Assembly: GCA_946414095.1 (NCBI GenBank)
Contig: CAMKNB010000004.1
Coordinates: 1-61,735, forward strand
Length of the DNA stretch: 61,735 nucleotides
DNA from: an uncultured Mycoplasmatota bacterium
GTDB lineage: Bacteria; Bacillota_I; Bacilli_A; RF39; UBA660
Reading direction: 5' to 3'
The number at the start of each line of letters is the position of its first letter. The stretch's first letter is position 1. A program made the translations under genes and the position numbers. Below the pieces are notes generated by a model. That model was given only the letters and a program-made list of their open reading frames with translations. It did no database searches and had not been told where the DNA came from. Positions 1 through 61,735 of the stretch are shown here, piece after piece.

Positions 1-655
1 TTCTCATATTATATATAAAATTAGGCATTGGATTTAAATCAAGTAACAATGTTCTATAAACAGTATTATGAATTCTAGTGCTAATATCATAGAATACACC
101 AGTCATATAGAATAACATTCTAAGACCTATATTCACTAAATTAACTAAATCTTCTGCAAATACACCTAAATGCATTACTATTGTACATACACCAAATGTA
201 AATAACACAACAGTAATTAGTATTGGAATAAAATATAATACATTCCATGTAATTGGTACTTTATAGAATATCATAAATATAAATACTAGTAAAAATGATA
301 CTAACATCTTAAATCCATTAACACCCATCTTAACAAATAATAAAACAAACTTAGGTAAATAAACTTTAGTAACAGTATCTCTATTCATCTGAACTAGTTT
401 TACACTTGCTACTACCATTTTATTAAAGAAATTCCATGCACTTAAACCAATGAATACAAATATTGGAAAATATTCAACTTTATATTTAAAAACAATTGTT
501 CCTATAAACATATAAATAAACATAAAAGCAAGAGGTTCTAAAATCATCCACAACCATCCTAAATATGAATTAATTACCTCTGTTTTAAGTTCTGCCCATG
601 TAGCATACAATATATAGTTTTTATATTTTTTTAAATCTTTAATAAATCTTTTCAT
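1..655 (-). CDS. tagG: ABC-2 type teichoic acid/polysaccharide export permease (TagG family), 3' part missing
   Basis: Reading leftwards from an ATG at 655 (SD AAGGAG just upstream), the frame stays open to the window edge, giving 218 residues; the C-terminus lies outside. The N-terminus has a short amphipathic start followed by the ELKTEVINSYLGWLW-like segment typical of TagG/RfbA permeases, then several hydrophobic helices. Such permeases pair with a TagH-type ATPase to move undecaprenyl-linked teichoic acid across the membrane. No ATPase is seen here; it may lie beyond the edge. Five teichoic-acid genes follow on the same strand, which supports the assignment. O-antigen or capsule export is the alternative. 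Confidence 0.82.
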   Translation of the reverse strand, partial: MKRFIKDLKKYKNYILYATWAELKTEVINSYLGWLWMILEPLAFMFIYMFIGTIVFKYKVEYFPIFVFIGLSAWNFFNKMVVASVKLVQMNRDTVTKVYLPKFVLLFVKMGVNGFKMLVSFLLVFIFMIFYKVPITWNVLYFIPILITVVLFTFGVCTIVMHLGVFAEDLVNLVNIGLRMLFYMTGVFYDISTRIHNTVYRTLLLDLNPMPNFIYNMR

Positions 656-679
656 ATATTCTCCTTCAAGTACAATACA

Positions 680-708
680 ATTTTAACATAACTATGACTT
701 ATAAGCAA
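680..708 (-). promoter_or_regulatory. Promoter of the export permease
   Basis: On the minus strand TTGCTT (703-708) and TAAAAT (680-685) are separated by 17 bases. The -10 is preceded by TG plus one base (extended -10). It lies between the tagD terminator and the permease start. Confidence 0.55.
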
Positions 709-713
709 TTAAA

Positions 714-735
714 AAACCTTTTTTATAAAAGGTTT
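714..735 (-). terminator. Terminator after tagD
   Basis: Inverted repeat AAACCTTTT/AAAAGGTTT (714-722 and 727-735) followed on the minus strand by a T run. It overlaps the tagD stop codon and separates tagD from the permease gene. Confidence 0.8.
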
Positions 736-1195
736 ATTTTTTCTTTGAAGCTTTTTTATATGATTTTGGTTCTGGTATTTGATTAACGCCATTAATAGGT
801 GCTTGAAGTCCTAAATCTTGTTTTATCTTAGTTGTTGAAATGCCTTCAGTTCTATCTAAATAAACAACTTCACAGTAATCTTTCAAATATTCGAATCTAT
901 CACTTCCAGCCCAGTCACTTCCCATTACAACAATATCAACATGATATTCTTTTACATCACTTATTTTTTGTTCCCAATTTTCTTCTGGAATAACTAAATC
1001 AACATATCTAATAGCTTCAAGCATCATCTTTCTTGTTTCATAATTATGATATGTTTTTTTACCCTTAAGAGCGTTAAATTCCTCAGTTGATAAAGCCACT
1101 ATTAAGTAATCTCCTAATGCTTTAGCTCTTTGTAATAATCTAATATGTCCATAATGTAATAAATCAAAAGTTCCGTATGTCAATATTCTCTTCAT
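734..1195 (-). CDS. tagD: Glycerol-3-phosphate cytidylyltransferase (TagD)
   Basis: The 153-residue protein makes CDP-glycerol from CTP and sn-glycerol-3-phosphate, the activated unit for polyglycerol-phosphate teichoic acid. It begins with the nucleotidyltransferase signature GTFDLLHYGHIRLL (HxGH) and carries the C-terminal RTEGISTTKI motif, both hallmarks of TagD/TarD. Family proteins are about 130 residues; this one has a basic tail of about 20 residues ending in KKASKKK. A strong SD (AGGAGG) precedes the ATG. The next three upstream genes encode CDP-glycerol-using transferases and gpsA makes the substrate, so the set is functionally coherent. Confidence 0.95.
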   Translation of the reverse strand: MKRILTYGTFDLLHYGHIRLLQRAKALGDYLIVALSTEEFNALKGKKTYHNYETRKMMLEAIRYVDLVIPEENWEQKISDVKEYHVDIVVMGSDWAGSDRFEYLKDYCEVVYLDRTEGISTTKIKQDLGLQAPINGVNQIPEPKSYKKASKKK

Positions 1196-1221
1196 AAATA
1201 CCTCCTATAAATAATGTATCA

Positions 1222-2475
1222 CTATTCAATTATTTTCTCAAGTGCTCTCTTACTAGAATGAGCATCATCTAAATAATTAAATCTTTTATTAAATTTTTCA
1301 TATTTAGTTTTATATTTATCCCAATACTTATCTATATTATTGATTTCTTTGTATAAATCCTTCTCTGTTTCAACAATTGGTCCAGGTAATTCGTTCAAGT
1401 CAACATAAAAGTCTCTTGCATTATTTTTATAATCTTCCAAATCATACATATAAAATAACATTGGTCTTTTTAAATTAGCATAATCAAAGAATACACTAGA
1501 GTAATCAGTAATTATCATATCTGCTAAGATATATAAATCATTAATATCGCTATAATTTGATACATTAAATATAAATCCTTCATATTTACTCAAATCAATT
1601 ATTTCAGCAATTAAATAGTGCGTTCTAAATAATATTACGTATTCATCACTAAATCTTCTTTTAAATTCATCAAAATCAATTGCTAAATTATAACTATATC
1701 CAGTACCAGGTTTATATTGATCATCCCTCCATGTAGGAGCATAAAGAATTATTTTCTTGTTTTTTGGAATTCCTAAATCTTTCTTTAATTTTTCAACATA
1801 TTTATCATCAAATGTAAACAACGCATCATTTCTTGGATATCCAGTTTCCAAAATACAATTATCTTTACCAATCTCTTTTAAATTAAATGCACTTATATAC
1901 TTTTCTGTAACAAATTTAGAAGGAGATACCATATATTTATATCTAGTAGCATCATATTCATATATTCTTCTCCAATCTTTTAATGTATGAAGAGCATTTT
2001 TACCCTTAACTACTATATCAAAACCAAGCCTTTTAAGTGGTGTTCCATGCCAACACTGAACATATACTTGATTTTCTTTCGGTGTAATATAGTCTGGTAA
2101 TCTTGATGGAGTAAACCAATACTTAGCACTTGCATATGTCTTTTTATATTCATCACTATGATATTTAACTACTTTAGTATTTCTATTTTTTTCTAAAAAT
2201 TTAAACTCTTCTGGATGTATAAATGCCCAAACAAATTTATAGTCTTTATATTTTTTATCGTTTAGCATTTCTAAATATAAAGCTTTAGGACTATCACAAT
2301 ATTTTCTTCCATTAAATGCTTCAAATACACAAAGTTTATCATCAACATCATATTTTTTATAAAATTTCTTATACTGCATTTTTTTTATCATTAAATCTGT
2401 ACTTACTGCTCTTTCTCTTAAAAAAGTATTCTTTTTTAAAACGGTTACTACAGCCTTATTAATTGCTTTTTTCAT
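1222..2475 (-). CDS. CDP-glycerol glycerophosphotransferase (TagB/TagF family)
   Basis: This 417-residue protein belongs to the glycerophosphotransferase family that transfers glycerol phosphate from CDP-glycerol onto lipid-linked acceptors at the inner membrane face. Visible motifs are QCWHGTPLKRLGFD (catalytic-type WHG), ILYAPTWRDD, and the C-terminal ITDYSSVFFDYANLKRPMLFY, which binds the CDP-glycerol phosphates in TagF. I start at the ATG at 2475 because GGAGGA sits directly before it; an in-frame ATG six codons earlier would place the SD inside the coding region. It cannot be told from sequence alone whether it is the primase (TagB) or the polymerase (TagF). Confidence 0.88.
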   Translation of the reverse strand: MKKAINKAVVTVLKKNTFLRERAVSTDLMIKKMQYKKFYKKYDVDDKLCVFEAFNGRKYCDSPKALYLEMLNDKKYKDYKFVWAFIHPEEFKFLEKNRNTKVVKYHSDEYKKTYASAKYWFTPSRLPDYITPKENQVYVQCWHGTPLKRLGFDIVVKGKNALHTLKDWRRIYEYDATRYKYMVSPSKFVTEKYISAFNLKEIGKDNCILETGYPRNDALFTFDDKYVEKLKKDLGIPKNKKIILYAPTWRDDQYKPGTGYSYNLAIDFDEFKRRFSDEYVILFRTHYLIAEIIDLSKYEGFIFNVSNYSDINDLYILADMIITDYSSVFFDYANLKRPMLFYMYDLEDYKNNARDFYVDLNELPGPIVETEKDLYKEINNIDKYWDKYKTKYEKFNKRFNYLDDAHSSKRALEKIIE

Positions 2476-2477
2476 AT

Positions 2478-3590
2478 TTATTCCTCCATACATTTATATA
2501 CTAAATCAACTATTTTTTTAGTACTAGTTCCATCTTGTACATCTATATATTTATTTTTATATTTATACAAGGTATCAATATCGTATTTATCTTTATTTAG
2601 TGCTTTACATAAATCTTTTGCACTTTTAAATACACATTTTGGCATTTCTTTATATAAATCAATATTTATACCATTATTTTTTTGATAATCTTCATAATCA
2701 AATACATAATAATATGTTTTCTTATCTAAAATTGCAGCTTCTATCGCTATACCAGAATAATCTGTAATTATATAATCAGAAACTGATATTAAATCAAGTG
2801 CACTATATTTATCACACGTTAATACTTGGTCATTTAATTCTAAATCTTTTTGTCTAGCATGAGCTTTAACTATTAAATTAAATTTATCAAAATTTATATT
2901 TTTAATTAATTCTATTGTTTTATCATCATAAGTTGTTCTAAATGTTGGAGCATATAAAATATTTAATTTTTTCTTTAGTACTGGATAATCCTTAGTAATT
3001 TGTTTTTTTAATTTTTCATGATTATTGAGTAAATAATCCATTCTTGGAAGTCCATAGTTTAAAAAATATTTTTTATCATAATTAAAAGCTTTAGCAAAAT
3101 ATTTAGTCATTTCTTTACTTCCAGAAATTATATAATCATACCCTTTATGCATATTTAATATTTTTGCAGTTTTTATATCTCTTCCAGAAGTGTTACCTAA
3201 TGTCTGGTATGCAAACTTTTTAATTGCTCCCATTGAATGCCATATTTGAATAACTTTCAATGACTTTTTGTGTTTAACAACTGATATAGCAAGCACAAAT
3301 GAATCAGTAATACACACTTTAGAATTTGCAAGATTACTTAAACACTCTAAAGTATATTTAATATTTCCAAAAAAATCACTAGTAAATGATGTTATTCTTT
3401 TACATAAAAATACACATTCTATATTTGGATCTTTATTTTTTAATTCATCTTCAATTAATTTAAAGTCAAGAGACTTTTTGCTATCTAATCTACTAATAAA
3501 TACTACTTTATTATTTTTAGTTTTTTTAATCTTCATAAAAAAATATATTACTTTGCAAGTTATCTTTATCAAATAATCAAAAATTAACAT
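2478..3590 (-). CDS. CDP-glycerol glycerophosphotransferase-like protein, WHS variant
   Basis: This 370-residue family member has a hydrophobic N-terminal helix (about residues 1-20) that could anchor it to the membrane. The acceptor-side motif reads IWHSMGAIKKF instead of WHGTPLK. The nucleotide-side motif YIITDYSGIAIEAAIL and the ILYAPTFR segment are intact. The WHS-GA-KKF form defines a separate subgroup of the family, so it probably adds a different linkage or acceptor from its 417-residue neighbour. SD GGAGGG precedes the ATG. The stop lies two bases from the next start, so the two are co-translated. Confidence 0.8.
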   Translation of the reverse strand: MLIFDYLIKITCKVIYFFMKIKKTKNNKVVFISRLDSKKSLDFKLIEDELKNKDPNIECVFLCKRITSFTSDFFGNIKYTLECLSNLANSKVCITDSFVLAISVVKHKKSLKVIQIWHSMGAIKKFAYQTLGNTSGRDIKTAKILNMHKGYDYIISGSKEMTKYFAKAFNYDKKYFLNYGLPRMDYLLNNHEKLKKQITKDYPVLKKKLNILYAPTFRTTYDDKTIELIKNINFDKFNLIVKAHARQKDLELNDQVLTCDKYSALDLISVSDYIITDYSGIAIEAAILDKKTYYYVFDYEDYQKNNGINIDLYKEMPKCVFKSAKDLCKALNKDKYDIDTLYKYKNKYIDVQDGTSTKKIVDLVYKCMEE

Positions 3591-3686
3591 CTAAAACCCT
3601 CCACTACTTTATAAGCTTCTTATATATTAATTGTAATATAATTATCTATTCTTAGCAAGTTTTTATATATAAATACACATAAAAAA

Positions 3687-3713
3687 ACAAAATAATTTAT
3701 TAAATTACTTTGT
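3687..3713 (-). terminator. Probable terminator after the 529-aa transferase
   Basis: Imperfect hairpin (ACAAAATAATTTA pairing with its near-complement, one A/C mismatch) followed on the minus strand by seven T. It overlaps the end of the 3700-5289 gene. Confidence 0.6.
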
Positions 3714-5289
3714 CTTTTTTTAGCATTTCAATTAATCTTTCTGTATTTCTATTATCATGAAATTCTACTATTTTTCTATACTTATTAATATGTTCTTTAC
3801 TTTGAGGTTTATTATAATTGTTATCAAAAACCTTTTTTAATTCTTCTGTATTATATACAACATCTCCAAATGCAGTATTTTCTTCTAATAAAAGATTTGT
3901 CCCATATTTTTTCATACATTCATCTTTTTCTTCCCAATAGAATATTACATTACATCCTCTATAAAAAGCATCATATGAAATTGATGAATAATCTGTTATT
4001 AATAATGAACATTCTTTTAATACATCATCATATTTTTTACCATCTTTTAATAAATATTTTTTAAATTTATCATTATTTCTTATTGCAGCAACCATCAAAG
4101 GATGAGGAAGAATAATTATTTTATCACTATACTTTTTAGGTATAGATTCAACTATTCTTTTAATCATTTTAAAATATTTAGTATTTTCAAAATCACGTGA
4201 AGCTTCATTGTATTCCCATCTTCTCCATGTAGGCATCACTATTATTTTATCAGCATTATCATACCTTATTGCTCTATCAAATTTTAGCATTCCACACTTA
4301 TATAAGTCATTTTCATCAAAGCCACCAACTGAAGTAAAATGTTTCTTCTCTAATTCTGATGAAACAACTATCTTAAACATTTTCATTTTTTTCTTTCTAA
4401 AAGCACTTCTCATATCAGAGTCTAGTGACACCATATATGTAACACCATGCTGTAAGAAAATATATTTAAGTTTACTTGAATGCTTTTTCTTCAAGATTGA
4501 TTTATTCTTAGCTCTTAATTGAAAAGCATGATCAATTGATTCAGAAGAAATAAACGTTTTTGCTTTAAAAAAATAGATAATATTTTTTAGTGAATCTTTA
4601 TAGATAAAGTTTTTCTTATATTTAAAATCTAAATTATCAATTGTTACATTGTCTTTATTTATAACGTAATAAACATTTTTATACCCCATATCAATTAATT
4701 TTTCATATAAAATAGAAGCACTTTCCTCATATCTACTACATTCTTTTTCATATAAATATAAAATATCTTTTTTAAATAGAAAAAATGATAGTATTTTTCC
4801 TAATAATAACTTCAATTTTCCTTTTGTTGTATCATAAATATTAAAATCTCTAACTGTAATAACAAGTGTATTATGGTCAGTTTGTCTTAAAAAAATACTT
4901 TTATTATTTTGAAAAAATGCTCTTGAAGATTTATATTTTCCTTTTTTATAATCTACAAGATTATATAGAATTCTTCCTTTTTCATTATTTTCATATATTA
5001 ATTCTATTTTATTTTGAATATCAAAGTTTTCAATATCACTAGATGGTATTATAATTTTAAAGAAATTAAATCTTAATCCCATAATAAACTTAATTCCTTT
5101 TTTTAATTTAAATTTTATAGGATATTCTATTCCATTTATCATTACCTTTATTTTACTTAAATCAAAGTTCTTAATTCTAATTCCCTTAGTCAAACAAAAA
5201 GAAGAAATAATATAACTATTATTTTTTATTTTAAAAGATTTGAAAATACTTACGATTAATGGAATCTTTTTTTGTTTATTTGTATTCAC
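3700..5289 (-). CDS. CDP-glycerol glycerophosphotransferase family protein with extra N-terminal domain
   Basis: The protein has 529 residues. The C-terminal half (about 190-520) is the glycerophosphotransferase fold with FLQHGVTY, IIVMPTWRRWEY and LLITDYSSISYDAFY motifs. The first about 130 residues form a separate, lysine-rich beta domain of unknown function. The start is GTG at 5289, with AGGAGATG five bases before it; no ATG fits in frame. It is the third transferase of this family in the cluster and the most divergent at the acceptor motif (QHG rather than WHG), so it may act on another polymer or step. Confidence 0.8.
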   Translation of the reverse strand: MNTNKQKKIPLIVSIFKSFKIKNNSYIISSFCLTKGIRIKNFDLSKIKVMINGIEYPIKFKLKKGIKFIMGLRFNFFKIIIPSSDIENFDIQNKIELIYENNEKGRILYNLVDYKKGKYKSSRAFFQNNKSIFLRQTDHNTLVITVRDFNIYDTTKGKLKLLLGKILSFFLFKKDILYLYEKECSRYEESASILYEKLIDMGYKNVYYVINKDNVTIDNLDFKYKKNFIYKDSLKNIIYFFKAKTFISSESIDHAFQLRAKNKSILKKKHSSKLKYIFLQHGVTYMVSLDSDMRSAFRKKKMKMFKIVVSSELEKKHFTSVGGFDENDLYKCGMLKFDRAIRYDNADKIIVMPTWRRWEYNEASRDFENTKYFKMIKRIVESIPKKYSDKIIILPHPLMVAAIRNNDKFKKYLLKDGKKYDDVLKECSLLITDYSSISYDAFYRGCNVIFYWEEKDECMKKYGTNLLLEENTAFGDVVYNTEELKKVFDNNYNKPQSKEHINKYRKIVEFHDNRNTERLIEMLKKDKVI

Positions 5290-5369
5290 AATGTCATCTC
5301 CTAGTTTTAACTTATTTCACCTTTACTTTAATAAAGTTTACTACAATTATTATTAAAAAATACTATTTT

Positions 5370-6338
5370 TTATTTTTTTATTAAAAAACTTAACATTTCT
5401 TCTTTATCCTTTTTACCAATAATAATGTTATGTATTAAATTAATAATTGGCATTTTTACTTTTTTACGTCTAACTAATTTATGTATTGATTTTAATGTAT
5501 ACATTCCTTCAACTGTTGTCTTAGACAAATAATCATCAATTTCCTCTTGTGAAGCACCACTACCAATTAAATATCCAAAGCTAAAATTTCTTGATGTTTT
5601 AGAAGTGCAAGTCATTAAAATATCACCAAATCCAGCAAAAGATAAAATAGTTTTTTTTCTTCCACCAAGAGCATGTATAAGTTCTTTAATATCATTCATA
5701 CTTTCAGTTAAAAATAATGCACGAGTTGAATCTGTCACACCCATTCCTTCTAACATACCAGAGGCGATAGCCATCACATTTTTAACACTAGCACATATTT
5801 CTACGCCAACAATATCTCTACTTCTTCTAAATTTAGTTTTATCATTTTCAAAACATTTTCTAACAACTTCTTCTACCCTTCCACTTTTAGTTGCAAGTGT
5901 AAGTCCAATTGGAATATCTTTTACAATATCATCCGCAAATGTTGGTCCTGAAATAACACCTATTTTATTCCTACAATTCTTTTTAAATACATCATGTAAA
6001 AATAAACAAGTATCTTGTTGTATACCCTTTGTAGCAATTAAAACTGGTGTTTTTCTATTAATAATACCTTTTAACCTTTTTACAGTGTCTTCAAAAGCAA
6101 AAGCTGGTACTGCAAATATTACTAAATCTTTATTTTTAACAGTATCTTCTATATTACAAGTAAATTCTATTTCACTTGGAACAACATATCCTTTTAACTT
6201 TGAACTTCTTCTAGTTTTAATTAATAAGTCTCTTTCTTCTTCACTATGTGACCACATAATTACACTTTTTTTATTTTTAATTAATATACTAGCAAGTGCT
6301 ATACCATAAGCCCCACTACCAAGAATTCCTATTTTCAT
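5370..6338 (-). CDS. gpsA: NAD(P)-dependent glycerol-3-phosphate dehydrogenase GpsA
   Basis: It reduces dihydroxyacetone phosphate to sn-glycerol-3-phosphate, precursor of both phospholipids and glycerol-type teichoic acids. The 322-residue protein opens with the Rossmann motif ILGSGAYGIALA and contains LIATKGIQ, GPTFADDI, the catalytic-lysine region ASVKNVMAIASGMLEGMG and LSFAGFGDILMTCTS, all standard for GpsA. The length is typical. Placing gpsA inside a teichoic-acid cluster is less usual than its housekeeping location near der. It suggests that G3P supply is tuned with polymer synthesis, an inference from context only. Confidence 0.95.
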   Translation of the reverse strand: MKIGILGSGAYGIALASILIKNKKSVIMWSHSEEERDLLIKTRRSSKLKGYVVPSEIEFTCNIEDTVKNKDLVIFAVPAFAFEDTVKRLKGIINRKTPVLIATKGIQQDTCLFLHDVFKKNCRNKIGVISGPTFADDIVKDIPIGLTLATKSGRVEEVVRKCFENDKTKFRRSRDIVGVEICASVKNVMAIASGMLEGMGVTDSTRALFLTESMNDIKELIHALGGRKKTILSFAGFGDILMTCTSKTSRNFSFGYLIGSGASQEEIDDYLSKTTVEGMYTLKSIHKLVRRKKVKMPIINLIHNIIIGKKDKEEMLSFLIKK

Positions 6339-6391
6339 ATTTCACATCCTTATAATATCATTTTAATATAGAATGAATTATTAATCAAATT

Positions 6392-6425
6392 AAAAAGACT
6401 ATTTTTTCTTTTTAACAGTCTTTTT
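6392..6425 (-). terminator. Terminator after tagO-like gene
   Basis: AAAAAGACT (6392-6400) and AGTCTTTTT (6417-6425) form a hairpin with a 16-base loop overlapping the stop codon of the upstream gene. T-rich sequence follows on the minus strand. Confidence 0.65.
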
Positions 6426-7469
6426 ATTTCTTTCAAATATTACATCTGTTTTAAGAATTAAGAATAATACTATAAATATAAGTAAAACATAGCAAACTGC
6501 GACTTCATTTTTATACCCTAATGTATAGAAAATAGTTGTTATTGAAAATAATAAATTAATCGCATATATAAATAATAATGTACTTTTTTTACTAAACTTC
6601 TTTAAAAATTGATGGTGTATATGTTCTTTATCTGCATGATCTATTTTTTGACCCTTAAGTTTTCTTCTTATAATTGCAAATAATGTATCCATAATTGGAA
6701 TAGCAAGAATTAAACATGGAATTATTAGAGAAGTTAAAGTCGTTGTTTTAAATCCAAGTAGAAAAATTACTGAAATCATAAATCCTAAAAATGTGCTTCC
6801 TGCATCACCTTGATAAATTCTAGCAGGTGGAAAATTGTGAACTAAATAACCAAGAGTACTACCAAGCATTATTAAACTTAAAATAATATCTAAACCACCA
6901 AATTTATTTAAGATAAATCCAATTATTGATATTGTAAGAAAATAAATAGATGCAATTCCACCACATAATCCATCTAGACCATCAATTAAATTAATAGCGT
7001 TAATTGTTCCTACAATTATTAAAATTGATAATATGGGACTTAAAAATCCAAAATTTAATGTAAATCCAAATAGTGTTGCTTTTGTAAGATTAAGTCCACC
7101 ATAAAATACAACAATTGCAGCCACTATTAGCTGTACAATTACTTTATATTTATTTGGCATAGGTGTTTCACTTTTAGTCATATCATCAAATAAACCAAGT
7201 AGCATTATCAAGAAAGATGATATTAATATTGCAATCATCAAATTATTTTGAGGAGCAAATAACATATATCCTAAGATGAATGCAAAGAATATTCCAATAC
7301 CGCCAAGCATTGGCATTGGCTTTGTATGTATTTTTCTCTTTTCATTTGGATAATCTAATACCTTTAAAAATATAGCTACTCTTTTCATCATTTCTACAAA
7401 TATAACAGATGCTAAAAAGGTAATGCCAACAATCATAAAAATATTATGTCCATTTACTGTAAAATCCAT
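6399..7469 (-). CDS. tagO: Undecaprenyl-phosphate GlcNAc-1-phosphate transferase (TagO/WecA type)
   Basis: This polytopic membrane enzyme starts wall teichoic acid by loading GlcNAc-1-phosphate onto undecaprenyl phosphate. It has about ten hydrophobic helices, the FDDMTKSETPMPNKYK aspartate region, NAINLIDGLDGLCGG, the FPPARIYQGDAGSTFLGF motif and the cytosolic HADKEHIHHQFLK loop, the classic set for TagO/WecA rather than MraY. I start at the ATG at 7469, before the MDFTVNG sequence, with AGGACGTGA upstream, giving 356 residues; a longer frame upstream lacks a fitting SD. It stands at the head of the minus-strand teichoic cluster. Confidence 0.9.
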   Translation of the reverse strand: MDFTVNGHNIFMIVGITFLASVIFVEMMKRVAIFLKVLDYPNEKRKIHTKPMPMLGGIGIFFAFILGYMLFAPQNNLMIAILISSFLIMLLGLFDDMTKSETPMPNKYKVIVQLIVAAIVVFYGGLNLTKATLFGFTLNFGFLSPILSILIIVGTINAINLIDGLDGLCGGIASIYFLTISIIGFILNKFGGLDIILSLIMLGSTLGYLVHNFPPARIYQGDAGSTFLGFMISVIFLLGFKTTTLTSLIIPCLILAIPIMDTLFAIIRRKLKGQKIDHADKEHIHHQFLKKFSKKSTLLFIYAINLLFSITTIFYTLGYKNEVAVCYVLLIFIVLFLILKTDVIFERNKKTVKKKK

Positions 7470-7581
7470 ATAATCACGTCCTAAAGATATTATAAAACAA
7501 ACTTTATAGTTTTTCCACAAGTTTTTATGTTATATATTTATGTAAAATACTAATTATATAGGTGAAAAATATGTCTTATTT

Positions 7582-7590
7582 TGGTATAAT
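7582..7590 (+). promoter_or_regulatory. Extended -10 promoter of the glucosaminidase operon
   Basis: TGGTATAAT on the plus strand is a perfect extended -10. No good -35 is seen. It lies 32 bases before the ATG, which has the SD GGAAAGGAG. Confidence 0.7.
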
Positions 7591-7622
7591 CTATATATAA
7601 ATAATGATGGAAAGGAGTAAAT

Positions 7623-9884
7623 ATGAAAAAAAATATCTTTTTAATATCTATTTTTACAATATTTTTCTTCTTTATTCCTTTGAATGTTTTTGCAAGCTAT
7701 GAAGCTATTATTAGTGGTGATAACGTTAGAATAAGAAGCGGTGCTGGTACAGATAACGATGCTTTATATACAGTTAATTCAGGAACTCAAATTACTATGG
7801 AAAATAAAACACTTTATGAAGGAACTGGATGTTCACAAAAATGGTATAAAATTGCATATAAAGAAAAAACAGGCTATGTATGTAGTAAATATGTTAAATT
7901 CGTTGATAGTACTTTTGATGGAATAAATACTTCTGATTATGAAGCAAGAGTTAATGCCAATAACGTAGCAGTAAGAAAAGGTACAAATACTTCTACAACT
8001 TCACTTGATACTCTATCACTTGGAGTAAATGTAACAATATTAGATAAAATTACTTCAAAAAATTCTAATTGTACAAACGATACATGGTATAAAATAAGTT
8101 ATTATAAAAATAAAACCGGATATATTTGCGCAAAATATGTAACAAAAAAAAGTGATATCACTGCTAATGATGAAGAATATACAAAAACACTTTTAGCAGC
8201 AGGATTTACAGATTCATATATTCCTTATTTAACATATTTACATAATAAATATCCAGAATGGACATTTGTTGCTAAAAAAACAAATTCATATTTTACAACA
8301 GCTGTTAGTAGTGAAGAAGGAAAAAATTATATGCAAACTACAAATAATAATTATCGTACTTCTTCAAAACCAGCTGAAGGGTCATCATGGTTCAAAGTTA
8401 ATTCAAGCGTAATAGCATTTTACATGGATCCTAGAAACTGGTTAACAGAACAAAGAATATTTATGTTTGAAAAATTAGATTATAGTTCTGATTTTGATGA
8501 AAAATATCCTCAAATGATTAAATCATTATTTGGAAATGGTAAACTTTCTGATGATAAATATACTATTCCTATGTTTACTGCGGGTAAAACACATAAAATT
8601 AGTCCTGTACACATAGCAAGTAGAATTAAACAAGAAGTAACTGCTAATGGTAGTGATTCAACAAATGGAACTGAATTTACTTTTAAAGGAAAAAAATATA
8701 GTGGATATTATAATTTCTTTAACATTGGTGCTTATGAAGATACAATTGATGGAGTTAAATATGGTGCTATTACAAGAGGACTTGCATATGCAGCAAAACT
8801 AATTAAAAGAGATGGAAATGTTTGGGATAATATAGAAACAGCAATCGTTGAAGGAAGTTCTTTCCTAGCAAATGGTTACATTACCAAAGGACAAGGTACA
8901 CTATATTATCAGAAATTTAATGTATCACCCGATGCATACTTCTCTAAGTATACTCATCAATATATGACAAATATTCAAGCACCTGCTACTGAAGGAAATT
9001 CAACATATAATTCATATAAAACAGCTGGAATACTTAATGAACCATTTATCTTTGAAATACCTGTATATAATAATATGCCTTTATCAACTTCTCTTCCAGA
9101 TGCAGGTGATACTAATAATGATTTAAAATCATTAAGTGTAGAAGGATATAATTTATCACCAGATTTTGATGAAGATGTACTTAATTACGAAGCATACGTT
9201 CCAAATGGAACAACAAAAATAAATGTTTTGGCTACACCAGCAAGTTCAAAAGCAACTGTAAGTGGAACTGGAATTATTAATTTAAATGAAGAAGATGCTG
9301 ATATAACAATTACTGTGACATCAGAAACACTTAGTGTTAAGAAATATGTTATTTCAATCAAAATAGTTAAAGAAACTGTTAATAATAATATAGATAACAA
9401 TGAAAATAATAACACCCAAGTAAATAACAATAATACAAATGAAACTACACCAAGTAAAACAGTAGATTCAATATTAAAAGATTCAGCAATAAATATTAAT
9501 AATAACTATATAACAAATATTAAATATAATACCAGTGCTTCAACAATACTAAATAAAATAACAAGTTTTGGAGCAACTAGTGTAAGTATAGTAGATGCAA
9601 ATAATAATAGTATCACTGGAAATAAAATAATTTCTACTGGTCATAAACTAACAGTTAAATATAATAATGAAGAAAAAACATACACATTTGTAGTTAAAGG
9701 AGATACTTCAGGAGACGGTCAAATAACAAGTTTGGATTTATTACAAATATTAAAACATGTTAAGGGAGACAAAAAATTAAAAGGAGAATTTATACTTGCT
9801 GGTGACACATCACAAGATAATGAAGTAACAAGTCTAGATTTATTACAAGTATTAAAACACATAAAAGGAGATAAAAAACTATGA
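7623..9884 (+). CDS. Secreted SH3/glucosaminidase autolysin with cadherin-like domain and C-terminal dockerin
   Basis: The protein has 753 residues. A signal peptide (1-24, ending NVFA-S) is followed by two bacterial SH3 domains (about 27-95 and 105-175). Next comes a glucosaminidase-like catalytic domain (about 190-480) with a candidate acid Glu338 in IASRIKQEV and FFNIGAYED. A cadherin-like beta-sandwich (about 500-582), an Asn-rich linker, and a dockerin (about 690-753) complete it. The dockerin has two repeats, GDTSGDGQITSLDLLQIL and GDTSQDNEVTSLDLLQVL. Known relatives cleave peptidoglycan between N-acetylglucosamine and N-acetylmuramic acid. The stop overlaps the next start (ATGA), so translation is coupled to a protein with a cohesin-like domain, its likely docking partner. 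Confidence 0.88.
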   Translation: MKKNIFLISIFTIFFFFIPLNVFASYEAIISGDNVRIRSGAGTDNDALYTVNSGTQITMENKTLYEGTGCSQKWYKIAYKEKTGYVCSKYVKFVDSTFDGINTSDYEARVNANNVAVRKGTNTSTTSLDTLSLGVNVTILDKITSKNSNCTNDTWYKISYYKNKTGYICAKYVTKKSDITANDEEYTKTLLAAGFTDSYIPYLTYLHNKYPEWTFVAKKTNSYFTTAVSSEEGKNYMQTTNNNYRTSSKPAEGSSWFKVNSSVIAFYMDPRNWLTEQRIFMFEKLDYSSDFDEKYPQMIKSLFGNGKLSDDKYTIPMFTAGKTHKISPVHIASRIKQEVTANGSDSTNGTEFTFKGKKYSGYYNFFNIGAYEDTIDGVKYGAITRGLAYAAKLIKRDGNVWDNIETAIVEGSSFLANGYITKGQGTLYYQKFNVSPDAYFSKYTHQYMTNIQAPATEGNSTYNSYKTAGILNEPFIFEIPVYNNMPLSTSLPDAGDTNNDLKSLSVEGYNLSPDFDEDVLNYEAYVPNGTTKINVLATPASSKATVSGTGIINLNEEDADITITVTSETLSVKKYVISIKIVKETVNNNIDNNENNNTQVNNNNTNETTPSKTVDSILKDSAININNNYITNIKYNTSASTILNKITSFGATSVSIVDANNNSITGNKIISTGHKLTVKYNNEEKTYTFVVKGDTSGDGQITSLDLLQILKHVKGDKKLKGEFILAGDTSQDNEVTSLDLLQVLKHIKGDKKL

Positions 9885-11386
9885 ATAAAAAGTTAAAACT
9901 ATTAAGCATAATACTACTCAGCATTATGCTCTTCTTTATACATTTGACTCCCTTACTTGCTTCAAGCGCAACAATAAGTGTATCTTCTTCAAGCAAAAAG
10001 GTAGTTGTTGGAAATACAGTTACGGTTACTATTAAAGTTAAATCATCAAGTTATTTTGGAACTATAGAATTTACTCCTAGTTATGATAAATCAAAACTAA
10101 AACTTACAAGTGGTAGTTCAAGTGTATTATGGTATGGAAAAGAAAAGCAAAAATCTTTTACTTATAAATTCAAAGCAATAGCGACAGGAAGCACATCTGT
10201 TACTGTTAAAAGTGTAGCTGTGAGAGATTACTCAAATGAAGGAGAAATGAAGTTATCAAAAGGAAGTTCAACAATAACAATAATAACTCAATCTCAATTA
10301 GAAGCATCTTATTCAAAAAATAATAATTTAAAGAGTTTAAAAATTGATGGATTAAAACTAAGTCCATCATTTAATAAAAATACAACTTCTTATAAAGTAG
10401 AAGCAAATTCAAATACTACTAGCGTAAATATTAAAGCTAGTGTAGAAGATTCAAAATCAAGAGTATCTGGTACAGGAAAGCATAAAGTATCAGAGGGAGA
10501 AAACAAAATTAAAGTTACTGTTACTGCTCAAAATGGAAGTTCCAAAACATATACAATAATTGTCAATGTTATAGATCCAAATCCAATAGAAGTAACAATT
10601 GGTGAAAATAAATATACAGTTGTAAAACGAGAAAGTAATCTAGTAATGCCAAATAATTATGAAAAAACAACTGTAGAAATAAATTCACAAAAAATACCAG
10701 GTTTCTTCAATGAAATAAACAATTATACTTTAGTTGGCCTTAAAGATTTAGAAGGTGATATAGATTTATATATTTATGATAAAGAAAATAATACATATGA
10801 AAAATATAATGAGGTAAAATTAGATGTACTCAATATTTATCCATTAAAAATTGATAAAGAAATAGATGGTTATACAAAAACAACAGTTATTATAAATGAA
10901 ATGGAATTAGAAGCTTTATCAAAAGAAAATAGTGATTTCTACATAATTCATGCAAGAGATTTAGAAACTGGAAAAGAAAATTATTACACATATGATAAAG
11001 AAACTAATACAATGATTAGATATGCAAGTTCAAAAGAAACAATCATTATTAATAATACAGATGAAGAAAAAATAATGGAATATAAAAAAATGATTGCACT
11101 ACTTGGTATAGAAACTGTTATAATAATATTTGTTCTTATATGTATATTAATTGCAAAAGTGAGGAAAAATAAAAGAAAGAGAAAATATATAGAAGAAAGA
11201 ATCAGAGAAGAAAAAAGAAAACAAGAAGAAAAGAAAATAGAAGCAGAAAAGAAAAAACAACAAGAAAAGAAAACAGAAGTAGAAACAAAGAAAGAAACAA
11301 CTAAACAAAAAAGAAAGACAAATAGTAGTAAAAAGAAAGAAGTGTTAAAAGATGAAAAAGGAAAAAAAGACAAGAAACAATCATAA
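9881..11386 (+). CDS. Membrane-anchored protein with cohesin-like and cadherin-like domains
   Basis: The protein has 501 residues. A signal peptide (1-28) is followed by a beta domain at about 30-135 (VVVGNTVTVTIKVKS, FGTIEFTPSYDKSKLKL, FTYKFKAIATGSTSVTV) that resembles cohesin. A cadherin-like beta-sandwich follows (about 148-232; NNLKSLKIDGLKLSPSF), then a further extracellular region. One transmembrane helix (about 405-427) leads to a Lys/Glu-rich, probably coiled-coil cytoplasmic tail. The upstream, translationally coupled gene encodes a dockerin-bearing autolysin, which strengthens the cohesin reading. The likely role is to hold dockerin proteins on the outer membrane face. The cohesin call rests on pattern only; another immunoglobulin-like adhesin domain is possible. 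Confidence 0.72.
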   Translation: MNKKLKLLSIILLSIMLFFIHLTPLLASSATISVSSSSKKVVVGNTVTVTIKVKSSSYFGTIEFTPSYDKSKLKLTSGSSSVLWYGKEKQKSFTYKFKAIATGSTSVTVKSVAVRDYSNEGEMKLSKGSSTITIITQSQLEASYSKNNNLKSLKIDGLKLSPSFNKNTTSYKVEANSNTTSVNIKASVEDSKSRVSGTGKHKVSEGENKIKVTVTAQNGSSKTYTIIVNVIDPNPIEVTIGENKYTVVKRESNLVMPNNYEKTTVEINSQKIPGFFNEINNYTLVGLKDLEGDIDLYIYDKENNTYEKYNEVKLDVLNIYPLKIDKEIDGYTKTTVIINEMELEALSKENSDFYIIHARDLETGKENYYTYDKETNTMIRYASSKETIIINNTDEEKIMEYKKMIALLGIETVIIIFVLICILIAKVRKNKRKRKYIEERIREEKRKQEEKKIEAEKKKQQEKKTEVETKKETTKQKRKTNSSKKKEVLKDEKGKKDKKQS

Positions 11387-13289
11387 ATTATTTAGATTAA
11401 TACTTTCATTAATACTAATAATATTACAAATAATTGGTATTAATTTAGTTGGATATACATTAATGCTATTTGAAGGAGTTGAAACTCTATATAGAATACT
11501 TGGTATAGTAGTTCTTGTATATTTCTTCCTATTTTTCTCTTACCTACTACTAAGAAGTGTTAAAAAGAAAAGTAAACTATCTATAATTATCCCAGTATTT
11601 TTAGTAATATTGTTATTTATTATTGAAGGAGCAATATTCTATTATGTAACAAAAGTATATAAAGCAATAGATAATTATAGTGATAGTAAGAATATGTATT
11701 ATTCATCTATTGTTTCATATGATAAAACACTTAAAAATGAAAAAGATTTAGTTAATAAAAAAATTGGTATTGTAAATGATACAGATGATATTGAAGGATA
11801 CATATTACCAAATGAAATAATAAGTGAATTAAAATTAGATACAAATAATGAAATTAAAAAATATGATTCAACACTTGAATTATTATATGCTCTTAAAAAC
11901 AATAATATAGATGCTGCATTCTTCAGTAGAAACTATGTTGATATGTTCTATTCTATTGAGGGATATGAAGATATTGAGGAAGAAACTGTGGTATTATATG
12001 AAGGTAAAAAGAAATATGAAAGTAATGAAGAAGATATAAAAAGTGAAGGAGCTTCACTTAATAAACCATTTAGTATGTTATTAATTGGAGTTGACTCTTC
12101 AAAAGATGGTGTAACATCGGGATATAATGCAGATGTATTATTACTTGTAACATTTAATCCTAAAACACTTAGAGCTACTCTTACATCAGTTCCAAGAGAT
12201 ATGTATTTAAAAACAGCTTGTTCAAACGGAACATATAGAAGAATAAATACTACTACTTGGGGAAGTTCATCATCATGTGCTGTTCAAACAATTGAAAATT
12301 TATTTGATGTAGATATTGATTATTATGCAAAAATTAATTTCAAAGGTGTTGTTCAATTAGTTGATGCAGTTGGTGGAATTGATATAGATGTTCCCTACTC
12401 TGTCTGTGAACAGAATAGTTCAAGAAAATGGGGTTCACACACACAATATATCGAAAAAGGATGGCAACATTTAAATGGCGAACAAGCTTTAGCATTTGCA
12501 AGAAATAGACATAAACCAAACGATGGAAGCAAAACTGGTAAAGCAATGGCAAAATATTGTGCTAGTTGGACAGCTGGTAGTAGAAGTGACTATAACCGTG
12601 GTAAAAATCAAATGAAAGTTATTTTAGGAATAGTAAGTGCTGGAACTAAAATGACTGATCCAAATAAAGTAGTAAATGTTCTTGAAATAGTAAAATCTAA
12701 TTTTCAAACAAATGTTAAATCAAAAGATTTATTATCTATGTATAACTTAGCAAAATCAATAATAGTTTCAGATAATACAAACATTGTAAATGTACAAAGA
12801 ATGCAACTTACTGGTTCATCTGCTTGGGGTAAAATATATGATACTCCATCTAAAAGTTATCCTGCTGTAATTATTCCTTACCCAGGAAGTATTAGTGATA
12901 TTAAAAAAGAAATAAAAGCAAATCTAAAAAATACTAAGCTTACTGCTTCTAAAAAAATATCATTTGATTTAAATGATTTATATAAAGATAGAGTAATTGG
13001 TACTGGAAGTTATAGTGCACAAAGCATTCCAACATTAAAAGACTTATCAAATAGCAGTGTTTCAAGTATAAAAAGTTATGCTTCTTCTCATGGATTAAGC
13101 GTAAAATTTGTAGATAAATCAACAAATCAAGTTGTAAATATAAATGATTATAGTGAATATACATTCTCATCACAAAAAGAACATAAAGATACAATATTAG
13201 ATCAAGTTAAATCATTAACAATTTATGTTAAAAAGAAAGTAGTTGTTCAAGAACAACCACAGGAAACAGGACAACAAACACAACAATAA
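11352..13289 (+). CDS. LytR-CpsA-Psr (LCP) family protein with SBP-like insert
   Basis: LCP proteins attach teichoic acids or other polymers to peptidoglycan from undecaprenyl-diphosphate carriers. In this 645-residue protein three N-terminal hydrophobic helices (about 12-105) are followed by a segment (about 135-200; KKIGIVNDTDDIEGY, LYALKNNNIDAAFFSR) resembling part of a solute-binding protein. The LCP domain follows, with MLLIGVDSS, SVPRDMYLK, DAVGGIDIDV and GEQALAFARNRH, including the Arg/Asp residues that bind the lipid diphosphate. A PASTA-like stretch (IPTLKDLSNSSVSSIKSYA) and a Gln-rich tail end it. The gene overlaps the previous one by 35 bases, so wall-polymer ligation and the cohesin/dockerin pair are co-expressed. 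Confidence 0.88.
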   Translation: MKKEKKTRNNHKLFRLILSLILIILQIIGINLVGYTLMLFEGVETLYRILGIVVLVYFFLFFSYLLLRSVKKKSKLSIIIPVFLVILLFIIEGAIFYYVTKVYKAIDNYSDSKNMYYSSIVSYDKTLKNEKDLVNKKIGIVNDTDDIEGYILPNEIISELKLDTNNEIKKYDSTLELLYALKNNNIDAAFFSRNYVDMFYSIEGYEDIEEETVVLYEGKKKYESNEEDIKSEGASLNKPFSMLLIGVDSSKDGVTSGYNADVLLLVTFNPKTLRATLTSVPRDMYLKTACSNGTYRRINTTTWGSSSSCAVQTIENLFDVDIDYYAKINFKGVVQLVDAVGGIDIDVPYSVCEQNSSRKWGSHTQYIEKGWQHLNGEQALAFARNRHKPNDGSKTGKAMAKYCASWTAGSRSDYNRGKNQMKVILGIVSAGTKMTDPNKVVNVLEIVKSNFQTNVKSKDLLSMYNLAKSIIVSDNTNIVNVQRMQLTGSSAWGKIYDTPSKSYPAVIIPYPGSISDIKKEIKANLKNTKLTASKKISFDLNDLYKDRVIGTGSYSAQSIPTLKDLSNSSVSSIKSYASSHGLSVKFVDKSTNQVVNINDYSEYTFSSQKEHKDTILDQVKSLTIYVKKKVVVQEQPQETGQQTQQ

Positions 13290-13311
13290 AAGAGGTTATA
13301 AAACCTCTTTT
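13288..13311. terminator. Bidirectional terminator between convergent genes
   Basis: Perfect 10-base stem AAAAGAGGTT/AACCTCTTTT with loop ATAA and T/A runs on both sides. It lies between the stop codons at 13289 and 13312. Confidence 0.9.
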
Positions 13312-13926
13312 TTATTCACCTTTAACTACATATAATTTATCACTATCTTTAATTAATGTTAACTTTATACTTTTAGCATAACCTAAGTCTTTTTTATATT
13401 CCCAATTTAATGTAACTAAATATGCATCATATTCTATTTCATTATATGTATATTTACTTTCAGTAATATCTGTAACTTCTATACTACTTACTTCTGGTAA
13501 TTCCTGTGTTCTTTTACCATCTAAATTTATTTCTACATTCTTATATAATGTAGCACCCATATTTTCCTTAAAATTATCTTTTAATTTTTTATGTAGAAAT
13601 TCAATGCCACCTATATCAGTACTAGATACTTTATTTGTAAGAGTAAATACATCAATTACAAAGAGTTTAGAGACTTGTTTAGCATAATCTGAATAATTTA
13701 TTGGTTTTTCATTTAAAACAGCTTCTAAAGTCTTAAAATTATCTTTATAGAGACTTGTATCACTTTTACTTAATGTATAGCCATATAAATCTAGAGATAA
13801 TAATTTTTTATGAACCTCATCTTTAGTAAAAAAATCACTTTTAACTTTATAACCGATAAAGCCAAATAACAAAACTCCAATTATTATAAACATAATAATC
13901 ATTTTAATATCACTTTTTTTATTCAT
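13312..13926 (-). CDS. Small membrane-anchored extracellular protein of unknown function
   Basis: I do not recognise this 204-residue protein. An N-terminal hydrophobic helix (about residues 8-28) is followed by a soluble, probably extracellular alpha/beta region ending KLYVVKGE. I use the ATG at 13926, seven bases after AGGTGAG, rather than the GTG four codons upstream. The start overlaps the end of the LTA-synthase-like gene by 8 bases, so the two are probably translated together and this protein may assist that enzyme. Confidence 0.75.
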   Translation of the reverse strand: MNKKSDIKMIIMFIIIGVLLFGFIGYKVKSDFFTKDEVHKKLLSLDLYGYTLSKSDTSLYKDNFKTLEAVLNEKPINYSDYAKQVSKLFVIDVFTLTNKVSSTDIGGIEFLHKKLKDNFKENMGATLYKNVEINLDGKRTQELPEVSSIEVTDITESKYTYNEIEYDAYLVTLNWEYKKDLGYAKSIKLTLIKDSDKLYVVKGE

Positions 13927-15943
13927 GAGTACACTCACCTATCCTATCACTTTCATTTTTAATTAAATCATGAACTACTATTCCATTAGATACCTCTAAT
14001 ATATTATCTGCATATTCTTTTAAATTATTAATATAATCACTATCTATTGGAGTTGAATCAAATGTAATATATTCATCATTTAAATCACTATAATATACTT
14101 TATCTGTAAGAACATTTCCATTTGGAAAAACTACTATATTTTCATGACTACTAAAAATATCATTTCCTAGGGAATACTTTTCTGTAAATCCAAACATGTT
14201 AGCAACTGTAGGTAATATATCATACATCCCCATAGCACTTGACACTTCTAAATTAAATTCTTCATCACCAGACCATATAATTAATGGCGTATTTTTAAGT
14301 AAATCATATTGATATCCATAAACATCAATATACTTTTCATCATCTGAATCAATAATAGTATCATTTTCTGGATCATAATTATATAGTATATCAAAATCTT
14401 TTTTACCTATTCTAGCCTCATGATCACCATAAAATATTATAATTGTATTTTCTAATAAATTTTCCTTTTTTAAGTTATCAAACAATTCACCTAAAGCACT
14501 ATCAGCATAATGAGCAGATTTTAAATAATTACCCATTGTAGTACCTTCTAAATAATTAGCAGTATCACTAATAATATTTCCATTTTTATCTTTATATTTA
14601 TATTTCATTGTTACATCAAATTCACCATATTTATTAACATCATTAAATGGTGAATGGTTAGATAATGTAATAATTGTTCCAAAGAAAGGAGAATTATTAT
14701 TTTTAATGTTTTTATATAATGGAATAAATTGTTTAAAGAAAGATTTATCAGATAATCCTAAACCAATATAATCTGGATCATCTTCATCTAGTGGAATTAC
14801 ATAACTTTCTTTAGCAAAAAAATCTTTATACCCTAAATTCTTATGCATTATTTCTCTATTCCAATATTCTCTATTATTTGCATGTGTACTAAATGTATAA
14901 TAACCTAAATTATTAAAATATTCAGGCATTCCTTTATAAGTCCTATCATAATAATTAACAAAAACTGTTCCGCTTGATGATGGCATCAAACCAGTAAGCA
15001 AAGTAAACTCAGTATCAGAAGAAGTACCAATGCTTATTTGAGGATAAAATCTATTGAAATATATTCCCTCTTTAGCTAATCTATTTAAATTAGGAGTAAC
15101 ATATTCACCATTAATTTTTAAATCAATTAAGAAAGTTTGAACACTCTCACCATGTATGAATAATAAATTTTTACCTTTAAATTTGCCTGTATATTCATTT
15201 GTTTCTTTCTTTTCTTTCCATTTACAAGCATAATATTCTCTAAACCTGTATGCAGCTTCATCGTAACCAAATAGATTATTAATTCTAGGTCTTATACTTT
15301 GTATCAAATCATTAGCTGTATAAAGATATATTCCATACTTATTAACAGCAGATTCCCTATTCCATAATTTAATAAATCTATTACCATCAGTTGAAATTAT
15401 AGACACACTAATAAACGTTAAAAGTATTAGTAAAATCATACACAATCTTTTAAACACCAATTTGCTTATAGTATTATTTTCTTCATCACAATAACTTTTC
15501 TTTAACAAATATTTATGTATAACAAAATAAATAATAGGAAAAACTAAATACCAAAATTGATTAATATGCAATTTGGCAAATAATGAATCATTAACTTGGC
15601 CTATCATAGAAGTAGTTGCAAGTAAACTTACAGATAAAAATGATTGATAAAATCCATGATAAATAGTATTTGCTATACATATTCCTGTAAAAAAGAACAA
15701 CCATATAAAATAATAAGTATACCTATTTTTAGGTTTAATTATATATCCAAATGATCCAATTAATAAAGCCATAAAAGTATCACAAACAAAAGCTTTAAAA
15801 TATAATTTACCAGAAATTGTAGTTAGTCTTAAAAAGAAGCCAAGTAATACAGAAAAAAATACAAATAATAAGAATAATTTATTATCTGAAATAAAACTAA
15901 TTATATTATTTTTTATTTTTTTATAATTCAACTTCTTTTTCAT
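13919..15943 (-). CDS. LTA synthase (LtaS)-like glycerol phosphate transferase
   Basis: The protein has 674 residues, with about five transmembrane helices in the first 180 and an extracellular sulfatase-fold domain after about 255. It shows the metal-binding NLLFIHGESVQTF (Glu266), SIGTSSDTEF at the nucleophile site, TLSNHSPF, and FYGDHEARIG (Asp/His metal ligands). LtaS enzymes polymerise glycerol phosphate from phosphatidylglycerol into lipoteichoic acid. The nucleophile position that is Thr in Staphylococcus LtaS (TSDSEF) appears to be Ser308 here. The start has a weak SD. Overlap with the downstream gene implies an operon. Confidence 0.88.
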   Translation of the reverse strand: MKKKLNYKKIKNNIISFISDNKLFLLFVFFSVLLGFFLRLTTISGKLYFKAFVCDTFMALLIGSFGYIIKPKNRYTYYFIWLFFFTGICIANTIYHGFYQSFLSVSLLATTSMIGQVNDSLFAKLHINQFWYLVFPIIYFVIHKYLLKKSYCDEENNTISKLVFKRLCMILLILLTFISVSIISTDGNRFIKLWNRESAVNKYGIYLYTANDLIQSIRPRINNLFGYDEAAYRFREYYACKWKEKKETNEYTGKFKGKNLLFIHGESVQTFLIDLKINGEYVTPNLNRLAKEGIYFNRFYPQISIGTSSDTEFTLLTGLMPSSSGTVFVNYYDRTYKGMPEYFNNLGYYTFSTHANNREYWNREIMHKNLGYKDFFAKESYVIPLDEDDPDYIGLGLSDKSFFKQFIPLYKNIKNNNSPFFGTIITLSNHSPFNDVNKYGEFDVTMKYKYKDKNGNIISDTANYLEGTTMGNYLKSAHYADSALGELFDNLKKENLLENTIIIFYGDHEARIGKKDFDILYNYDPENDTIIDSDDEKYIDVYGYQYDLLKNTPLIIWSGDEEFNLEVSSAMGMYDILPTVANMFGFTEKYSLGNDIFSSHENIVVFPNGNVLTDKVYYSDLNDEYITFDSTPIDSDYINNLKEYADNILEVSNGIVVHDLIKNESDRIGECTHE

Positions 15944-15998
15944 TGTAATCCTCTAGATTATTATATCATTATGTATATACATTTTCAATTCAAAAAAA

Positions 15999-16013
15999 AA
16001 GAGCATAGCTCTT
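15999..16013 (-). terminator. Terminator at the end of the Tad locus
   Basis: AAGAGC-ATA-GCTCTT, followed on the minus strand by nine T; directly downstream of the stop at 16016. Confidence 0.85.
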
Positions 16014-16015
16014 AA

Positions 16016-16384
16016 TTAGTCACCACTATTAATATCTTCAATATCTATAGAACATGCAAATGGGTGATTAACACATTCCATACATGCCTTATAATCAGTT
16101 CCACCAATTAGTCCCATTATTAAAGATACAAATGTAACTACTAGGAACACTAATACTGCAGCAATTGCTCTTTTAATAAGTTTATTTTGAGCTTCTTTGA
16201 TTTTATCTTCACTCTTTTCACCAACAGCTTTTGCAAGATCTAACATACCAACAATAATTAAAATAATTGGTACAATTACTTTAATACCCCATACAACTAT
16301 ACCAACAATTTTAAGGATTGGCTCTAAATCACTACATATTTGTTCTGGTGAATCACCAGCTAAAAGATTAACCAAATTTAACAT
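16016..16384 (-). CDS. Small two-helix membrane protein, VirB2/TrbC-like
   Basis: In this 122-residue protein a short N-terminal region is followed by two long hydrophobic helices (about 22-48 and 68-95) separated by a charged loop (EKSEDKIKEAQNKLIKR). This is the arrangement of VirB2/TrbC pilin-like proteins. A C-terminal tail has three Cys (KACMECVNHPFAC). I start at the ATG at 16384, preceded by GGAGGG; a GTG five codons earlier would absorb the SD. It is the last gene of the Tad locus. A very similar two-helix domain occurs at the N-terminus of the peptidase at 52757-53770. The function is not known. Confidence 0.75.
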   Translation of the reverse strand: MLNLVNLLAGDSPEQICSDLEPILKIVGIVVWGIKVIVPIILIIVGMLDLAKAVGEKSEDKIKEAQNKLIKRAIAAVLVFLVVTFVSLIMGLIGGTDYKACMECVNHPFACSIDIEDINSGD

Positions 16385-16451
16385 AATGCATCCCTCCACT
16401 ACTTAAGATTTTACATAAATACTTCATTTTTGTCAATATTATTAGTTAGTT

Positions 16452-17453
16452 TTACATATTTACTTTACCAATAAAATTCTTTATTCCAGCTATATTGTCT
16501 TGCCTATCATCAACGTATGGAATAGCATCAATAACCTTTAACTTAGTTTCATATTCAAACGTAGCAACATCTTGTTTACTAAGAATACATTTATTCAATA
16601 CTATTTTATCTCTACTTAACGATTCTAAAATACCTTTATTCTTTTTAAGCATCCTATTTACCATTATTGTTGATGGCTCGATTAGAAAATATACTTCTGA
16701 ACATATATTTAAATCTTCATAATCATTTAAATCAACTAAAATAATATCACATGTATTTCTACTATTTATTTCTCTTGCCAAATCTTGTGAAGTTGTACTT
16801 ATCATATTTTTTTCATTAAAATATAAGAAATCAACTCTATTCACTTCTATTGCAGCAACATTTTTAGTTTTTTGAAGTTCCTTTTTAAGCATATAAATTA
16901 AAGTTGTAGCACCAGCATGATTAGTAATATTTTTAAAACCAATTATTTTCATTCTACCATTATTTGCTGGCATTTCTTGCATTACTGGAGCAACTGGTGT
17001 TGGAACTTGAACATTTGAAGGTGTTGAGTTTGTCTGGTTAACTTGATTAGCTTGATTAACCTGACTCATATCTTGAACACCTTTTACATTAACTACATCC
17101 CTATATGAATGTGGATGAACTAATAAATAATTAATACCATCTACATTTTTAGTAAAGTTATATATACCAAGAGAAACTAAACTAGATATATATGATTCAC
17201 TATTAGTTTCAGGAGTATCATCCAATAGAACTATAACATTTTCCATATTAATGTTCATTGCTAATTTTTGTAAATTATCTACATTTTGATAATCTCTAAT
17301 AGCAGTAATGTCTAAAATCATTTTATCATAATAAAAATTTGTAAAAGTATCTATAATTTCATCTACATTATAAACACCCTCTAAAGATTTCATTACTTCA
17401 ATTTTTAATCCTAACAACTCTTCTTTAAATTTGTTATAAACCATTACATTCAT
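16452..17453 (-). CDS. TadZ/CpaE-like ATPase-fold protein with degenerate Walker A
   Basis: The protein has 333 residues. An N-terminal receiver-like domain (about 1-110) is joined by an Asn/Gln/Pro-rich linker (about 128-165) to a ParA/MinD-like domain. The P-loop region reads GFKNITNHAGATTLIYML, lacking the usual Lys before Thr-Thr, as in many TadZ proteins. The segment DIILVDLNDYEDL takes the Walker B place. TadZ marks the site of Tad pilus assembly at the inner membrane face. Position among tadA, tadB, tadC and pilin genes supports the role. SD GGGGTGATT precedes the ATG. Confidence 0.78.
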   Translation of the reverse strand: MNVMVYNKFKEELLGLKIEVMKSLEGVYNVDEIIDTFTNFYYDKMILDITAIRDYQNVDNLQKLAMNINMENVIVLLDDTPETNSESYISSLVSLGIYNFTKNVDGINYLLVHPHSYRDVVNVKGVQDMSQVNQANQVNQTNSTPSNVQVPTPVAPVMQEMPANNGRMKIIGFKNITNHAGATTLIYMLKKELQKTKNVAAIEVNRVDFLYFNEKNMISTTSQDLAREINSRNTCDIILVDLNDYEDLNICSEVYFLIEPSTIMVNRMLKKNKGILESLSRDKIVLNKCILSKQDVATFEYETKLKVIDAIPYVDDRQDNIAGIKNFIGKVNM

Positions 17454-17467
17454 TTATAATCACCCCA

Positions 17468-18007
17468 TTAATAATCGCAAGTATATCCACTTTGATCATA
17501 GTATATTGTTCTTGTTTGACCTGACACCGGAATGTTTAGTCCAATTCCTAGTAGAGGTATTTTCATTGTAATAAAAGTAGTAACTTTATAATATGTATTT
17601 CTACCGGTATTCTCATTGTCTTGACATACTTTTACTATACAATATCCTCCCTCTTCAAAATGAGTAGCTTTAGGATCTTGTCTAGTACAATTAGTAGCCC
17701 TTACACCATCATAATCATATCCAGTATTTTTTATTAGAGTATAAGCCTTCGCTTGTACTGTATCACCTATAGTATATCCCTTCTCAGCACATTTTCTTGT
17801 AAGATCAGTATTTCCAATATCATCACTATTAACACCACAAATACCTACTTCAGTAAATCCTTCAGCATGTTCAATATAATTAATTATCTCATTTTTAACA
17901 TTAAATGCTCTTGTATAATTAATTGAATATGTTAAAAAGAATAAGAATAAAAATATAAATACGACTACAATACTAAGAATCCAACTTCCTCCTATGGCCT
18001 CTCTCAT
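17468..18007 (-). CDS. TadE-like minor pilin
   Basis: The 179-residue protein starts MREAIGGSWILSI, then a hydrophobic segment (about 9-28) leading into SINYTRAFNVKNEI. This matches the pattern of TadE minor pseudopilins (hydrophobic helix then an R-A-F-x-V-x-N segment). The remaining domain is extracellular with seven cysteines, suggesting disulfides. The short charged leader resembles those of the Flp-like and dockerin pilins of this locus. The start follows AAGGAG. There is no prepilin peptidase gene in the window, so processing cannot be judged. Confidence 0.72.
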   Translation of the reverse strand: MREAIGGSWILSIVVVFIFLFLFFLTYSINYTRAFNVKNEIINYIEHAEGFTEVGICGVNSDDIGNTDLTRKCAEKGYTIGDTVQAKAYTLIKNTGYDYDGVRATNCTRQDPKATHFEEGGYCIVKVCQDNENTGRNTYYKVTTFITMKIPLLGIGLNIPVSGQTRTIYYDQSGYTCDY

Positions 18008-18044
18008 AATATAACTCCTTTTTTTCTTATTATAATTTAAAAAA

Positions 18045-18078
18045 AACTATAAACTATAAGCAACTATAATTTATAGTT
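18045..18078 (-). terminator. Terminator after the Flp-like pilin gene
   Basis: A 14-base stem (AACTATAAACTATA with TATAATTTATAGTT, one C/A mismatch), six-base loop, and seven to eight T on the minus strand. It isolates the pilin gene from the genes after it. Confidence 0.85.
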
Positions 18079-18101
18079 AATTTTAATATTTTTTCTATTT
18101 A

Positions 18102-18416
18102 TTAATCATTAGCTTTATGACAAGTTGTTTCACTATTATTTACTGAATTACCATTTGCATCAGTAGTTGTAACAGTATCAACACCCTCTGGGCAACAAAA
18201 CCATTCTTTAACAGTTGCTTGAGTATTTCCACCAGAAACATCAGCATTTGCTCCTGAAACAGCATGCCATGTTGGACCATAAGTTGTTCTACATGATTGA
18301 TTAACAACTTGTCTTTGAATTAATGGCCATACAACAAAATAGAAAATTGCACCAATTGCAGCAATAGCAATTAAAGTAACAACTGTCATATTTAATTCTC
18401 CTGTAGCTTCTTTCAT
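18102..18416 (-). CDS. Flp-like major pilin candidate
   Basis: The 104-residue protein starts MKEATGELNMTVVTLIAIA; one hydrophobic helix (about 10-32) follows a six-residue leader ending in Gly, consistent with a type IV/Flp prepilin. The mature domain is small, Thr/Asn-rich, with four Cys (SC, FCC and a C-terminal CHKAND). It has its own consensus promoter and terminator and a strong AGGAGG SD, as expected of an abundantly made pilus subunit. Classical Flp pilins are shorter (50-70 residues) and have a Glu-Tyr after the cleavage site, which is not seen, so it is a divergent member. Confidence 0.7.
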   Translation of the reverse strand: MKEATGELNMTVVTLIAIAAIGAIFYFVVWPLIQRQVVNQSCRTTYGPTWHAVSGANADVSGGNTQATVKEWFCCPEGVDTVTTTDANGNSVNNSETTCHKAND

Positions 18417-18446
18417 TAATAATTTCCTCCTTTACCTTATATTCAA

Positions 18447-18475
18447 ATTATACAATATGTTTTTTTTTTATTCAA
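18447..18475 (-). promoter_or_regulatory. Strong promoter of the Flp-like pilin gene
   Basis: TTGAAT (70-75 of this block) and TATAAT (18447-18452) on the minus strand are separated by exactly 17 bases, an A-rich spacer. It lies 30 bases upstream of the ATG and after the tadC stop. Confidence 0.82.
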
Positions 18476-18484
18476 GATTATTTA

Positions 18485-19294
18485 CTACATATTGCCAAAC
18501 ATTTGTAAAATAGATAATAAGACAATTACAATAACTCCTGCTCCTGTGGCTACTAACATTGACATAGTCTTCTTTTCCATTTTTTCTAATCTTTCTTTAT
18601 ATTTAGTTTCTCTAGATTTAGCTTGTAAGTTTGATATTGTTCTAGAGAAAACTATTAATTGCTCTTGTTTTCTTTCTTGACTACCTAAACTAAGTCTATA
18701 TAAAAGTCTCATCATACGCATAGAATCTCTAACTGGATACCTACGTGCAAATGCCATATATGGCTCTATTGTTGAATCACCTGCATCAATTGAAGCAATA
18801 AGTTCACGAAGACCAGGTTTAAACATTTCTGGAGCTTCTTCTAAACTCCTTGTAATTGCAACAGGAACCGTATAGTGTTGAATCAAGATTTCTAAACTTT
18901 TTAAATAGTATGGAAGTTTTAAATTAATCTCATGTAGATGAACCTTATAAAATCTTTTAACTTTATTATAATCATCTTTAAAGAATAAATATGTAACCCC
19001 TATAACTATAACAATTTTAATAGCAAAATTTACTCCACTTACACTTGTCATTACAACTACACATGCAATAATAAATGCAATTATTGAACTTTTGACTCTT
19101 TCTTGATATCTAACATTAGGATCTACCCTATCACCATATTTACTAGTTACAAAGAAATCATAATCATCTTCTTTTAATTTACCAAAAACAGTTTTATTAT
19201 CAGCAACAAACTTATTAAAACTAAATACACCTATATAGTTAAATAAGAATACTAATATAATACCAACTGCTAATATCTCTATTCCTGTAGTCAT
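18485..19294 (-). CDS. tadC: Tad pilus membrane protein TadC
   Basis: This 269-residue type II secretion F-domain protein is paired with TadB. A first helix (about 4-24), two central helices (about 70-105), a cytoplasmic F domain (LKLPYYLKSLEILIQHYTVP, a conserved start) and a C-terminal helix are visible. TadB and TadC form the inner-membrane platform on which the TadA ATPase drives pilus assembly. The start overlaps the tadB stop by one base (TAATG), so they are translationally coupled. Confidence 0.85.
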   Translation of the reverse strand: MTTGIEILAVGIILVFLFNYIGVFSFNKFVADNKTVFGKLKEDDYDFFVTSKYGDRVDPNVRYQERVKSSIIAFIIACVVVMTSVSGVNFAIKIVIVIGVTYLFFKDDYNKVKRFYKVHLHEINLKLPYYLKSLEILIQHYTVPVAITRSLEEAPEMFKPGLRELIASIDAGDSTIEPYMAFARRYPVRDSMRMMRLLYRLSLGSQERKQEQLIVFSRTISNLQAKSRETKYKERLEKMEKKTMSMLVATGAGVIVIVLLSILQMFGNM

Positions 19295-20193
19295 TATTCA
19301 GCACCTACATCCTCATGGTAGTATTTAATACCGGTTACTAAGAAGTATGTGTTAATAATTATTACCCCATGCAGTAATACAACAACATACCAATCTTCAA
19401 GTAGAAGCAAGTAACTATCATTACCTAACAATAATTGAACTAATAATACAAGAAAATATAATGCTACACCAAATGTTAAAAATTGTTTATAGAAATTAGT
19501 TCTATCTATTCTATCACGATATACGCTTTCAACAAGCATATCTATATCTTGAAGCATTCCTTCTAAAGCTTCACCAGAATCCTTAGAACCTTCTTTTGTA
19601 ATTTGAATAAACAATTGGTGCATATTTTTAATTACATAATAGTCGTACTTTTCATTCATAAATCTTATAGCCTCATCGATTGTACCATTATCATAGGCCA
19701 TTTGAATCATTTCTTTTATATCTGCAAGAATTGGATCTTCAAGAACTCCAGATTCTTTAACACCTTCTAGTGCTTTTACAAATGATTGAGTTGTATTATA
19801 TTCCATAATAACATTAGTAGTATAAATTTGAACTTGTTCAAATAAGAATTCACTATATGCTTTCTTACATCTCATATATGTAAGATATGGCACAAATGAT
19901 ATTGCTGCTGCAGCATATATGATACTCCATATAATACTATAAAAATACAAATAAGCTACAAATGCTGCTACAACGCCAAATATTGTTATTTGAATAAAAT
20001 ACTGTCTAGGAGTATATTCTTGCCCTAATTCTTTTGCTTTTTCTCTAACTACTTTAAAAGAATATGGTGAATATTTTTCATACGTATTACCAACAGTTTT
20101 AGCAATAAATTTATATGAATTATTGCCAGTATTCTTTCTGTATACATATACAAACAATACAATAGCTGCAATTACAAATACTTCGACATACAT
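19294..20193 (-). CDS. tadB: Tad pilus membrane protein TadB
   Basis: The 299-residue T2SS F-domain protein has an N-terminal helix (3-20), a central pair of hydrophobic helices (about 72-105), a cytoplasmic domain with VQIYTTNVIMEYNTTQSFVKAL and TKEGSKDSGEALEGM, and a C-terminal helix pair (about 235-285). It is the partner of TadC. The gene sits 11 bases after tadA with an AGGAGGT SD. Confidence 0.85.
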   Translation of the reverse strand: MYVEVFVIAAIVLFVYVYRKNTGNNSYKFIAKTVGNTYEKYSPYSFKVVREKAKELGQEYTPRQYFIQITIFGVVAAFVAYLYFYSIIWSIIYAAAAISFVPYLTYMRCKKAYSEFLFEQVQIYTTNVIMEYNTTQSFVKALEGVKESGVLEDPILADIKEMIQMAYDNGTIDEAIRFMNEKYDYYVIKNMHQLFIQITKEGSKDSGEALEGMLQDIDMLVESVYRDRIDRTNFYKQFLTFGVALYFLVLLVQLLLGNDSYLLLLEDWYVVVLLHGVIIINTYFLVTGIKYYHEDVGAE

Positions 20194-20204
20194 ATTATTA
20201 CCTC

Positions 20205-21410
20205 CTATATTTCTACAATTTCTATATTATCTTTTACCTCTTCTTTTACAGGACTATTTCCAGCATCAACTTTAATAGTTGCTTCACTATTACTATTTAG
20301 TGATACTTCAACATTTTCTTCTACTTTGCCACTTTCTTTTACTTCACTATCTTTAGGAATAAATGGATCTTCTTTCATTACTACTCCTTGAGAAGCAAGA
20401 TAATCAATTAAGTGACTTGTTGGATTATTGTAACTTTCATTTCCTGCCAAATCTCTACTATATATAATATTAACTTTAGCTTCATTAGCTTCATCATCAA
20501 CATAAAATTCAACAACTTGGGTAATTTCTCTTTGAAATCTATTGTATTGTTTTGAGAAAAAACCTTTAACATGTATACCAAGTTGAATATATCTATGCAT
20601 ACCTTTAACAAATTGATCAATATCTTGACTTGATTCTAAAAGTGAATAAAGACGCATAGGAATACTTGATGCTTTATCTGAGTGAATTGTTGATAAAATG
20701 TTATGTCCTGAAGAAATTGAGTTTCTAACAGCCATAACAGCTTCAGCAGAACGAACCTCTGAAAGTAAAATCCATCTTGGGTTTTGACGCATACAAGCAA
20801 CCAACACATCAGAGTATGAAGCAATGTTATTTGTTTTCATTGCTACTATATCTCTTGTTGGATATATTTTATCTAAGTGAAGTTCTAAAGTATCTTCTAT
20901 TGTAATTATTTTTTCATCTTCTTTTATATGACTTGCTAGATACTTAATAAGTTCAGTTTTACCAGAACCAGTTTCTCCACTAACTAATATATTGCAATGT
21001 CCTTGAACACATTCAATTAGAAAATCATGTAATTTAAGAGATACATAATCTTCTTCAATTAATTTTTCTTTTTTAAGTCTAATCTTAGCAGGTGTTTTTC
21101 TTATTAGTACTGCTATTCCATTAGTAGCAATAGAATCATGGACAAAATTAAGACGCAATTCAGCACTTTCTGCATCTAAAAGTGGGTGTGCCATATTAAA
21201 TGTTTTTCCCATAACATTAGAGCATTGAAAAGCTAGTTTTTCCATTACTTCATTTGTAAGGCCATCTATATGTTCTGGATATACACCTTTAGATAAAGAT
21301 TTAACCCATAACTGTCCACCATTAGAATATGAAATATCTGTAATATCATCATTATCTAAAAGTGGTTGAATTAACCCAAAATCAATTTGAGAAAAAACCA
21401 TTGTGTCCAT
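20205..21410 (-). CDS. tadA: Tad pilus assembly ATPase TadA (CpaF)
   Basis: In this 401-residue secretion ATPase, Walker A is GETGSGKTE (145-153). An Asp-box-like IITIEDTLEL, the Walker B region WILLSEVRSAE and the His-box HNILSTIHSDKA follow. These are the hallmarks of CpaF/TadA, which hydrolyses ATP at the cytoplasmic face to polymerise pili. The last about 50 residues are an acidic, low-complexity tail (EVKESGKVEENVEVS) beyond the usual family end. The order tadA-tadB-tadC with short gaps indicates one operon headed by the two cpaB-like genes. Confidence 0.93.
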   Translation of the reverse strand: MDTMVFSQIDFGLIQPLLDNDDITDISYSNGGQLWVKSLSKGVYPEHIDGLTNEVMEKLAFQCSNVMGKTFNMAHPLLDAESAELRLNFVHDSIATNGIAVLIRKTPAKIRLKKEKLIEEDYVSLKLHDFLIECVQGHCNILVSGETGSGKTELIKYLASHIKEDEKIITIEDTLELHLDKIYPTRDIVAMKTNNIASYSDVLVACMRQNPRWILLSEVRSAEAVMAVRNSISSGHNILSTIHSDKASSIPMRLYSLLESSQDIDQFVKGMHRYIQLGIHVKGFFSKQYNRFQREITQVVEFYVDDEANEAKVNIIYSRDLAGNESYNNPTSHLIDYLASQGVVMKEDPFIPKDSEVKESGKVEENVEVSLNSNSEATIKVDAGNSPVKEEVKDNIEIVEI

Positions 21411-21437
21411 AATAATCCCTTTCTATTCTTTTTATTT

Positions 21438-22223
21438 TTAATCTGTTATTGTAATTTCTTCTATTCCTTTAACATCTGTTTCAGGAGTTAGATTATGAGA
21501 TAAGCTATTTATATATTCAACTATTCTATTAGTATTTTCTCTGTAAATTGATGTATCAGCATTATACTCTGCATTTCTTGGTACAGGAATAACATAACCA
21601 TTTAAATAAATAGCTTTTCTTAATAATAAATGCATATTTTCAGGAACTGAAAATATTAATGCAGCAGCATTAGTTTGCTCAGCACTTTTCTTAAAGATAT
21701 GATTTCCTCTTTCATCTTTTACAGCAAGAACTGTAATACCTTCAATTAATTTACCAACAAATCTATTTTCTCCCATACTCCCTTGATAATATAAATCAAT
21801 TTTATCTCCAGGATAAATTGAATTACCATATGTAGATTGAGAGTTTACAGAAAGTGATACAATCGTATGTCCTTCAGGAATATCTGACCAAGTTGAATCT
21901 GGCATACTTGACCATGTTACAACTGCGCTATCATAAAATAGGCTTCCTTCTGGAATAAATGTATTGTAATTAACATATTTTCCAATAATATTTTCTTTAT
22001 TTAGAATAACATTGTTTGTAATCATTGAATATGCAACTTTTACTGTTTTAATATCATCTTCTTCTATTAACTTTCTTGCTTCTAATGTTTTAGTTGCAAT
22101 TGGAACACTTACTGCATTTATTGCTTTATTTACTCTATATCTGTATGCAAAGAATAATATAGCCAAACATATAGCAATGGCAACTATAGTAACAATACCT
22201 TTGTTTCTAAACAATTTTCCCAT
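21438..22223 (-). CDS. CpaB-like SAF-domain protein 1
   Basis: The protein has 261 residues. An N-terminal helix (about 9-27) is followed by an SAF domain (about 40-110; VPIATKTLEARKLIEEDDIK, then FIPEGSLFYDSAVV) and a CpaB/RcpC-type beta region (SLSVNSQSTYGNSIYPGDKIDLYY). In Gram-negatives CpaB/RcpC sits in the periplasm and aids the secretin. A monoderm has no secretin, so here it may guide the pilus through the wall. The start overlaps the stop of its paralogue by one base (TAATG). Confidence 0.82.
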   Translation of the reverse strand: MGKLFRNKGIVTIVAIAICLAILFFAYRYRVNKAINAVSVPIATKTLEARKLIEEDDIKTVKVAYSMITNNVILNKENIIGKYVNYNTFIPEGSLFYDSAVVTWSSMPDSTWSDIPEGHTIVSLSVNSQSTYGNSIYPGDKIDLYYQGSMGENRFVGKLIEGITVLAVKDERGNHIFKKSAEQTNAAALIFSVPENMHLLLRKAIYLNGYVIPVPRNAEYNADTSIYRENTNRIVEYINSLSHNLTPETDVKGIEEITITD

Positions 22224-23035
22224 TAGTTATTACCTCCTATAATAGTAGGACCATACATTTGATCTTCACTAAGTGTATTCCTTTCAATTTGCATTTTTAT
22301 TTCATTACTTACAATGCTAGTTTTTTCAGGATTCTTTGAATATTCTGCATTTCTTGGCACTGGGAATAAACTTCCTCCAGAAAATTGTACCTTTCTTAAA
22401 AGCAAGTGAATATCTTCTGGAACACTAAACATTATATATGCTGGAGTTCTAGGACTATCAATTGTTTCAAAAACACTATTTCCTGCTGAATCAACTACAG
22501 CAAGTATTTTGATACTTTGTATAAACTTTCCAAGCATTAATGCTTGTTTACCATTAACTATCCCATTAGGATTTACATAATATAAGTCAATATAATTACC
22601 CGGATACATTGAATTACCATAAGTTGACTCAGTAGTTACAGATAATAATACAACTGTGTTTCCATTAGGAATATCTTCAAATAAACTTGATGGCAAATTA
22701 TCCCAATCAACAACCATTTCAGAATAAAATAAACTTCCTTCTGGTATAACTGCTGTATTTAGTACATATTTTCCAACTATATCTGCTGTACCTAATAATA
22801 CATTCTTTCCTACTATTCCACCTGGAACTTTCTTTATTGATACCATATCACTAGTTATTTTAGTTCTTGGTGCTATTGCTCTAGTAGCATAAGGAACGTT
22901 AACAGGCTCCGTAGCTTTTTGTATTCTATAATAATACGCCCAATATAAAATAGCTAGAGATGCTAAAATAGCTAAAATAGTAACTGTGTTTTTATTTTTT
23001 AAAAATCTTTTAATACTAATCATAATACTGCTCAT
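22223..23035 (-). CDS. CpaB-like SAF-domain protein 2
   Basis: The 270-residue protein is a paralogue of the 261-residue CpaB-like protein downstream. It has the same layout: helix (about 17-35), VPYATRAIAPRTKITSDMV, VIPEGSLFYSEMVVDW, LSVTTESTYGNSMYPGNYIDLYY and the C-terminal FPVPRNAEY motif, which both share. Tandem duplication with retained order suggests a hetero-oligomer. SD GGAGG precedes the ATG. It is the first gene of the cpaB-cpaB-tadA-tadB-tadC unit. Confidence 0.82.
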   Translation of the reverse strand: MSSIMISIKRFLKNKNTVTILAILASLAILYWAYYYRIQKATEPVNVPYATRAIAPRTKITSDMVSIKKVPGGIVGKNVLLGTADIVGKYVLNTAVIPEGSLFYSEMVVDWDNLPSSLFEDIPNGNTVVLLSVTTESTYGNSMYPGNYIDLYYVNPNGIVNGKQALMLGKFIQSIKILAVVDSAGNSVFETIDSPRTPAYIMFSVPEDIHLLLRKVQFSGGSLFPVPRNAEYSKNPEKTSIVSNEIKMQIERNTLSEDQMYGPTIIGGNN

Positions 23036-23079
23036 TCTTTTTTCCTCCTATTTTATTATCTAATACACTATTCTAATTA

Positions 23080-23109
23080 ATTATAACACAAAGCAAGATT
23101 ATAATTCAA
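23080..23109 (-). promoter_or_regulatory. Promoter of the cpaB-tadABC operon
   Basis: TTGAAT (23104-23109) and TATAAT (23080-23085) on the minus strand, 18 bases apart. It lies between the preceding gene's terminator and the cpaB-like start. Confidence 0.75.
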
Positions 23110-23122
23110 TAAGATAAATAAA

Positions 23123-23145
23123 AAAATCTAGATTATCTAGATTTT
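23123..23145 (-). terminator. Terminator after the dockerin pilin gene
   Basis: Perfect stem AAAATCTAGA/TCTAGATTTT with loop TTA and a T run on the minus strand. It touches the stop codon at 23144. Confidence 0.85.
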
Positions 23146-24145
23146 ATTTATAACTATATTTTCCACTAATTAACCAATCAACAAGTTCCTTTAAATCATC
23201 TTTATTAACTTTATTATCACCATTTATGTTAGCTCTCTTTAATTGTTTTTCAGTTAATGTAGACTTATTATTTAGATAACTATATAAATATTCAACATCA
23301 AGAGCAGTTACTCTTCCATCTCCATTGATATCTCCTTTTACATAACTATCGATTAAAGTACTTATATTTCCATCAACAAAATTTTTTAATATATTATAAT
23401 CTTCATTATTATATTTTCCATCGCAATTAACATCAGCCAATATTTTTTCTTCTCTACGTAAAGTTGCACCACTCTTAAGTAAATTTACATCCTCTAGATT
23501 AATTACTCCATCCATATTAACATCGCCCTGCTTAAATCTACTAAGTATTGATCTTTCAACAATAGATGCATCTATATAATCTATTTTTCCATCTCCATTG
23601 ATATCAGCTTTTGTTCCAACTTCTAATGTTGTTTTTCCATCTCTTGCCCAAGCTAATAATGTTCTACTATCATTAATATCAGTTACATTACTATTATCAA
23701 CATCTGCATCTACACTATAGAATGTAGAAAATAAACCATCATCATCTGTAGTTTCTAATATACCAGTTATAAATGTATTTATTTCAAGATTAATTCCATC
23801 ATTATTAATTGATGTTTCTCCAGTATCTGTACTAATTCTAATAGTTGCCTTTGGTGGATATTCGTAAATATCATAAAAATCTATTCTATAATCCTTATCA
23901 GCAGTTACACTATCTGCAAATCTTCTAGTAAATATTGCAACAAATTTTTCTCTAGACATTACTAACTTATGTGTATTCATATAAGAACCATAATCAACTG
24001 CATCTAGCATAGCAGATTTTAAAACCTCTCTACTTAAATAATAATCTTCTTCATTAGTAGTTGTTAATCTTTGAACAAATAACAAAATACCAATAATTAC
24101 AACTCCTAAAATAACAATTAAATATCCCCACATTGACTCTTTCAT
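23144..24145 (-). CDS. Pilin-like protein with tandem dockerin-type calcium-binding repeats
   Basis: The protein has 333 residues. The N-terminus MKESMWGYLIVILG gives a seven-residue leader and a hydrophobic helix (about 7-25), as in TadE-type pseudopilins, followed by an extracellular domain to about 140. From about 146 to 330 are F-hand repeats. Five are clear, at about 181 (DINGDGKIDYID), 208 (DVNMDGVINLED), 238 (DVNCDGKYNNED), 272 (DINGDGRVTALD) and 307 (NINGDNKVNKDD). One at about 146 (DVDNSNVTDIND) is degenerate. They could form three dockerins. A pilus minor subunit presenting dockerins is unusual; a cohesin-like protein is encoded at 9881-11386. SD GAAGG is upstream. Confidence 0.8.
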   Translation of the reverse strand: MKESMWGYLIVILGVVIIGILLFVQRLTTTNEEDYYLSREVLKSAMLDAVDYGSYMNTHKLVMSREKFVAIFTRRFADSVTADKDYRIDFYDIYEYPPKATIRISTDTGETSINNDGINLEINTFITGILETTDDDGLFSTFYSVDADVDNSNVTDINDSRTLLAWARDGKTTLEVGTKADINGDGKIDYIDASIVERSILSRFKQGDVNMDGVINLEDVNLLKSGATLRREEKILADVNCDGKYNNEDYNILKNFVDGNISTLIDSYVKGDINGDGRVTALDVEYLYSYLNNKSTLTEKQLKRANINGDNKVNKDDLKELVDWLISGKYSYK

Positions 24146-24191
24146 ATTTTATACCTTCCTTCGTACTATTATATACTAATTTGATTATATC

Positions 24192-24224
24192 AAAAAAAAA
24201 GAATATTTTAAATATCTTTTTTTT
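24192..24224 (-). terminator. Terminator after the 211-aa membrane protein gene
   Basis: A/T-rich hairpin (AAAAAGA-TATTT type arms) with eight or more T on the minus strand, overlapping the stop at 24223. Confidence 0.65.
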
Positions 24225-24858
24225 AAATACCATGCTTAATTTTTCTAAATTTAGAATTATAGTATGTAACACTAATAATACAAGTAATAACAAATAATAG
24301 TATTTTAATTCCCCAATTTAGCATAAATGTAGTTATTTTATCCAATGTTGTCAGTTCTTCCTTTTCTTTGTTTTTATCATCTTTTTCTTGAACTATATTA
24401 TTATCATAATTGCTTTTTGCCATTTCTAAGCTTTCTTTTGTTACTTTAATAGTTGTAAATTGTGCAGTACAACTTCTTATTTTATTTTCATAACCTATAC
24501 AATCATTACTACCATAGAATTCATTAAAATATAGTTGATTAATATAAATTACTCCAGCAATATCACAATTCTCATCGCTATCATATATATCTATTACCAT
24601 ACTAGTTCCTTCAGGTACAAATCCAATAGTAACAGTATCATCTTCATTTCTTTCATAATACCTATTACCGTATTTAACCCTTAATCCATCAACTACATTA
24701 TATAATGTTACAGTAAATCTATTGCTACTCTTACTATAACTATTATCGTATGTAATTTTTGATGCATAATTAATATATTCTTGATGCTTTGCAGTATCGC
24801 ATGTTTTAGCAAATACAAACATTGGAATAAACAACAGTACTAATAATATTTTTTTCAT
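24223..24858 (-). CDS. Type I membrane protein, Cys-containing ectodomain (paralogue of 35030-35680)
   Basis: The protein has 211 residues. A signal peptide (1-17, ending VFA) is followed by an ectodomain with five cysteines (for example AKTCDTAKHQEYINYASK, ENCDIAGVIYI, SNDCIGYENKIRSC) and a charged linker (EKDDKNKEKEELTTLDKI). A C-terminal helix (about 180-200) and a basic tail end it. It shares layout and a LDK-near-membrane linker with the 216-residue protein at the start of the locus. The two flank the giant-protein genes, suggesting paired membrane anchors. The start overlaps the sortase stop by four bases. The function is unknown. Confidence 0.72.
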   Translation of the reverse strand: MKKILLVLLFIPMFVFAKTCDTAKHQEYINYASKITYDNSYSKSSNRFTVTLYNVVDGLRVKYGNRYYERNEDDTVTIGFVPEGTSMVIDIYDSDENCDIAGVIYINQLYFNEFYGSNDCIGYENKIRSCTAQFTTIKVTKESLEMAKSNYDNNIVQEKDDKNKEKEELTTLDKITTFMLNWGIKILLFVITCIISVTYYNSKFRKIKHGI

Positions 24859-26468
24859 TCTTCACCATCTTCTTTCATTAATACAGCATGAACTACAAGT
24901 CTTCTATTATTTCCCCCAGCACAAGTAGATAATGTTAATATCTTATCATCACTTGTTACAATCTCATTACTCTTAAAACTACTTCTTCCTGTTATTAATT
25001 TTATAAAATCTTCTTTTTCAACAGTACTATCAAAATTAATTCTTAAATAATCAGTAGTATAATCAACTTTATATGCAGAAAATATTTTAAATTTATATGT
25101 TTTATCTTCCTTATCTAACGTAATAATCATATTTTCTGAATTCTTTCTCCAAGTAGTATTCAATACTTTTTTTAACGTACCAAACATAGTACCATTTTTC
25201 ATACTATGTCCATAAATAATATTGTTATCATCAAAACTATCTGTATTATTTCTATAATCAAAATATACCCAACCCATACTAGTCTTTTTCTTATAAAAAT
25301 CATATTTCAGATAATAATTATTATCTGAATGCTGAACTACCGGATAAGATATTTCAGTATTTTTAACATTTAAATAAGCTTTAGTCTCTTTATTAATCTT
25401 CTTTAATGCTTTAAATGAATTACTAAAAGTATATTTAGATAAAATTTCTTCTTTACTTATTTCTTCTTCCATTTCCTGATCTTCATCTTCAAGTTCATAC
25501 TCATCATCATCTAAATCTCCATTATAAACATCACTGATTACATCATTTCTTAATTGTTCAACACTAATTTCTTCAATATATTCATAAGCTTTAACAATTA
25601 CAAGAGATACAATACATACATATACACATAAAATAGATATAAGTTTTAAATTATTAAATGTTAATTGTTTAAATAAATTATTTTTAAGAAAACTATTAGC
25701 ATAAATAATCCTAAATTCACAAGTATAGTCTTCTTTACATTTGTCACTTAATTCTCTTAACCATTCAAAATTATTAACAATGAAATTTCCTTTATCATAT
25801 CCTTGATGTAAAAAAACAACAACATTTCTTGATTCATCATTCTTTACTAAATCCACAATGGATTCAATTAACTCTTTTGAATATACATAAACATGAATTG
25901 CTTTCAAATTATAATTAATTTTTAAAAATTCTCTTAAATCATCAATTAATCCAGGATAGTCTTTTTCTATTTTTATTACATTTTTGTAATATAAAGTATC
26001 ATTTTCAAATGCATCTTGTTGACTTAAAAAATCTATAGATATTTCCTTAATAGATGATAAGACTACATTAACGCCTTTATTTCTAAACTTCTTAACTACT
26101 CCTCCTGGCATGTAATAACAATATATATTTTTAATATTTTCAATACCCAAAAATGTATTATAATCTTCCAAATCTAATGTAGAAGAAAAATCTAATACAA
26201 GATTACTTAAATTTAATTCTTTAATTATATTAACAACATATTTAAATGTTATTAATCTCATTATCTTTAATGTATTTAAATTAGCATAGTTTTTTTTAAA
26301 ATTCTCAATTATAGATTTAATATGAGATTTATAATATTTTAGAGTATAGTAAAAAGAATCTTTATATAAACTATTTTTGTTAACAAAGACTTTTTCTTCA
26401 TCAACTATAGTTCTATAATTAAAGACTAATGTATTATCCAATATAGTTATAACAACATATTCTTTCAT
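24855..26468 (-). CDS. Class B sortase fused to an N-terminal cytoplasmic domain
   Basis: The protein has 537 residues. Residues about 1-270 form an alpha/beta domain I cannot assign (LKIMRLITFKYVV, NLVLDFSSTLD, AIHVYVYSKELIESI, NVVVFLHQGYD). A transmembrane helix (about 274-294) is followed by an acidic stalk (315-340) and a sortase B domain. The catalytic set is His421 (NIIYGHSM), Cys516 (LTLSTCAGG) and Arg523 (NRRLVVHA). Sortase B usually has only a short N-terminal anchor. It overlaps the next gene by four bases (ATGA). Its likely substrates are pilus or giant proteins of this locus, although no classic sorting signal is seen in them. The start has a weak SD (AGGGTAG). Confidence 0.86.
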   Translation of the reverse strand: MKEYVVITILDNTLVFNYRTIVDEEKVFVNKNSLYKDSFYYTLKYYKSHIKSIIENFKKNYANLNTLKIMRLITFKYVVNIIKELNLSNLVLDFSSTLDLEDYNTFLGIENIKNIYCYYMPGGVVKKFRNKGVNVVLSSIKEISIDFLSQQDAFENDTLYYKNVIKIEKDYPGLIDDLREFLKINYNLKAIHVYVYSKELIESIVDLVKNDESRNVVVFLHQGYDKGNFIVNNFEWLRELSDKCKEDYTCEFRIIYANSFLKNNLFKQLTFNNLKLISILCVYVCIVSLVIVKAYEYIEEISVEQLRNDVISDVYNGDLDDDEYELEDEDQEMEEEISKEEILSKYTFSNSFKALKKINKETKAYLNVKNTEISYPVVQHSDNNYYLKYDFYKKKTSMGWVYFDYRNNTDSFDDNNIIYGHSMKNGTMFGTLKKVLNTTWRKNSENMIITLDKEDKTYKFKIFSAYKVDYTTDYLRINFDSTVEKEDFIKLITGRSSFKSNEIVTSDDKILTLSTCAGGNNRRLVVHAVLMKEDGEE

Positions 26469-26513
26469 ACTAATCTACCCTATATTTATAATAACATATT
26501 TTAAAATAAAAAA

Positions 26514-26541
26514 AAATATGGAACTATTCAATTCCATATTT
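26514..26541 (-). terminator. Terminator overlapping the thioredoxin-fold gene end
   Basis: AAATATGGAA (26514-26523) pairs with TTCCATATTT (26532-26541), with an eight-base loop and ten T following on the minus strand. It includes the stop at 26524. Confidence 0.8.
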
Positions 26542-27042
26542 AGTTAACAATTCTTTTAACTGATTAACATCAATTAATCCATGAGAACTATCTATCGCAT
26601 CCATAGCTTCCCCATCTTTAATATATATAATTAATGGAGCTGTATTTATTTTATCTGCAGTCACAGGATATTTATTTTTAAGAATCTTTATGTACTCGTT
26701 ATTATCTTTTACATCACTAACATTCCAATAAATAACTTTATCAATTATATGTCTCTTTTCAAACTCATTATATAGTTTTTTCTCCATATTATATACTTTA
26801 GGATAATCGAAGAAACTAACATATAAAATAGCTTCATTTATTTCTTCCAAAGCAAAATCAAAATCATCAGTATTCATTTGATTAATACTCTTATCATAAA
26901 ACACACTATTGTTAATTTTACTAGCTTGATAACTTAAATAAAACGATCTTACATACAATGTTAATATTATAACAAGAACAGAAACTATTAATACAATATA
27001 ATAGTTTTTAATTGGAACTTCTCTTAACTTATCTTTTTTCAT
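26524..27042 (-). CDS. Membrane-anchored thioredoxin-fold protein without cysteines
   Basis: The protein has 172 residues. A transmembrane helix (about 14-34) is followed by an extracellular thioredoxin-like domain (about 60-172). The core strand ILYVSFFDYPKVYNMEK stands where a CxxC motif is expected. The cis-Pro element APLIIYIKDGEA is conserved. The protein contains no cysteine, so it cannot do thiol redox chemistry. It may bind or chaperone the cysteine-rich giant proteins encoded directly upstream. A strong SD (GGGAGGT) precedes the ATG. Confidence 0.75.
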   Translation of the reverse strand: MKKDKLREVPIKNYYIVLIVSVLVIILTLYVRSFYLSYQASKINNSVFYDKSINQMNTDDFDFALEEINEAILYVSFFDYPKVYNMEKKLYNEFEKRHIIDKVIYWNVSDVKDNNEYIKILKNKYPVTADKINTAPLIIYIKDGEAMDAIDSSHGLIDVNQLKELLTKYGIE

Positions 27043-27092
27043 ACGACCTCCCTTTAAATTATATTAATATTTTAACATATTAATATACAAAA

Positions 27093-27113
27093 AGAAAGAT
27101 TAAAAATCTTTCT
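27093..27113 (-). terminator. Terminator after the first giant protein gene
   Basis: AGAAAGAT/ATCTTTCT stem (27093-27100, 27106-27113), loop TAAAA. It overlaps the stop at 27112 and is followed by TTTTTG on the minus strand. Confidence 0.75.
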
Positions 27114-30100
27114 AATTGTTGCCAAAATATTTACTTCCATTATATTTCTCATCAAGAGTTCCATACATGGTCATATTTTGATTAGTATCTCCTCTTAATA
27201 TTCTTAAAAATGAACTCTTACAATTTCTATATGTTCCATCAACCTCAATGCAATCATATATGTCTTCATTCATATAATCCCTATTATGCTCGTTATACTC
27301 TCTTAGTGCCATTATTTGAGAAGTTGAAAGTGAAATACTATAATCTAATAAATTCTTTGTAAATCTTAAATCATCAGAAGTAGTTTCAATCTCATTTTTA
27401 GCAATTTGACCTTCAACTGTTGCCCAGTTACTACTATCATAATATATTCCATTTGGGAACATAACTGTAGGGCTTACATTTCTATAAATAGTAGCATCGC
27501 CCAAATCACATCTATCATCTTTACAAGTAGTAACTCTAGGTATTTTAATATCAATACTACATTTAAACTTATTATCACTTGAATTTATTGCACTAAAGAA
27601 TTCATCTTTATTACTCTTTCTGTAGAAAGTATGTATCATAGGTGTAGAAACAGTAGCTCCAAGTACATAGTTAATATCACAACGTTTTGTAACATATTTA
27701 CTATCTTCATTTATTCTAATACAATCATTAATATTTAGATTAACAGCATTTTTAGAAACAGGATATAAATAATCATCAAGTGTTATATACCCAGGGTAAG
27801 CATCTCCATCCGTAATGTTTACTATATATCCAGTACCAGGCTTAGTTTGAAATTTCATATTATTATAAAGACCTATATCAACACTTACATCAAACATAGC
27901 ATAACTATAATTAGGTATTCTATATTTAGATATATGATCAGTAAATGATATATTATCAATATTTACAAAACCAGAATAATCATAATTAGCACTACTTCCA
28001 GGTACATATTTCATACAATCTGCACCATCACAATACCTAACATTTGATATGTTAGTTCTTATTGAACTATTATCAGTACTCAATGATACTTCATTAAGTC
28101 TTGAATCATTAGAATATTCTGCTCCGAATGCATATTGTACTCCTTGCATATCAATACACTTTTCTCTATTTCCTTCTCCTAAAACAGAACACTTATTTTG
28201 ACTTCCAGAACTTGTACATGTTACTTTGCCATTGCTACCTTTACTACATATACGTTCCGAATCATCAAAACCATAATTATTAGTTTCTCCAAATAAGTAT
28301 TTAATATTTTCATAAACATTTTCAATAACATTATTTCTAGGAACGTCTAAATTACTAAAATTACTTTTATCAAGTAAGAAACAATTATATAAGTCAAATA
28401 CAACTTGATTTAAATTTTCTTTTCTATTTGCTTCATTTTGAGACTTTACAAGTAAAACTGATAATAATTGACTTGCGTTATCAATTCTATCTAATTTAGC
28501 CTCTTTCATATCTTCATTAGTTATTCCATAAAGTGATTTCCAATTAATTTCTTCTGGGAAATTTAATTTATAGTATACTTGAGAAACACAAGTTCTCTTT
28601 TCACTAACAATGCTTGATAATTGATGATCGGATTTTGTTTCCTTATAAGAAAATTTTTCAATATCAAAATTAAATGTTTCTCCTGCTACTGCATTAATTC
28701 TATTTGAAAATGTATAATCTACTTCATCACTACAATAAACTCTACATAAATTACTATTAACTCCAAAATAATTACTAAAATCATAATAATTTCTAGTAGT
28801 AGATGGCATATTAACAATACATTTTAATGATGGATCTTTTATAGAGTTAGAAAATGTATTATCTCTTTGTATATTATTTGAACCATTATTATTTTCACAA
28901 GAAGCAAATGTACCAGATGTACCAGATTTATTAATACCAGTTTCATTACATGATCCACTTATATTACAAGAAATTTGATAAGTTCCAACAGTTTCTCCTC
29001 TTTTAACAATTTTAGTTGGTTTACCAGAATTATCAGTATCTTTTAAATCTTTAGACAATTCATCAGTATCAAATGCAAACATTACTTGATTCTCGTTTGC
29101 ATTACTACATGATTGATACTTTCTCAAATATTTACTAACTGAGTTTTCCTGATATACCATTTTATAATAAATTGGCGTATAATCTTGACCAGTACGCTCA
29201 CAAACTGCGTATCTAAATGTTTCAGTAGTACATCCTGAACCTTTTCTACAAGAATCAATGCCTATTTCATCACTTACCCTTTTTCCATTTTCATCTAACA
29301 AATACACTTTAGTTTCACAATAAGGTTCAATCTTTAGCTTGTCTTCTGGAGACACATCATCAAGTTTATCACAATCAAATACTACTTCTTCTGTATCTAA
29401 TGTACTAAATTCATAATAGTCTAATTCAAAAGCAACTTCAGATTCATCATCACCTTTACTTTTTTCAACAACTCTTATATCATCTGGTTTTGTATCAACA
29501 GCACCACCAAATAGAAGAGCTAAATGATTCTTCATTTCTTTGTTACCAATAAGAGTATTAAAATATAAATCTATGCCTTGACGATATGCATTATTAGTTC
29601 CACACATAACGCCAAGTAAACTACTATCATAATCATCAGTACAAGCAATTGAAGCAAATGTTTCACCTAATTTTTTGCCAGTTGGAGGAATATATTCATA
29701 TGAATATGCTACATCGTAGAATATTTCTTTTAATTCTTCTCTTATATATTTCTCAGTATATTTATATACATTTACTCCGTTACCATTGTTTACAAAAAAT
29801 CCCCATTCACCACATGATGAACCAACAACATTTGCAATTCCAATTCCATCAAATCCTCTTTGTGATGAGTGTGCTCCCCATAGTCTTAGTGCGATATTCG
29901 TAGCATCATTACTTACAGAAGTACCTATCTTTTTATTATATTCACTTTCAATTAATATATTTGCATAACCACAATCAACAGTGCTATAACTATTAGCACA
30001 TGAATTAACATCAAAATCTTCATCAACTATATACTCTGCTATATTAGTGCTTGCTTCTTTAGGAAAACCTTGGCCAGGATTTACACAATATACATCAGCA

Positions 30101-31074
30101 CCACTTTTATTAAGAATATAATCTGGTGAACATGCTTCTACTTTCATATCCTTTTCATGGCATTCATAAATAGGACATCTAAGTGAGTATTCAAAATCAC
30201 CACATGTAATTGTACCATTATCTTCATTGTCACTTATCATCTGCTCAGCAATATCCTTCAAACGATCTTGCCTTTTTTGAGCTGGCTCTTTATCTATTTC
30301 AGCTGTTATTGTTGGTGTTGCACTATATGTACAAGTTCCATTAACATTTTTTGAGCCTCTTCTACAGCATATTCCGCCATCATTATCATAATCAACTGCA
30401 CAGCAAATTCCATTTGAATTATAGCTTCCAGTTGGACAACATATTCCATTTGATTCACTACTTCCAGTTGGACAACATATTCCATTTGATTCACTACTTC
30501 CTTCAGGACACGCTTCACCAACATACTTGCAACTATCGCAAGTACATCTATACTCTTTAATTTTAGTAAAATACTTGCAATTCTTCCAGTAATCTTCTAC
30601 TGGTTTTGTTTTTCCCCTATATGTATCGCTTGTATATTGTGATTCTTTATCTACGGCTTTCTCTGCATCCACAGGATCTAGCTTAGGGGCTGTTGCTGTA
30701 CAAGTTATAGAAACAGTTACTCTTGCATCAGGATCATCACATCTAGGCATTGATGAATAAGACATATTTTTATTTTCAGCATCCATTTGAGCTGCATATA
30801 CTGTTTCTCTTCCAGCATTTACCGCATCAATAAAACTAGATAAATCGTTTGCTCCTATATCCATATATCTTTCTGATAAAGAACCAGTTGTTTTCTTTTT
30901 CATTTCACACTTAGGAACTTTTACAGTAAATCCAGCTGGAGTAATTCCAGTTTCTTTTATTTTTATTTTTTTAGCGTTTACACCACATTCAAGTTCGCCA
31001 TCTTCAGCGTGTATATATATATTAAATGAAAAAATAATAATTAAACTTAAAAGAATTAATCTAATCTTTTTCAT
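27112..31074 (-). CDS. Giant cysteine-rich secreted protein A with thioester-like domain
   Basis: The protein has 1320 residues, starting at the ATG at 31074 (SD GTGGGTGA), nine codons inside a longer frame. A Sec signal (1-22, ending IHA) is followed by a Cys-rich region with tandem SSESNGICCPTG-type repeats (about 190-245). A domain at about 325-430 contains Cys330 in DVYCVNPGQGF and DATNIALRLWGAHS (391-403), like the Cys and Gln motifs of thioester domains but with Asn393 where Gln is expected. The rest has many Cys. It ends in GTLDEKYNGSKYFGNN, with no sorting signal or membrane helix. It is homologous end to end with the 1289-residue neighbour. Role unknown; it is probably a surface adhesin or pilus component. 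Confidence 0.78.
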   Translation of the reverse strand: MKKIRLILLSLIIIFSFNIYIHAEDGELECGVNAKKIKIKETGITPAGFTVKVPKCEMKKKTTGSLSERYMDIGANDLSSFIDAVNAGRETVYAAQMDAENKNMSYSSMPRCDDPDARVTVSITCTATAPKLDPVDAEKAVDKESQYTSDTYRGKTKPVEDYWKNCKYFTKIKEYRCTCDSCKYVGEACPEGSSESNGICCPTGSSESNGICCPTGSYNSNGICCAVDYDNDGGICCRRGSKNVNGTCTYSATPTITAEIDKEPAQKRQDRLKDIAEQMISDNEDNGTITCGDFEYSLRCPIYECHEKDMKVEACSPDYILNKSGADVYCVNPGQGFPKEASTNIAEYIVDEDFDVNSCANSYSTVDCGYANILIESEYNKKIGTSVSNDATNIALRLWGAHSSQRGFDGIGIANVVGSSCGEWGFFVNNGNGVNVYKYTEKYIREELKEIFYDVAYSYEYIPPTGKKLGETFASIACTDDYDSSLLGVMCGTNNAYRQGIDLYFNTLIGNKEMKNHLALLFGGAVDTKPDDIRVVEKSKGDDESEVAFELDYYEFSTLDTEEVVFDCDKLDDVSPEDKLKIEPYCETKVYLLDENGKRVSDEIGIDSCRKGSGCTTETFRYAVCERTGQDYTPIYYKMVYQENSVSKYLRKYQSCSNANENQVMFAFDTDELSKDLKDTDNSGKPTKIVKRGETVGTYQISCNISGSCNETGINKSGTSGTFASCENNNGSNNIQRDNTFSNSIKDPSLKCIVNMPSTTRNYYDFSNYFGVNSNLCRVYCSDEVDYTFSNRINAVAGETFNFDIEKFSYKETKSDHQLSSIVSEKRTCVSQVYYKLNFPEEINWKSLYGITNEDMKEAKLDRIDNASQLLSVLLVKSQNEANRKENLNQVVFDLYNCFLLDKSNFSNLDVPRNNVIENVYENIKYLFGETNNYGFDDSERICSKGSNGKVTCTSSGSQNKCSVLGEGNREKCIDMQGVQYAFGAEYSNDSRLNEVSLSTDNSSIRTNISNVRYCDGADCMKYVPGSSANYDYSGFVNIDNISFTDHISKYRIPNYSYAMFDVSVDIGLYNNMKFQTKPGTGYIVNITDGDAYPGYITLDDYLYPVSKNAVNLNINDCIRINEDSKYVTKRCDINYVLGATVSTPMIHTFYRKSNKDEFFSAINSSDNKFKCSIDIKIPRVTTCKDDRCDLGDATIYRNVSPTVMFPNGIYYDSSNWATVEGQIAKNEIETTSDDLRFTKNLLDYSISLSTSQIMALREYNEHNRDYMNEDIYDCIEVDGTYRNCKSSFLRILRGDTNQNMTMYGTLDEKYNGSKYFGNN
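30425..30496. repeat. Tandem 36-bp repeat (two exact copies)
   Basis: Two exact 36-bp copies (30425-30460 and 30461-30496) encode SSESNGICCPTG-type repeats. A degenerate third copy lies at about 30405-30424. The period of 12 codons preserves frame, so copy number could vary without disrupting the protein. Confidence 0.88.
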
Positions 31075-31099
31075 AATGTCACCCACTATCCTAAATAAC

Positions 31100-31108
31100 A
31101 TTATATCA
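31100..31108 (-). promoter_or_regulatory. Extended -10 promoter of giant protein A
   Basis: TGATATAAT on the minus strand, 25 bases upstream of the chosen ATG at 31074 and before the longer-frame start. This also supports the internal ATG. Confidence 0.65.
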
Positions 31109-31133
31109 AATTAATAAATAAATATCTATAAAA

Positions 31134-31160
31134 AAACCTTTAGTTTTTTACTAAAGGTTT
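31134..31160 (-). terminator. Terminator after giant protein B gene
   Basis: Perfect stem AAACCTTTAG/CTAAAGGTTT (31134-31143 and 31151-31160) with a seven-base loop and T run on the minus strand. It overlaps the stop at 31159. Confidence 0.9.
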
Positions 31161-34100
31161 AATTACCACTAAAATGCTTACTTCCATTATATTCTGGATT
31201 TAATGTTCCATATTGTGTTGTACCAAGTTCTGTACTATTTCCTCTTAATATTTCAAGGAATGTACTTCTACAATTTCTATATATTCCATTGGTAATTTCA
31301 CAATTATCAATTTCTTCACTAACGAAATCTTTGTGTGTAGCATTGTATTCTTTTAATGCTCTTATTTGTTCAGGAGTTAGTGAAATGCTATATTCTAATA
31401 AATCATTAGAGTTTCTAATCATATCTGATGTAGATTCAATAGTATTTGCTGCAATTTGACCTTCAACTGTTGCCCAGTTACTTGATTCAATAACTCCATT
31501 TGGGAATAATTTTGATTCATCAGCATTTCTATAAATTGTTGAAATATCTAAACTACAATCTTTACAAGTTGTTACTTTAGGTATTCTTACATCTATTACA
31601 CAATTGAATCTATTATCACTAGAATTAATATCTCTAAAGAATTGATCATTATTTTGATTTCTATAGAATGTATATATCTTAGTATTATTTGCTTCACTAG
31701 CACCTAGTACTTGTGAAATATCGCATCTCTTAAGTGTAGATTTTGTATCACTTGAAATTGTTTTACAATATTGACTATTAGTATCAAATGTCAATGCATT
31801 CTTAGAAATTGGATATTTATATGGATCTAAAGTTATATATTTATTATTTGGATCTTCTTTAGATAACTCTATTACTGTACCATCACCAGGTTTAGTTTGG
31901 AATCTATCTTTATTATAGAATCCTATATCAACAGATACCTCAAACATTGCATAATCATTTGTAGGAATTTCATATTCTTTTCCAAATAGAACAGCTTTTC
32001 CATTTGATGAAGTGTTTGACCAGTTATTATTATTGTTATAATCATAATCTTGATGATCTTTACTTGCTACAAATTCAAAGCAATCTTTTCCAGGTACATT
32101 TGTACAATATTGTACATTTTGAATTCCATCTGCTCTTAAACTATCCATTGCAGAAGCAAGATTAACAATATTTACTTTACCAGTTTTAGTCTCAGCACCA
32201 AATTCGTAATTTACACTTGTCATATTTATACATGTATTAGTATTTTTATTAAGTGTACAATCTTTATTAAGTCCATAATTGTTTTGAACTGAACCATATA
32301 AGTAATCTACAAAGTCATAAACTTTATTAAATTTAGTTTTATTTCCATGAGAATCTTTTCCAACTCTAGCATTAGCAGTATTCTTAGGTGTTTTAATTTT
32401 GCTATCAAATTCTTCTTTATAAATATTACAATTATATAAATCATATAATACTTGATTAACAACTTCTTCTCTTCCACCTTCAGATGCTTGAGCTTTTGTC
32501 ATTAACACAACTAATAATGAACTAATATTTCTAGCTTTATCTGCTTCTGCATCAGTTAAATTATATGTTGACTTAATCTTATTATGTATTTCATCTGGGA
32601 AGTTCTTAGTATAGTAAATTTCAGATGAACATGTTCTCTTTTCCCTAATGACACTTGATAAATGATGAGATGATTGTTTTTCTTTATACATAGCAAGCTC
32701 AATATTATAATCAAATGTTTCACCTGCTACTGCATTTATTTTATTAGCAAGAACATAATCTACTTCATCACTACAATAAACTCTACATAAATTTTTATTT
32801 ACTCCAAAATGATCACTATAATCGTAAAGTTGTTTATAATTACTTGTCATGTTAACTATACATTTTAGTGATGGATCTTTAATATAATTTGTATAAGAAC
32901 CTTCACTTGTATAAGTTAATTCTCCATCTTTTCTTACTGCACAAGAACCAAAGTTATCATTCTTATTAGTTCCTGTTTCATTACAAGTAGGGTCTCCACA
33001 ACTAACAAAGAATGAATAGTTTTTAGAAGTTCCTCTAGACTCCACAGGATCTCTATAAATAATTCTTGGATCTTCTGATGAATTTTCTGGATCTGATTCT
33101 ATCCTATCTCTAACAAGTCCAAACATTACTTGATTTGCATTTGCATTTGCACAAGATTGATATTTTTGAATTGTATTTTGAGCATTACTTTCAAAATAGT
33201 AGGCTTTAATATTAATAGGTGTAACTGTTTGTGTTCCTCTACATCCTACTGCATAACTAAATTCTTCTGTTGTACAACCAGAACCTTTTTTACATTCTTC
33301 AACCTTTATTGGATCATATACATTACCATTAGAATCACTTATTCTATTTCCATTTTCATCCACTAAGTAATATACTGTTTGACAATAAGGATATATTTTT
33401 TGTTTATCTTCATCTAATATTTCAGTTGATTCTCTTAGTTCTTTACAATCATATACAACATTATCTTCAAGACCTAAATCACTAAATTCATCATATGTTA
33501 TATCTAACCATACTTTGTTTTCACCATTGCTAGTTTCTTCACCAACTATTACACTTACACCATCTGGTTCAGTGTCAATACCACCAACAACATCATTTAA
33601 GTGATTTATCATTTCTTTATTACCAATCAAAGTATTAAAGAATAAATCAATTGCTTTTCTATATATACTATCGTTTCCACCGCCAGTTTGACTACTACAA
33701 ACACGATTTCCACATGTAAGTCCAATATTTTCACAACTAATTTCACCTAATTTATTATCATAAGTAGTTGAACCTAAAGCACCATTGTTAGGTGGAATAT
33801 AATCATATTTATATGCAATTTCTTCAAAATGTTCTTTTAGATATTTTTTCATATACATATAAACATTTACTAATTGCCCATCTTCACCTGTTAAGAATAA
33901 TACTGGATTTGAACAATTACAACCAGTTACATTTGCAACACCTGTTTTATCATAACCTAATTGTCCAGAGTGTGCGCCCCATATTCTCATTGCTAAATTG
34001 ATAGCTTCATCTTCAACAGTCTCACCTAATTTTTTATGGTATTCAGCTTCAATTAGTATATTTGCATAACCGCAATCTATTGTACTATTACTACTAGCAC

Positions 34101-35028
34101 ATTTATTAACATCAAAATCTGAATCAACTTGATAATCTCCATTAAATCCATTACTTGGGTTAACACAATAAGCAGGAGATCCATCAGGTAACTTATAAGT
34201 TGGAACACAAGTTTCTAATGTAGAATACTCTTTTTGACATACATATATAGGACATTGTAATGTATAATTTCTTGTACATTGCCATCCAGAAGATTCTTTA
34301 TGATTATTTGAAAATGTTTTCCAATCAGTATTATTACCATCTGCATCTGTTCCAAGTGTCGAATTATTTCCATCTTTTATATCTTCAACGCTGCCATTTT
34401 CTGCTTCAATATAAGCAGTAAATGAAGCTGTTAATACACATTTACCTTTTATTAACTCACCTTCACCAGGTTTACAACATTTATGATCTGCAGATACAAC
34501 CTCGTTAGTACATTCACTTCTATGACAACTATATGAATGCTTACAAATATATACTTTCTTTCCTGGGTCCCAGTTACACGTCCATCCATTACCGCTCTTG
34601 TATGTACTAGACTCAATATTACTCTCAGTACAAGTATCTATATAAGTTCCATGAGCTTGAATTTCTTTTTTACAAGAAACTACAGCTTTTACTCTTGCTT
34701 TTTCATCAGAACATACTGGAACTTCTGATGATTCTACTGATTTAGCATCTTCACTTTCAAAATATGCTATTGTTGTATCTAATCTATGGTTCCAGGCGCC
34801 ATCTAAACTATCAAAAGACCCACTATCTGTATAGTTACCAGTGAACGTTTTAAATGTACATATAGGTAATTTAGCTTCCCATCCTGTAGGCTTAATTCCA
34901 TCCTTTTCAATATCTACTTTTTCACCAGTTCCAGGTGAACACACAAGTTCACCATCTTCTGCATTAACAAAACTAATTGTTAAAAACAATATTAGAAATA
35001 AGAAAGAAAATCTAAATATCTTTTTCAT
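31159..35028 (-). CDS. Giant cysteine-rich secreted protein B with thioester-like domain
   Basis: In this 1289-residue paralogue of the 1320-residue protein, a Sec signal (1-23, ending VNA) is followed by a Cys-rich N-terminal part with about 12 Cys before residue 200. A thioester-like region has Cys288 in PAYCVNPSNGF and AINLAMRIW (342-350, Asn344 in the Gln position). A long repetitive-looking beta region follows. I count about 49 cysteines in total. It ends GTLNPEYNGSKHFSGN with no anchor. The conserved C-terminus shared with the paralogue (TVEGQIA, LLEYSISL, YRNCRSTFLEILRG) is likely functional. The Cys content suggests extensive disulfides outside the cell. Its gene follows the 216-aa anchor gene by one base. 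Confidence 0.78.
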   Translation of the reverse strand: MKKIFRFSFLFLILFLTISFVNAEDGELVCSPGTGEKVDIEKDGIKPTGWEAKLPICTFKTFTGNYTDSGSFDSLDGAWNHRLDTTIAYFESEDAKSVESSEVPVCSDEKARVKAVVSCKKEIQAHGTYIDTCTESNIESSTYKSGNGWTCNWDPGKKVYICKHSYSCHRSECTNEVVSADHKCCKPGEGELIKGKCVLTASFTAYIEAENGSVEDIKDGNNSTLGTDADGNNTDWKTFSNNHKESSGWQCTRNYTLQCPIYVCQKEYSTLETCVPTYKLPDGSPAYCVNPSNGFNGDYQVDSDFDVNKCASSNSTIDCGYANILIEAEYHKKLGETVEDEAINLAMRIWGAHSGQLGYDKTGVANVTGCNCSNPVLFLTGEDGQLVNVYMYMKKYLKEHFEEIAYKYDYIPPNNGALGSTTYDNKLGEISCENIGLTCGNRVCSSQTGGGNDSIYRKAIDLFFNTLIGNKEMINHLNDVVGGIDTEPDGVSVIVGEETSNGENKVWLDITYDEFSDLGLEDNVVYDCKELRESTEILDEDKQKIYPYCQTVYYLVDENGNRISDSNGNVYDPIKVEECKKGSGCTTEEFSYAVGCRGTQTVTPINIKAYYFESNAQNTIQKYQSCANANANQVMFGLVRDRIESDPENSSEDPRIIYRDPVESRGTSKNYSFFVSCGDPTCNETGTNKNDNFGSCAVRKDGELTYTSEGSYTNYIKDPSLKCIVNMTSNYKQLYDYSDHFGVNKNLCRVYCSDEVDYVLANKINAVAGETFDYNIELAMYKEKQSSHHLSSVIREKRTCSSEIYYTKNFPDEIHNKIKSTYNLTDAEADKARNISSLLVVLMTKAQASEGGREEVVNQVLYDLYNCNIYKEEFDSKIKTPKNTANARVGKDSHGNKTKFNKVYDFVDYLYGSVQNNYGLNKDCTLNKNTNTCINMTSVNYEFGAETKTGKVNIVNLASAMDSLRADGIQNVQYCTNVPGKDCFEFVASKDHQDYDYNNNNNWSNTSSNGKAVLFGKEYEIPTNDYAMFEVSVDIGFYNKDRFQTKPGDGTVIELSKEDPNNKYITLDPYKYPISKNALTFDTNSQYCKTISSDTKSTLKRCDISQVLGASEANNTKIYTFYRNQNNDQFFRDINSSDNRFNCVIDVRIPKVTTCKDCSLDISTIYRNADESKLFPNGVIESSNWATVEGQIAANTIESTSDMIRNSNDLLEYSISLTPEQIRALKEYNATHKDFVSEEIDNCEITNGIYRNCRSTFLEILRGNSTELGTTQYGTLNPEYNGSKHFSGN

Positions 35029-35029
35029 A

Positions 35030-35680
35030 TTATTTCTTCCTTTCTTTTTTCTTAAACTCTTGAATTTTAATAATATATACTAAAGTAATAATCAAGAATG
35101 GTATTAATATAAATATTCCATATTCTCTAATTATAGATAACACTTTATCTAGGAAAGGTGTTGATTTTTGTTCATTTTCATATTCTTCCATAGCTTTTAG
35201 AAATTCTTCTTCAGACATGTTTTTTGTTTTATCAGTATGTGTTTGACATAATTCATGATCTGGATATTTTCCACAAACTTCATATTTTAACATTCTATTT
35301 AGTCTAGGAACAGTATATTTCATTGTTTTTAAAAGTTCATTTGAACATTTGTTATAAACAGTTACTGTATATGTCTCATCTTCTAAATTTGTAAAACATC
35401 CTACTGCATAAAGATTAATATCCTCAAACATTTTTGCATTAGCAGAATTTCCATGAGAATCTGCAACTGTAACTAACACATCATCATTTGCAGGAGTTAC
35501 TGATAAGAAATATGCATATTTACTTGCATATGAACCAGTTGCTTCTGTAAATAAAACTTCAGCTTTTGTTGCCCATTCTCTTAATTCTTCAGTTTTTTTA
35601 CTATCACACTCAGCATAAACATTTGTGCTAAATAAAACAATTGCTAAAAAACTTAATAATAAAAATTTTAACCTTTTCAT
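35030..35680 (-). CDS. Type I membrane protein, first gene of the Tad/giant-protein locus
   Basis: The protein has 216 residues. A signal peptide (1-23, ending VYA) is followed by an ectodomain with several Cys (ECDSKKTEELREWATKAEV, VGCFTNL, NKCSNELL, YEVCGKYPDHELC) and an acidic helix (KNMSEEEFLKAMEEY). A transmembrane helix (about 182-204) and a basic tail (FKKKERKK) end it. It is a relative of the 211-residue protein at 24223-24858. Its stop is one base before the start of giant protein B, so the two are co-translated. It could tether the giant protein to the membrane. Confidence 0.75.
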   Translation of the reverse strand: MKRLKFLLLSFLAIVLFSTNVYAECDSKKTEELREWATKAEVLFTEATGSYASKYAYFLSVTPANDDVLVTVADSHGNSANAKMFEDINLYAVGCFTNLEDETYTVTVYNKCSNELLKTMKYTVPRLNRMLKYEVCGKYPDHELCQTHTDKTKNMSEEEFLKAMEEYENEQKSTPFLDKVLSIIREYGIFILIPFLIITLVYIIKIQEFKKKERKK

Positions 35681-35703
35681 ATTTCACCTACTATCTAAAA
35701 ATC

Positions 35704-35712
35704 ATTATATCA
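35704..35712 (-). promoter_or_regulatory. Extended -10 promoter at the head of the Tad/giant-protein locus
   Basis: TGATATAAT on the minus strand, 23 bases before the ATG at 35680 and after an A/T-only stretch. The divergent HD gene starts at 35786. Confidence 0.65.
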
Positions 35713-35785
35713 AAAAAAAATTATTATTTCTACTTAAAGTAGTAAAAATAATTAATTTATTATATAATTTTATTGAGGTATTGAT

Positions 35786-36355
35786 ATGGAAGAACAATTT
35801 AAAAAAGAACTAAATTATATAAATAATAGTCGTATTAAGAAAAGCTTAATAATTATGATAAATAAATTACCAGATTATTTTTTTGAAGTTCCAGCTAGTA
35901 GTACTGGTAAATATCATCCAGACTTCTCACTAGGAGAAAATGGATTATTAAGACATACAAAAGCTGCAGTTAGAATAGCATATGAACTATTTAATGATTC
36001 ATCACTTAATAATTTTACCAGTGATGAAAAGGATTTAATATTATTTTCTTTAGTATTACATGATGGACTTAAAAGCGGTAAAACAAAAAGTGAATATACT
36101 TTATTTGAACATCCAATTCTTATGAGTAACTATATAAAAGAATGCCAAGATGAATTAGAACTTAGCAAAGAAGAAATTGAATTTGTTTGCAAATGTATAG
36201 AAACACATATGGGACCATGGACAAAGAATTATAAAGGAGAAGAAGTATTAACTGCTCCTAAAGATAAATATCAAAGATTTGTACATATGTGTGATTATTT
36301 AGCAAGTAGAAAGTTTTTAGATATTAAATTTGATAATAATGAAATTGTATATTAA
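35786..36355 (+). CDS. HD-domain phosphohydrolase-like protein
   Basis: The 189-residue protein belongs to the HD family of metal-dependent phosphohydrolases. Visible ligand residues are His57 (LLRHTKAAV), His92-Asp93 (LVLHDGLKSG), His109 (LFEHPILMS) and a later His in CIETHMGPWT. It contains neither a nucleotide-cyclase nor a nuclease partner domain, so the substrate cannot be named. It stands alone on the plus strand, SD TGAGGT, divergent from the Tad locus, and ends at a strong terminator. Confidence 0.85.
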   Translation: MEEQFKKELNYINNSRIKKSLIIMINKLPDYFFEVPASSTGKYHPDFSLGENGLLRHTKAAVRIAYELFNDSSLNNFTSDEKDLILFSLVLHDGLKSGKTKSEYTLFEHPILMSNYIKECQDELELSKEEIEFVCKCIETHMGPWTKNYKGEEVLTAPKDKYQRFVHMCDYLASRKFLDIKFDNNEIVY

Positions 36356-36379
36356 AAGAGGATTTTTAATAATCCTCTT
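36356..36379. terminator. Terminator after the HD gene
   Basis: AAGAGGATT (36356-36364) and AATCCTCTT (36371-36379), loop TTTAAT, followed by a C and eight T on the plus strand. It overlaps the 3' end of the convergent 58-codon gene. Confidence 0.85.
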
Positions 36380-36542
36380 CTTTTTTTTCATTTAAATAAA
36401 TCTTCTTTAAATTTTTAAAATCAACATCATCTTTATAAAACTCATTAACTTTTTCACTCTCACAAAAAGACTTAATGTATTCTATAAATGTACTTGTATC
36501 TTTTTTATTTTCTTTTATTTTTTCCTTTATTTTTTCTATCAT
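36366..36542 (-). CDS. Small protein, 58 aa, lysine/glutamate-rich
   Basis: A complete short frame starts at ATG 36542 with SD GAGGT five bases before it and ends at TAA 36366. The product is highly charged and probably helical (MIEKIKEKIKENKKDTST at the start, ending NEKKEEDY), with one Cys. It begins eight bases after the stop of the 862-aa gene, so it is probably its co-transcribed partner. I recognise no family. It is short enough to be missed by default gene callers. Confidence 0.68.
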   Translation of the reverse strand: MIEKIKEKIKENKKDTSTFIEYIKSFCESEKVNEFYKDDVDFKNLKKIYLNEKKEEDY

Positions 36543-36550
36543 AAATACCT

Positions 36551-39139
36551 CTAATTTTGTATTTCTACAATTGTTAAATTATTTTCTTTAGCAACATTAA
36601 ATAAGTCATCTGTTAATTTACCAACCACTAATATAAATTCTGTTTTCATTGATTCTTTATTAATATTATTTTCAGATACTTTAATAGATGTTCTGCCATC
36701 ATCCAATGAAAATCTAATTGAACCATCACTAATTAACTTATTATAGCCATAAGCATTTTTTTCTAAATCTGTTACATTTAAGCACATATAATGAACACCG
36801 TCATCCTTGCTTGAACATAACACTCTAAAATCTTGCCCTACAATAGTATATATACTTACCCCATCTCTATTATTTTTAATAACAATATCAGGTCTACTCA
36901 TATATAACTCTTCTATTTCTTCAAGACTTACTATTTCATTATTAATTAGCTCTACTTTATACTTTTTAATTTTATTGAACAACTCAGAAATACTTATAAT
37001 GTTTCTTTTAACTTGATTAAATAAAAATTTCTCAGTAAATGATAATAAAACATCAAAATCAGTAGAACTAAATAATAATTTAGTCATAGCAAATAAATCT
37101 ATTTCTTCTCTACTAAATATTTTTTTACCCTCAATAGTTAAATTATCTAAACTATCAACATCATACAAATCACATAAACTTTTAATAGTAATTACTTCTA
37201 ACCATCCACTATTACCTTTTTCATCATAACCTTTGTTAAATAAGTAATTACATAATAGATTTTTATATGCATCTTGTTCCTTAACAGAAGATATTTCAGA
37301 GACTAATCTTTTATATAAAATTAAATCATAATTAGCAAGTTGCTCTTTTTTAGTTATATTGTATTGATTTGATGTAGTAGCCAATAATAATGTTAAATTA
37401 TCAATTTCTTCATCTGTTAAATCTTTATCTTTTACATCTTCTATTATATCTTTATAATAAATAAAGTTTTCAACTGACCTATAAAGAGTTTCTTTATTTT
37501 CACCAAAAATATTAATAAGTATCTCATAATATATTTTAAATAAAGGATAGACCCTATCTGATTTAATAATTAATAATAAATTAGATATATTAACAAAATT
37601 ATATTTTGAATAATCTAGTAATAACTCTTCACTTATAAATGATAATCTATCATCAAATAATTCAAGTGAATTTATATTGTATATTTCTCTATTATTATCA
37701 ATCTCTTTTCCATATGCATTACTTAATAAATCATTTAATAATTTAATACAAATACCTTTTGACTGATCTCTAATATCTTCTTTATACAATAAACTAGTAC
37801 CTATAAATAAAGATATTTTTTCAGGATTATTTTTTAATATAATATTTTTATTAAATAAAACTTTAAATAATTCAAAAACACACCTATAATCTTTTGACCA
37901 ATCATGTTTTTCAATATTAGCTAAATATTCATCATAAATTTTATTTATTAATTTATAATATTTTGAATATGTATCTTCTCCAAAGTATGCTTTAAATAAA
38001 GATAAACATCTTTTATTACAATCAATAGTTAGTTTTTCTTTTTCTTTTCTGTCAGTATCATCTTTATATACAGGAACAATATAAGGAAGAACATAGTTAA
38101 CATCAACCATAATTAATGCTATCATTTGTTCTATAGTTAATTCTTGCAATAATCTAATTACTCTTTTTGTATATTGATAACTAATATCATTACTTTTTGG
38201 ATTAAATCTGTATATTTTTCCTTTAGCATTCAAAACACACTTATTAACAAGCATATTAACAACTTCTCTATTACTTTTAATACTTATATTTTCTAATATA
38301 CCACAAACTACTTCTTGAGTTTTATCATCTTTATTTTTATTACCTGATAAATTAACATATTTGATTAGTTCTATATCATATTTTAATATTTCAATTAATA
38401 CACTATCAGCTAAATAGTTAATCATGTAAGGATACTTTCTAATATATTCAGTTTGTATATCAACAGTTGATGTTTCAAACAAAGAAAAATCTGCTCTAAT
38501 TTTTTCTACTTGTTTGATAGCATATTTATCTTTAGCCGCACCATTTAAATAAATTACATACTTTTCATCTTCAGAGTGCTTAGTCTGAATAGCCTGACTT
38601 GCATATTTAATAAATGAAGGATTAACTTCTATAATGTATTCCCATTGTCTATCAGTTAGTTTTCCTTTAATACTCTCAATTAATAATTCAGTTTTTTTAA
38701 GATTTAATCTTGATAATACTTCAATTACCTTTTTTAAATCTTCCATATATAATAATGCCACATCTTCGCTTTGCTTAAAATATAAACTAATATAAGCATC
38801 ATATTCTTCATCAGTTAGTTCAACAACTAATGCATTCATAAAAAATTTATTTTCATGAAGCCATGAACTAACTAACTCTTTTCTTGCTTCAACAGACCCA
38901 AATCTAAACATTCTTAAATTACTATTGATTCTAGATTTTTGAAATTCAATTGGAAGAATTCTAATTAAAGAGGTATGATTAAAAAATATATAACTTAAAA
39001 CAATCTCGTTGTTTTCGAGATCTTTATTGTTCAAATAAGCTTGTTCAATTTCTTTATCACTTTTATTTTTTAAAGAAGCGATAAAGTTATTAGCTTTTCT
39101 CTGAATATGTCTATTTTTAATTGTTTCATATAATGACAT
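36551..39139 (-). CDS. Large helical protein of unknown function, 862 aa
   Basis: I do not recognise this protein. It is long, hydrophilic and mostly alpha-helical, with no signal peptide, transmembrane helix, P-loop or obvious catalytic motif. Helical-repeat-like segments (LIESIKGKLTDRQWEYIIE, VRKEL-type starts) suggest a scaffold. The last about 80 residues appear as a beta domain (SIYTIVGQDFRVLCSSKDDGVHYMCL). I use ATG 39139, six bases after GAGGT, not the TTG two codons earlier. A small charged protein follows immediately. Confidence 0.8.
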   Translation of the reverse strand: MSLYETIKNRHIQRKANNFIASLKNKSDKEIEQAYLNNKDLENNEIVLSYIFFNHTSLIRILPIEFQKSRINSNLRMFRFGSVEARKELVSSWLHENKFFMNALVVELTDEEYDAYISLYFKQSEDVALLYMEDLKKVIEVLSRLNLKKTELLIESIKGKLTDRQWEYIIEVNPSFIKYASQAIQTKHSEDEKYVIYLNGAAKDKYAIKQVEKIRADFSLFETSTVDIQTEYIRKYPYMINYLADSVLIEILKYDIELIKYVNLSGNKNKDDKTQEVVCGILENISIKSNREVVNMLVNKCVLNAKGKIYRFNPKSNDISYQYTKRVIRLLQELTIEQMIALIMVDVNYVLPYIVPVYKDDTDRKEKEKLTIDCNKRCLSLFKAYFGEDTYSKYYKLINKIYDEYLANIEKHDWSKDYRCVFELFKVLFNKNIILKNNPEKISLFIGTSLLYKEDIRDQSKGICIKLLNDLLSNAYGKEIDNNREIYNINSLELFDDRLSFISEELLLDYSKYNFVNISNLLLIIKSDRVYPLFKIYYEILINIFGENKETLYRSVENFIYYKDIIEDVKDKDLTDEEIDNLTLLLATTSNQYNITKKEQLANYDLILYKRLVSEISSVKEQDAYKNLLCNYLFNKGYDEKGNSGWLEVITIKSLCDLYDVDSLDNLTIEGKKIFSREEIDLFAMTKLLFSSTDFDVLLSFTEKFLFNQVKRNIISISELFNKIKKYKVELINNEIVSLEEIEELYMSRPDIVIKNNRDGVSIYTIVGQDFRVLCSSKDDGVHYMCLNVTDLEKNAYGYNKLISDGSIRFSLDDGRTSIKVSENNINKESMKTEFILVVGKLTDDLFNVAKENNLTIVEIQN

Positions 39140-39165
39140 AGCCAAACCTCTTTATTCTATATTTC

Positions 39166-39174
39166 ATTATAACA
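39166..39174 (-). promoter_or_regulatory. Extended -10 promoter of the 862-aa gene
   Basis: TGTTATAAT on the minus strand, 26 bases upstream of the ATG at 39139. Confidence 0.65.
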
Positions 39175-39191
39175 TAATAATAATTAAAAAA

Positions 39192-39216
39192 GAAGAAATA
39201 AATTATTTATTTCTTC
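39192..39216 (-). terminator. Terminator after the helicase gene
   Basis: GAAGAAATAAAT/ATTTATTTCTTC inverted repeat overlapping the stop at 39207, then a T run on the minus strand. Confidence 0.8.
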
Positions 39217-41282
39217 GTTAAATATTTATGATTAGCTGCAATTTGTTTAATGCCAACTTTATGATTAAATGCTATAGTTGCAACACTACCATTAATACTT
39301 ATTACAACACCCTCACCAAATATATTATGAATTACTTTGTCTCCGGCGCTAATTCCATCACTAGTTTTATTATACATATTTGGTATTACTTTATCATTTA
39401 CCATTGTAGGTTTTGTATTAGTACTATTTAGTAATGATTGGTCTATTTCTTTAATAAATCTACTTTCTATTGTACCACTAGTACTTCCATAAATAGTTCT
39501 TTGTCTTGCACTAAGCAAATATAATTTGGATTTAGCCCTTGTAATTCCTACATAGCATAATCTTCTTTCTTCTTCAAGTTCACTTGCACTTTCAAAACTT
39601 CTATTATGTGGAAATATTCCCTCTTCCATTCCAAGAATAAATACAACTTTAAATTCCAATCCTTTAGCAGAATGAAGAGTCATTAATGTAACTTCATCAT
39701 CATTATTAGAATATTGACCTGTATCACTAACAAGCATAATATTTTCTAAAAATGTTTCTAAATCATATATACCATTTTCTTCAAAATTAAGTGCCAAACT
39801 CTTAAATTCATCAAGCGTTTCTAATCTTCTCTCATTCTCAATAGACTTATCATTTTCATATTCCATTCTAAGACCAGTTTTAGTAAGTGTATTTTCAATT
39901 ATTTCTACTAAATTCATTTCTTTTGCATCTTCAATTAATTCAAGAATAATTTTTTTCCACTCAAGTTCTTTTCCACTATCAATTGCATTAAACATAGAAG
40001 TATTATTTTCACGAGCTTTATTTCTGATAGAATCGATTGTTTTAGCACCAATACCTCTTCTAGGTGTATTAATTACTCTTTCTAAACTAACAGAATCACT
40101 AGGATTATAAATAATATTTAAATAAGCAATTAAGTCTTTAATCTCTTTTCTATCTAAGTATTTATATGAACCTATAACATTATATGGAATACTATTACTA
40201 GCACAAGTTTGTTCAATAATTCTTGATTGAGCATTTGTTCTATATAAAATTGCAAAGTCTTTGTAACTATATCCAAGAGATACTAGTTCTTTAATTTTAT
40301 TAATAGCAAAGCTAGCTTCTTTCATTTCATCTTCTACTCTTATATAATCTATCTTTTCTCCATCACCAGAAGATGTCCACAAATTAAGTTTCTTACCTTC
40401 ACTATTATTCTTTATAACAGAATTAGCTGCCTTTAATATATTATTTGTGCTTCTATAGTTTTCTTCAAGCAATACAACCTTTGCATTTTTATAATCACGT
40501 TCAAAATTAAGAATATTTCTATAATCAGCATTTCTCCATGAATATATAGATTGATTAGCATCCCCTACTACAAAAATATTATTATATTTTTTAGCAAGTA
40601 ACTTACATAGTTCATATTGAATACTATTAGTATCTTGATATTCATCAACTAGTATATATTTAAATCTTTCCTGATAATGTTCAAGTATTTCAGGACTTTT
40701 TTTAAATAACTCGACTGGTTTCAATAATAAATCATCAAAATCAACTGAATTGTTTTCTTTTAATAATTTTAAATATTTTTCATAAACACGAGCAATAACT
40801 TTATCATCATCTCTTAAAAAGAGTCTATTATATTCACTTGGACTTACTCCATCATTCTTAGAACTACTTATTCTATTTATTATATGTTTAATATCATAAT
40901 CTTTTGGATCTAAATCTTCTTCTTTCAAAATTCTTTTAATTAATGATTTAGAATCATCTTGATCTAAAATAGTAATATTTGATGTATATCCTACACTTCT
41001 ATAGTTTTCCCTTAACACTCTAAGTCCAAAAGAATGAAATGTTCCAATAAATATTGAATCAGCAACACTACCAAGTTTTAATTCAACTCTATCTTTCATC
41101 TCTTTAGCAGCTTTATTAGTAAATGTAATAGCAAGAATATTATATGGACTTACTCCATCATCTATTAATTTAATAATTCTTTCTGTTAAAACTCTTGTTT
41201 TTCCACTACCTGCCCCAGCAAGAACTAAACAAGGTCCATCTTTATGATTTACAGCTTCAATTTGTTTGTCATTTAATGTCAT
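39207..41282 (-). CDS. pcrA: ATP-dependent DNA helicase PcrA (UvrD/Rep family)
   Basis: In this 691-residue superfamily 1A helicase, motif I is AGAGSGKTRVLTERI (about 22-36). Also visible are AITFTNKAAKEMKDRV (Ia), VDEYQDTNSIQYEL (II), VVGDANQSIYSWRNAD (III), NYRSTNNIL (IV), MTLHSAKGLEFKVVFI (V) and YVGITRAKSKLYL (VI). PcrA is the essential Gram-positive helicase for repair and plasmid replication, acting on RNA polymerase and stalled forks. The C-terminal tail has the usual short beta domain (DKVIHNIFGEGVVISI). SD AAGAGGT precedes the ATG. No ligA is adjacent, unlike many Bacilli. Confidence 0.95.
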   Translation of the reverse strand: MTLNDKQIEAVNHKDGPCLVLAGAGSGKTRVLTERIIKLIDDGVSPYNILAITFTNKAAKEMKDRVELKLGSVADSIFIGTFHSFGLRVLRENYRSVGYTSNITILDQDDSKSLIKRILKEEDLDPKDYDIKHIINRISSSKNDGVSPSEYNRLFLRDDDKVIARVYEKYLKLLKENNSVDFDDLLLKPVELFKKSPEILEHYQERFKYILVDEYQDTNSIQYELCKLLAKKYNNIFVVGDANQSIYSWRNADYRNILNFERDYKNAKVVLLEENYRSTNNILKAANSVIKNNSEGKKLNLWTSSGDGEKIDYIRVEDEMKEASFAINKIKELVSLGYSYKDFAILYRTNAQSRIIEQTCASNSIPYNVIGSYKYLDRKEIKDLIAYLNIIYNPSDSVSLERVINTPRRGIGAKTIDSIRNKARENNTSMFNAIDSGKELEWKKIILELIEDAKEMNLVEIIENTLTKTGLRMEYENDKSIENERRLETLDEFKSLALNFEENGIYDLETFLENIMLVSDTGQYSNNDDEVTLMTLHSAKGLEFKVVFILGMEEGIFPHNRSFESASELEEERRLCYVGITRAKSKLYLLSARQRTIYGSTSGTIESRFIKEIDQSLLNSTNTKPTMVNDKVIPNMYNKTSDGISAGDKVIHNIFGEGVVISINGSVATIAFNHKVGIKQIAANHKYLTKK

Positions 41283-41302
41283 ATATTTTTACCTCTTAAA
41301 AT

Positions 41303-41311
41303 ATTATAGCA
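41303..41311 (-). promoter_or_regulatory. Extended -10 promoter of pcrA
   Basis: TGCTATAAT on the minus strand, 20 bases upstream of the ATG; the SD lies between. Confidence 0.65.
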
Positions 41312-41315
41312 TTAA

Positions 41316-41341
41316 AAAAGTATTAAATAAATAATACTTTT
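41316..41341 (-). terminator. Terminator after the YgjV-family gene
   Basis: AAAAGTATT (41316-41324) and AATACTTTT (41333-41341) with an eight-base loop, then A/T on the minus strand; just after the stop at 41344. Confidence 0.8.
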
Positions 41342-41343
41342 CT

Positions 41344-41883
41344 TTATTCCCTTATTCCTATATTTGTCTTTTTAATATCTTTTCCTTTTAATAAATCTTT
41401 ATTAAAAATTAATATTGAAATATTTGATAAACATACTATTCCATCAGTTAAAGCCCCAGAATAAGACTTAACAGCAATATCATATATAACCCAAAGTGTA
41501 TAAGATACAACTGCTCCAAATACTACAATCTTTTTTTTCTTTGTTAAAGTATATCCATCTATAGTACTAGAAAGAATTGGTAACAATTCTATTATTCCTG
41601 AATATGTGAAAAAACCATATAGTATGTAAATTGGAATTGATCCTAAAAAAATATAATCATCTGAATCTGTTTTATAATACAATGAATCTCTAATCACTTC
41701 AAAAATGCATATAAATAAACCACTATACGCTCCTAAAAAATAGTAATGCAAACACCAAAGAACAGTAGATATTATTTGAAAAACTAATATTTTATTAGTA
41801 TTTTCTCTATAATAACTAAGTACTATTAAAAGCCATGCTACTATTCCTAATAATTGTATTAACCAAAAATTTATATTTTCCAT
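41344..41883 (-). CDS. YgjV family inner membrane protein
   Basis: This 179-residue membrane protein has about six hydrophobic helices and the YgjV-family layout (IQLLGIVAWLLIVLSYYRE, STVLWCLHYYFLGAYSG). The function of the family is not known. It is downstream of the agmatine genes but has its own promoter and terminator. There is no SD. The predicted extended -10 (41890-41898) ends only six bases before the ATG, so the message is probably leaderless. Confidence 0.78.
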   Translation of the reverse strand: MENINFWLIQLLGIVAWLLIVLSYYRENTNKILVFQIISTVLWCLHYYFLGAYSGLFICIFEVIRDSLYYKTDSDDYIFLGSIPIYILYGFFTYSGIIELLPILSSTIDGYTLTKKKKIVVFGAVVSYTLWVIYDIAVKSYSGALTDGIVCLSNISILIFNKDLLKGKDIKKTNIGIRE

Positions 41884-41889
41884 AATATT

Positions 41890-41898
41890 ATTATAACA
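41890..41898 (-). promoter_or_regulatory. Extended -10 that makes a leaderless message
   Basis: TGTTATAAT on the minus strand, whose last T is six bases from the ATG at 41883. Transcription would start at or next to the ATG. Confidence 0.6.
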
Positions 41899-41907
41899 TC
41901 AAAAAAA

Positions 41908-41932
41908 AAGAAGAAAAATAATTATTCTTCTT
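41908..41932 (-). terminator. Terminator of the agmatine operon
   Basis: AAGAAGAA/TTCTTCTT stem with nine-base loop, then a long T run on the minus strand; overlaps the stop at 41931. Confidence 0.8.
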
Positions 41933-42836
41933 ATTTACGTATAGTTGTAATATTATTATTACTTAATATACCTTTTATATTTGATAAGCTTGTTATGATA
42001 GCATCATTTCCAGTTCTATTTACAAATCTAATGGCTGCATCTATTTTTGGCAACATACTACCTTTTTTAAACTCACCATTTTTTCTATATTCCATTGCTT
42101 TTTTTGTACTAATAGTAGCAAGTGCTTTTTCTTTTGGTGTACCAAAGTTAATACATACTTGATCTACTGCTGTTAAAATAATAAATTTATCAGCATGAAG
42201 TTTCTCAGCTAGTAATGATGAAGCTAAATCTTTATCAATTACTGCTTCAACTTTCTTATTTTTAGATTCATCAAATACAGGAATACCTCCACCACCACAT
42301 GCAACTACAATTGTTCCATCAGACACCAATTTTGCAATTGCATTAAGATTATAAATATCTTTTGGTTTTGGTGAAGCAACCACTTTTCTATATCCTCTAT
42401 TAGAGTCTTCAACATAAACATCACCACTCTCACGAGCAAGTTTTTCTGCTTCCTCTTTTGTATAGAATTTACCTATAGGTTTAGTAGGTTTATTAAAAGA
42501 TGAATCTTTTGGATCAACTAACACTTCTGTAACTATTGTTACAACATCTCTATTAATCTTTTTACTTAAAAGCTCATATCTTAGTCTTCTTTGGATATGA
42601 AAACCAATATATCCTTCACTCATAGCTGTACAACAATCAAGTGGCATTTCTACTCCATTATTAGCAAAAGCTTTAGTTATCATACCAACTTGTGGACCAT
42701 TACCATGAGTAATTATTATTTCATTACCCTTAAATAATTTAATTAATTCTTTAGATGCTTTTTTAAGTAATTTTTGTTGATCTAAATATGTATTACCAAG
42801 AGCATTTCCACCCAAAGCAATAACTATTCTACTCAT
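41931..42836 (-). CDS. arcC: Carbamate kinase
   Basis: The 301-residue amino-acid kinase-fold enzyme transfers phosphate from carbamoyl phosphate to ADP, the ATP-yielding last step of the agmatine deiminase route. It shows the N-terminal [32 protein letters not shown] and the [13 protein letters not shown] motif, all typical of carbamate kinase. It overlaps the stop of agmatine deiminase by four bases (ATGA) and has no separate SD, so it depends on translation coupling. Position makes the agmatine-linked paralogue (aguC) more likely than the arginine-linked one. Confidence 0.94.
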
Positions 42837-43936
42837 TTTCTATGAGGAACCTGTTGAGTAATACAGTGAATGTTTCCACCACCTAATAGTATTTCTCTAG
42901 CATAAATAGGTTCAATCTTTCTATCAGGATATAATTCTTGTAATGTTTCAATAGCTTTTTTATCCATTGGATCATTAAATACTGGTAAAGCAATAAAACC
43001 ATTTCCTGTTAAATAGTTAACATAAGATGCTGCCATTCTATCTCCCTCATTACGTGGAAGAGTTCCTTCAACATAATCAATTCCGCCACTTTCTTCAGCA
43101 GTAATATATTGAGGGCTAGGACAATATAATTTATGGATTTCTAATTTACGTCCTCTAGCATCTTTAACACTACTTAAATAAGCATAATCTTCTCTACTAA
43201 TCTTATATTGAGGGTCTTTTTCATCATCACTCCAAGCAAGAACAACTACACCTGGACGAACAAAATTACAAATATTATCTACATGTCCATTAGTATCTAC
43301 ATCATTGTATAGACCTTTTGGAAGCCATAATACTTTTTCTACATTTAAATAATCTCTCAATATTTTTTCGATTTGCTTTTTGCTTAAATTTGGATTTCTA
43401 CCTGGGCTTAATAGTGTTTCTTCAGTAACCATACAAGTACCTTCTCCATCAACATGGAATGAACCACCTTCACAAACAAAGTCTCTTATTTGGTAATAAT
43501 CAACGCTTTCTATTTCACTCATTTTTTGAGCTATACATTCATCAAAATCCCATGGAAAATAGATTCCATCATAAAATCCACCATATGCATTGAATCCCCA
43601 ATCGATTCCACGCATTTCACCTTTTTTATTAACAACAAATGTTGCCCCTGTATCTCTACACCAAGAGTCATTGTTAGAAAGTTCAATTACTCTAACATTA
43701 TCTGGTAACATATTTCTTGCATTAGCATATTGATCACGATTAACAAGCATAGTCATTTTTTCATATTTAGCTATTGTGCTTGCTACTTTAACAAATACTT
43801 CTTGAGCAGGCTTAGCACCATTTCTCCAGTTATCTGTTCTTTGTGGCCATAGCATATATACACCATCTTGTAGTTCAAATTCACCAGGCATTCTAAATCC
43901 ATCAGCTTTTGGTGTTGAGTCTTTTATTCTTCTCAT
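42833..43936 (-). CDS. aguA: Agmatine deiminase
   Basis: The enzyme converts agmatine to N-carbamoylputrescine and ammonia. The 367-residue protein starts [19 protein letters not shown], with WPQRTDNWR and [12 protein letters not shown], then [14 protein letters not shown] and the catalytic Cys358 in [11 protein letters not shown]. These are the full signatures of the peptidylarginine deiminase-fold agmatine deiminase family. It overlaps carbamate kinase and lies 64 bases after the antiporter, a gap with a weak hairpin (about 43969-43991). SD AAGAAGG precedes the ATG. Confidence 0.96.
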
Positions 43937-43999
43937 CTTATACCTTCTTTCTAAAAATATAATTATTAAGGGATTTCAATTTGAAACCCCTATTTCATA

Positions 44000-45397
44000 C
44001 TAATTCTTTTTAATTCTAGAAACTAATATTTCTTCCATTATGAATGATAATACAACTCCAGCAAATAGTGGAATGTTATCACTAATATATTCCATTGTAA
44101 AGTCACCAAATAATGTAAATACAATTCCTAGAACAAGAATTATAAATGGTACAATAGCAGCTACTTTAATCATAAAGTTTCCACCAGGTACTTTATATGG
44201 TCTTTTAACATCTTTATCTGTTTTTCTAAGTTTTAAGAATGCTAAGAACATTGGAACATAACTAATTAATAATGTAATCCAACTTAAACAGAAGAATAAA
44301 CTAAAGTTAGCTCCTGCATCTTCACTAATATAATTAGCAATTACTCCACCAATTACTATGATACTTGCTACAATACCATTAATAATTGATGCTTTATAAG
44401 GAACACCTTCTTCATTTACTGGTTTAAATACTTCTGGCATTCCACCATCTTCTGCTGCATATTTAGCAACTTCATTAACTCCAAATGACCAAGAAGCAAT
44501 ATTTGCGATAAATGTATAAATAAACATAAATCCTGCAATTATTACTAATGTATTAGAAAGTCCTTCAGCAATTCCTACACTACTAAATAATGTAACAAGA
44601 ACTTCAACTACATTTTCTGGATCCATTTGTGCAACTACTTCTGGATCTAATGCAATATTAAATCCTGTTGCTGGAAGTACATAGAAAACAGCCATTAATA
44701 ATCCACCAAATATCAAAGCTTTTGGTATTTGCTTTTTAGGATCATCCATATCTTCAGCCCAAGTACCAACTACTTCAAATCCCATGAAGTTAAATAAGAT
44801 AATTGAGATGAATGATAATTCACCTAAATTTAATGATGGGAATAAATCCCCAAAACTTGTAATTGGATTAGCACTATGTCCAGTTGAAACAACTGAATAA
44901 ATACCTAAAAGTCCAATTCCAAGAAGTAATATAATTTTAAAAGCAGTACCAATATTTACTATTGTTTTGCTTTCTCCAATTCTTTGAGTTCCTAAGAATG
45001 TTACTAACCAAACATAAGCAAGTTGAATCAATAACAATGCCCAAATTGATAGTTCAATATTGAACATTCCTGCAACTATATCTGTTAGGGCAACAGCAAG
45101 TGATGAAATCCATAATGGGAAATTAACCCAATAGTTCCATGCAACACGTCCAGCCCATTTAGGACCAAATGCTCTTTTTACCCAATCATACATACCACCT
45201 TCACTTGGATATGTAGTTCCAAGTTCTGCAGTAATCATACCATATGGTAAACAGAAACCAATTAAAAGTAATATCCACCAAAAGTATTGAGTATTTCCAA
45301 TAGCTGCAGTAGGCATTACTGATTCACAAACAAGTGTAAGGCAAACTGTACCTAATATGGCATCAAACAATTTGAATTTTTTCTTTTTCTTTTCCAT
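44000..45397 (-). CDS. aguD: Agmatine/putrescine antiporter (APC family)
   Basis: This 465-residue amino acid/polyamine permease has about twelve transmembrane helices. The N-terminus ILGTVCLTLVCESVMPTAAIG and the GGMYDWVKRAFGPKWAGR element of helix 2-3 are typical of APC exchangers. Flanked by aguA and putrescine carbamoyltransferase genes, it should import agmatine and export putrescine. The start is two bases after the carbamoyltransferase stop and the SD is inside that gene. Substrate assignment is by context. Confidence 0.85.
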   Translation of the reverse strand: MEKKKKKFKLFDAILGTVCLTLVCESVMPTAAIGNTQYFWWILLLIGFCLPYGMITAELGTTYPSEGGMYDWVKRAFGPKWAGRVAWNYWVNFPLWISSLAVALTDIVAGMFNIELSIWALLLIQLAYVWLVTFLGTQRIGESKTIVNIGTAFKIILLLGIGLLGIYSVVSTGHSANPITSFGDLFPSLNLGELSFISIILFNFMGFEVVGTWAEDMDDPKKQIPKALIFGGLLMAVFYVLPATGFNIALDPEVVAQMDPENVVEVLVTLFSSVGIAEGLSNTLVIIAGFMFIYTFIANIASWSFGVNEVAKYAAEDGGMPEVFKPVNEEGVPYKASIINGIVASIIVIGGVIANYISEDAGANFSLFFCLSWITLLISYVPMFLAFLKLRKTDKDVKRPYKVPGGNFMIKVAAIVPFIILVLGIVFTLFGDFTMEYISDNIPLFAGVVLSFIMEEILVSRIKKN

Positions 45398-45399
45398 TT

Positions 45400-46374
45400 T
45401 TATTTTTTACCTTCCATAATTCTTAATGTTTCTTGTTCTTTACCCATTAAAGTAACAAGTATAGCTCTCATAGCAGTTAATCTATTTTCTGCTTCATCAA
45501 ACACTACTGAGTATTTAGAGTCCATAACTTCATCAGTAACCTCCTCACCTCTAGTAGCAGGAAGACAATGCATAAATTTAACTGTAGGACTAGCTTTTTT
45601 AATTTTATCCATGCTAACTTGATATTTTGGATAGAATATTTTCATTCTTTCTTCTTCTGGTAATTCAGATTCATATAATCCATACCAAACATCTGTATAA
45701 ATGAAGTCTGCATCTTTTAATGCTTCATCTTCATTCTCTGTGATTAAGAAAGTTCCTCCAGATTTTTCACAATTCTTTTTACATATTTTTTGAAAATGTT
45801 CATTTAATTGGAAGCCTTTAGGTCCATATTGAACAAAATGACCACCTAAATGTGTAGTTAGCATTGCTAAACTTGCACAAACTTGAGTTGCATCTCCAAA
45901 AAATACAATCTTTAAATCCTCAAACTTTTTATTTTTAGGTTTATGTTCATAAATAGTAATTAAATCTCCTAGTTCTTGAGTAGGATGATTATAATCACTC
46001 ATACCATTTATTACAGGTACTCCTGCATGTTCTGCAAGTGTCGTAATAGATTTATGTTCAATTACACGTGCCATTAGTATATCAGTTAGTCTACCTAATA
46101 CTTTAGCAGTATCATATAAACTTTCATGAGCTCCTAATTGAATTTGGCCAGGTGCTAAATATTGAGCATGTCCACCTAGTTGAGTCATAGCTGTTTCAAA
46201 TGAAACTCTAGTACGAGTTGATTTCTGTTCGAAAACCATTCCTAATGTTTTATGATATAAAACATTTAGAACATTACCTTCCTTAAGATACTTTTTCATC
46301 TTAATTCCTAGATTCTTCATTGCTAGAATTTCTTCTTTAGAAAAATCTTGAGTATCAACAAAGTTTTTCTGCAA
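45400..46374 (-). CDS. ptcA: Putrescine carbamoyltransferase
   Basis: The enzyme phosphorolyses carbamoylputrescine to putrescine and carbamoyl phosphate. The 324-residue protein has the carbamoyl-phosphate site [12 protein letters not shown], then [40 protein letters not shown] and the [11 protein letters not shown] site, closely matching Enterococcus PtcA as I recall it. It is about 15 residues shorter at the C-terminus, where PtcA carries an extra helix. The start codon is TTG (46374), set by the SD AGGAGGTGA eight bases upstream; no ATG fits. It is the first gene of the agmatine operon. Confidence 0.93.
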
Positions 46375-46432
46375 CTATTTCACCTCCTTCCGTCTACTAT
46401 ACCCCATATTATAATTATAGCTTTTTAAATAT

Positions 46433-46451
46433 AAAAAGTCTATTACTTTTT
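46433..46451 (-). terminator. Terminator after potD
   Basis: AAAAAGT/ACTTTTT stem with a five-base loop (46433-46439, 46445-46451) directly after the potD stop, separating the Pot and agmatine transcripts. Confidence 0.65.
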
Positions 46452-47453
46452 CTACTTTATTTCAGCCCAAATTTTATCATACTTTGAAATATTACTTCCA
46501 ATATTCTCAACATAGTTACTATTGTATAAAATATTATATAGTTCTCCTACTTCAACATTAAGATTACTATATGTTGTATTTAAGTATGGATAGTAGTCAG
46601 TTATTTTTTTATTAATATCAGAGCGTAATAAATAATTTATAAATTTATATGCATTCTCTATATTTTTTGACCCTTTTACAAGAACATAATTATCTAAACT
46701 AATTGCAAATCCATCACTAGGATATATTATTTCAATATTATTATTTGCTTCATGAGCTAATGTTGCTTCAGCATTCCATATAACACCAATATCAACTTCA
46801 TTAGTAATTAAAAATGTTTTAGGACTATCACTATCAAATGCTTTGACATTATTATTTATATTTAGTAACCATTTTTTAGCTTCTTCTAATTCTTCACTAT
46901 CAGTACTATTCATGTTATGAAGATTTGCAAGTAATGCCATACCAATCACAATTCTTTGATCATCAAGTAACACTATATTATTTTTATATTTTGGATTTAA
47001 TAAATCATTATAACTTTTTATATCATCTTTAATCCTATCTCTATTAACTGCTATTACTGATGTTGCAGCTAGAAATGGTATTGAGTATTCATTATTAAGA
47101 TCAAACTTTTGATTTAAAAATAATGAATTAATATTATTAAAATTATCAATTTTACTCTTATCTATTTTTTCAAGCATATCTCTACTCTTCATTAACTCTA
47201 CCATATAATCACTTGGAAAAATCAAATCATATGTTCCTTTTTTAGATGAAGCTATTTTAGCAAGTAATTCCTCATTAGATGAATATGTTCCATAATTTAC
47301 TTTAATATCATATTCACGTTCAAAATCGCTTATTATTTCATATGGAATATAAGAAGACCAATTAAGTACGTTAAGTTCACCATTTTTATAATTTTTACTA
47401 CTACATCCACATAACAATAAAACACTTATTATTATAAATAATATTTTTTTCAT
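46452..47453 (-). CDS. potD: Spermidine/putrescine ABC transporter substrate-binding lipoprotein PotD
   Basis: The 333-residue protein starts with a lipoprotein signal with the lipobox LLCGC (mature Cys17) followed by SSKNYKNG. The sequence LNVLNWSSYIPYEIISDFE and VNYGTYSSNEELLAKI is typical of PotD/PotF. It should capture polyamines outside the cell and hand them to PotBC. It overlaps potC by four bases and ends the operon. The known polyamine-binding acidic residues cannot be checked reliably by eye. Confidence 0.92.
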   Translation of the reverse strand: MKKILFIIISVLLLCGCSSKNYKNGELNVLNWSSYIPYEIISDFEREYDIKVNYGTYSSNEELLAKIASSKKGTYDLIFPSDYMVELMKSRDMLEKIDKSKIDNFNNINSLFLNQKFDLNNEYSIPFLAATSVIAVNRDRIKDDIKSYNDLLNPKYKNNIVLLDDQRIVIGMALLANLHNMNSTDSEELEEAKKWLLNINNNVKAFDSDSPKTFLITNEVDIGVIWNAEATLAHEANNNIEIIYPSDGFAISLDNYVLVKGSKNIENAYKFINYLLRSDINKKITDYYPYLNTTYSNLNVEVGELYNILYNSNYVENIGSNISKYDKIWAEIK

Positions 47454-48235
47454 AATGCCTCTTTTCTTAGTTTTCTACTTTGTATTAATGTAAGGGTTAT
47501 TAACGATACAAAAGTAAATACTAAAAGTATTGATGTTAATGCATTAACATCAGGAGTTATTCCACTTTTCATTATTGAATAAATATATAATGGTAATGTA
47601 TTACTTCCAGGTCCTGCTGTAAAATAACTGATAACAACATCATCTAATGACAAAGTAAAAACTAATGTTGCCCCACTAATAATGCCAGGAGTAATAATTG
47701 GCATTATTATTTTTTTAAATATTGCATAATTACTAGCACCTAAATCTTTTGCTGCTTCTTCATAAGTTAATGTTTGACTTGTAAGTGTAGTTTTAACACT
47801 AACAATTACATATGGAATTGAAAAAGCAATATGAGAAAGAATAATTGAGTAAATACTTAGTTCTAATTTCATTAAAGTATATATTGATAACAATGAAATA
47901 CCAAGAACTATTTCAGGTATTACTATTGGAATATATATTAAGCTATTAATTGTCTTTTTAAGTGGAAAGTCGAATTTATAAAGACCATATGCAGAAATAG
48001 TACCAATTATAGTTGAAATAACTGTACTTATTACTGCAACTAATAATGTATTAATAAATGCATTAATTAAGTCAGTGTTTTTAGTAATATTTAGATACCA
48101 TTTAAAAGAAAATTCTTCAAATATTAGATTTGTTGAACCACTATTAAAAGAATATGCAATTAATACACTAATTGGCAAATATAAAAATATAAATACTAAT
48201 ATAACAAATAAAGATTTAGAATATTTACTCTTCAT
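47450..48235 (-). CDS. potC: Spermidine/putrescine ABC permease PotC
   Basis: The 261-residue BPD-type permease has six helices. The cytoplasmic EAA loop TYEEAAKDLGASNYAIFKKIIMP is intact, and the N-terminal LPISVLIAYSFNSG is standard for PotC. It starts at the base at which PotB ends and overlaps potD by four bases. Confidence 0.92.
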   Translation of the reverse strand: MKSKYSKSLFVILVFIFLYLPISVLIAYSFNSGSTNLIFEEFSFKWYLNITKNTDLINAFINTLLVAVISTVISTIIGTISAYGLYKFDFPLKKTINSLIYIPIVIPEIVLGISLLSIYTLMKLELSIYSIILSHIAFSIPYVIVSVKTTLTSQTLTYEEAAKDLGASNYAIFKKIIMPIITPGIISGATLVFTLSLDDVVISYFTAGPGSNTLPLYIYSIMKSGITPDVNALTSILLVFTFVSLITLTLIQSRKLRKEAL

Positions 48236-49089
48236 TAGAAACCTCCTAAATCATCCATCTTACCACCAAGACGTTTATATAATTTAACAAGCAAGAATGT
48301 AACGATAATTAAGAATATTGATATAGCTGAACCAAACGGCCAATTTCTAGCTGTTAAGAATTGGTTCTTTATTAAATTACCAATAATCATTATTTTTCCA
48401 CCACCGAGAATATCAGTTATAAAGAAATATCCAATAGCTGGAATAAACACCATTAATGAACCATTAAATACACCAGATATTGTTTCAGGTATAATTATTT
48501 TTCTAAATATTTGTAATGGCTTTGCACCTAAATCTTTTGCTGCTTCAATTAAATCATTATTAATTTCAAATACAGAAGAACAAATAGGAAGTAACATAAA
48601 AGGAAGTAACGTATAAACCATACCAACAATAATTCCAAATTTGTTATACATTAAATCTAATGGATTAGATATAATACCACTAGCAATTAATCCATTATTA
48701 ATAATTCCATTTTTTCTAAGAAGAATAATCCATCCATAAGTTCTTATTAAAGAATTTGTTAAAAATGGAATCATTATTAATTTAGTTACTAAATTTTGAA
48801 CATGAACACTTTTTCTTCTTAATATAAGAGCAAATGGATATGAAATAACAATACAAATAATTGTAGTAATTATTCCAATCATAACAGACTTAAATAATAT
48901 TTTTAAATATGTTAAATCAAATATTTTAATATAATTATTTAATGTAAATTTATATAGTACTCCACCATAAGAATCACTTGTACAAAAACTTAAAAACAAA
49001 ATATAAAGCAAAGGTAAAACAATTAGTATAAATGTATATACTAATACAGGTAATGTAAAAATTGTTTTAAATATTTTATTATTTTTCAT
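48235..49089 (-). CDS. potB: Spermidine/putrescine ABC permease PotB
   Basis: The 284-residue permease has six helices, the EAA loop LIEAAKDLGAKPLQIFRKIIIP, and the N-terminal LPVLVYTFILIVLPLLYILFLSF. It is the partner of PotC and starts two bases after potA. Confidence 0.92.
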   Translation of the reverse strand: MKNNKIFKTIFTLPVLVYTFILIVLPLLYILFLSFCTSDSYGGVLYKFTLNNYIKIFDLTYLKILFKSVMIGIITTIICIVISYPFALILRRKSVHVQNLVTKLIMIPFLTNSLIRTYGWIILLRKNGIINNGLIASGIISNPLDLMYNKFGIIVGMVYTLLPFMLLPICSSVFEINNDLIEAAKDLGAKPLQIFRKIIIPETISGVFNGSLMVFIPAIGYFFITDILGGGKIMIIGNLIKNQFLTARNWPFGSAISIFLIIVTFLLVKLYKRLGGKMDDLGGF

Positions 49090-49091
49090 TC

Positions 49092-50159
49092 TTATTTCCT
49101 TAATGGTACAATTCTATTACTATCAAATTTTATATAAACATTTTCATTTTCTTTGAATTTAGATTCATCAGTTGTAGAAACCTTAACATTAAAGTCTCCA
49201 GGGATATCAACTATTAAACTAGTTGAATTACCACTATATGTTGAATCAATAATTACACCTTTAATAGAACCAATAAGTTCATTTTTACTAACATTTATAT
49301 CCTCTGGCCTAATTACTACTTTTATATCTTCACCCTTCTCAAATGATTCTTCAGTTTTAATATCTATTTCAAAACCTTCTAACATAGAAACTTTAATACC
49401 ACCTTCTATTGTTTTTAAAACTTTAGCTGATATTATATTTGCTTCTCCTATAAAATCAGCAACAAATACACTTTTAGGATGATTATAAATATTTTCTGGT
49501 GTATCAAGCTGTACAATATCACCTTTATTAATAATTGCTATTCTATCACTCATACTTAAAGCTTCGTCTTGTGCATGAGTAACATATATAAATGTAATTC
49601 CTAGTTTCTTTTGTAATTTTTTAAGTTCAACTTGCATACTTTTTCTTAATTTTAAATCAAGAGAACATAAAGACTCATCAAGTAATAAAACTTTAGGATT
49701 CATAACTATTCCTCTAGCAATAGCTACTCTTTGTTGTTGACCACCAGATAAATCATGTGGATATCTATCTTCAAATCCTTTTAGTTTGACTAACTCTATT
49801 GCAGAAGAAACTCTTTTATTTATTTCTTTTTCATCTACTTTTTTCATTCTAAGGCCAAAACTAACATTTTCTCTAACTGTCATTTTAGGAAATAGGGCAA
49901 AATTCTGAAAAATAGTATTTACTTCTCTCTTAGTAGCATCAATGTCAGTAACATCTTTAGAATCAATAAATACTTTTCCACTTGTTACTTTTTCAAGACC
50001 AGATATCATTCTTAAAACAGTTGTTTTTCCACAACCAGATGAACCTAATAATGTAATAAATTCTCCTTCATAAATATCTAAAGAAAAATTTTTAATTACA
50101 TACTTATCATCAAATTTTTTACTAACATTCTCTAATCTTACAATAACATTTTCTTTCAT
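49092..50159 (-). CDS. potA: Spermidine/putrescine ABC transporter ATPase PotA
   Basis: The 355-residue ATPase powers polyamine uptake. It has Walker A LLGSSGCGKTTVLR, the Q-loop FQNFALFPKMTV, the signature LSGGQQQRVAIARG, Walker B VLLLDESLCSLDL (the Pro of the usual DEP is Ser here) and the His-switch YVTHAQDEAL. A C-terminal TOBE regulatory domain covers about 240-355. It is the first gene of potABCD, with a clear promoter upstream. Confidence 0.94.
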   Translation of the reverse strand: MKENVIVRLENVSKKFDDKYVIKNFSLDIYEGEFITLLGSSGCGKTTVLRMISGLEKVTSGKVFIDSKDVTDIDATKREVNTIFQNFALFPKMTVRENVSFGLRMKKVDEKEINKRVSSAIELVKLKGFEDRYPHDLSGGQQQRVAIARGIVMNPKVLLLDESLCSLDLKLRKSMQVELKKLQKKLGITFIYVTHAQDEALSMSDRIAIINKGDIVQLDTPENIYNHPKSVFVADFIGEANIISAKVLKTIEGGIKVSMLEGFEIDIKTEESFEKGEDIKVVIRPEDINVSKNELIGSIKGVIIDSTYSGNSTSLIVDIPGDFNVKVSTTDESKFKENENVYIKFDSNRIVPLRK

Positions 50160-50183
50160 ATATTCATCCCCTATTATAAAAAC

Positions 50184-50213
50184 ATTATATCATGATAATA
50201 ATATTTAGTCCAA
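50184..50213 (-). promoter_or_regulatory. Promoter of potABCD
   Basis: Minus strand TTGGAC (50208-50213) and TATAAT (50184-50189) with an 18-base spacer; the -10 is also an extended type (TGATATAAT). Confidence 0.78.
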
Positions 50214-50246
50214 CATTATAACGACACTTTTTATTTACTAATAGAA

Positions 50247-50252
50247 TATAAT
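50247..50252 (+). promoter_or_regulatory. -10 element of the SsuA-like operon
   Basis: TATAAT in GAATATAATAATATGG on the plus strand, 25 bases before the ATG at 50278. The -35 is weak. Confidence 0.5.
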
Positions 50253-50277
50253 AATATGGAAGAAAGAGAGGAATAAA

Positions 50278-51252
50278 ATGAAAAGAATTATTATCGTTTT
50301 ATTAACCATTTTCATTATTTTTTCTTTAGTATTAATAACTACTAAGAAAAAAAATGATAAAAATAAAATTATTGTTTCCGAAGTAACTCATTCAGTATTC
50401 TATGCTCCATGGTATGTTGCTATTGAAAATGGTTACTTTAAAGATGAAGGACTAGATATAGAAGTTGTTTTAACTCCGGGAGCTGATAAAGTTGCAACAT
50501 CAGTAATTTCAGGAGACACTCAAATTGGTTTTTCCGGACCAGAAGCAACAATATATGTATACAAAAATTCAAATGAAAAATTAATAACATTTGCTTCATT
50601 AACTAAAAAAGATGGACAATTTATAGTAGGAGACTGCAAATATAAAGATAAATTTAATATGGAAGACTTGATTGGTAAAAAAGTATTAGCAGGAAGAAGT
50701 GGTGGTATGCCACTCATGATGTTTAAATATGCTTTAAAAGAATCAAACATAGATGAAAGTGATATTAAAATAGACACAAGTGTTGAGTTTGCTGGATTAA
50801 CAGGTGCTTATATTGCAAGAGAAGGAGATTTTGTTAATTTATTCGAACCAAACGCTACTAGTATTGAAAAACAAAAATATGGTTGCGTTTTAGCATCGCT
50901 TGGAAATATAACTGGTACTGTTCCCTATACAGCATTTTACGCTAAAGAAGAATTTATAAATAATAATAAAGATAAAATCAAAAAATTTAATAATGCATTA
51001 AATAAAGGATTAAAATTTGTACATAATAATGATTCAAGAACAATAGCTGAAGCAATCATAAATGAATTTCCAGATACAACTATCCAAGATTTAACTACAC
51101 TTGTAGAAAGATATAAAAATATAGACTCTTGGTATAATAATACTACTATTAATATAGATGATTATTATAGATTAATAGATATAATGATTTATGGTAAAAC
51201 TTTAGATAAAAAAATAGCTATAGAAGCACTAACAACCAATGAATTTAATTAG
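50278..51252 (+). CDS. SsuA/ThiY-type ABC transporter substrate-binding protein, membrane-anchored
   Basis: The 324-residue protein belongs to the NMT1/SsuA family (SEVTHSVFYAPWYVAIENGYF, then EGLDIEVVLTPGADK and SGDTQIGFSGPE). The N-terminus is a hydrophobic helix (about 4-20) followed by Lys-rich residues, without a lipobox Cys, so it should remain anchored as a signal-anchor protein. This family binds sulfonates, taurine or thiamine precursors; the substrate cannot be fixed. I find no TPP riboswitch-like element before it. The ATPase start lies inside its 3' end. Confidence 0.85.
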   Translation: MKRIIIVLLTIFIIFSLVLITTKKKNDKNKIIVSEVTHSVFYAPWYVAIENGYFKDEGLDIEVVLTPGADKVATSVISGDTQIGFSGPEATIYVYKNSNEKLITFASLTKKDGQFIVGDCKYKDKFNMEDLIGKKVLAGRSGGMPLMMFKYALKESNIDESDIKIDTSVEFAGLTGAYIAREGDFVNLFEPNATSIEKQKYGCVLASLGNITGTVPYTAFYAKEEFINNNKDKIKKFNNALNKGLKFVHNNDSRTIAEAIINEFPDTTIQDLTTLVERYKNIDSWYNNTTINIDDYYRLIDIMIYGKTLDKKIAIEALTTNEFN

Positions 51253-51973
51253 AATAACTAATCTATCTAAATCATATTACTCTATTAATGAAGAAACAAA
51301 AGCAATAGATGAAATATCATTTAATATTAACAATGAATTTACTGGAATAATTGGACCAAGTGGATGTGGAAAAAGTTCAATTCTAAATATCATATCAAAA
51401 CAAGATAATGACTATAATGGTAAAATTATAAAATCAAATAATTTAAAAATTGGATATATGCTTCAAGAAGATGCACTATTCCCTTGGCTAACAATATATG
51501 AAAATGCTATTTTAGGTTTAAAAGTATCAAAATCTTTAAATGAAGAGAATATAAAATATGTTCTTCATTTATTAAAAAAATATAACTTATTTGAATTTAA
51601 AGATAAATATCCAAGTGAATTATCTGGCGGTATGAAACAAAGAGTTGCTTTAATTAGAACACTTGCTATTAAACCAGACCTTCTGTTATTAGATGAACCA
51701 TTCTCAGCATTAGATTATCAAACAAGACTAAGTGTATGTGATGATGTATATAAGATTATTAAAGAGGAAAATAAAGCAGTTGTTATTGTAACACATGATG
51801 TATCAGAAGCCATTTCATTCTGTGATAAAGTAATTGTATTAACCAAAAGACCAGCTAAAATTAAAAATATATATCACATAAATCATAATAAAGAAGATAT
51901 TCCTACAAAAAATAGAAAAAAAGAAGATTTTCAATATTATTTTGATTTAATATGGAGTGATATAGAAAAATGA
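51239..51973 (+). CDS. ABC transporter ATPase (SsuB/TauB/ThiZ type)
   Basis: The 244-residue ATPase has Walker A GIIGPSGCGKSSILN, the Q-loop MLQEDALFPWLTIY, signature LSGGMKQRVALIR, Walker B LLLLDEPFSALD and H-switch VVIVTHDVSEAI. It overlaps the substrate-binding gene by 14 bases and the permease by four (ATGA). It drives the import of the SsuA-like protein's ligand. Confidence 0.92.
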   Translation: MNLIRITNLSKSYYSINEETKAIDEISFNINNEFTGIIGPSGCGKSSILNIISKQDNDYNGKIIKSNNLKIGYMLQEDALFPWLTIYENAILGLKVSKSLNEENIKYVLHLLKKYNLFEFKDKYPSELSGGMKQRVALIRTLAIKPDLLLLDEPFSALDYQTRLSVCDDVYKIIKEENKAVVIVTHDVSEAISFCDKVIVLTKRPAKIKNIYHINHNKEDIPTKNRKKEDFQYYFDLIWSDIEK

Positions 51974-52737
51974 CATATAAAAAATATATTTCAAAAATAA
52001 AAAAGAAAAAAAGAACAATTGTAATATGTAGATTGTTTATATTAATTTCGTTTGTATTTTTATGGCAATTACTAGCAGATAAAAATTATATTAATACATT
52101 TATTACAAGTTCTCCTAAAAACATAATATTATCAATTATTAATTTATATAATCATAATAATTTATTATTTCATATTTGGATAACAATTAAAGAAGTATTA
52201 TTATCATTTACAATTACAAGTATTCTTTCTATACTAATAGCAATTCTATTTTACAATCATAATATTTTATATAAAATATTAGATCCATTTATAACATTAT
52301 TTAATTCTCTTCCAAAAGTAGCATTAGGTCCCATAATAATTATATGGATAGGTGCTAATACAAAAAGTATAATTACAATTTCAATCTTAATATCAATAAT
52401 AGTTAGTATGCAAACAATATATAATAGTTTTGAAAATACTGATAAGTTAAAAATAAAATTATTAAAATCATTTAATGCAACAAAAAAAGATATATTAATA
52501 TACGCAGTAATACCTTCTAATAAAAGTGTTATATTAAGTACACTAAAAATTAATATATCAATGTGTTTAATTGGAGTTATAACAGGAGAATTTCTTACTT
52601 CTAAAGCAGGTATTGGTTATTTAATTCTATATGGTTCACAAGTTTTTAATTTAAATCTAGTAATGTCGGGAATATTTCTTCTAATGATTATTTCATATAT
52701 TATGTATAATTTAGTTTTATATATATCAAAAAGATAG
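51970..52737 (+). CDS. ABC transporter permease (SsuC/TauC/ThiX type)
   Basis: In this 255-residue BPD-type permease, six helices surround an EAA-like loop (KIKLLKSFNATKKDILIYAVIP), and LPKVALGPIIIIWIGANTKS is the characteristic SsuC segment. It ends the three-gene operon, just before a strong bidirectional terminator. Confidence 0.9.
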   Translation: MTYKKYISKIKKKKRTIVICRLFILISFVFLWQLLADKNYINTFITSSPKNIILSIINLYNHNNLLFHIWITIKEVLLSFTITSILSILIAILFYNHNILYKILDPFITLFNSLPKVALGPIIIIWIGANTKSIITISILISIIVSMQTIYNSFENTDKLKIKLLKSFNATKKDILIYAVIPSNKSVILSTLKINISMCLIGVITGEFLTSKAGIGYLILYGSQVFNLNLVMSGIFLLMIISYIMYNLVLYISKR

Positions 52738-52758
52738 TTTAATATTAAACTATCTTTT
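52729..52758. terminator. Bidirectional terminator between convergent genes
   Basis: Perfect palindrome, AAAAGATAGTTTAAT with its complement, covering both stop codons (52737 and 52757). Confidence 0.88.
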
Positions 52759-53770
52759 AATTACATGTAATTTGTAATTTTCTAGTAGTTGAACAACCAC
52801 CATCTGTTTTTTCAAAATGCATTGGATCATAATATTGAGGACTCCAATTACCACCCCAACACCAACCATATTGTTGAAATATATTATGATATATATGATA
52901 ATTTATATTTTGTGGGCAAGTTTCATTACCATTACATACTTCACAAACGAATCTTTTATAATTATCCCATTCAGCATAAGAATAATTACCATATGGTCTA
53001 TATGTTTTTCCATTATGAGTATATGAATATTCTGTAAACAAATCAACAGCAAGACCTCGTCCATGATAACCTGCTTTTTGAACATATGAACCTGCATCTT
53101 GAATTCTACTTACATAAGGAGAAGAATTAACATAAGTACACATCTTTACGAATATTTCGTGTATTTCATCAGCAACCTCAGTATTAAAATACAAATATTC
53201 TCTATGAAGAGTAGAACTATAATATTCATCACACCCTATATCTCTCATATTAACTTTTGTTACAGATGTTGATGTTATTGTTCCACCACCAGTAGTTTCT
53301 CCTGTACTACCAGTTTGACTCTGCTGCTGTTGTTGCTGTTGTTGAGCTTGCTGTTGAGCTCTTCTTGCTTCTTCCTCCTGTCTTTTCTTTTCCATTTCCT
53401 CTTTCCATTTTCCTATAGCCTCTTGATTTTCTTTTTCTTCCTGTTCTTTTAATTCTTTTGCTCTTGATAATGAAGAATTTTTAATGCAAGACTTAACATC
53501 TGCACTACTAGATACTAAATCTCCTATTAAATACACAAATGTAGGAATCATAAATACAAGGATAGCTGCAACTATTTTGCTAACCCAACTTTTTAGCATC
53601 TTATTAGTCATATCACTGTCATTTGAGGTGATTGTTTTAACAACAGAAATCATACAAGAAACTATTAACATTATTGGAACTGCTATTCTAATAATAGTTA
53701 AAAGAATTTTAACATAGTACACCATATAAGCACCAGTAGAACTATCACAAATAGATAAAAATGTAACCAT
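52757..53770 (-). CDS. M15 peptidase (VanY-like) fused to a VirB2-like two-helix membrane domain
   Basis: The protein has 337 residues. Residues about 1-90 hold two long hydrophobic helices around a charged loop (TITSNDSDMTNKMLKSWVSK). This is the pattern of the 122-aa protein at the end of the Tad locus (shared IAAVLVF- and IVAAILVF-type segments). Then come a Lys/Glu coiled coil, a Gln-rich tract, and a peptidase M15 domain with HGRGLAVDL (zinc His and Asp) and WCWGGNWSPQYYDPMHFE. It should cleave peptidoglycan stem peptides at the membrane face. I start at ATG 53770, after GAGGTG; a GTG three codons earlier has no SD. Confidence 0.87.
   Translation of the reverse strand: MVTFLSICDSSTGAYMVYYVKILLTIIRIAVPIMLIVSCMISVVKTITSNDSDMTNKMLKSWVSKIVAAILVFMIPTFVYLIGDLVSSSADVKSCIKNSSLSRAKELKEQEEKENQEAIGKWKEEMEKKRQEEEARRAQQQAQQQQQQQQSQTGSTGETTGGGTITSTSVTKVNMRDIGCDEYYSSTLHREYLYFNTEVADEIHEIFVKMCTYVNSSPYVSRIQDAGSYVQKAGYHGRGLAVDLFTEYSYTHNGKTYRPYGNYSYAEWDNYKRFVCEVCNGNETCPQNINYHIYHNIFQQYGWCWGGNWSPQYYDPMHFEKTDGGCSTTRKLQITCN
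53320..53360. repeat. CAG/CAA triplet-repeat encoding a poly-Gln tract
   Basis: Repeated ctg/ttg triplets on the plus strand (CAG/CAA on the coding strand) encode a near-continuous run of Gln with one Ala and one Ser. Such runs are slippage-prone, and the frame is preserved by triplet changes. Confidence 0.8.
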
Positions 53771-53788
53771 ATTAAACACCTCATTATA

Positions 53789-53797
53789 ATTATAACA
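53789..53797 (-). promoter_or_regulatory. Extended -10 promoter of the M15 gene
   Basis: TGTTATAAT on the minus strand, 18 bases before the chosen ATG with SD GAGGTG in between. Confidence 0.65.
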
Positions 53798-53805
53798 TAA
53801 AAAAA

Positions 53806-53822
53806 ACGTAGATAAACTACGT
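53806..53822 (-). terminator. Terminator after the NPKTG protein gene
   Basis: ACGTAG/CTACGT with loop ATAAA and an eight-T run on the minus strand; just after the stop at 53828. Confidence 0.85.
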
Positions 53823-53827
53823 AATTT

Positions 53828-54502
53828 TTAGAATCCTTTAAATACGTTTTTCTTACTAATCCATACTAAACATACTACGCTAGCAACAATTAATACTGAA
53901 AGACCAACTACTGGAACAAATACACCAGTTTTTGGATTATCAGTTGTTTCTGTAGTTGTAGTTGTAGTTTCAGTTGTTGTAGTAGAAGAACTATATCCAC
54001 CAGATAGTTTTAATGTCTTAACATCAGCCTTTAAATAAGTTAAGTTTCCACCTTCTGTAGTACCTTCAATTCCATTTTCACTAAATGAATAACCAGAAAT
54101 ATTATTAATTACGTTATTAGCATCAGATTGAGACGCATTTTTAACTTCTCCAGAATTATTTAATACAGCAGCAACAAGAAATGGAATAACTGAACCTTCA
54201 TTGTTAACATCTACTGCGTTATAAGTTAAAATGTTATTTTTTAAAGTTACTGGAAATGTAATAGTTAATCCCATTGAACTACTTTCTACAGTAACATCTA
54301 CTGTTTGTCCATCAGTTTTAACACTAGTACTTACAGTAATATCATCTAAACCTAATTCTGATCTTGCTAATGATTGAGAATATGATGCAACATTATTTAA
54401 AGTAGTTTTATCACTACTACTCATAGATGCAGCATTTACTCTAGTTAAACCTAATACCATTAGTACAGCGAATAATATTCCTAATAATCTAAATTTTTTC
54501 AT
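53828..54502 (-). CDS. Secreted surface protein with NPKTG cell-wall sorting signal
   Basis: The protein has 224 residues. A signal peptide (1-24, ending VNA) is followed by a small beta-rich domain (about 30-165) and a Thr-rich stalk (TTTTETTTTTTETT). The sorting signal is NPKTG (189-193), a hydrophobic helix and a basic tail (SKKNVFKGF). The motif is recognised by housekeeping-type sortases of some Firmicutes, in which Leu is replaced by Asn. No such sortase is in the window; the class B sortase at 24855-26468 is the only one seen. Function of the folded domain is unknown. Confidence 0.86.
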   Translation of the reverse strand: MKKFRLLGILFAVLMVLGLTRVNAASMSSSDKTTLNNVASYSQSLARSELGLDDITVSTSVKTDGQTVDVTVESSSMGLTITFPVTLKNNILTYNAVDVNNEGSVIPFLVAAVLNNSGEVKNASQSDANNVINNISGYSFSENGIEGTTEGGNLTYLKADVKTLKLSGGYSSSTTTTETTTTTTETTDNPKTGVFVPVVGLSVLIVASVVCLVWISKKNVFKGF

Positions 54503-54613
54503 ATATATCTCCTTTCACAAACTATATCTAATTTAAGCATATAACATATTGATAATTTTGTCTATTCTTTTCTTTTTATTTAACGTAAAATTCTATTAAA
54601 AAAAATACTTTTA

Positions 54614-54622
54614 TGTTAGAAT
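54614..54622 (+). promoter_or_regulatory. Extended -10 promoter of the 165-aa gene
   Basis: TGTTAGAAT (one mismatch to TATAAT) on the plus strand, 19 bases before the ATG; SD AAGGAG in between. Confidence 0.55.
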
Positions 54623-54641
54623 ATTTTAACAAGGAGTAAAA

Positions 54642-55139
54642 ATGAAAACTAACAATAAGAAAAAAATAATTATATTATTAGGACTTTATTTAGCAATACT
54701 TTTATCACCAAAAATTAAAAGTGATGATAAAAAAAATGAAATTATAAGTGATAGCAAATATTCATATATTAATTATAATGATAAAAAAGTAATAATTGTT
54801 AGTAGTGAATACTTTAATTACATTTATGATAAAGAATCAAATAATATTTATATAATAGATTTTAGAGATAGAGAAAATAGTAACTTTGAAATTGTAGAAT
54901 CTTATAAAATACGTGATAAGTCAGAAATGGAAGATATAATAAATATGTTAGTTTCATATAATCAAAAAGAACCATCAAATTGGAATAGAAGTTTTGATTC
55001 TATGATAAATGAATGGCAAGTTCATAATATCTGTTATTATTTAGGATATGATATTGATAGTACAGAACATGTAGATTTAGATAATGATGATGAAAATAAA
55101 TATAAATCCAAAACTCTTTCAAGACTTTTAGGTAATTAA
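54642..55139 (+). CDS. Small secreted or membrane-anchored protein, unknown function
   Basis: I do not recognise this 165-residue protein. A basic N-terminus (MKTNNKKKIIILLGLYLAI) suggests a signal anchor (about 7-22). The rest is a small, charged domain (YINYNDKKVIIVSSEYFNYIYD, then FDSMINEWQVHNICYYLGYD). It is alone on the plus strand between minus-strand surface genes and ends at a strong hairpin shared with the SipW-like gene. Confidence 0.75.
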   Translation: MKTNNKKKIIILLGLYLAILLSPKIKSDDKKNEIISDSKYSYINYNDKKVIIVSSEYFNYIYDKESNNIYIIDFRDRENSNFEIVESYKIRDKSEMEDIINMLVSYNQKEPSNWNRSFDSMINEWQVHNICYYLGYDIDSTEHVDLDNDDENKYKSKTLSRLLGN

Positions 55140-55160
55140 AAAAAGACCAAAGTCTTTTTT
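55139..55160. terminator. Bidirectional terminator
   Basis: AAAAAAGAC/GTCTTTTTT with loop CAAA, between the stop codons at 55139 and 55159. Confidence 0.85.
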
Positions 55161-55770
55161 ATTGTAAACTATTTTCACCAAGCTCATTTAATTTGTTTTT
55201 TAGTTTAATTAATCTAATTAATTTATAAACATCATATCCTATTATAACAAGTGCAGGTATTAATATTGCTACTAACCAACCAGTTCTTGATGCAAGAAAG
55301 TATTGAAGTCTTCCAAGTTGTGGTATTTTAAACATAACCTTACCTATTACATTATTAGGATAGACTTTTTCATCATCAGCAACTTCATTCGCATCACCCT
55401 TAACCCTATACATAGTTCCAACATCAGGAACATCGACTATTTCAATAATTCTATGTGTTATAGGAGTTGAACCAAAAAAAGAATTTGTTGAATAAAATGT
55501 TATTACATCATCTACTTTTAAATCATCTGTATTAACTTTTTTTACAAATACAACATCATATACTTTTATATTTGGTGTCATACTTGGACTAATTATGGTA
55601 TATAAACCAAATGGAGGATTTTCTCCCCTCTTCTCTGCTATTTTTCCACATATGACATATAATATAAAAAATGATGCTATAATCATTAATATAATTATTA
55701 AAATATAACTAATGATAGATGAAATCTTTTTAATTTGTTTTTTTCTTTTTACAACTTTATCTTCTTCCAT
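55159..55770 (-). CDS. sipW: SipW-type signal peptidase I
   Basis: The protein has 203 residues. An N-terminal membrane helix (about 18-42) is followed by IISPSMTPNIKVYDVVFV (nucleophile Ser63) and THRIIEIV (His106, in place of the Lys of ordinary signal peptidases). That is the Ser-His type of SipW, which processes TasA/CalY-like fibre proteins. KGDANEVADD and VIGKVMFKIPQLGR are family elements, and a C-terminal helix is present. I start at ATG 55770, after AGGTGG. The preceding two genes encode TasA-like proteins. Confidence 0.9.
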   Translation of the reverse strand: MEEDKVVKRKKQIKKISSIISYILIIILMIIASFFILYVICGKIAEKRGENPPFGLYTIISPSMTPNIKVYDVVFVKKVNTDDLKVDDVITFYSTNSFFGSTPITHRIIEIVDVPDVGTMYRVKGDANEVADDEKVYPNNVIGKVMFKIPQLGRLQYFLASRTGWLVAILIPALVIIGYDVYKLIRLIKLKNKLNELGENSLQ

Positions 55771-55779
55771 ACACGCCAC

Positions 55780-56325
55780 CTAGTTATTATCAACTGATAT
55801 TTTTATTCTTAAAGAAAATAATGAATCATTTAAATACTTACTTTTATCAGCATTATCTTTTAATTTAATAGTTATTTTATAAGAATGGATATTGTTTGGA
55901 GTTATCGTTGCACTTCCAAGTTCTTTTGTCATAACAGGTACTGGTACATCAGAAATATTAATTAACTTATTTGATGTATCTTTACTTTGTGAAGTACTTT
56001 CAATTGTATATAAAAAATTATCATCACTCATATTTGACAATGGAGTAATTATCTCTGCAATTACTTTATAGTTTCCAATAGTATCTTCACTATAGTTTTC
56101 TACTGTAAATGTTATATTATCTTCAAAACCTGGTTTAATATTATGAATATTTATTTGACTACTTTTATCAAATGAAACTAACATATTTAAATTTTTAACT
56201 ATAACATTAGTATCATCTTTTTTAATAACATTCTTATAATACATATAAAAACAACCAGCAAACATTGCAAATACAGATAATAATACCAAAATATAAATTA
56301 ATATATGTATTTTTTTACCTTTCAT
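55780..56325 (-). CDS. TasA/camelysin-like protein with membrane anchor
   Basis: The protein has 181 residues. An N-terminal hydrophobic helix (about 7-29) is followed by a beta domain with INIHNIKPGFEDNITFTVENYS, the camelysin/TasA element (PG followed by a T-rich strand), and YKITIKLKDNADKSKYLND. It has a GCFYMYY end to the helix rather than a clear A-x-A site, so it may stay attached to the membrane. It ends nine bases before the SipW start, so the processing enzyme is made in the same operon. Its Bacillus counterpart would be TapA, by position. Confidence 0.78.
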   Translation of the reverse strand: MKGKKIHILIYILVLLSVFAMFAGCFYMYYKNVIKKDDTNVIVKNLNMLVSFDKSSQINIHNIKPGFEDNITFTVENYSEDTIGNYKVIAEIITPLSNMSDDNFLYTIESTSQSKDTSNKLINISDVPVPVMTKELGSATITPNNIHSYKITIKLKDNADKSKYLNDSLFSLRIKISVDNN

Positions 56326-56389
56326 ATATTACTCCTATCATAAATTCATAATAACAAATTTAATAATTTTATACAACTAAACAAAATAA

Positions 56390-56411
56390 AAAAGTGATTT
56401 ACTTCACTTTT
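56390..56411 (-). terminator. Terminator after the TasA-like gene
   Basis: AAAAGTGA/TCACTTTT (56390-56397, 56404-56411) with a T run on the minus strand; just after the stop at 56425. Confidence 0.8.
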
Positions 56412-56424
56412 ATTTTACAATTAT

Positions 56425-56994
56425 TTATTTTAAACCTTCATCAGATATCTTAACTGATAAATAACCGGAAAACTCTTTCCCTTGAGCAGCATTTTGATCT
56501 TTATCAACATTATTAAGACCAATTGTATATTCATATGTATGAACCTCATATCCTTCAATAACACCACTGCCAATTATTGTACTCTCAGTAGGAACTGGTG
56601 TAGCATCTAATGTTGCAAGCTTCCCACCATTAGTATTTCCAGATGATGTAAGTTTATGTATGAATTCTCCTTCTGCATTTGGTGTTAAAGTGTTACTTCT
56701 AACATTTAGCATTATATTATAAGATATTTTTCCAGTTGCAGATGGATCAGTTTGACTAACTGTAAATGTTTTAGTTGTAAATGTACCAGGCATTAGATTT
56801 CCAATATCTATAGCAGTTCCATCTGTAAAACTTACTTGACCAAGATTTCCAGAAGTAATCACTATATCAGATGGATTTTCATTACCTGTAACACTAATAC
56901 TAAACCATGCAAATGTTGCACCAACAATAGCAACTAATAAAGTAGCAATTCCAATAATAGATAAAAATATTGTCTGTCCTTTAGGTTCATCCAT
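56425..56994 (-). CDS. TasA/CalY-like fibre protein with SipW-type signal peptide
   Basis: The protein has 189 residues. The start MDEPKGQTIFLSIIGIATL leads to the SipW-type signal end VGATFAWFS. The mature part has IDIGNLMPGTFTTKTFTVSQTD, the camelysin-domain hallmark, and SGYLSVKIS. TasA-type proteins polymerise into amyloid-like biofilm fibres outside the cell. I use ATG 56994 with SD GGAGGG rather than the earlier in-frame ATG. Genes 56325-55159 supply the second subunit and the signal peptidase. Confidence 0.85.
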   Translation of the reverse strand: MDEPKGQTIFLSIIGIATLLVAIVGATFAWFSISVTGNENPSDIVITSGNLGQVSFTDGTAIDIGNLMPGTFTTKTFTVSQTDPSATGKISYNIMLNVRSNTLTPNAEGEFIHKLTSSGNTNGGKLATLDATPVPTESTIIGSGVIEGYEVHTYEYTIGLNNVDKDQNAAQGKEFSGYLSVKISDEGLK

Positions 56995-57054
56995 AGTAAA
57001 CCCTCCTACCCTATACAATAATGATATCAATATTTCAAACAAAATTCAAGAGTT

Positions 57055-58251
57055 TTACTCTTTACTAAGAATTATTACAGGTTTTATATCAAGTTTATTT
57101 ATTAAATCCTCCAAAATATAATAATCATAATTATACTGAATAGAACTACCTTTATCATTAGTATAAGTATTAATTGCCCAATAATTACCATTTATTACTT
57201 TTTTATCTTTTGCTCTTGAATAAACGTAATTAAATTCATCATAAGATATCAATTTAATTTTACTATCAACATAACTATTACATACAAAGTTATTATACTC
57301 TATTTCTTCTTTACTATACCCCCCACATATTTCATTATCACATAAATGATTTTCAAAATCATTACATATATTATTATTAGTTATATGTGATAAAGTCTCA
57401 TCAGATAGTTTATTAATAAATATATTATTTAAATAATAATTAATATATGAATTACTCCACTTATAAGGTAGTCTATTATTCTTAGTATAAAAACAATATT
57501 CACTTTCAATATCAAAGCAATGACTTAATTTATCATCTATTGGTAAATACTTCATAAGTTTAGTATAAATAGTACTATCTTCTATAACAACCCATTCAAT
57601 ATTATCTACAATTACTGTTGACCCACTACAATAAAATACATCTTTGTTATATTTAGCTTTTTTAGTATCTAAACATTCAACTTCAAATTCTATTTTTTCA
57701 CTTAAATTACCATCTTTATTTTTAAACCATATATAGTTTTTACCTTCTCTATAATATTTTAATAACAAATTATCAGTTCCTATATCATTCCATTTACCTT
57801 TAAAGTCATCATTATAAGATATCTTATATGATAAATCTTTTTCTTTACTAATAAATGAAATTTTAGAATTATTTTTTACTATATCAACTTTAAAACTATA
57901 AAAGTCATCACATTTATTATTTATTAATTTTATTTTTTCAATAGGATTTTTATTAATACATTTATTCTTATAATTAATTTTAAACTTAACGTTTCCATAT
58001 TTATCGATATTAATAATACCATTACCATTAAAATAATACTTTTTATTAATAACAGAACCATTATTACTTACAAGTATTCCATCTTTAAGTTTATAGTCTC
58101 CTTCTTTAATATCATATAAATCAGTTAATAATTCTTTTGATTTATTAATTATATTTATCTCCTCATATTTTTTCATAAAGAAAACTAATACTAAAGACAT
58201 TAGTATAATAAATAATAATAGAACAACTAAATACTTTCTCTTTTGTTTCAT
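57055..58251 (-). CDS. Membrane-anchored surface protein with DUF6273-like C-terminal domain
   Basis: The protein has 398 residues. An N-terminal helix (about 7-27) is followed by a beta-rich extracellular region. The C-terminal part (about 215-398) has VIVDNIEWVVIEDS and WSNSYINYYLNNIF, followed by several Cys and IKPVIILSKE. This is the layout of the DUF6273 fold seen in gut Firmicutes surface proteins. No catalytic residues are known for that domain. The promoter's -10 ends seven bases before the ATG and there is no SD, so translation is probably leaderless. Confidence 0.72.
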   Translation of the reverse strand: MKQKRKYLVVLLLFIILMSLVLVFFMKKYEEINIINKSKELLTDLYDIKEGDYKLKDGILVSNNGSVINKKYYFNGNGIINIDKYGNVKFKINYKNKCINKNPIEKIKLINNKCDDFYSFKVDIVKNNSKISFISKEKDLSYKISYNDDFKGKWNDIGTDNLLLKYYREGKNYIWFKNKDGNLSEKIEFEVECLDTKKAKYNKDVFYCSGSTVIVDNIEWVVIEDSTIYTKLMKYLPIDDKLSHCFDIESEYCFYTKNNRLPYKWSNSYINYYLNNIFINKLSDETLSHITNNNICNDFENHLCDNEICGGYSKEEIEYNNFVCNSYVDSKIKLISYDEFNYVYSRAKDKKVINGNYWAINTYTNDKGSSIQYNYDYYILEDLINKLDIKPVIILSKE

Positions 58252-58258
58252 AGAGATT

Positions 58259-58267
58259 ATTATAACA
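58259..58267 (-). promoter_or_regulatory. Extended -10 that makes a leaderless message
   Basis: TGTTATAAT on the minus strand; its last T is seven bases from the ATG at 58251 and no SD lies between. Confidence 0.6.
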
Positions 58268-58270
58268 AAA

Positions 58271-58298
58271 AAATAAAGTGAATTAAATCACTTTATTT
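58271..58298 (-). terminator. Terminator after the 168-aa gene
   Basis: AAATAAAGTGA/TCACTTTATTT with a six-base loop and a T run on the minus strand; overlaps the stop at 58293. Confidence 0.85.
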
Positions 58299-58799
58299 AT
58301 ATAAATTTAAAAGTTCTTCTTCCATAATATTGTTCTCTTCACCAATAATTAAATAAACATAACTTTTACCTCTTTTTAATATTGCATTTTCATATAATGA
58401 AGAAATAGATTCATCTAAAGAATCATTATTAGTATATACATAAATAATTCCATCTAAAGAGTCATAATATTCATCTACTTTTTCGATACTTAAATCAGTT
58501 AATAAAAGTAACAACTTATGTGAAGTTTTTTCTTCATCCATATTATAAGGATTAAAATTTGATAACAATAAACTATTATCTATTTCACTTGATGGTATTT
58601 GAAAATAATAATCTAAATTATCTTTTTCTAGTTCCTGAAGTCCTTCATCAGCATAATATGATATAAATTGTTCTTTAACTTTATTTAAATCAAATTTTTT
58701 ATCATTCTTAAATATAATTATTAATATTGCTATTAGTACTAATGTTGCTATAGCTACTAATAATGAAATATAATAATTGTTATTAGATTTCTTTTTCAT
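58293..58799 (-). CDS. Small membrane-anchored protein of unknown function
   Basis: The protein has 168 residues. An N-terminal helix (about 9-30) is followed by an acidic soluble domain (FISYYADEGLQELEKDNLDYY, then IIYVYTNNDSLDES). I do not recognise it. It starts within the 3' end of the LamG gene; I use ATG 58799, AGGTTGG upstream, rather than the TTG four codons earlier. The overlap implies the two proteins are made together. Confidence 0.72.
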   Translation of the reverse strand: MKKKSNNNYYISLLVAIATLVLIAILIIIFKNDKKFDLNKVKEQFISYYADEGLQELEKDNLDYYFQIPSSEIDNSLLLSNFNPYNMDEEKTSHKLLLLLTDLSIEKVDEYYDSLDGIIYVYTNNDSLDESISSLYENAILKRGKSYVYLIIGEENNIMEEELLNLYK

Positions 58800-61735
58800 G
58801 TTTAAATCCAACCTTTCTACCTAATAAAACTAGATTAATTATTACAACTAATAATATAGCAATATAAATGTATATTCTACTATCTTTTATAATATTCTTT
58901 TCAGTCTTATTATAGAAATAGTTATATAAATAATTATCTGATTTTATCTTGCTATTTTCAGTAATAACATCTTTAGAATCTACACTAGTGTTTAGTAATA
59001 AACTTGTATCAATTATTTCATAATCATTGCTATCTGAGTCATAATAAATTACATAATTATTTGAATAAGTTGCGTTTGAACTAATAACATCATCTAGACC
59101 TAATTTAGTTCTTATTTCTTCATCTTTTGTATTATTTAATAAGCTTACAATTTCATTACTATTTTTATATGAAATTTTGTTTATTTCTATATTATTGTTT
59201 TCAGATAACATAGACCTAGAAATATAATTAAATAATGAAATTGTATATTCAATAGATTCAAATAATACTTTACCATTATAGTAATTAATAGCCATAATAT
59301 TTCCATCTTCATATCTAATCATAATTATTGGATCATTACTATTAATATCAAAAGACTTTTCTTCAATCTCTGCATTATAGAATGATTCACCGAAATTAAC
59401 TTCATCTTTATATGAAACTATATTTCCTTTTTCATTTAAAGCAAGTTGATAATTTCTAGTATTATATTTATTAAATACAATATTTTTATTATTATCAGTA
59501 TAAATATATAAATTACCATCTTTAGATACTATTTGATTATCTCTATATGTGCTTTCATTATCTTTACTAATAACACTATATCCATAGTAAGTTTTAATAC
59601 TAGATTCTTCTAAATTACTATCAAATAATGCTACTTTATTTGATACAATACCATCACTATAAATATACTTTTGATATTTACCAGTCTTAATATTATATAT
59701 TTGATTAGTAGATAATAATACCAAATTATCATGAATATTAAGTGCATTAGATGATATTTCTTCTTTATTTTTAAATAGTTTTCCATTACTAATATAATAG
59801 TAATTTCCATCTTTAATACTAATTAATGAAGCAAGACTGCTACTCTTATATGTAGTATTAATTTTCTCATATGTAGTTTTAATATTAAATGTAATATCAC
59901 TCTTAAAGTCATATCTTAATGTATATACTCTATCTTTTGCATTAACTGTATCAGACTTATAATTTCCATAAGAATAACTAAACTTCAAACTTTCTGGTAC
60001 TTCATCAAATTCAATATTTATAGTATCAATTCCACTCTTATAAACATGATATTTACCTTGCATACTATGTTTATAAATAGATGATTTTAAACCAGTAGTA
60101 GTACTTGAAGACGTTGAAAAAGATAATGTAGTTGGATCTTCAGGTAAATCTATTAATTGTTGATTATCAAGAGAATAAAGAGAATCATTAGTATTAACGA
60201 GTGGATAATTTCCTACTCTATTATTTTCATATTTAGTTAAATCATAATATAAAACTAAACCTTCTGAATTAGTAACTCCCGAAGAATTATAACTTTCTCT
60301 AATTTCATCTTCACTTAAAACTCTATTATAAACTTGAATACTAGATACAATACCAGAAAATGCTCCAGTACCACTTGGACTCATACCTAATCTAGCGCCA
60401 TATGAATCGCTAATAGAAGGAATATTATTAACACTTCTACTTCTATGTAACTCTCCATCTATATAACTATTTAATATTCTATTAGTTCCATCATAAGTTA
60501 CAGCAATAGTTGATTCATCTAATACATATTTATCAATATAAGTATTATAATTTGAATTATTTAATCTCATAAATGGTTCATATGCATTATTAAGTAAACC
60601 AAATCCATAGTTAACAGCTGTTTTTGGAGCATATAAGAATACATAACCAGTTCCAGTATTAGCATGCATATATCTAGATATAATTGTATAATTATTTGTT
60701 TTAGATATTTCAAAATTTGGAATATCAATATAATCTGCAATATCATAATAATCAATAGATATTGTTCCATCAACAAATTCAACATTATTAAGCGTTTTAA
60801 CTGGAACGCTATTATCATTAATTGGTGTAATAATTACATCTGCATTAACTATTAAATCTGCAATATCTTTTTTAGACCAATAATCATTTATATTAATAGA
60901 TAACTTATTTATATCTGCAACAGCTTCATAAGTTAAATTTAAATTTGTATTAACTGCATAATGCCATTGTTCATTCAATTTTGTAAATATAGTATCATCA
61001 CTCTTAATCAATCTTTGAGGAACTTTAATTCCATAACTCTTATTTTGAGTAAGTCCAGTAAACACAACACTTTCGAAATTATTACTATATATTACAGCAG
61101 GTCTAGATTTATACCTACTAGTTGGTCCAGATATATCAGCACCTACATATGCATATAAATTCTTTTCAGGCATTGCATAATCAACATCTTTAATTTTATA
61201 TTTCCAAGTTGCTTGAGTAGATGCAGATGTTGAAGGATACATAGTAATTATTGCTTTTTGCTTTTTAGGAGATATTTCAACACTTCTTAAAGTTAAATCT
61301 TCCTCTACATCATTTGGATAAATTACATTAGGAGTAATCATTGATCCAGTTGTATCTAGATATACTTCATATGAGAAATAATATTTATTTCCTCTTCTTA
61401 GTTTTGTATCACTAGTATTTGTATCAGGATTTAATCCTTCAGTACCATAATCAACTTCATATATTGTAGAAGGAAGAGTACCATTAGTATTGAAACTAAC
61501 TCGTTTATCTAAATGAGGTAACATTACCCATGTATTATTTACTCCATCAAATACCCAAACATGATAGATTAAATACATTGCATTTTTAGCTTCGTTATTA
61601 TAACTTGCCGCTATGTTATAACCAATTATTGTATTATTATCTATATTATCATCATAATTAAGTCCAAAAGCAACAGCATTTTTATTTAATATTTCATTAA
61701 TATGAACACTATCACTTGGATCCCCAGAAAATTCA
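58783..61735 (-). CDS. Surface protein with LamG-like domain and C-terminal membrane helix, 5' end outside window
   Basis: The frame runs open from the right edge of the window (983 residues visible), so the N-terminus and any signal peptide lie outside. An internal Met at 61578 is not the true start. A LamG/concanavalin-like lectin domain is visible at about 330-500 (NNYTIISRYMHANTGTGYVFLY, YIDGELHRSRSVNNIPSISD, GIVSSIQVYNRVLSEDEI), then further beta-rich repeats. A C-terminal transmembrane helix (IYIYIAILLVVIINLVLLG) and a basic tail end it. LamG domains bind carbohydrate or protein ligands. It belongs with the adjacent 168-aa gene in one unit. Confidence 0.82.
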   Translation of the reverse strand, partial: EFSGDPSDSVHINEILNKNAVAFGLNYDDNIDNNTIIGYNIAASYNNEAKNAMYLIYHVWVFDGVNNTWVMLPHLDKRVSFNTNGTLPSTIYEVDYGTEGLNPDTNTSDTKLRRGNKYYFSYEVYLDTTGSMITPNVIYPNDVEEDLTLRSVEISPKKQKAIITMYPSTSASTQATWKYKIKDVDYAMPEKNLYAYVGADISGPTSRYKSRPAVIYSNNFESVVFTGLTQNKSYGIKVPQRLIKSDDTIFTKLNEQWHYAVNTNLNLTYEAVADINKLSININDYWSKKDIADLIVNADVIITPINDNSVPVKTLNNVEFVDGTISIDYYDIADYIDIPNFEISKTNNYTIISRYMHANTGTGYVFLYAPKTAVNYGFGLLNNAYEPFMRLNNSNYNTYIDKYVLDESTIAVTYDGTNRILNSYIDGELHRSRSVNNIPSISDSYGARLGMSPSGTGAFSGIVSSIQVYNRVLSEDEIRESYNSSGVTNSEGLVLYYDLTKYENNRVGNYPLVNTNDSLYSLDNQQLIDLPEDPTTLSFSTSSSTTTGLKSSIYKHSMQGKYHVYKSGIDTINIEFDEVPESLKFSYSYGNYKSDTVNAKDRVYTLRYDFKSDITFNIKTTYEKINTTYKSSSLASLISIKDGNYYYISNGKLFKNKEEISSNALNIHDNLVLLSTNQIYNIKTGKYQKYIYSDGIVSNKVALFDSNLEESSIKTYYGYSVISKDNESTYRDNQIVSKDGNLYIYTDNNKNIVFNKYNTRNYQLALNEKGNIVSYKDEVNFGESFYNAEIEEKSFDINSNDPIIMIRYEDGNIMAINYYNGKVLFESIEYTISLFNYISRSMLSENNNIEINKISYKNSNEIVSLLNNTKDEEIRTKLGLDDVISSNATYSNNYVIYYDSDSNDYEIIDTSLLLNTSVDSKDVITENSKIKSDNYLYNYFYNKTEKNIIKDSRIYIYIAILLVVIINLVLLGRKVGFKHEKEI

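Follow-up and report, generated by a model that had tools for sequence, protein, structure and literature searches.

Background

Modular pilins are known. In Streptococcus sanguinis, PilB and PilC each display a grafted non-pilus module on a small pilin part, and the modules of such pilins are diverse (PMC8179133). The Tad pili of the Myxococcus Kil system have TadE/F/G-like minor pilins with variable C-terminal domains, which have been proposed as exchangeable tip components (PMC12075869). Of interest for monoderm bacteria, the wall hydrolase LytF promotes pilus extrusion in one of them (PMC13192262). Cohesin-dockerin docking is described from cellulosomes, where the tandem type I dockerins of Clostridium thermocellum Clo1313_0689 (8x39/8x3a) are said to prefer the cohesin of a cell-bound scaffoldin (PMC12484212), and from outside cellulosomes, as in the NagJ-NagH pair of Clostridium perfringens (2ozn). 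Pilins and dockerin proteins have been reported separately in PMC3672088, and searches of an open-access library gave no paper whose listing indicated a dockerin-bearing pilin. Here we describe a locus in which the two occur in one protein.

Results

A DUF5411 protein in a Tad-like locus

The window, by which we mean the whole stretch of 61,735 nucleotides from a gut bacterium that was analysed, contains in its list of open reading frames a 333-residue frame with an ATG start at 23144-24145 on the minus strand. The initial annotation had described the product as a pilin-like protein with five or six dockerin-type repeats in a Tad pilus locus, and this description stands: a pseudopilin-like DUF5411 domain is followed directly, on its C-terminal side, by a tail of dockerins rather than generic EF-hands, and the gene lies in a Tad-like operon. 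Both the reading frame and the order of its domains are kept in five species of the window's genus.

Residues 1-133 (23747-24145, minus strand) match the Pfam profile PF17424 (DUF5411) with 157.2 bits (E 2.8e-46). Hydropathy shows one hydrophobic N-terminal helix, at about residues 2-30, and AlphaFold2 predicts a helix at 5-49 and strands at 85-94, 99-107 and 121-129; an N-terminus of the type MKESMWG together with the hydrophobic helix is conserved in DUF5411. Profile searches and inspection of the N-terminal sequences revealed neither Glu5 nor a recognisable class III cleavage site, and no match to N_methyl. The TadE, TadF and TadG models did not match DUF5411 either, the DUF5411 profile found no structural relatives in the PDB, and pilins were absent among the listed PDB matches of the predicted model (Foldseek, VIA-align). 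One recognisable prepilin peptidase gene is present in the genome (PF01478, 53.2 bits, G000:C16). From the single hydrophobic N-terminal helix, the predicted long α1 helix and sheet, and the Tad-like operon, we conclude that the protein is likely to be pilin-like, and that it is likely a minor pseudopilin of the Tad-like system. It would enter the pilus most likely at the tip; tip complexes capped by a subunit without Glu5 are described in a review (PMC10191384).

The neighbouring genes between 17468 and 27042 all lie on the same strand. Directly downstream of the pilin gene are two CpaB/RcpC-like genes (21438-23035), which match TIGR03177 with 30.5 bits, below its cut-off, and PF16976 with 30.0 bits, above its cut-off. 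These are followed by a secretion ATPase of the CpaF/TadA type (20205-21410; PF00437, 101 bits, with a match to TIGR03819), by TadB-/TadC-like membrane platform genes (18485-20193), which are assigned from position alone and are syntenic in relatives, and by two small one-helix pseudopilin or pilin candidates with M(K/R)EA-type N-termini (17468-18416), identified by hydropathy and belonging to no Pfam family. Pfam profiles for TadB and TadC and for Flp- and TadE-type pilins gave no match in 18485-20193 or in 17468-18416. Upstream, the conserved block continues at 24223-27042 with genes for a membrane protein of no assigned family, a protein with a class B sortase domain and a DUF6568 protein; the profile matches in this stretch are TIGR03064 (153.6 bits), PF04203 (57 bits) and PF20207 (81 bits), and the assignment to the block is by synteny. 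With a TadA/CpaF ATPase, CpaB/RcpC genes and small pilin candidates alongside, the locus has in these genes the composition of a Tad (T4c) operon, and by synteny its gene block is shared by relatives with and without pilin dockerins. The pilus block also holds, at 27112-35028, two paralogous secreted cysteine-containing proteins of about 1,300 residues without a Pfam match.

Three type I dockerin modules

Over the C-terminal half of the protein, PF00404 (Dockerin_1) matches with a total of 86.9 bits (E 1e-24) in three stretches, each of which exceeds the curated cut-off of 22.9 bits. These are dockerin 1 at residues 148-201 (23543-23704, minus strand; 29.2 bits), dockerin 2 at residues 207-257 (23375-23527; 32.8 bits) and dockerin 3 at residues 270-321 (23183-23338; 48.6 bits). 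The F-hand loops start at residues 148 and 181, 208 and 238, and 272 and 306, respectively, with spacings of 33, 27, 30, 34 and 34 residues; when these residues were shuffled 10,000 times, the number of matches to a loose F-hand pattern had a mean of 0.08 and did not exceed three. The count of five clear repeats and a degenerate one in the initial annotation is correct, the degenerate one being the first loop, at residue 148.

The AlphaFold2 model of the 333-residue protein was built from 15 sequences and has a mean pLDDT of 72.8 and a pTM of 0.47, so the arrangement of the domains in it is unreliable. It begins with a long helix, which is followed by a sheet of three strands and then by three dockerin-like helix pairs; the predicted fold of the pairs matches solved dockerins. 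Residues 268-329 superpose on 2ccl_B (Z 9.3, rmsd 1.4 Å over 62 residues) and dockerin 3 on 1ohz_B (Z 8.2, rmsd 0.6 Å over 56 residues), both of them C. thermocellum dockerins solved bound to cohesins. Dockerin 1 fits the dockerin of NagH (residues 143-202 on 2ozn_B, Z 7.2), while dockerins 2 and 3 (residues 203-327) can be aligned to 8x39, a double-dockerin whose two modules are placed differently relative to each other (rmsd about 13 Å). We rejected a reading as generic EF-hands, because the EF-hand models remained below their own cut-offs on this tail (26.7 against 30 bits and 24.1 against 25.9 bits) and because the predicted fold fits dockerins. The earlier suggestion that the repeats could make three dockerins is thereby borne out by profile and by predicted fold alike: the six loops supply two loop-helix F-hands to each module, as in type I dockerins, and the protein carries three type I dockerin-type modules.

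An exchangeable slot on DUF5411

DUF5411 is widespread. In a draw of one genome per genus it occurs in 119 of the 145 genomes of the family (about 80%), and in an order-wide draw in 292 of 385. Open reading frames with DUF5411 in the family are mostly 130-170 residues long, with a short tail or none, and among the matches listed from the family- and order-wide draws only that of the window's genome covered the dockerin part. Within the window's genus, 5 of the 18 genomes have pilin dockerins: the window's genome (G000), G150 and G151 have about six F-hands, and G153 and G155 have four. A phylogeny of the linked cohesin gene, which is described below, unites these five species in one clade (local support 0.96), and we therefore count a single gain of the pilin dockerins. 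Three named metagenome-assembled genome records (L039-L041) are of the same kind.

Long tails of DUF5411 proteins were scanned against domain profiles (n=27). Peptidase_M15, the D-Ala-D-Ala peptidase family, scored above its cut-off in 12 of them, often behind an SH3 domain; Peptidase_C39_2 did so in three, and Peptidase_M23 and Flg_new in one each. YkuD and CHAP were each seen once, below threshold, and the remaining tails had no known domain. The homologs with fused domains that cleave peptidoglycan or protein (M15, M23, C39-like, weak YkuD and CHAP) are L056, L058, L059, L061, L107 and L152-L171. Like the dockerins here, the M15, M23, C39 and other domains of the homologs are extra C-terminal modules that are not specific to pili, as is characteristic of modular pilins. 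DUF5411 is an exchangeable slot protein, which occurs bare, fused to an enzyme or, in one clade, bearing dockerins. The presence of several unrelated folds, mostly acting on peptidoglycan, on one pseudopilin suggests that the slot delivers wall-directed activities to the pilus; by analogy, the dockerin version may be regarded as a docked equivalent of the DUF5411 proteins with a fused enzyme.

The tail is constrained but evolves fast

Between G000 and G150, dN/dS is 0.13 for the DUF5411 part and 0.38 for the dockerin part; between G153 and G155 the corresponding values are 0.08 and 0.47. The dockerin parts of G000 and G151 are 30% identical, with a dN/dS of about 1.1. The dockerin tail is under constraint and yet evolves fast. 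What is kept are above all the calcium ligands: acceptable residues occupy 119 of the 120 ligand positions in 24 scored repeats, and between G000 and G150 the ligands of the pilin repeats are identical at a fraction of 0.87, versus 0.53-0.60 elsewhere and 0.53 at the positions that would contact a cohesin. The exception is repeat 5, the first of dockerin 3, in which 20 of 22 residues are identical between G000 and G150, contact positions included; dockerin 3 is therefore the best candidate if any part of the tail binds a cohesin.

Conserved calcium ligands with drifting contact positions, which moreover differ between the repeats, are also what one would expect if the six F-hands formed a rigid stalk or spacer, stabilised by calcium, that made a minor pilin longer and stiffer without binding any cohesin, and a module number of two or three depending on the species fits such a part. 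The conservation of repeat 5 together with its contact residues speaks against it, as does the close fit of the dockerin 3 model to cohesin-bound dockerins, and we consider this explanation unlikely, though weighty enough to be kept in sight.

The adjacent hydrolase is the evident partner of the membrane cohesin

Every genome with the dockerin version of the pilin has at least one cohesin-like gene. In the window, this gene lies on the plus strand at 9881-11386 and encodes a membrane-anchored protein with a signal peptide, a cohesin-like domain (about residues 28-140), a cadherin-like domain and a transmembrane segment at 401-431. PF00963 matches it with 28.8-30.6 bits and, at E <= 0.1, matches all 17 of 17 orthologs (best 3e-7); the top PDB matches of the ortholog profile are cohesins, though weak ones (E 0.012), and other Ig-like models also match the domain. 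On these comparisons we regard the cohesin assignment as good but not strong.

The gene shares a four-base overlap with that of a secreted wall hydrolase (7623-9884, plus strand), which combines two SH3 domains, a glucosaminidase of the autolysin type (E 4.9e-8), a cadherin-like domain and a C-terminal dockerin (PF08239, PF00404, PF12733). By hand count, adjacent dockerin and cohesin matches of such a hydrolase-cohesin pair occur in at least 47 of the 145 genomes drawn one per genus. In the hydrolase dockerin the contact residues are alike in both repeats (4-5 of 5), are largely kept across species (ILDLLQVQKHIKG or close variants) and are identical at a fraction of 1.00 between G000 and G150. 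The pilin repeats share among themselves a mean of only 0.2-1.0 of the five contact positions and lack the hydrolase motif. The gene overlap, the occurrence of the pair across the family and the symmetric, conserved dockerin motif thus point to the wall hydrolase as the evident partner of this cohesin. Position 17 of the hydrolase dockerin changes from Q to L together with a change of W to I or V in the cohesin in G000, G150, G153 and G155 (cohesin alignment A3, window positions 9956-10315), which agrees with binding between the two but is probably a single event. The pair has the appearance of a system for docking a wall hydrolase outside cellulosomes.

The initial annotation had suggested that the dockerins could bind this membrane cohesin and so attach the pilus, or the subunit, to the surface of the cell itself. 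Its other suggestion, that the subunit could load cohesin-carrying proteins, may still apply to proteins other than this one. The two genes are separated by about 12 kb; in several other members of the genus they share a contig with similar spacing, and a comparison of the locus among relatives does find both genes in all five genomes with pilin dockerins. That half of the expectation holds; but the ortholog is equally present in 12 of the 13 genomes without pilin dockerins, 17 of 18 in all, and co-occurrence is uninformative for a cohesin found in nearly all members of the genus. As this cohesin gene overlaps that of a hydrolase whose conserved symmetric motif the pilin repeats lack, attachment of the pilus to it is not borne out; we consider it improbable, and judging from the sequences the partner of the pilin dockerins would not primarily be this cohesin.

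Other cohesins and other dockerins

Profile searches found two cohesins, one clear and one weak, in the window's genome, which is about 86% complete. The weak one is the second PF00963 match (L008, 18.1 bits, below the cut-off), in a transmembrane protein with two cadherin-like domains. Full-length orthologs of L008 among the 18 genomes of the genus are confined to G000, G150 and G151, the species with three pilin dockerins (3 of 3 versus 0 of 15; Fisher p 0.0012). We set L008 aside as a dedicated partner because the three species belong to one clade and because diverged proteins of the same layout occur in other genomes. Its identity as a cohesin is also doubtful, since the PF00963 match is weak and in an ortholog falls on a cadherin-like domain. 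Among the genus genomes examined, we found no cohesin gene tied specifically to the dockerin pilin, a result that would suit a stalk; the genome has, on the other hand, at least one cohesin, adjoining another dockerin gene, which counts against a stalk. A cellulosome was likewise rejected, as neither a scaffoldin nor dockerin-bearing enzymes for plant polysaccharides were found in this genome at its completeness of about 86%.

Large open frames of about 2,400-3,200 residues with cohesin and often dockerin matches occur in members of the genus and the family, and rumen or caecum is the source of several of the related records. For cellulosomes, cohesin-dockerin binding between species has been described (PMC12484212), and one may picture the pilus plugging into cohesins of other gut bacteria, either scaffoldins of fibre degraders or large adhesins with cohesins in related species. 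If the target were external and shared, however, the contact residues of the pilin repeats would be expected to be conserved across species, which they are not, and we consider this reading very improbable.

Four dockerin-bearing proteins were found in the window's genome (about 86% complete): two pilin-like proteins, the wall glucosaminidase hydrolase and a papain-type protease. The second pilin-like protein is encoded on contig 19 (L003:724-1911, minus strand) and is an N_methyl pilin in which the first helix is followed by a dockerin, at residues 83-137; G150 has a syntenic counterpart, and G151 encodes a similar protein. N_methyl-type pilins of this layout thus occur in three species of the same clade (L003:724-1911(-), L134:2365-3051(+) and L137:2145-3467(+)). 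The recurrence of dockerins on pilin-like proteins, two of four in the window's genome, makes a chance fusion less likely.

The papain-family protease (contig 46, L005:1471-3105, minus strand) carries a dockerin whose contact residues are of another type (ISDVMKVATHVIKG). In G151, a 644-residue one-helix surface protein with three dockerin stretches (L138:1082-3016, minus strand) may be another pilin-like protein. G147 encodes a TasA-like-looking surface protein with a DUF6273 domain and an internal dockerin-like stretch of 18.6 bits, below the cut-off (L149:737-2305, minus strand).

Discussion

We propose that the protein is a modular minor pilin to which a cohesin-bearing partner in the envelope would be docked non-covalently, where its relatives have a wall enzyme fused to them; we regard this reading as evenly poised between right and wrong. 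DUF5411 would be a one-helix pseudopilin of a Tad-like pilus that carries an exchangeable tool at its C-terminus. The position is empty in many relatives and taken in others by a fused cell-wall enzyme or another module; in the window's clade it holds two or three type I dockerins, most likely folded around calcium, which may plug into a cohesin on an envelope protein, and the partner would then be docked and not fused. The module most likely to bind would be dockerin 3, since its first repeat is conserved best. To judge from the relatives with fused enzymes, such docking may serve to bring a function acting on the wall or envelope to the growing pilus, for example in crossing the peptidoglycan.

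A broader version, to which we give a lesser, tentative standing, is that the pilus presents a universal socket for interchangeable, non-covalently docked cohesin partners, be they envelope enzymes or adhesins, of the same or of other species. If true, it would be a second use of cohesin-dockerin docking, beside the pair of wall hydrolase and membrane cohesin, and one in a pilin family that is often fused to wall-cutting enzymes.

The more general result concerns the family: across a large and mostly uncultured group of Bacilli, a Tad-like minor pilin bears a tail that is exchangeable and often directed at the wall. This touches on the questions of how a pilus passes through a thick monoderm wall and how pilus tips gain new functions. 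A pseudopilin family that has repeatedly acquired peptidoglycan-cleaving enzymes at one position, and dockerins in one clade, offers a testable link between pilus assembly and the opening of the wall. Docking between pilin and cohesin, if true, would extend the cohesin-dockerin interaction from cellulosomes and secreted enzymes to pili.

Comparison with known systems

Among dockerins, the double-dockerin of Clo1313_0689 has the same tandem type I arrangement and is the best PDB match by sequence and by Foldseek. It is part, however, of an S8 protease that a cellulosome-producing species secretes, whereas here the dockerins sit on a pseudopilin. NagJ-NagH shares with our locus the use of cohesin and dockerin outside cellulosomes and a dockerin to which our dockerin 1 corresponds in predicted fold; it differs in joining secreted glycoside hydrolases, while here one putative partner is a pseudopilin. 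Among pili, the Kil system resembles the DUF5411 proteins in the variable C-terminal domains of its minor pilins, but it belongs to a diderm predator rather than to a member of the Bacilli, and dockerins are not mentioned for it (PMC12075869). PilB and PilC resemble them in the grafting of a non-pilus module on a small pilin part; they are pilins of T4a pili with an N_methyl class III signal, whereas the protein described here has DUF5411 and is encoded in a Tad-like operon, and its modules are dockerins, which the main text of PMC8179133 on modular pilins does not mention. Set against these modular pilins, the protein described here is a clade-specific variant with dockerins as the module.
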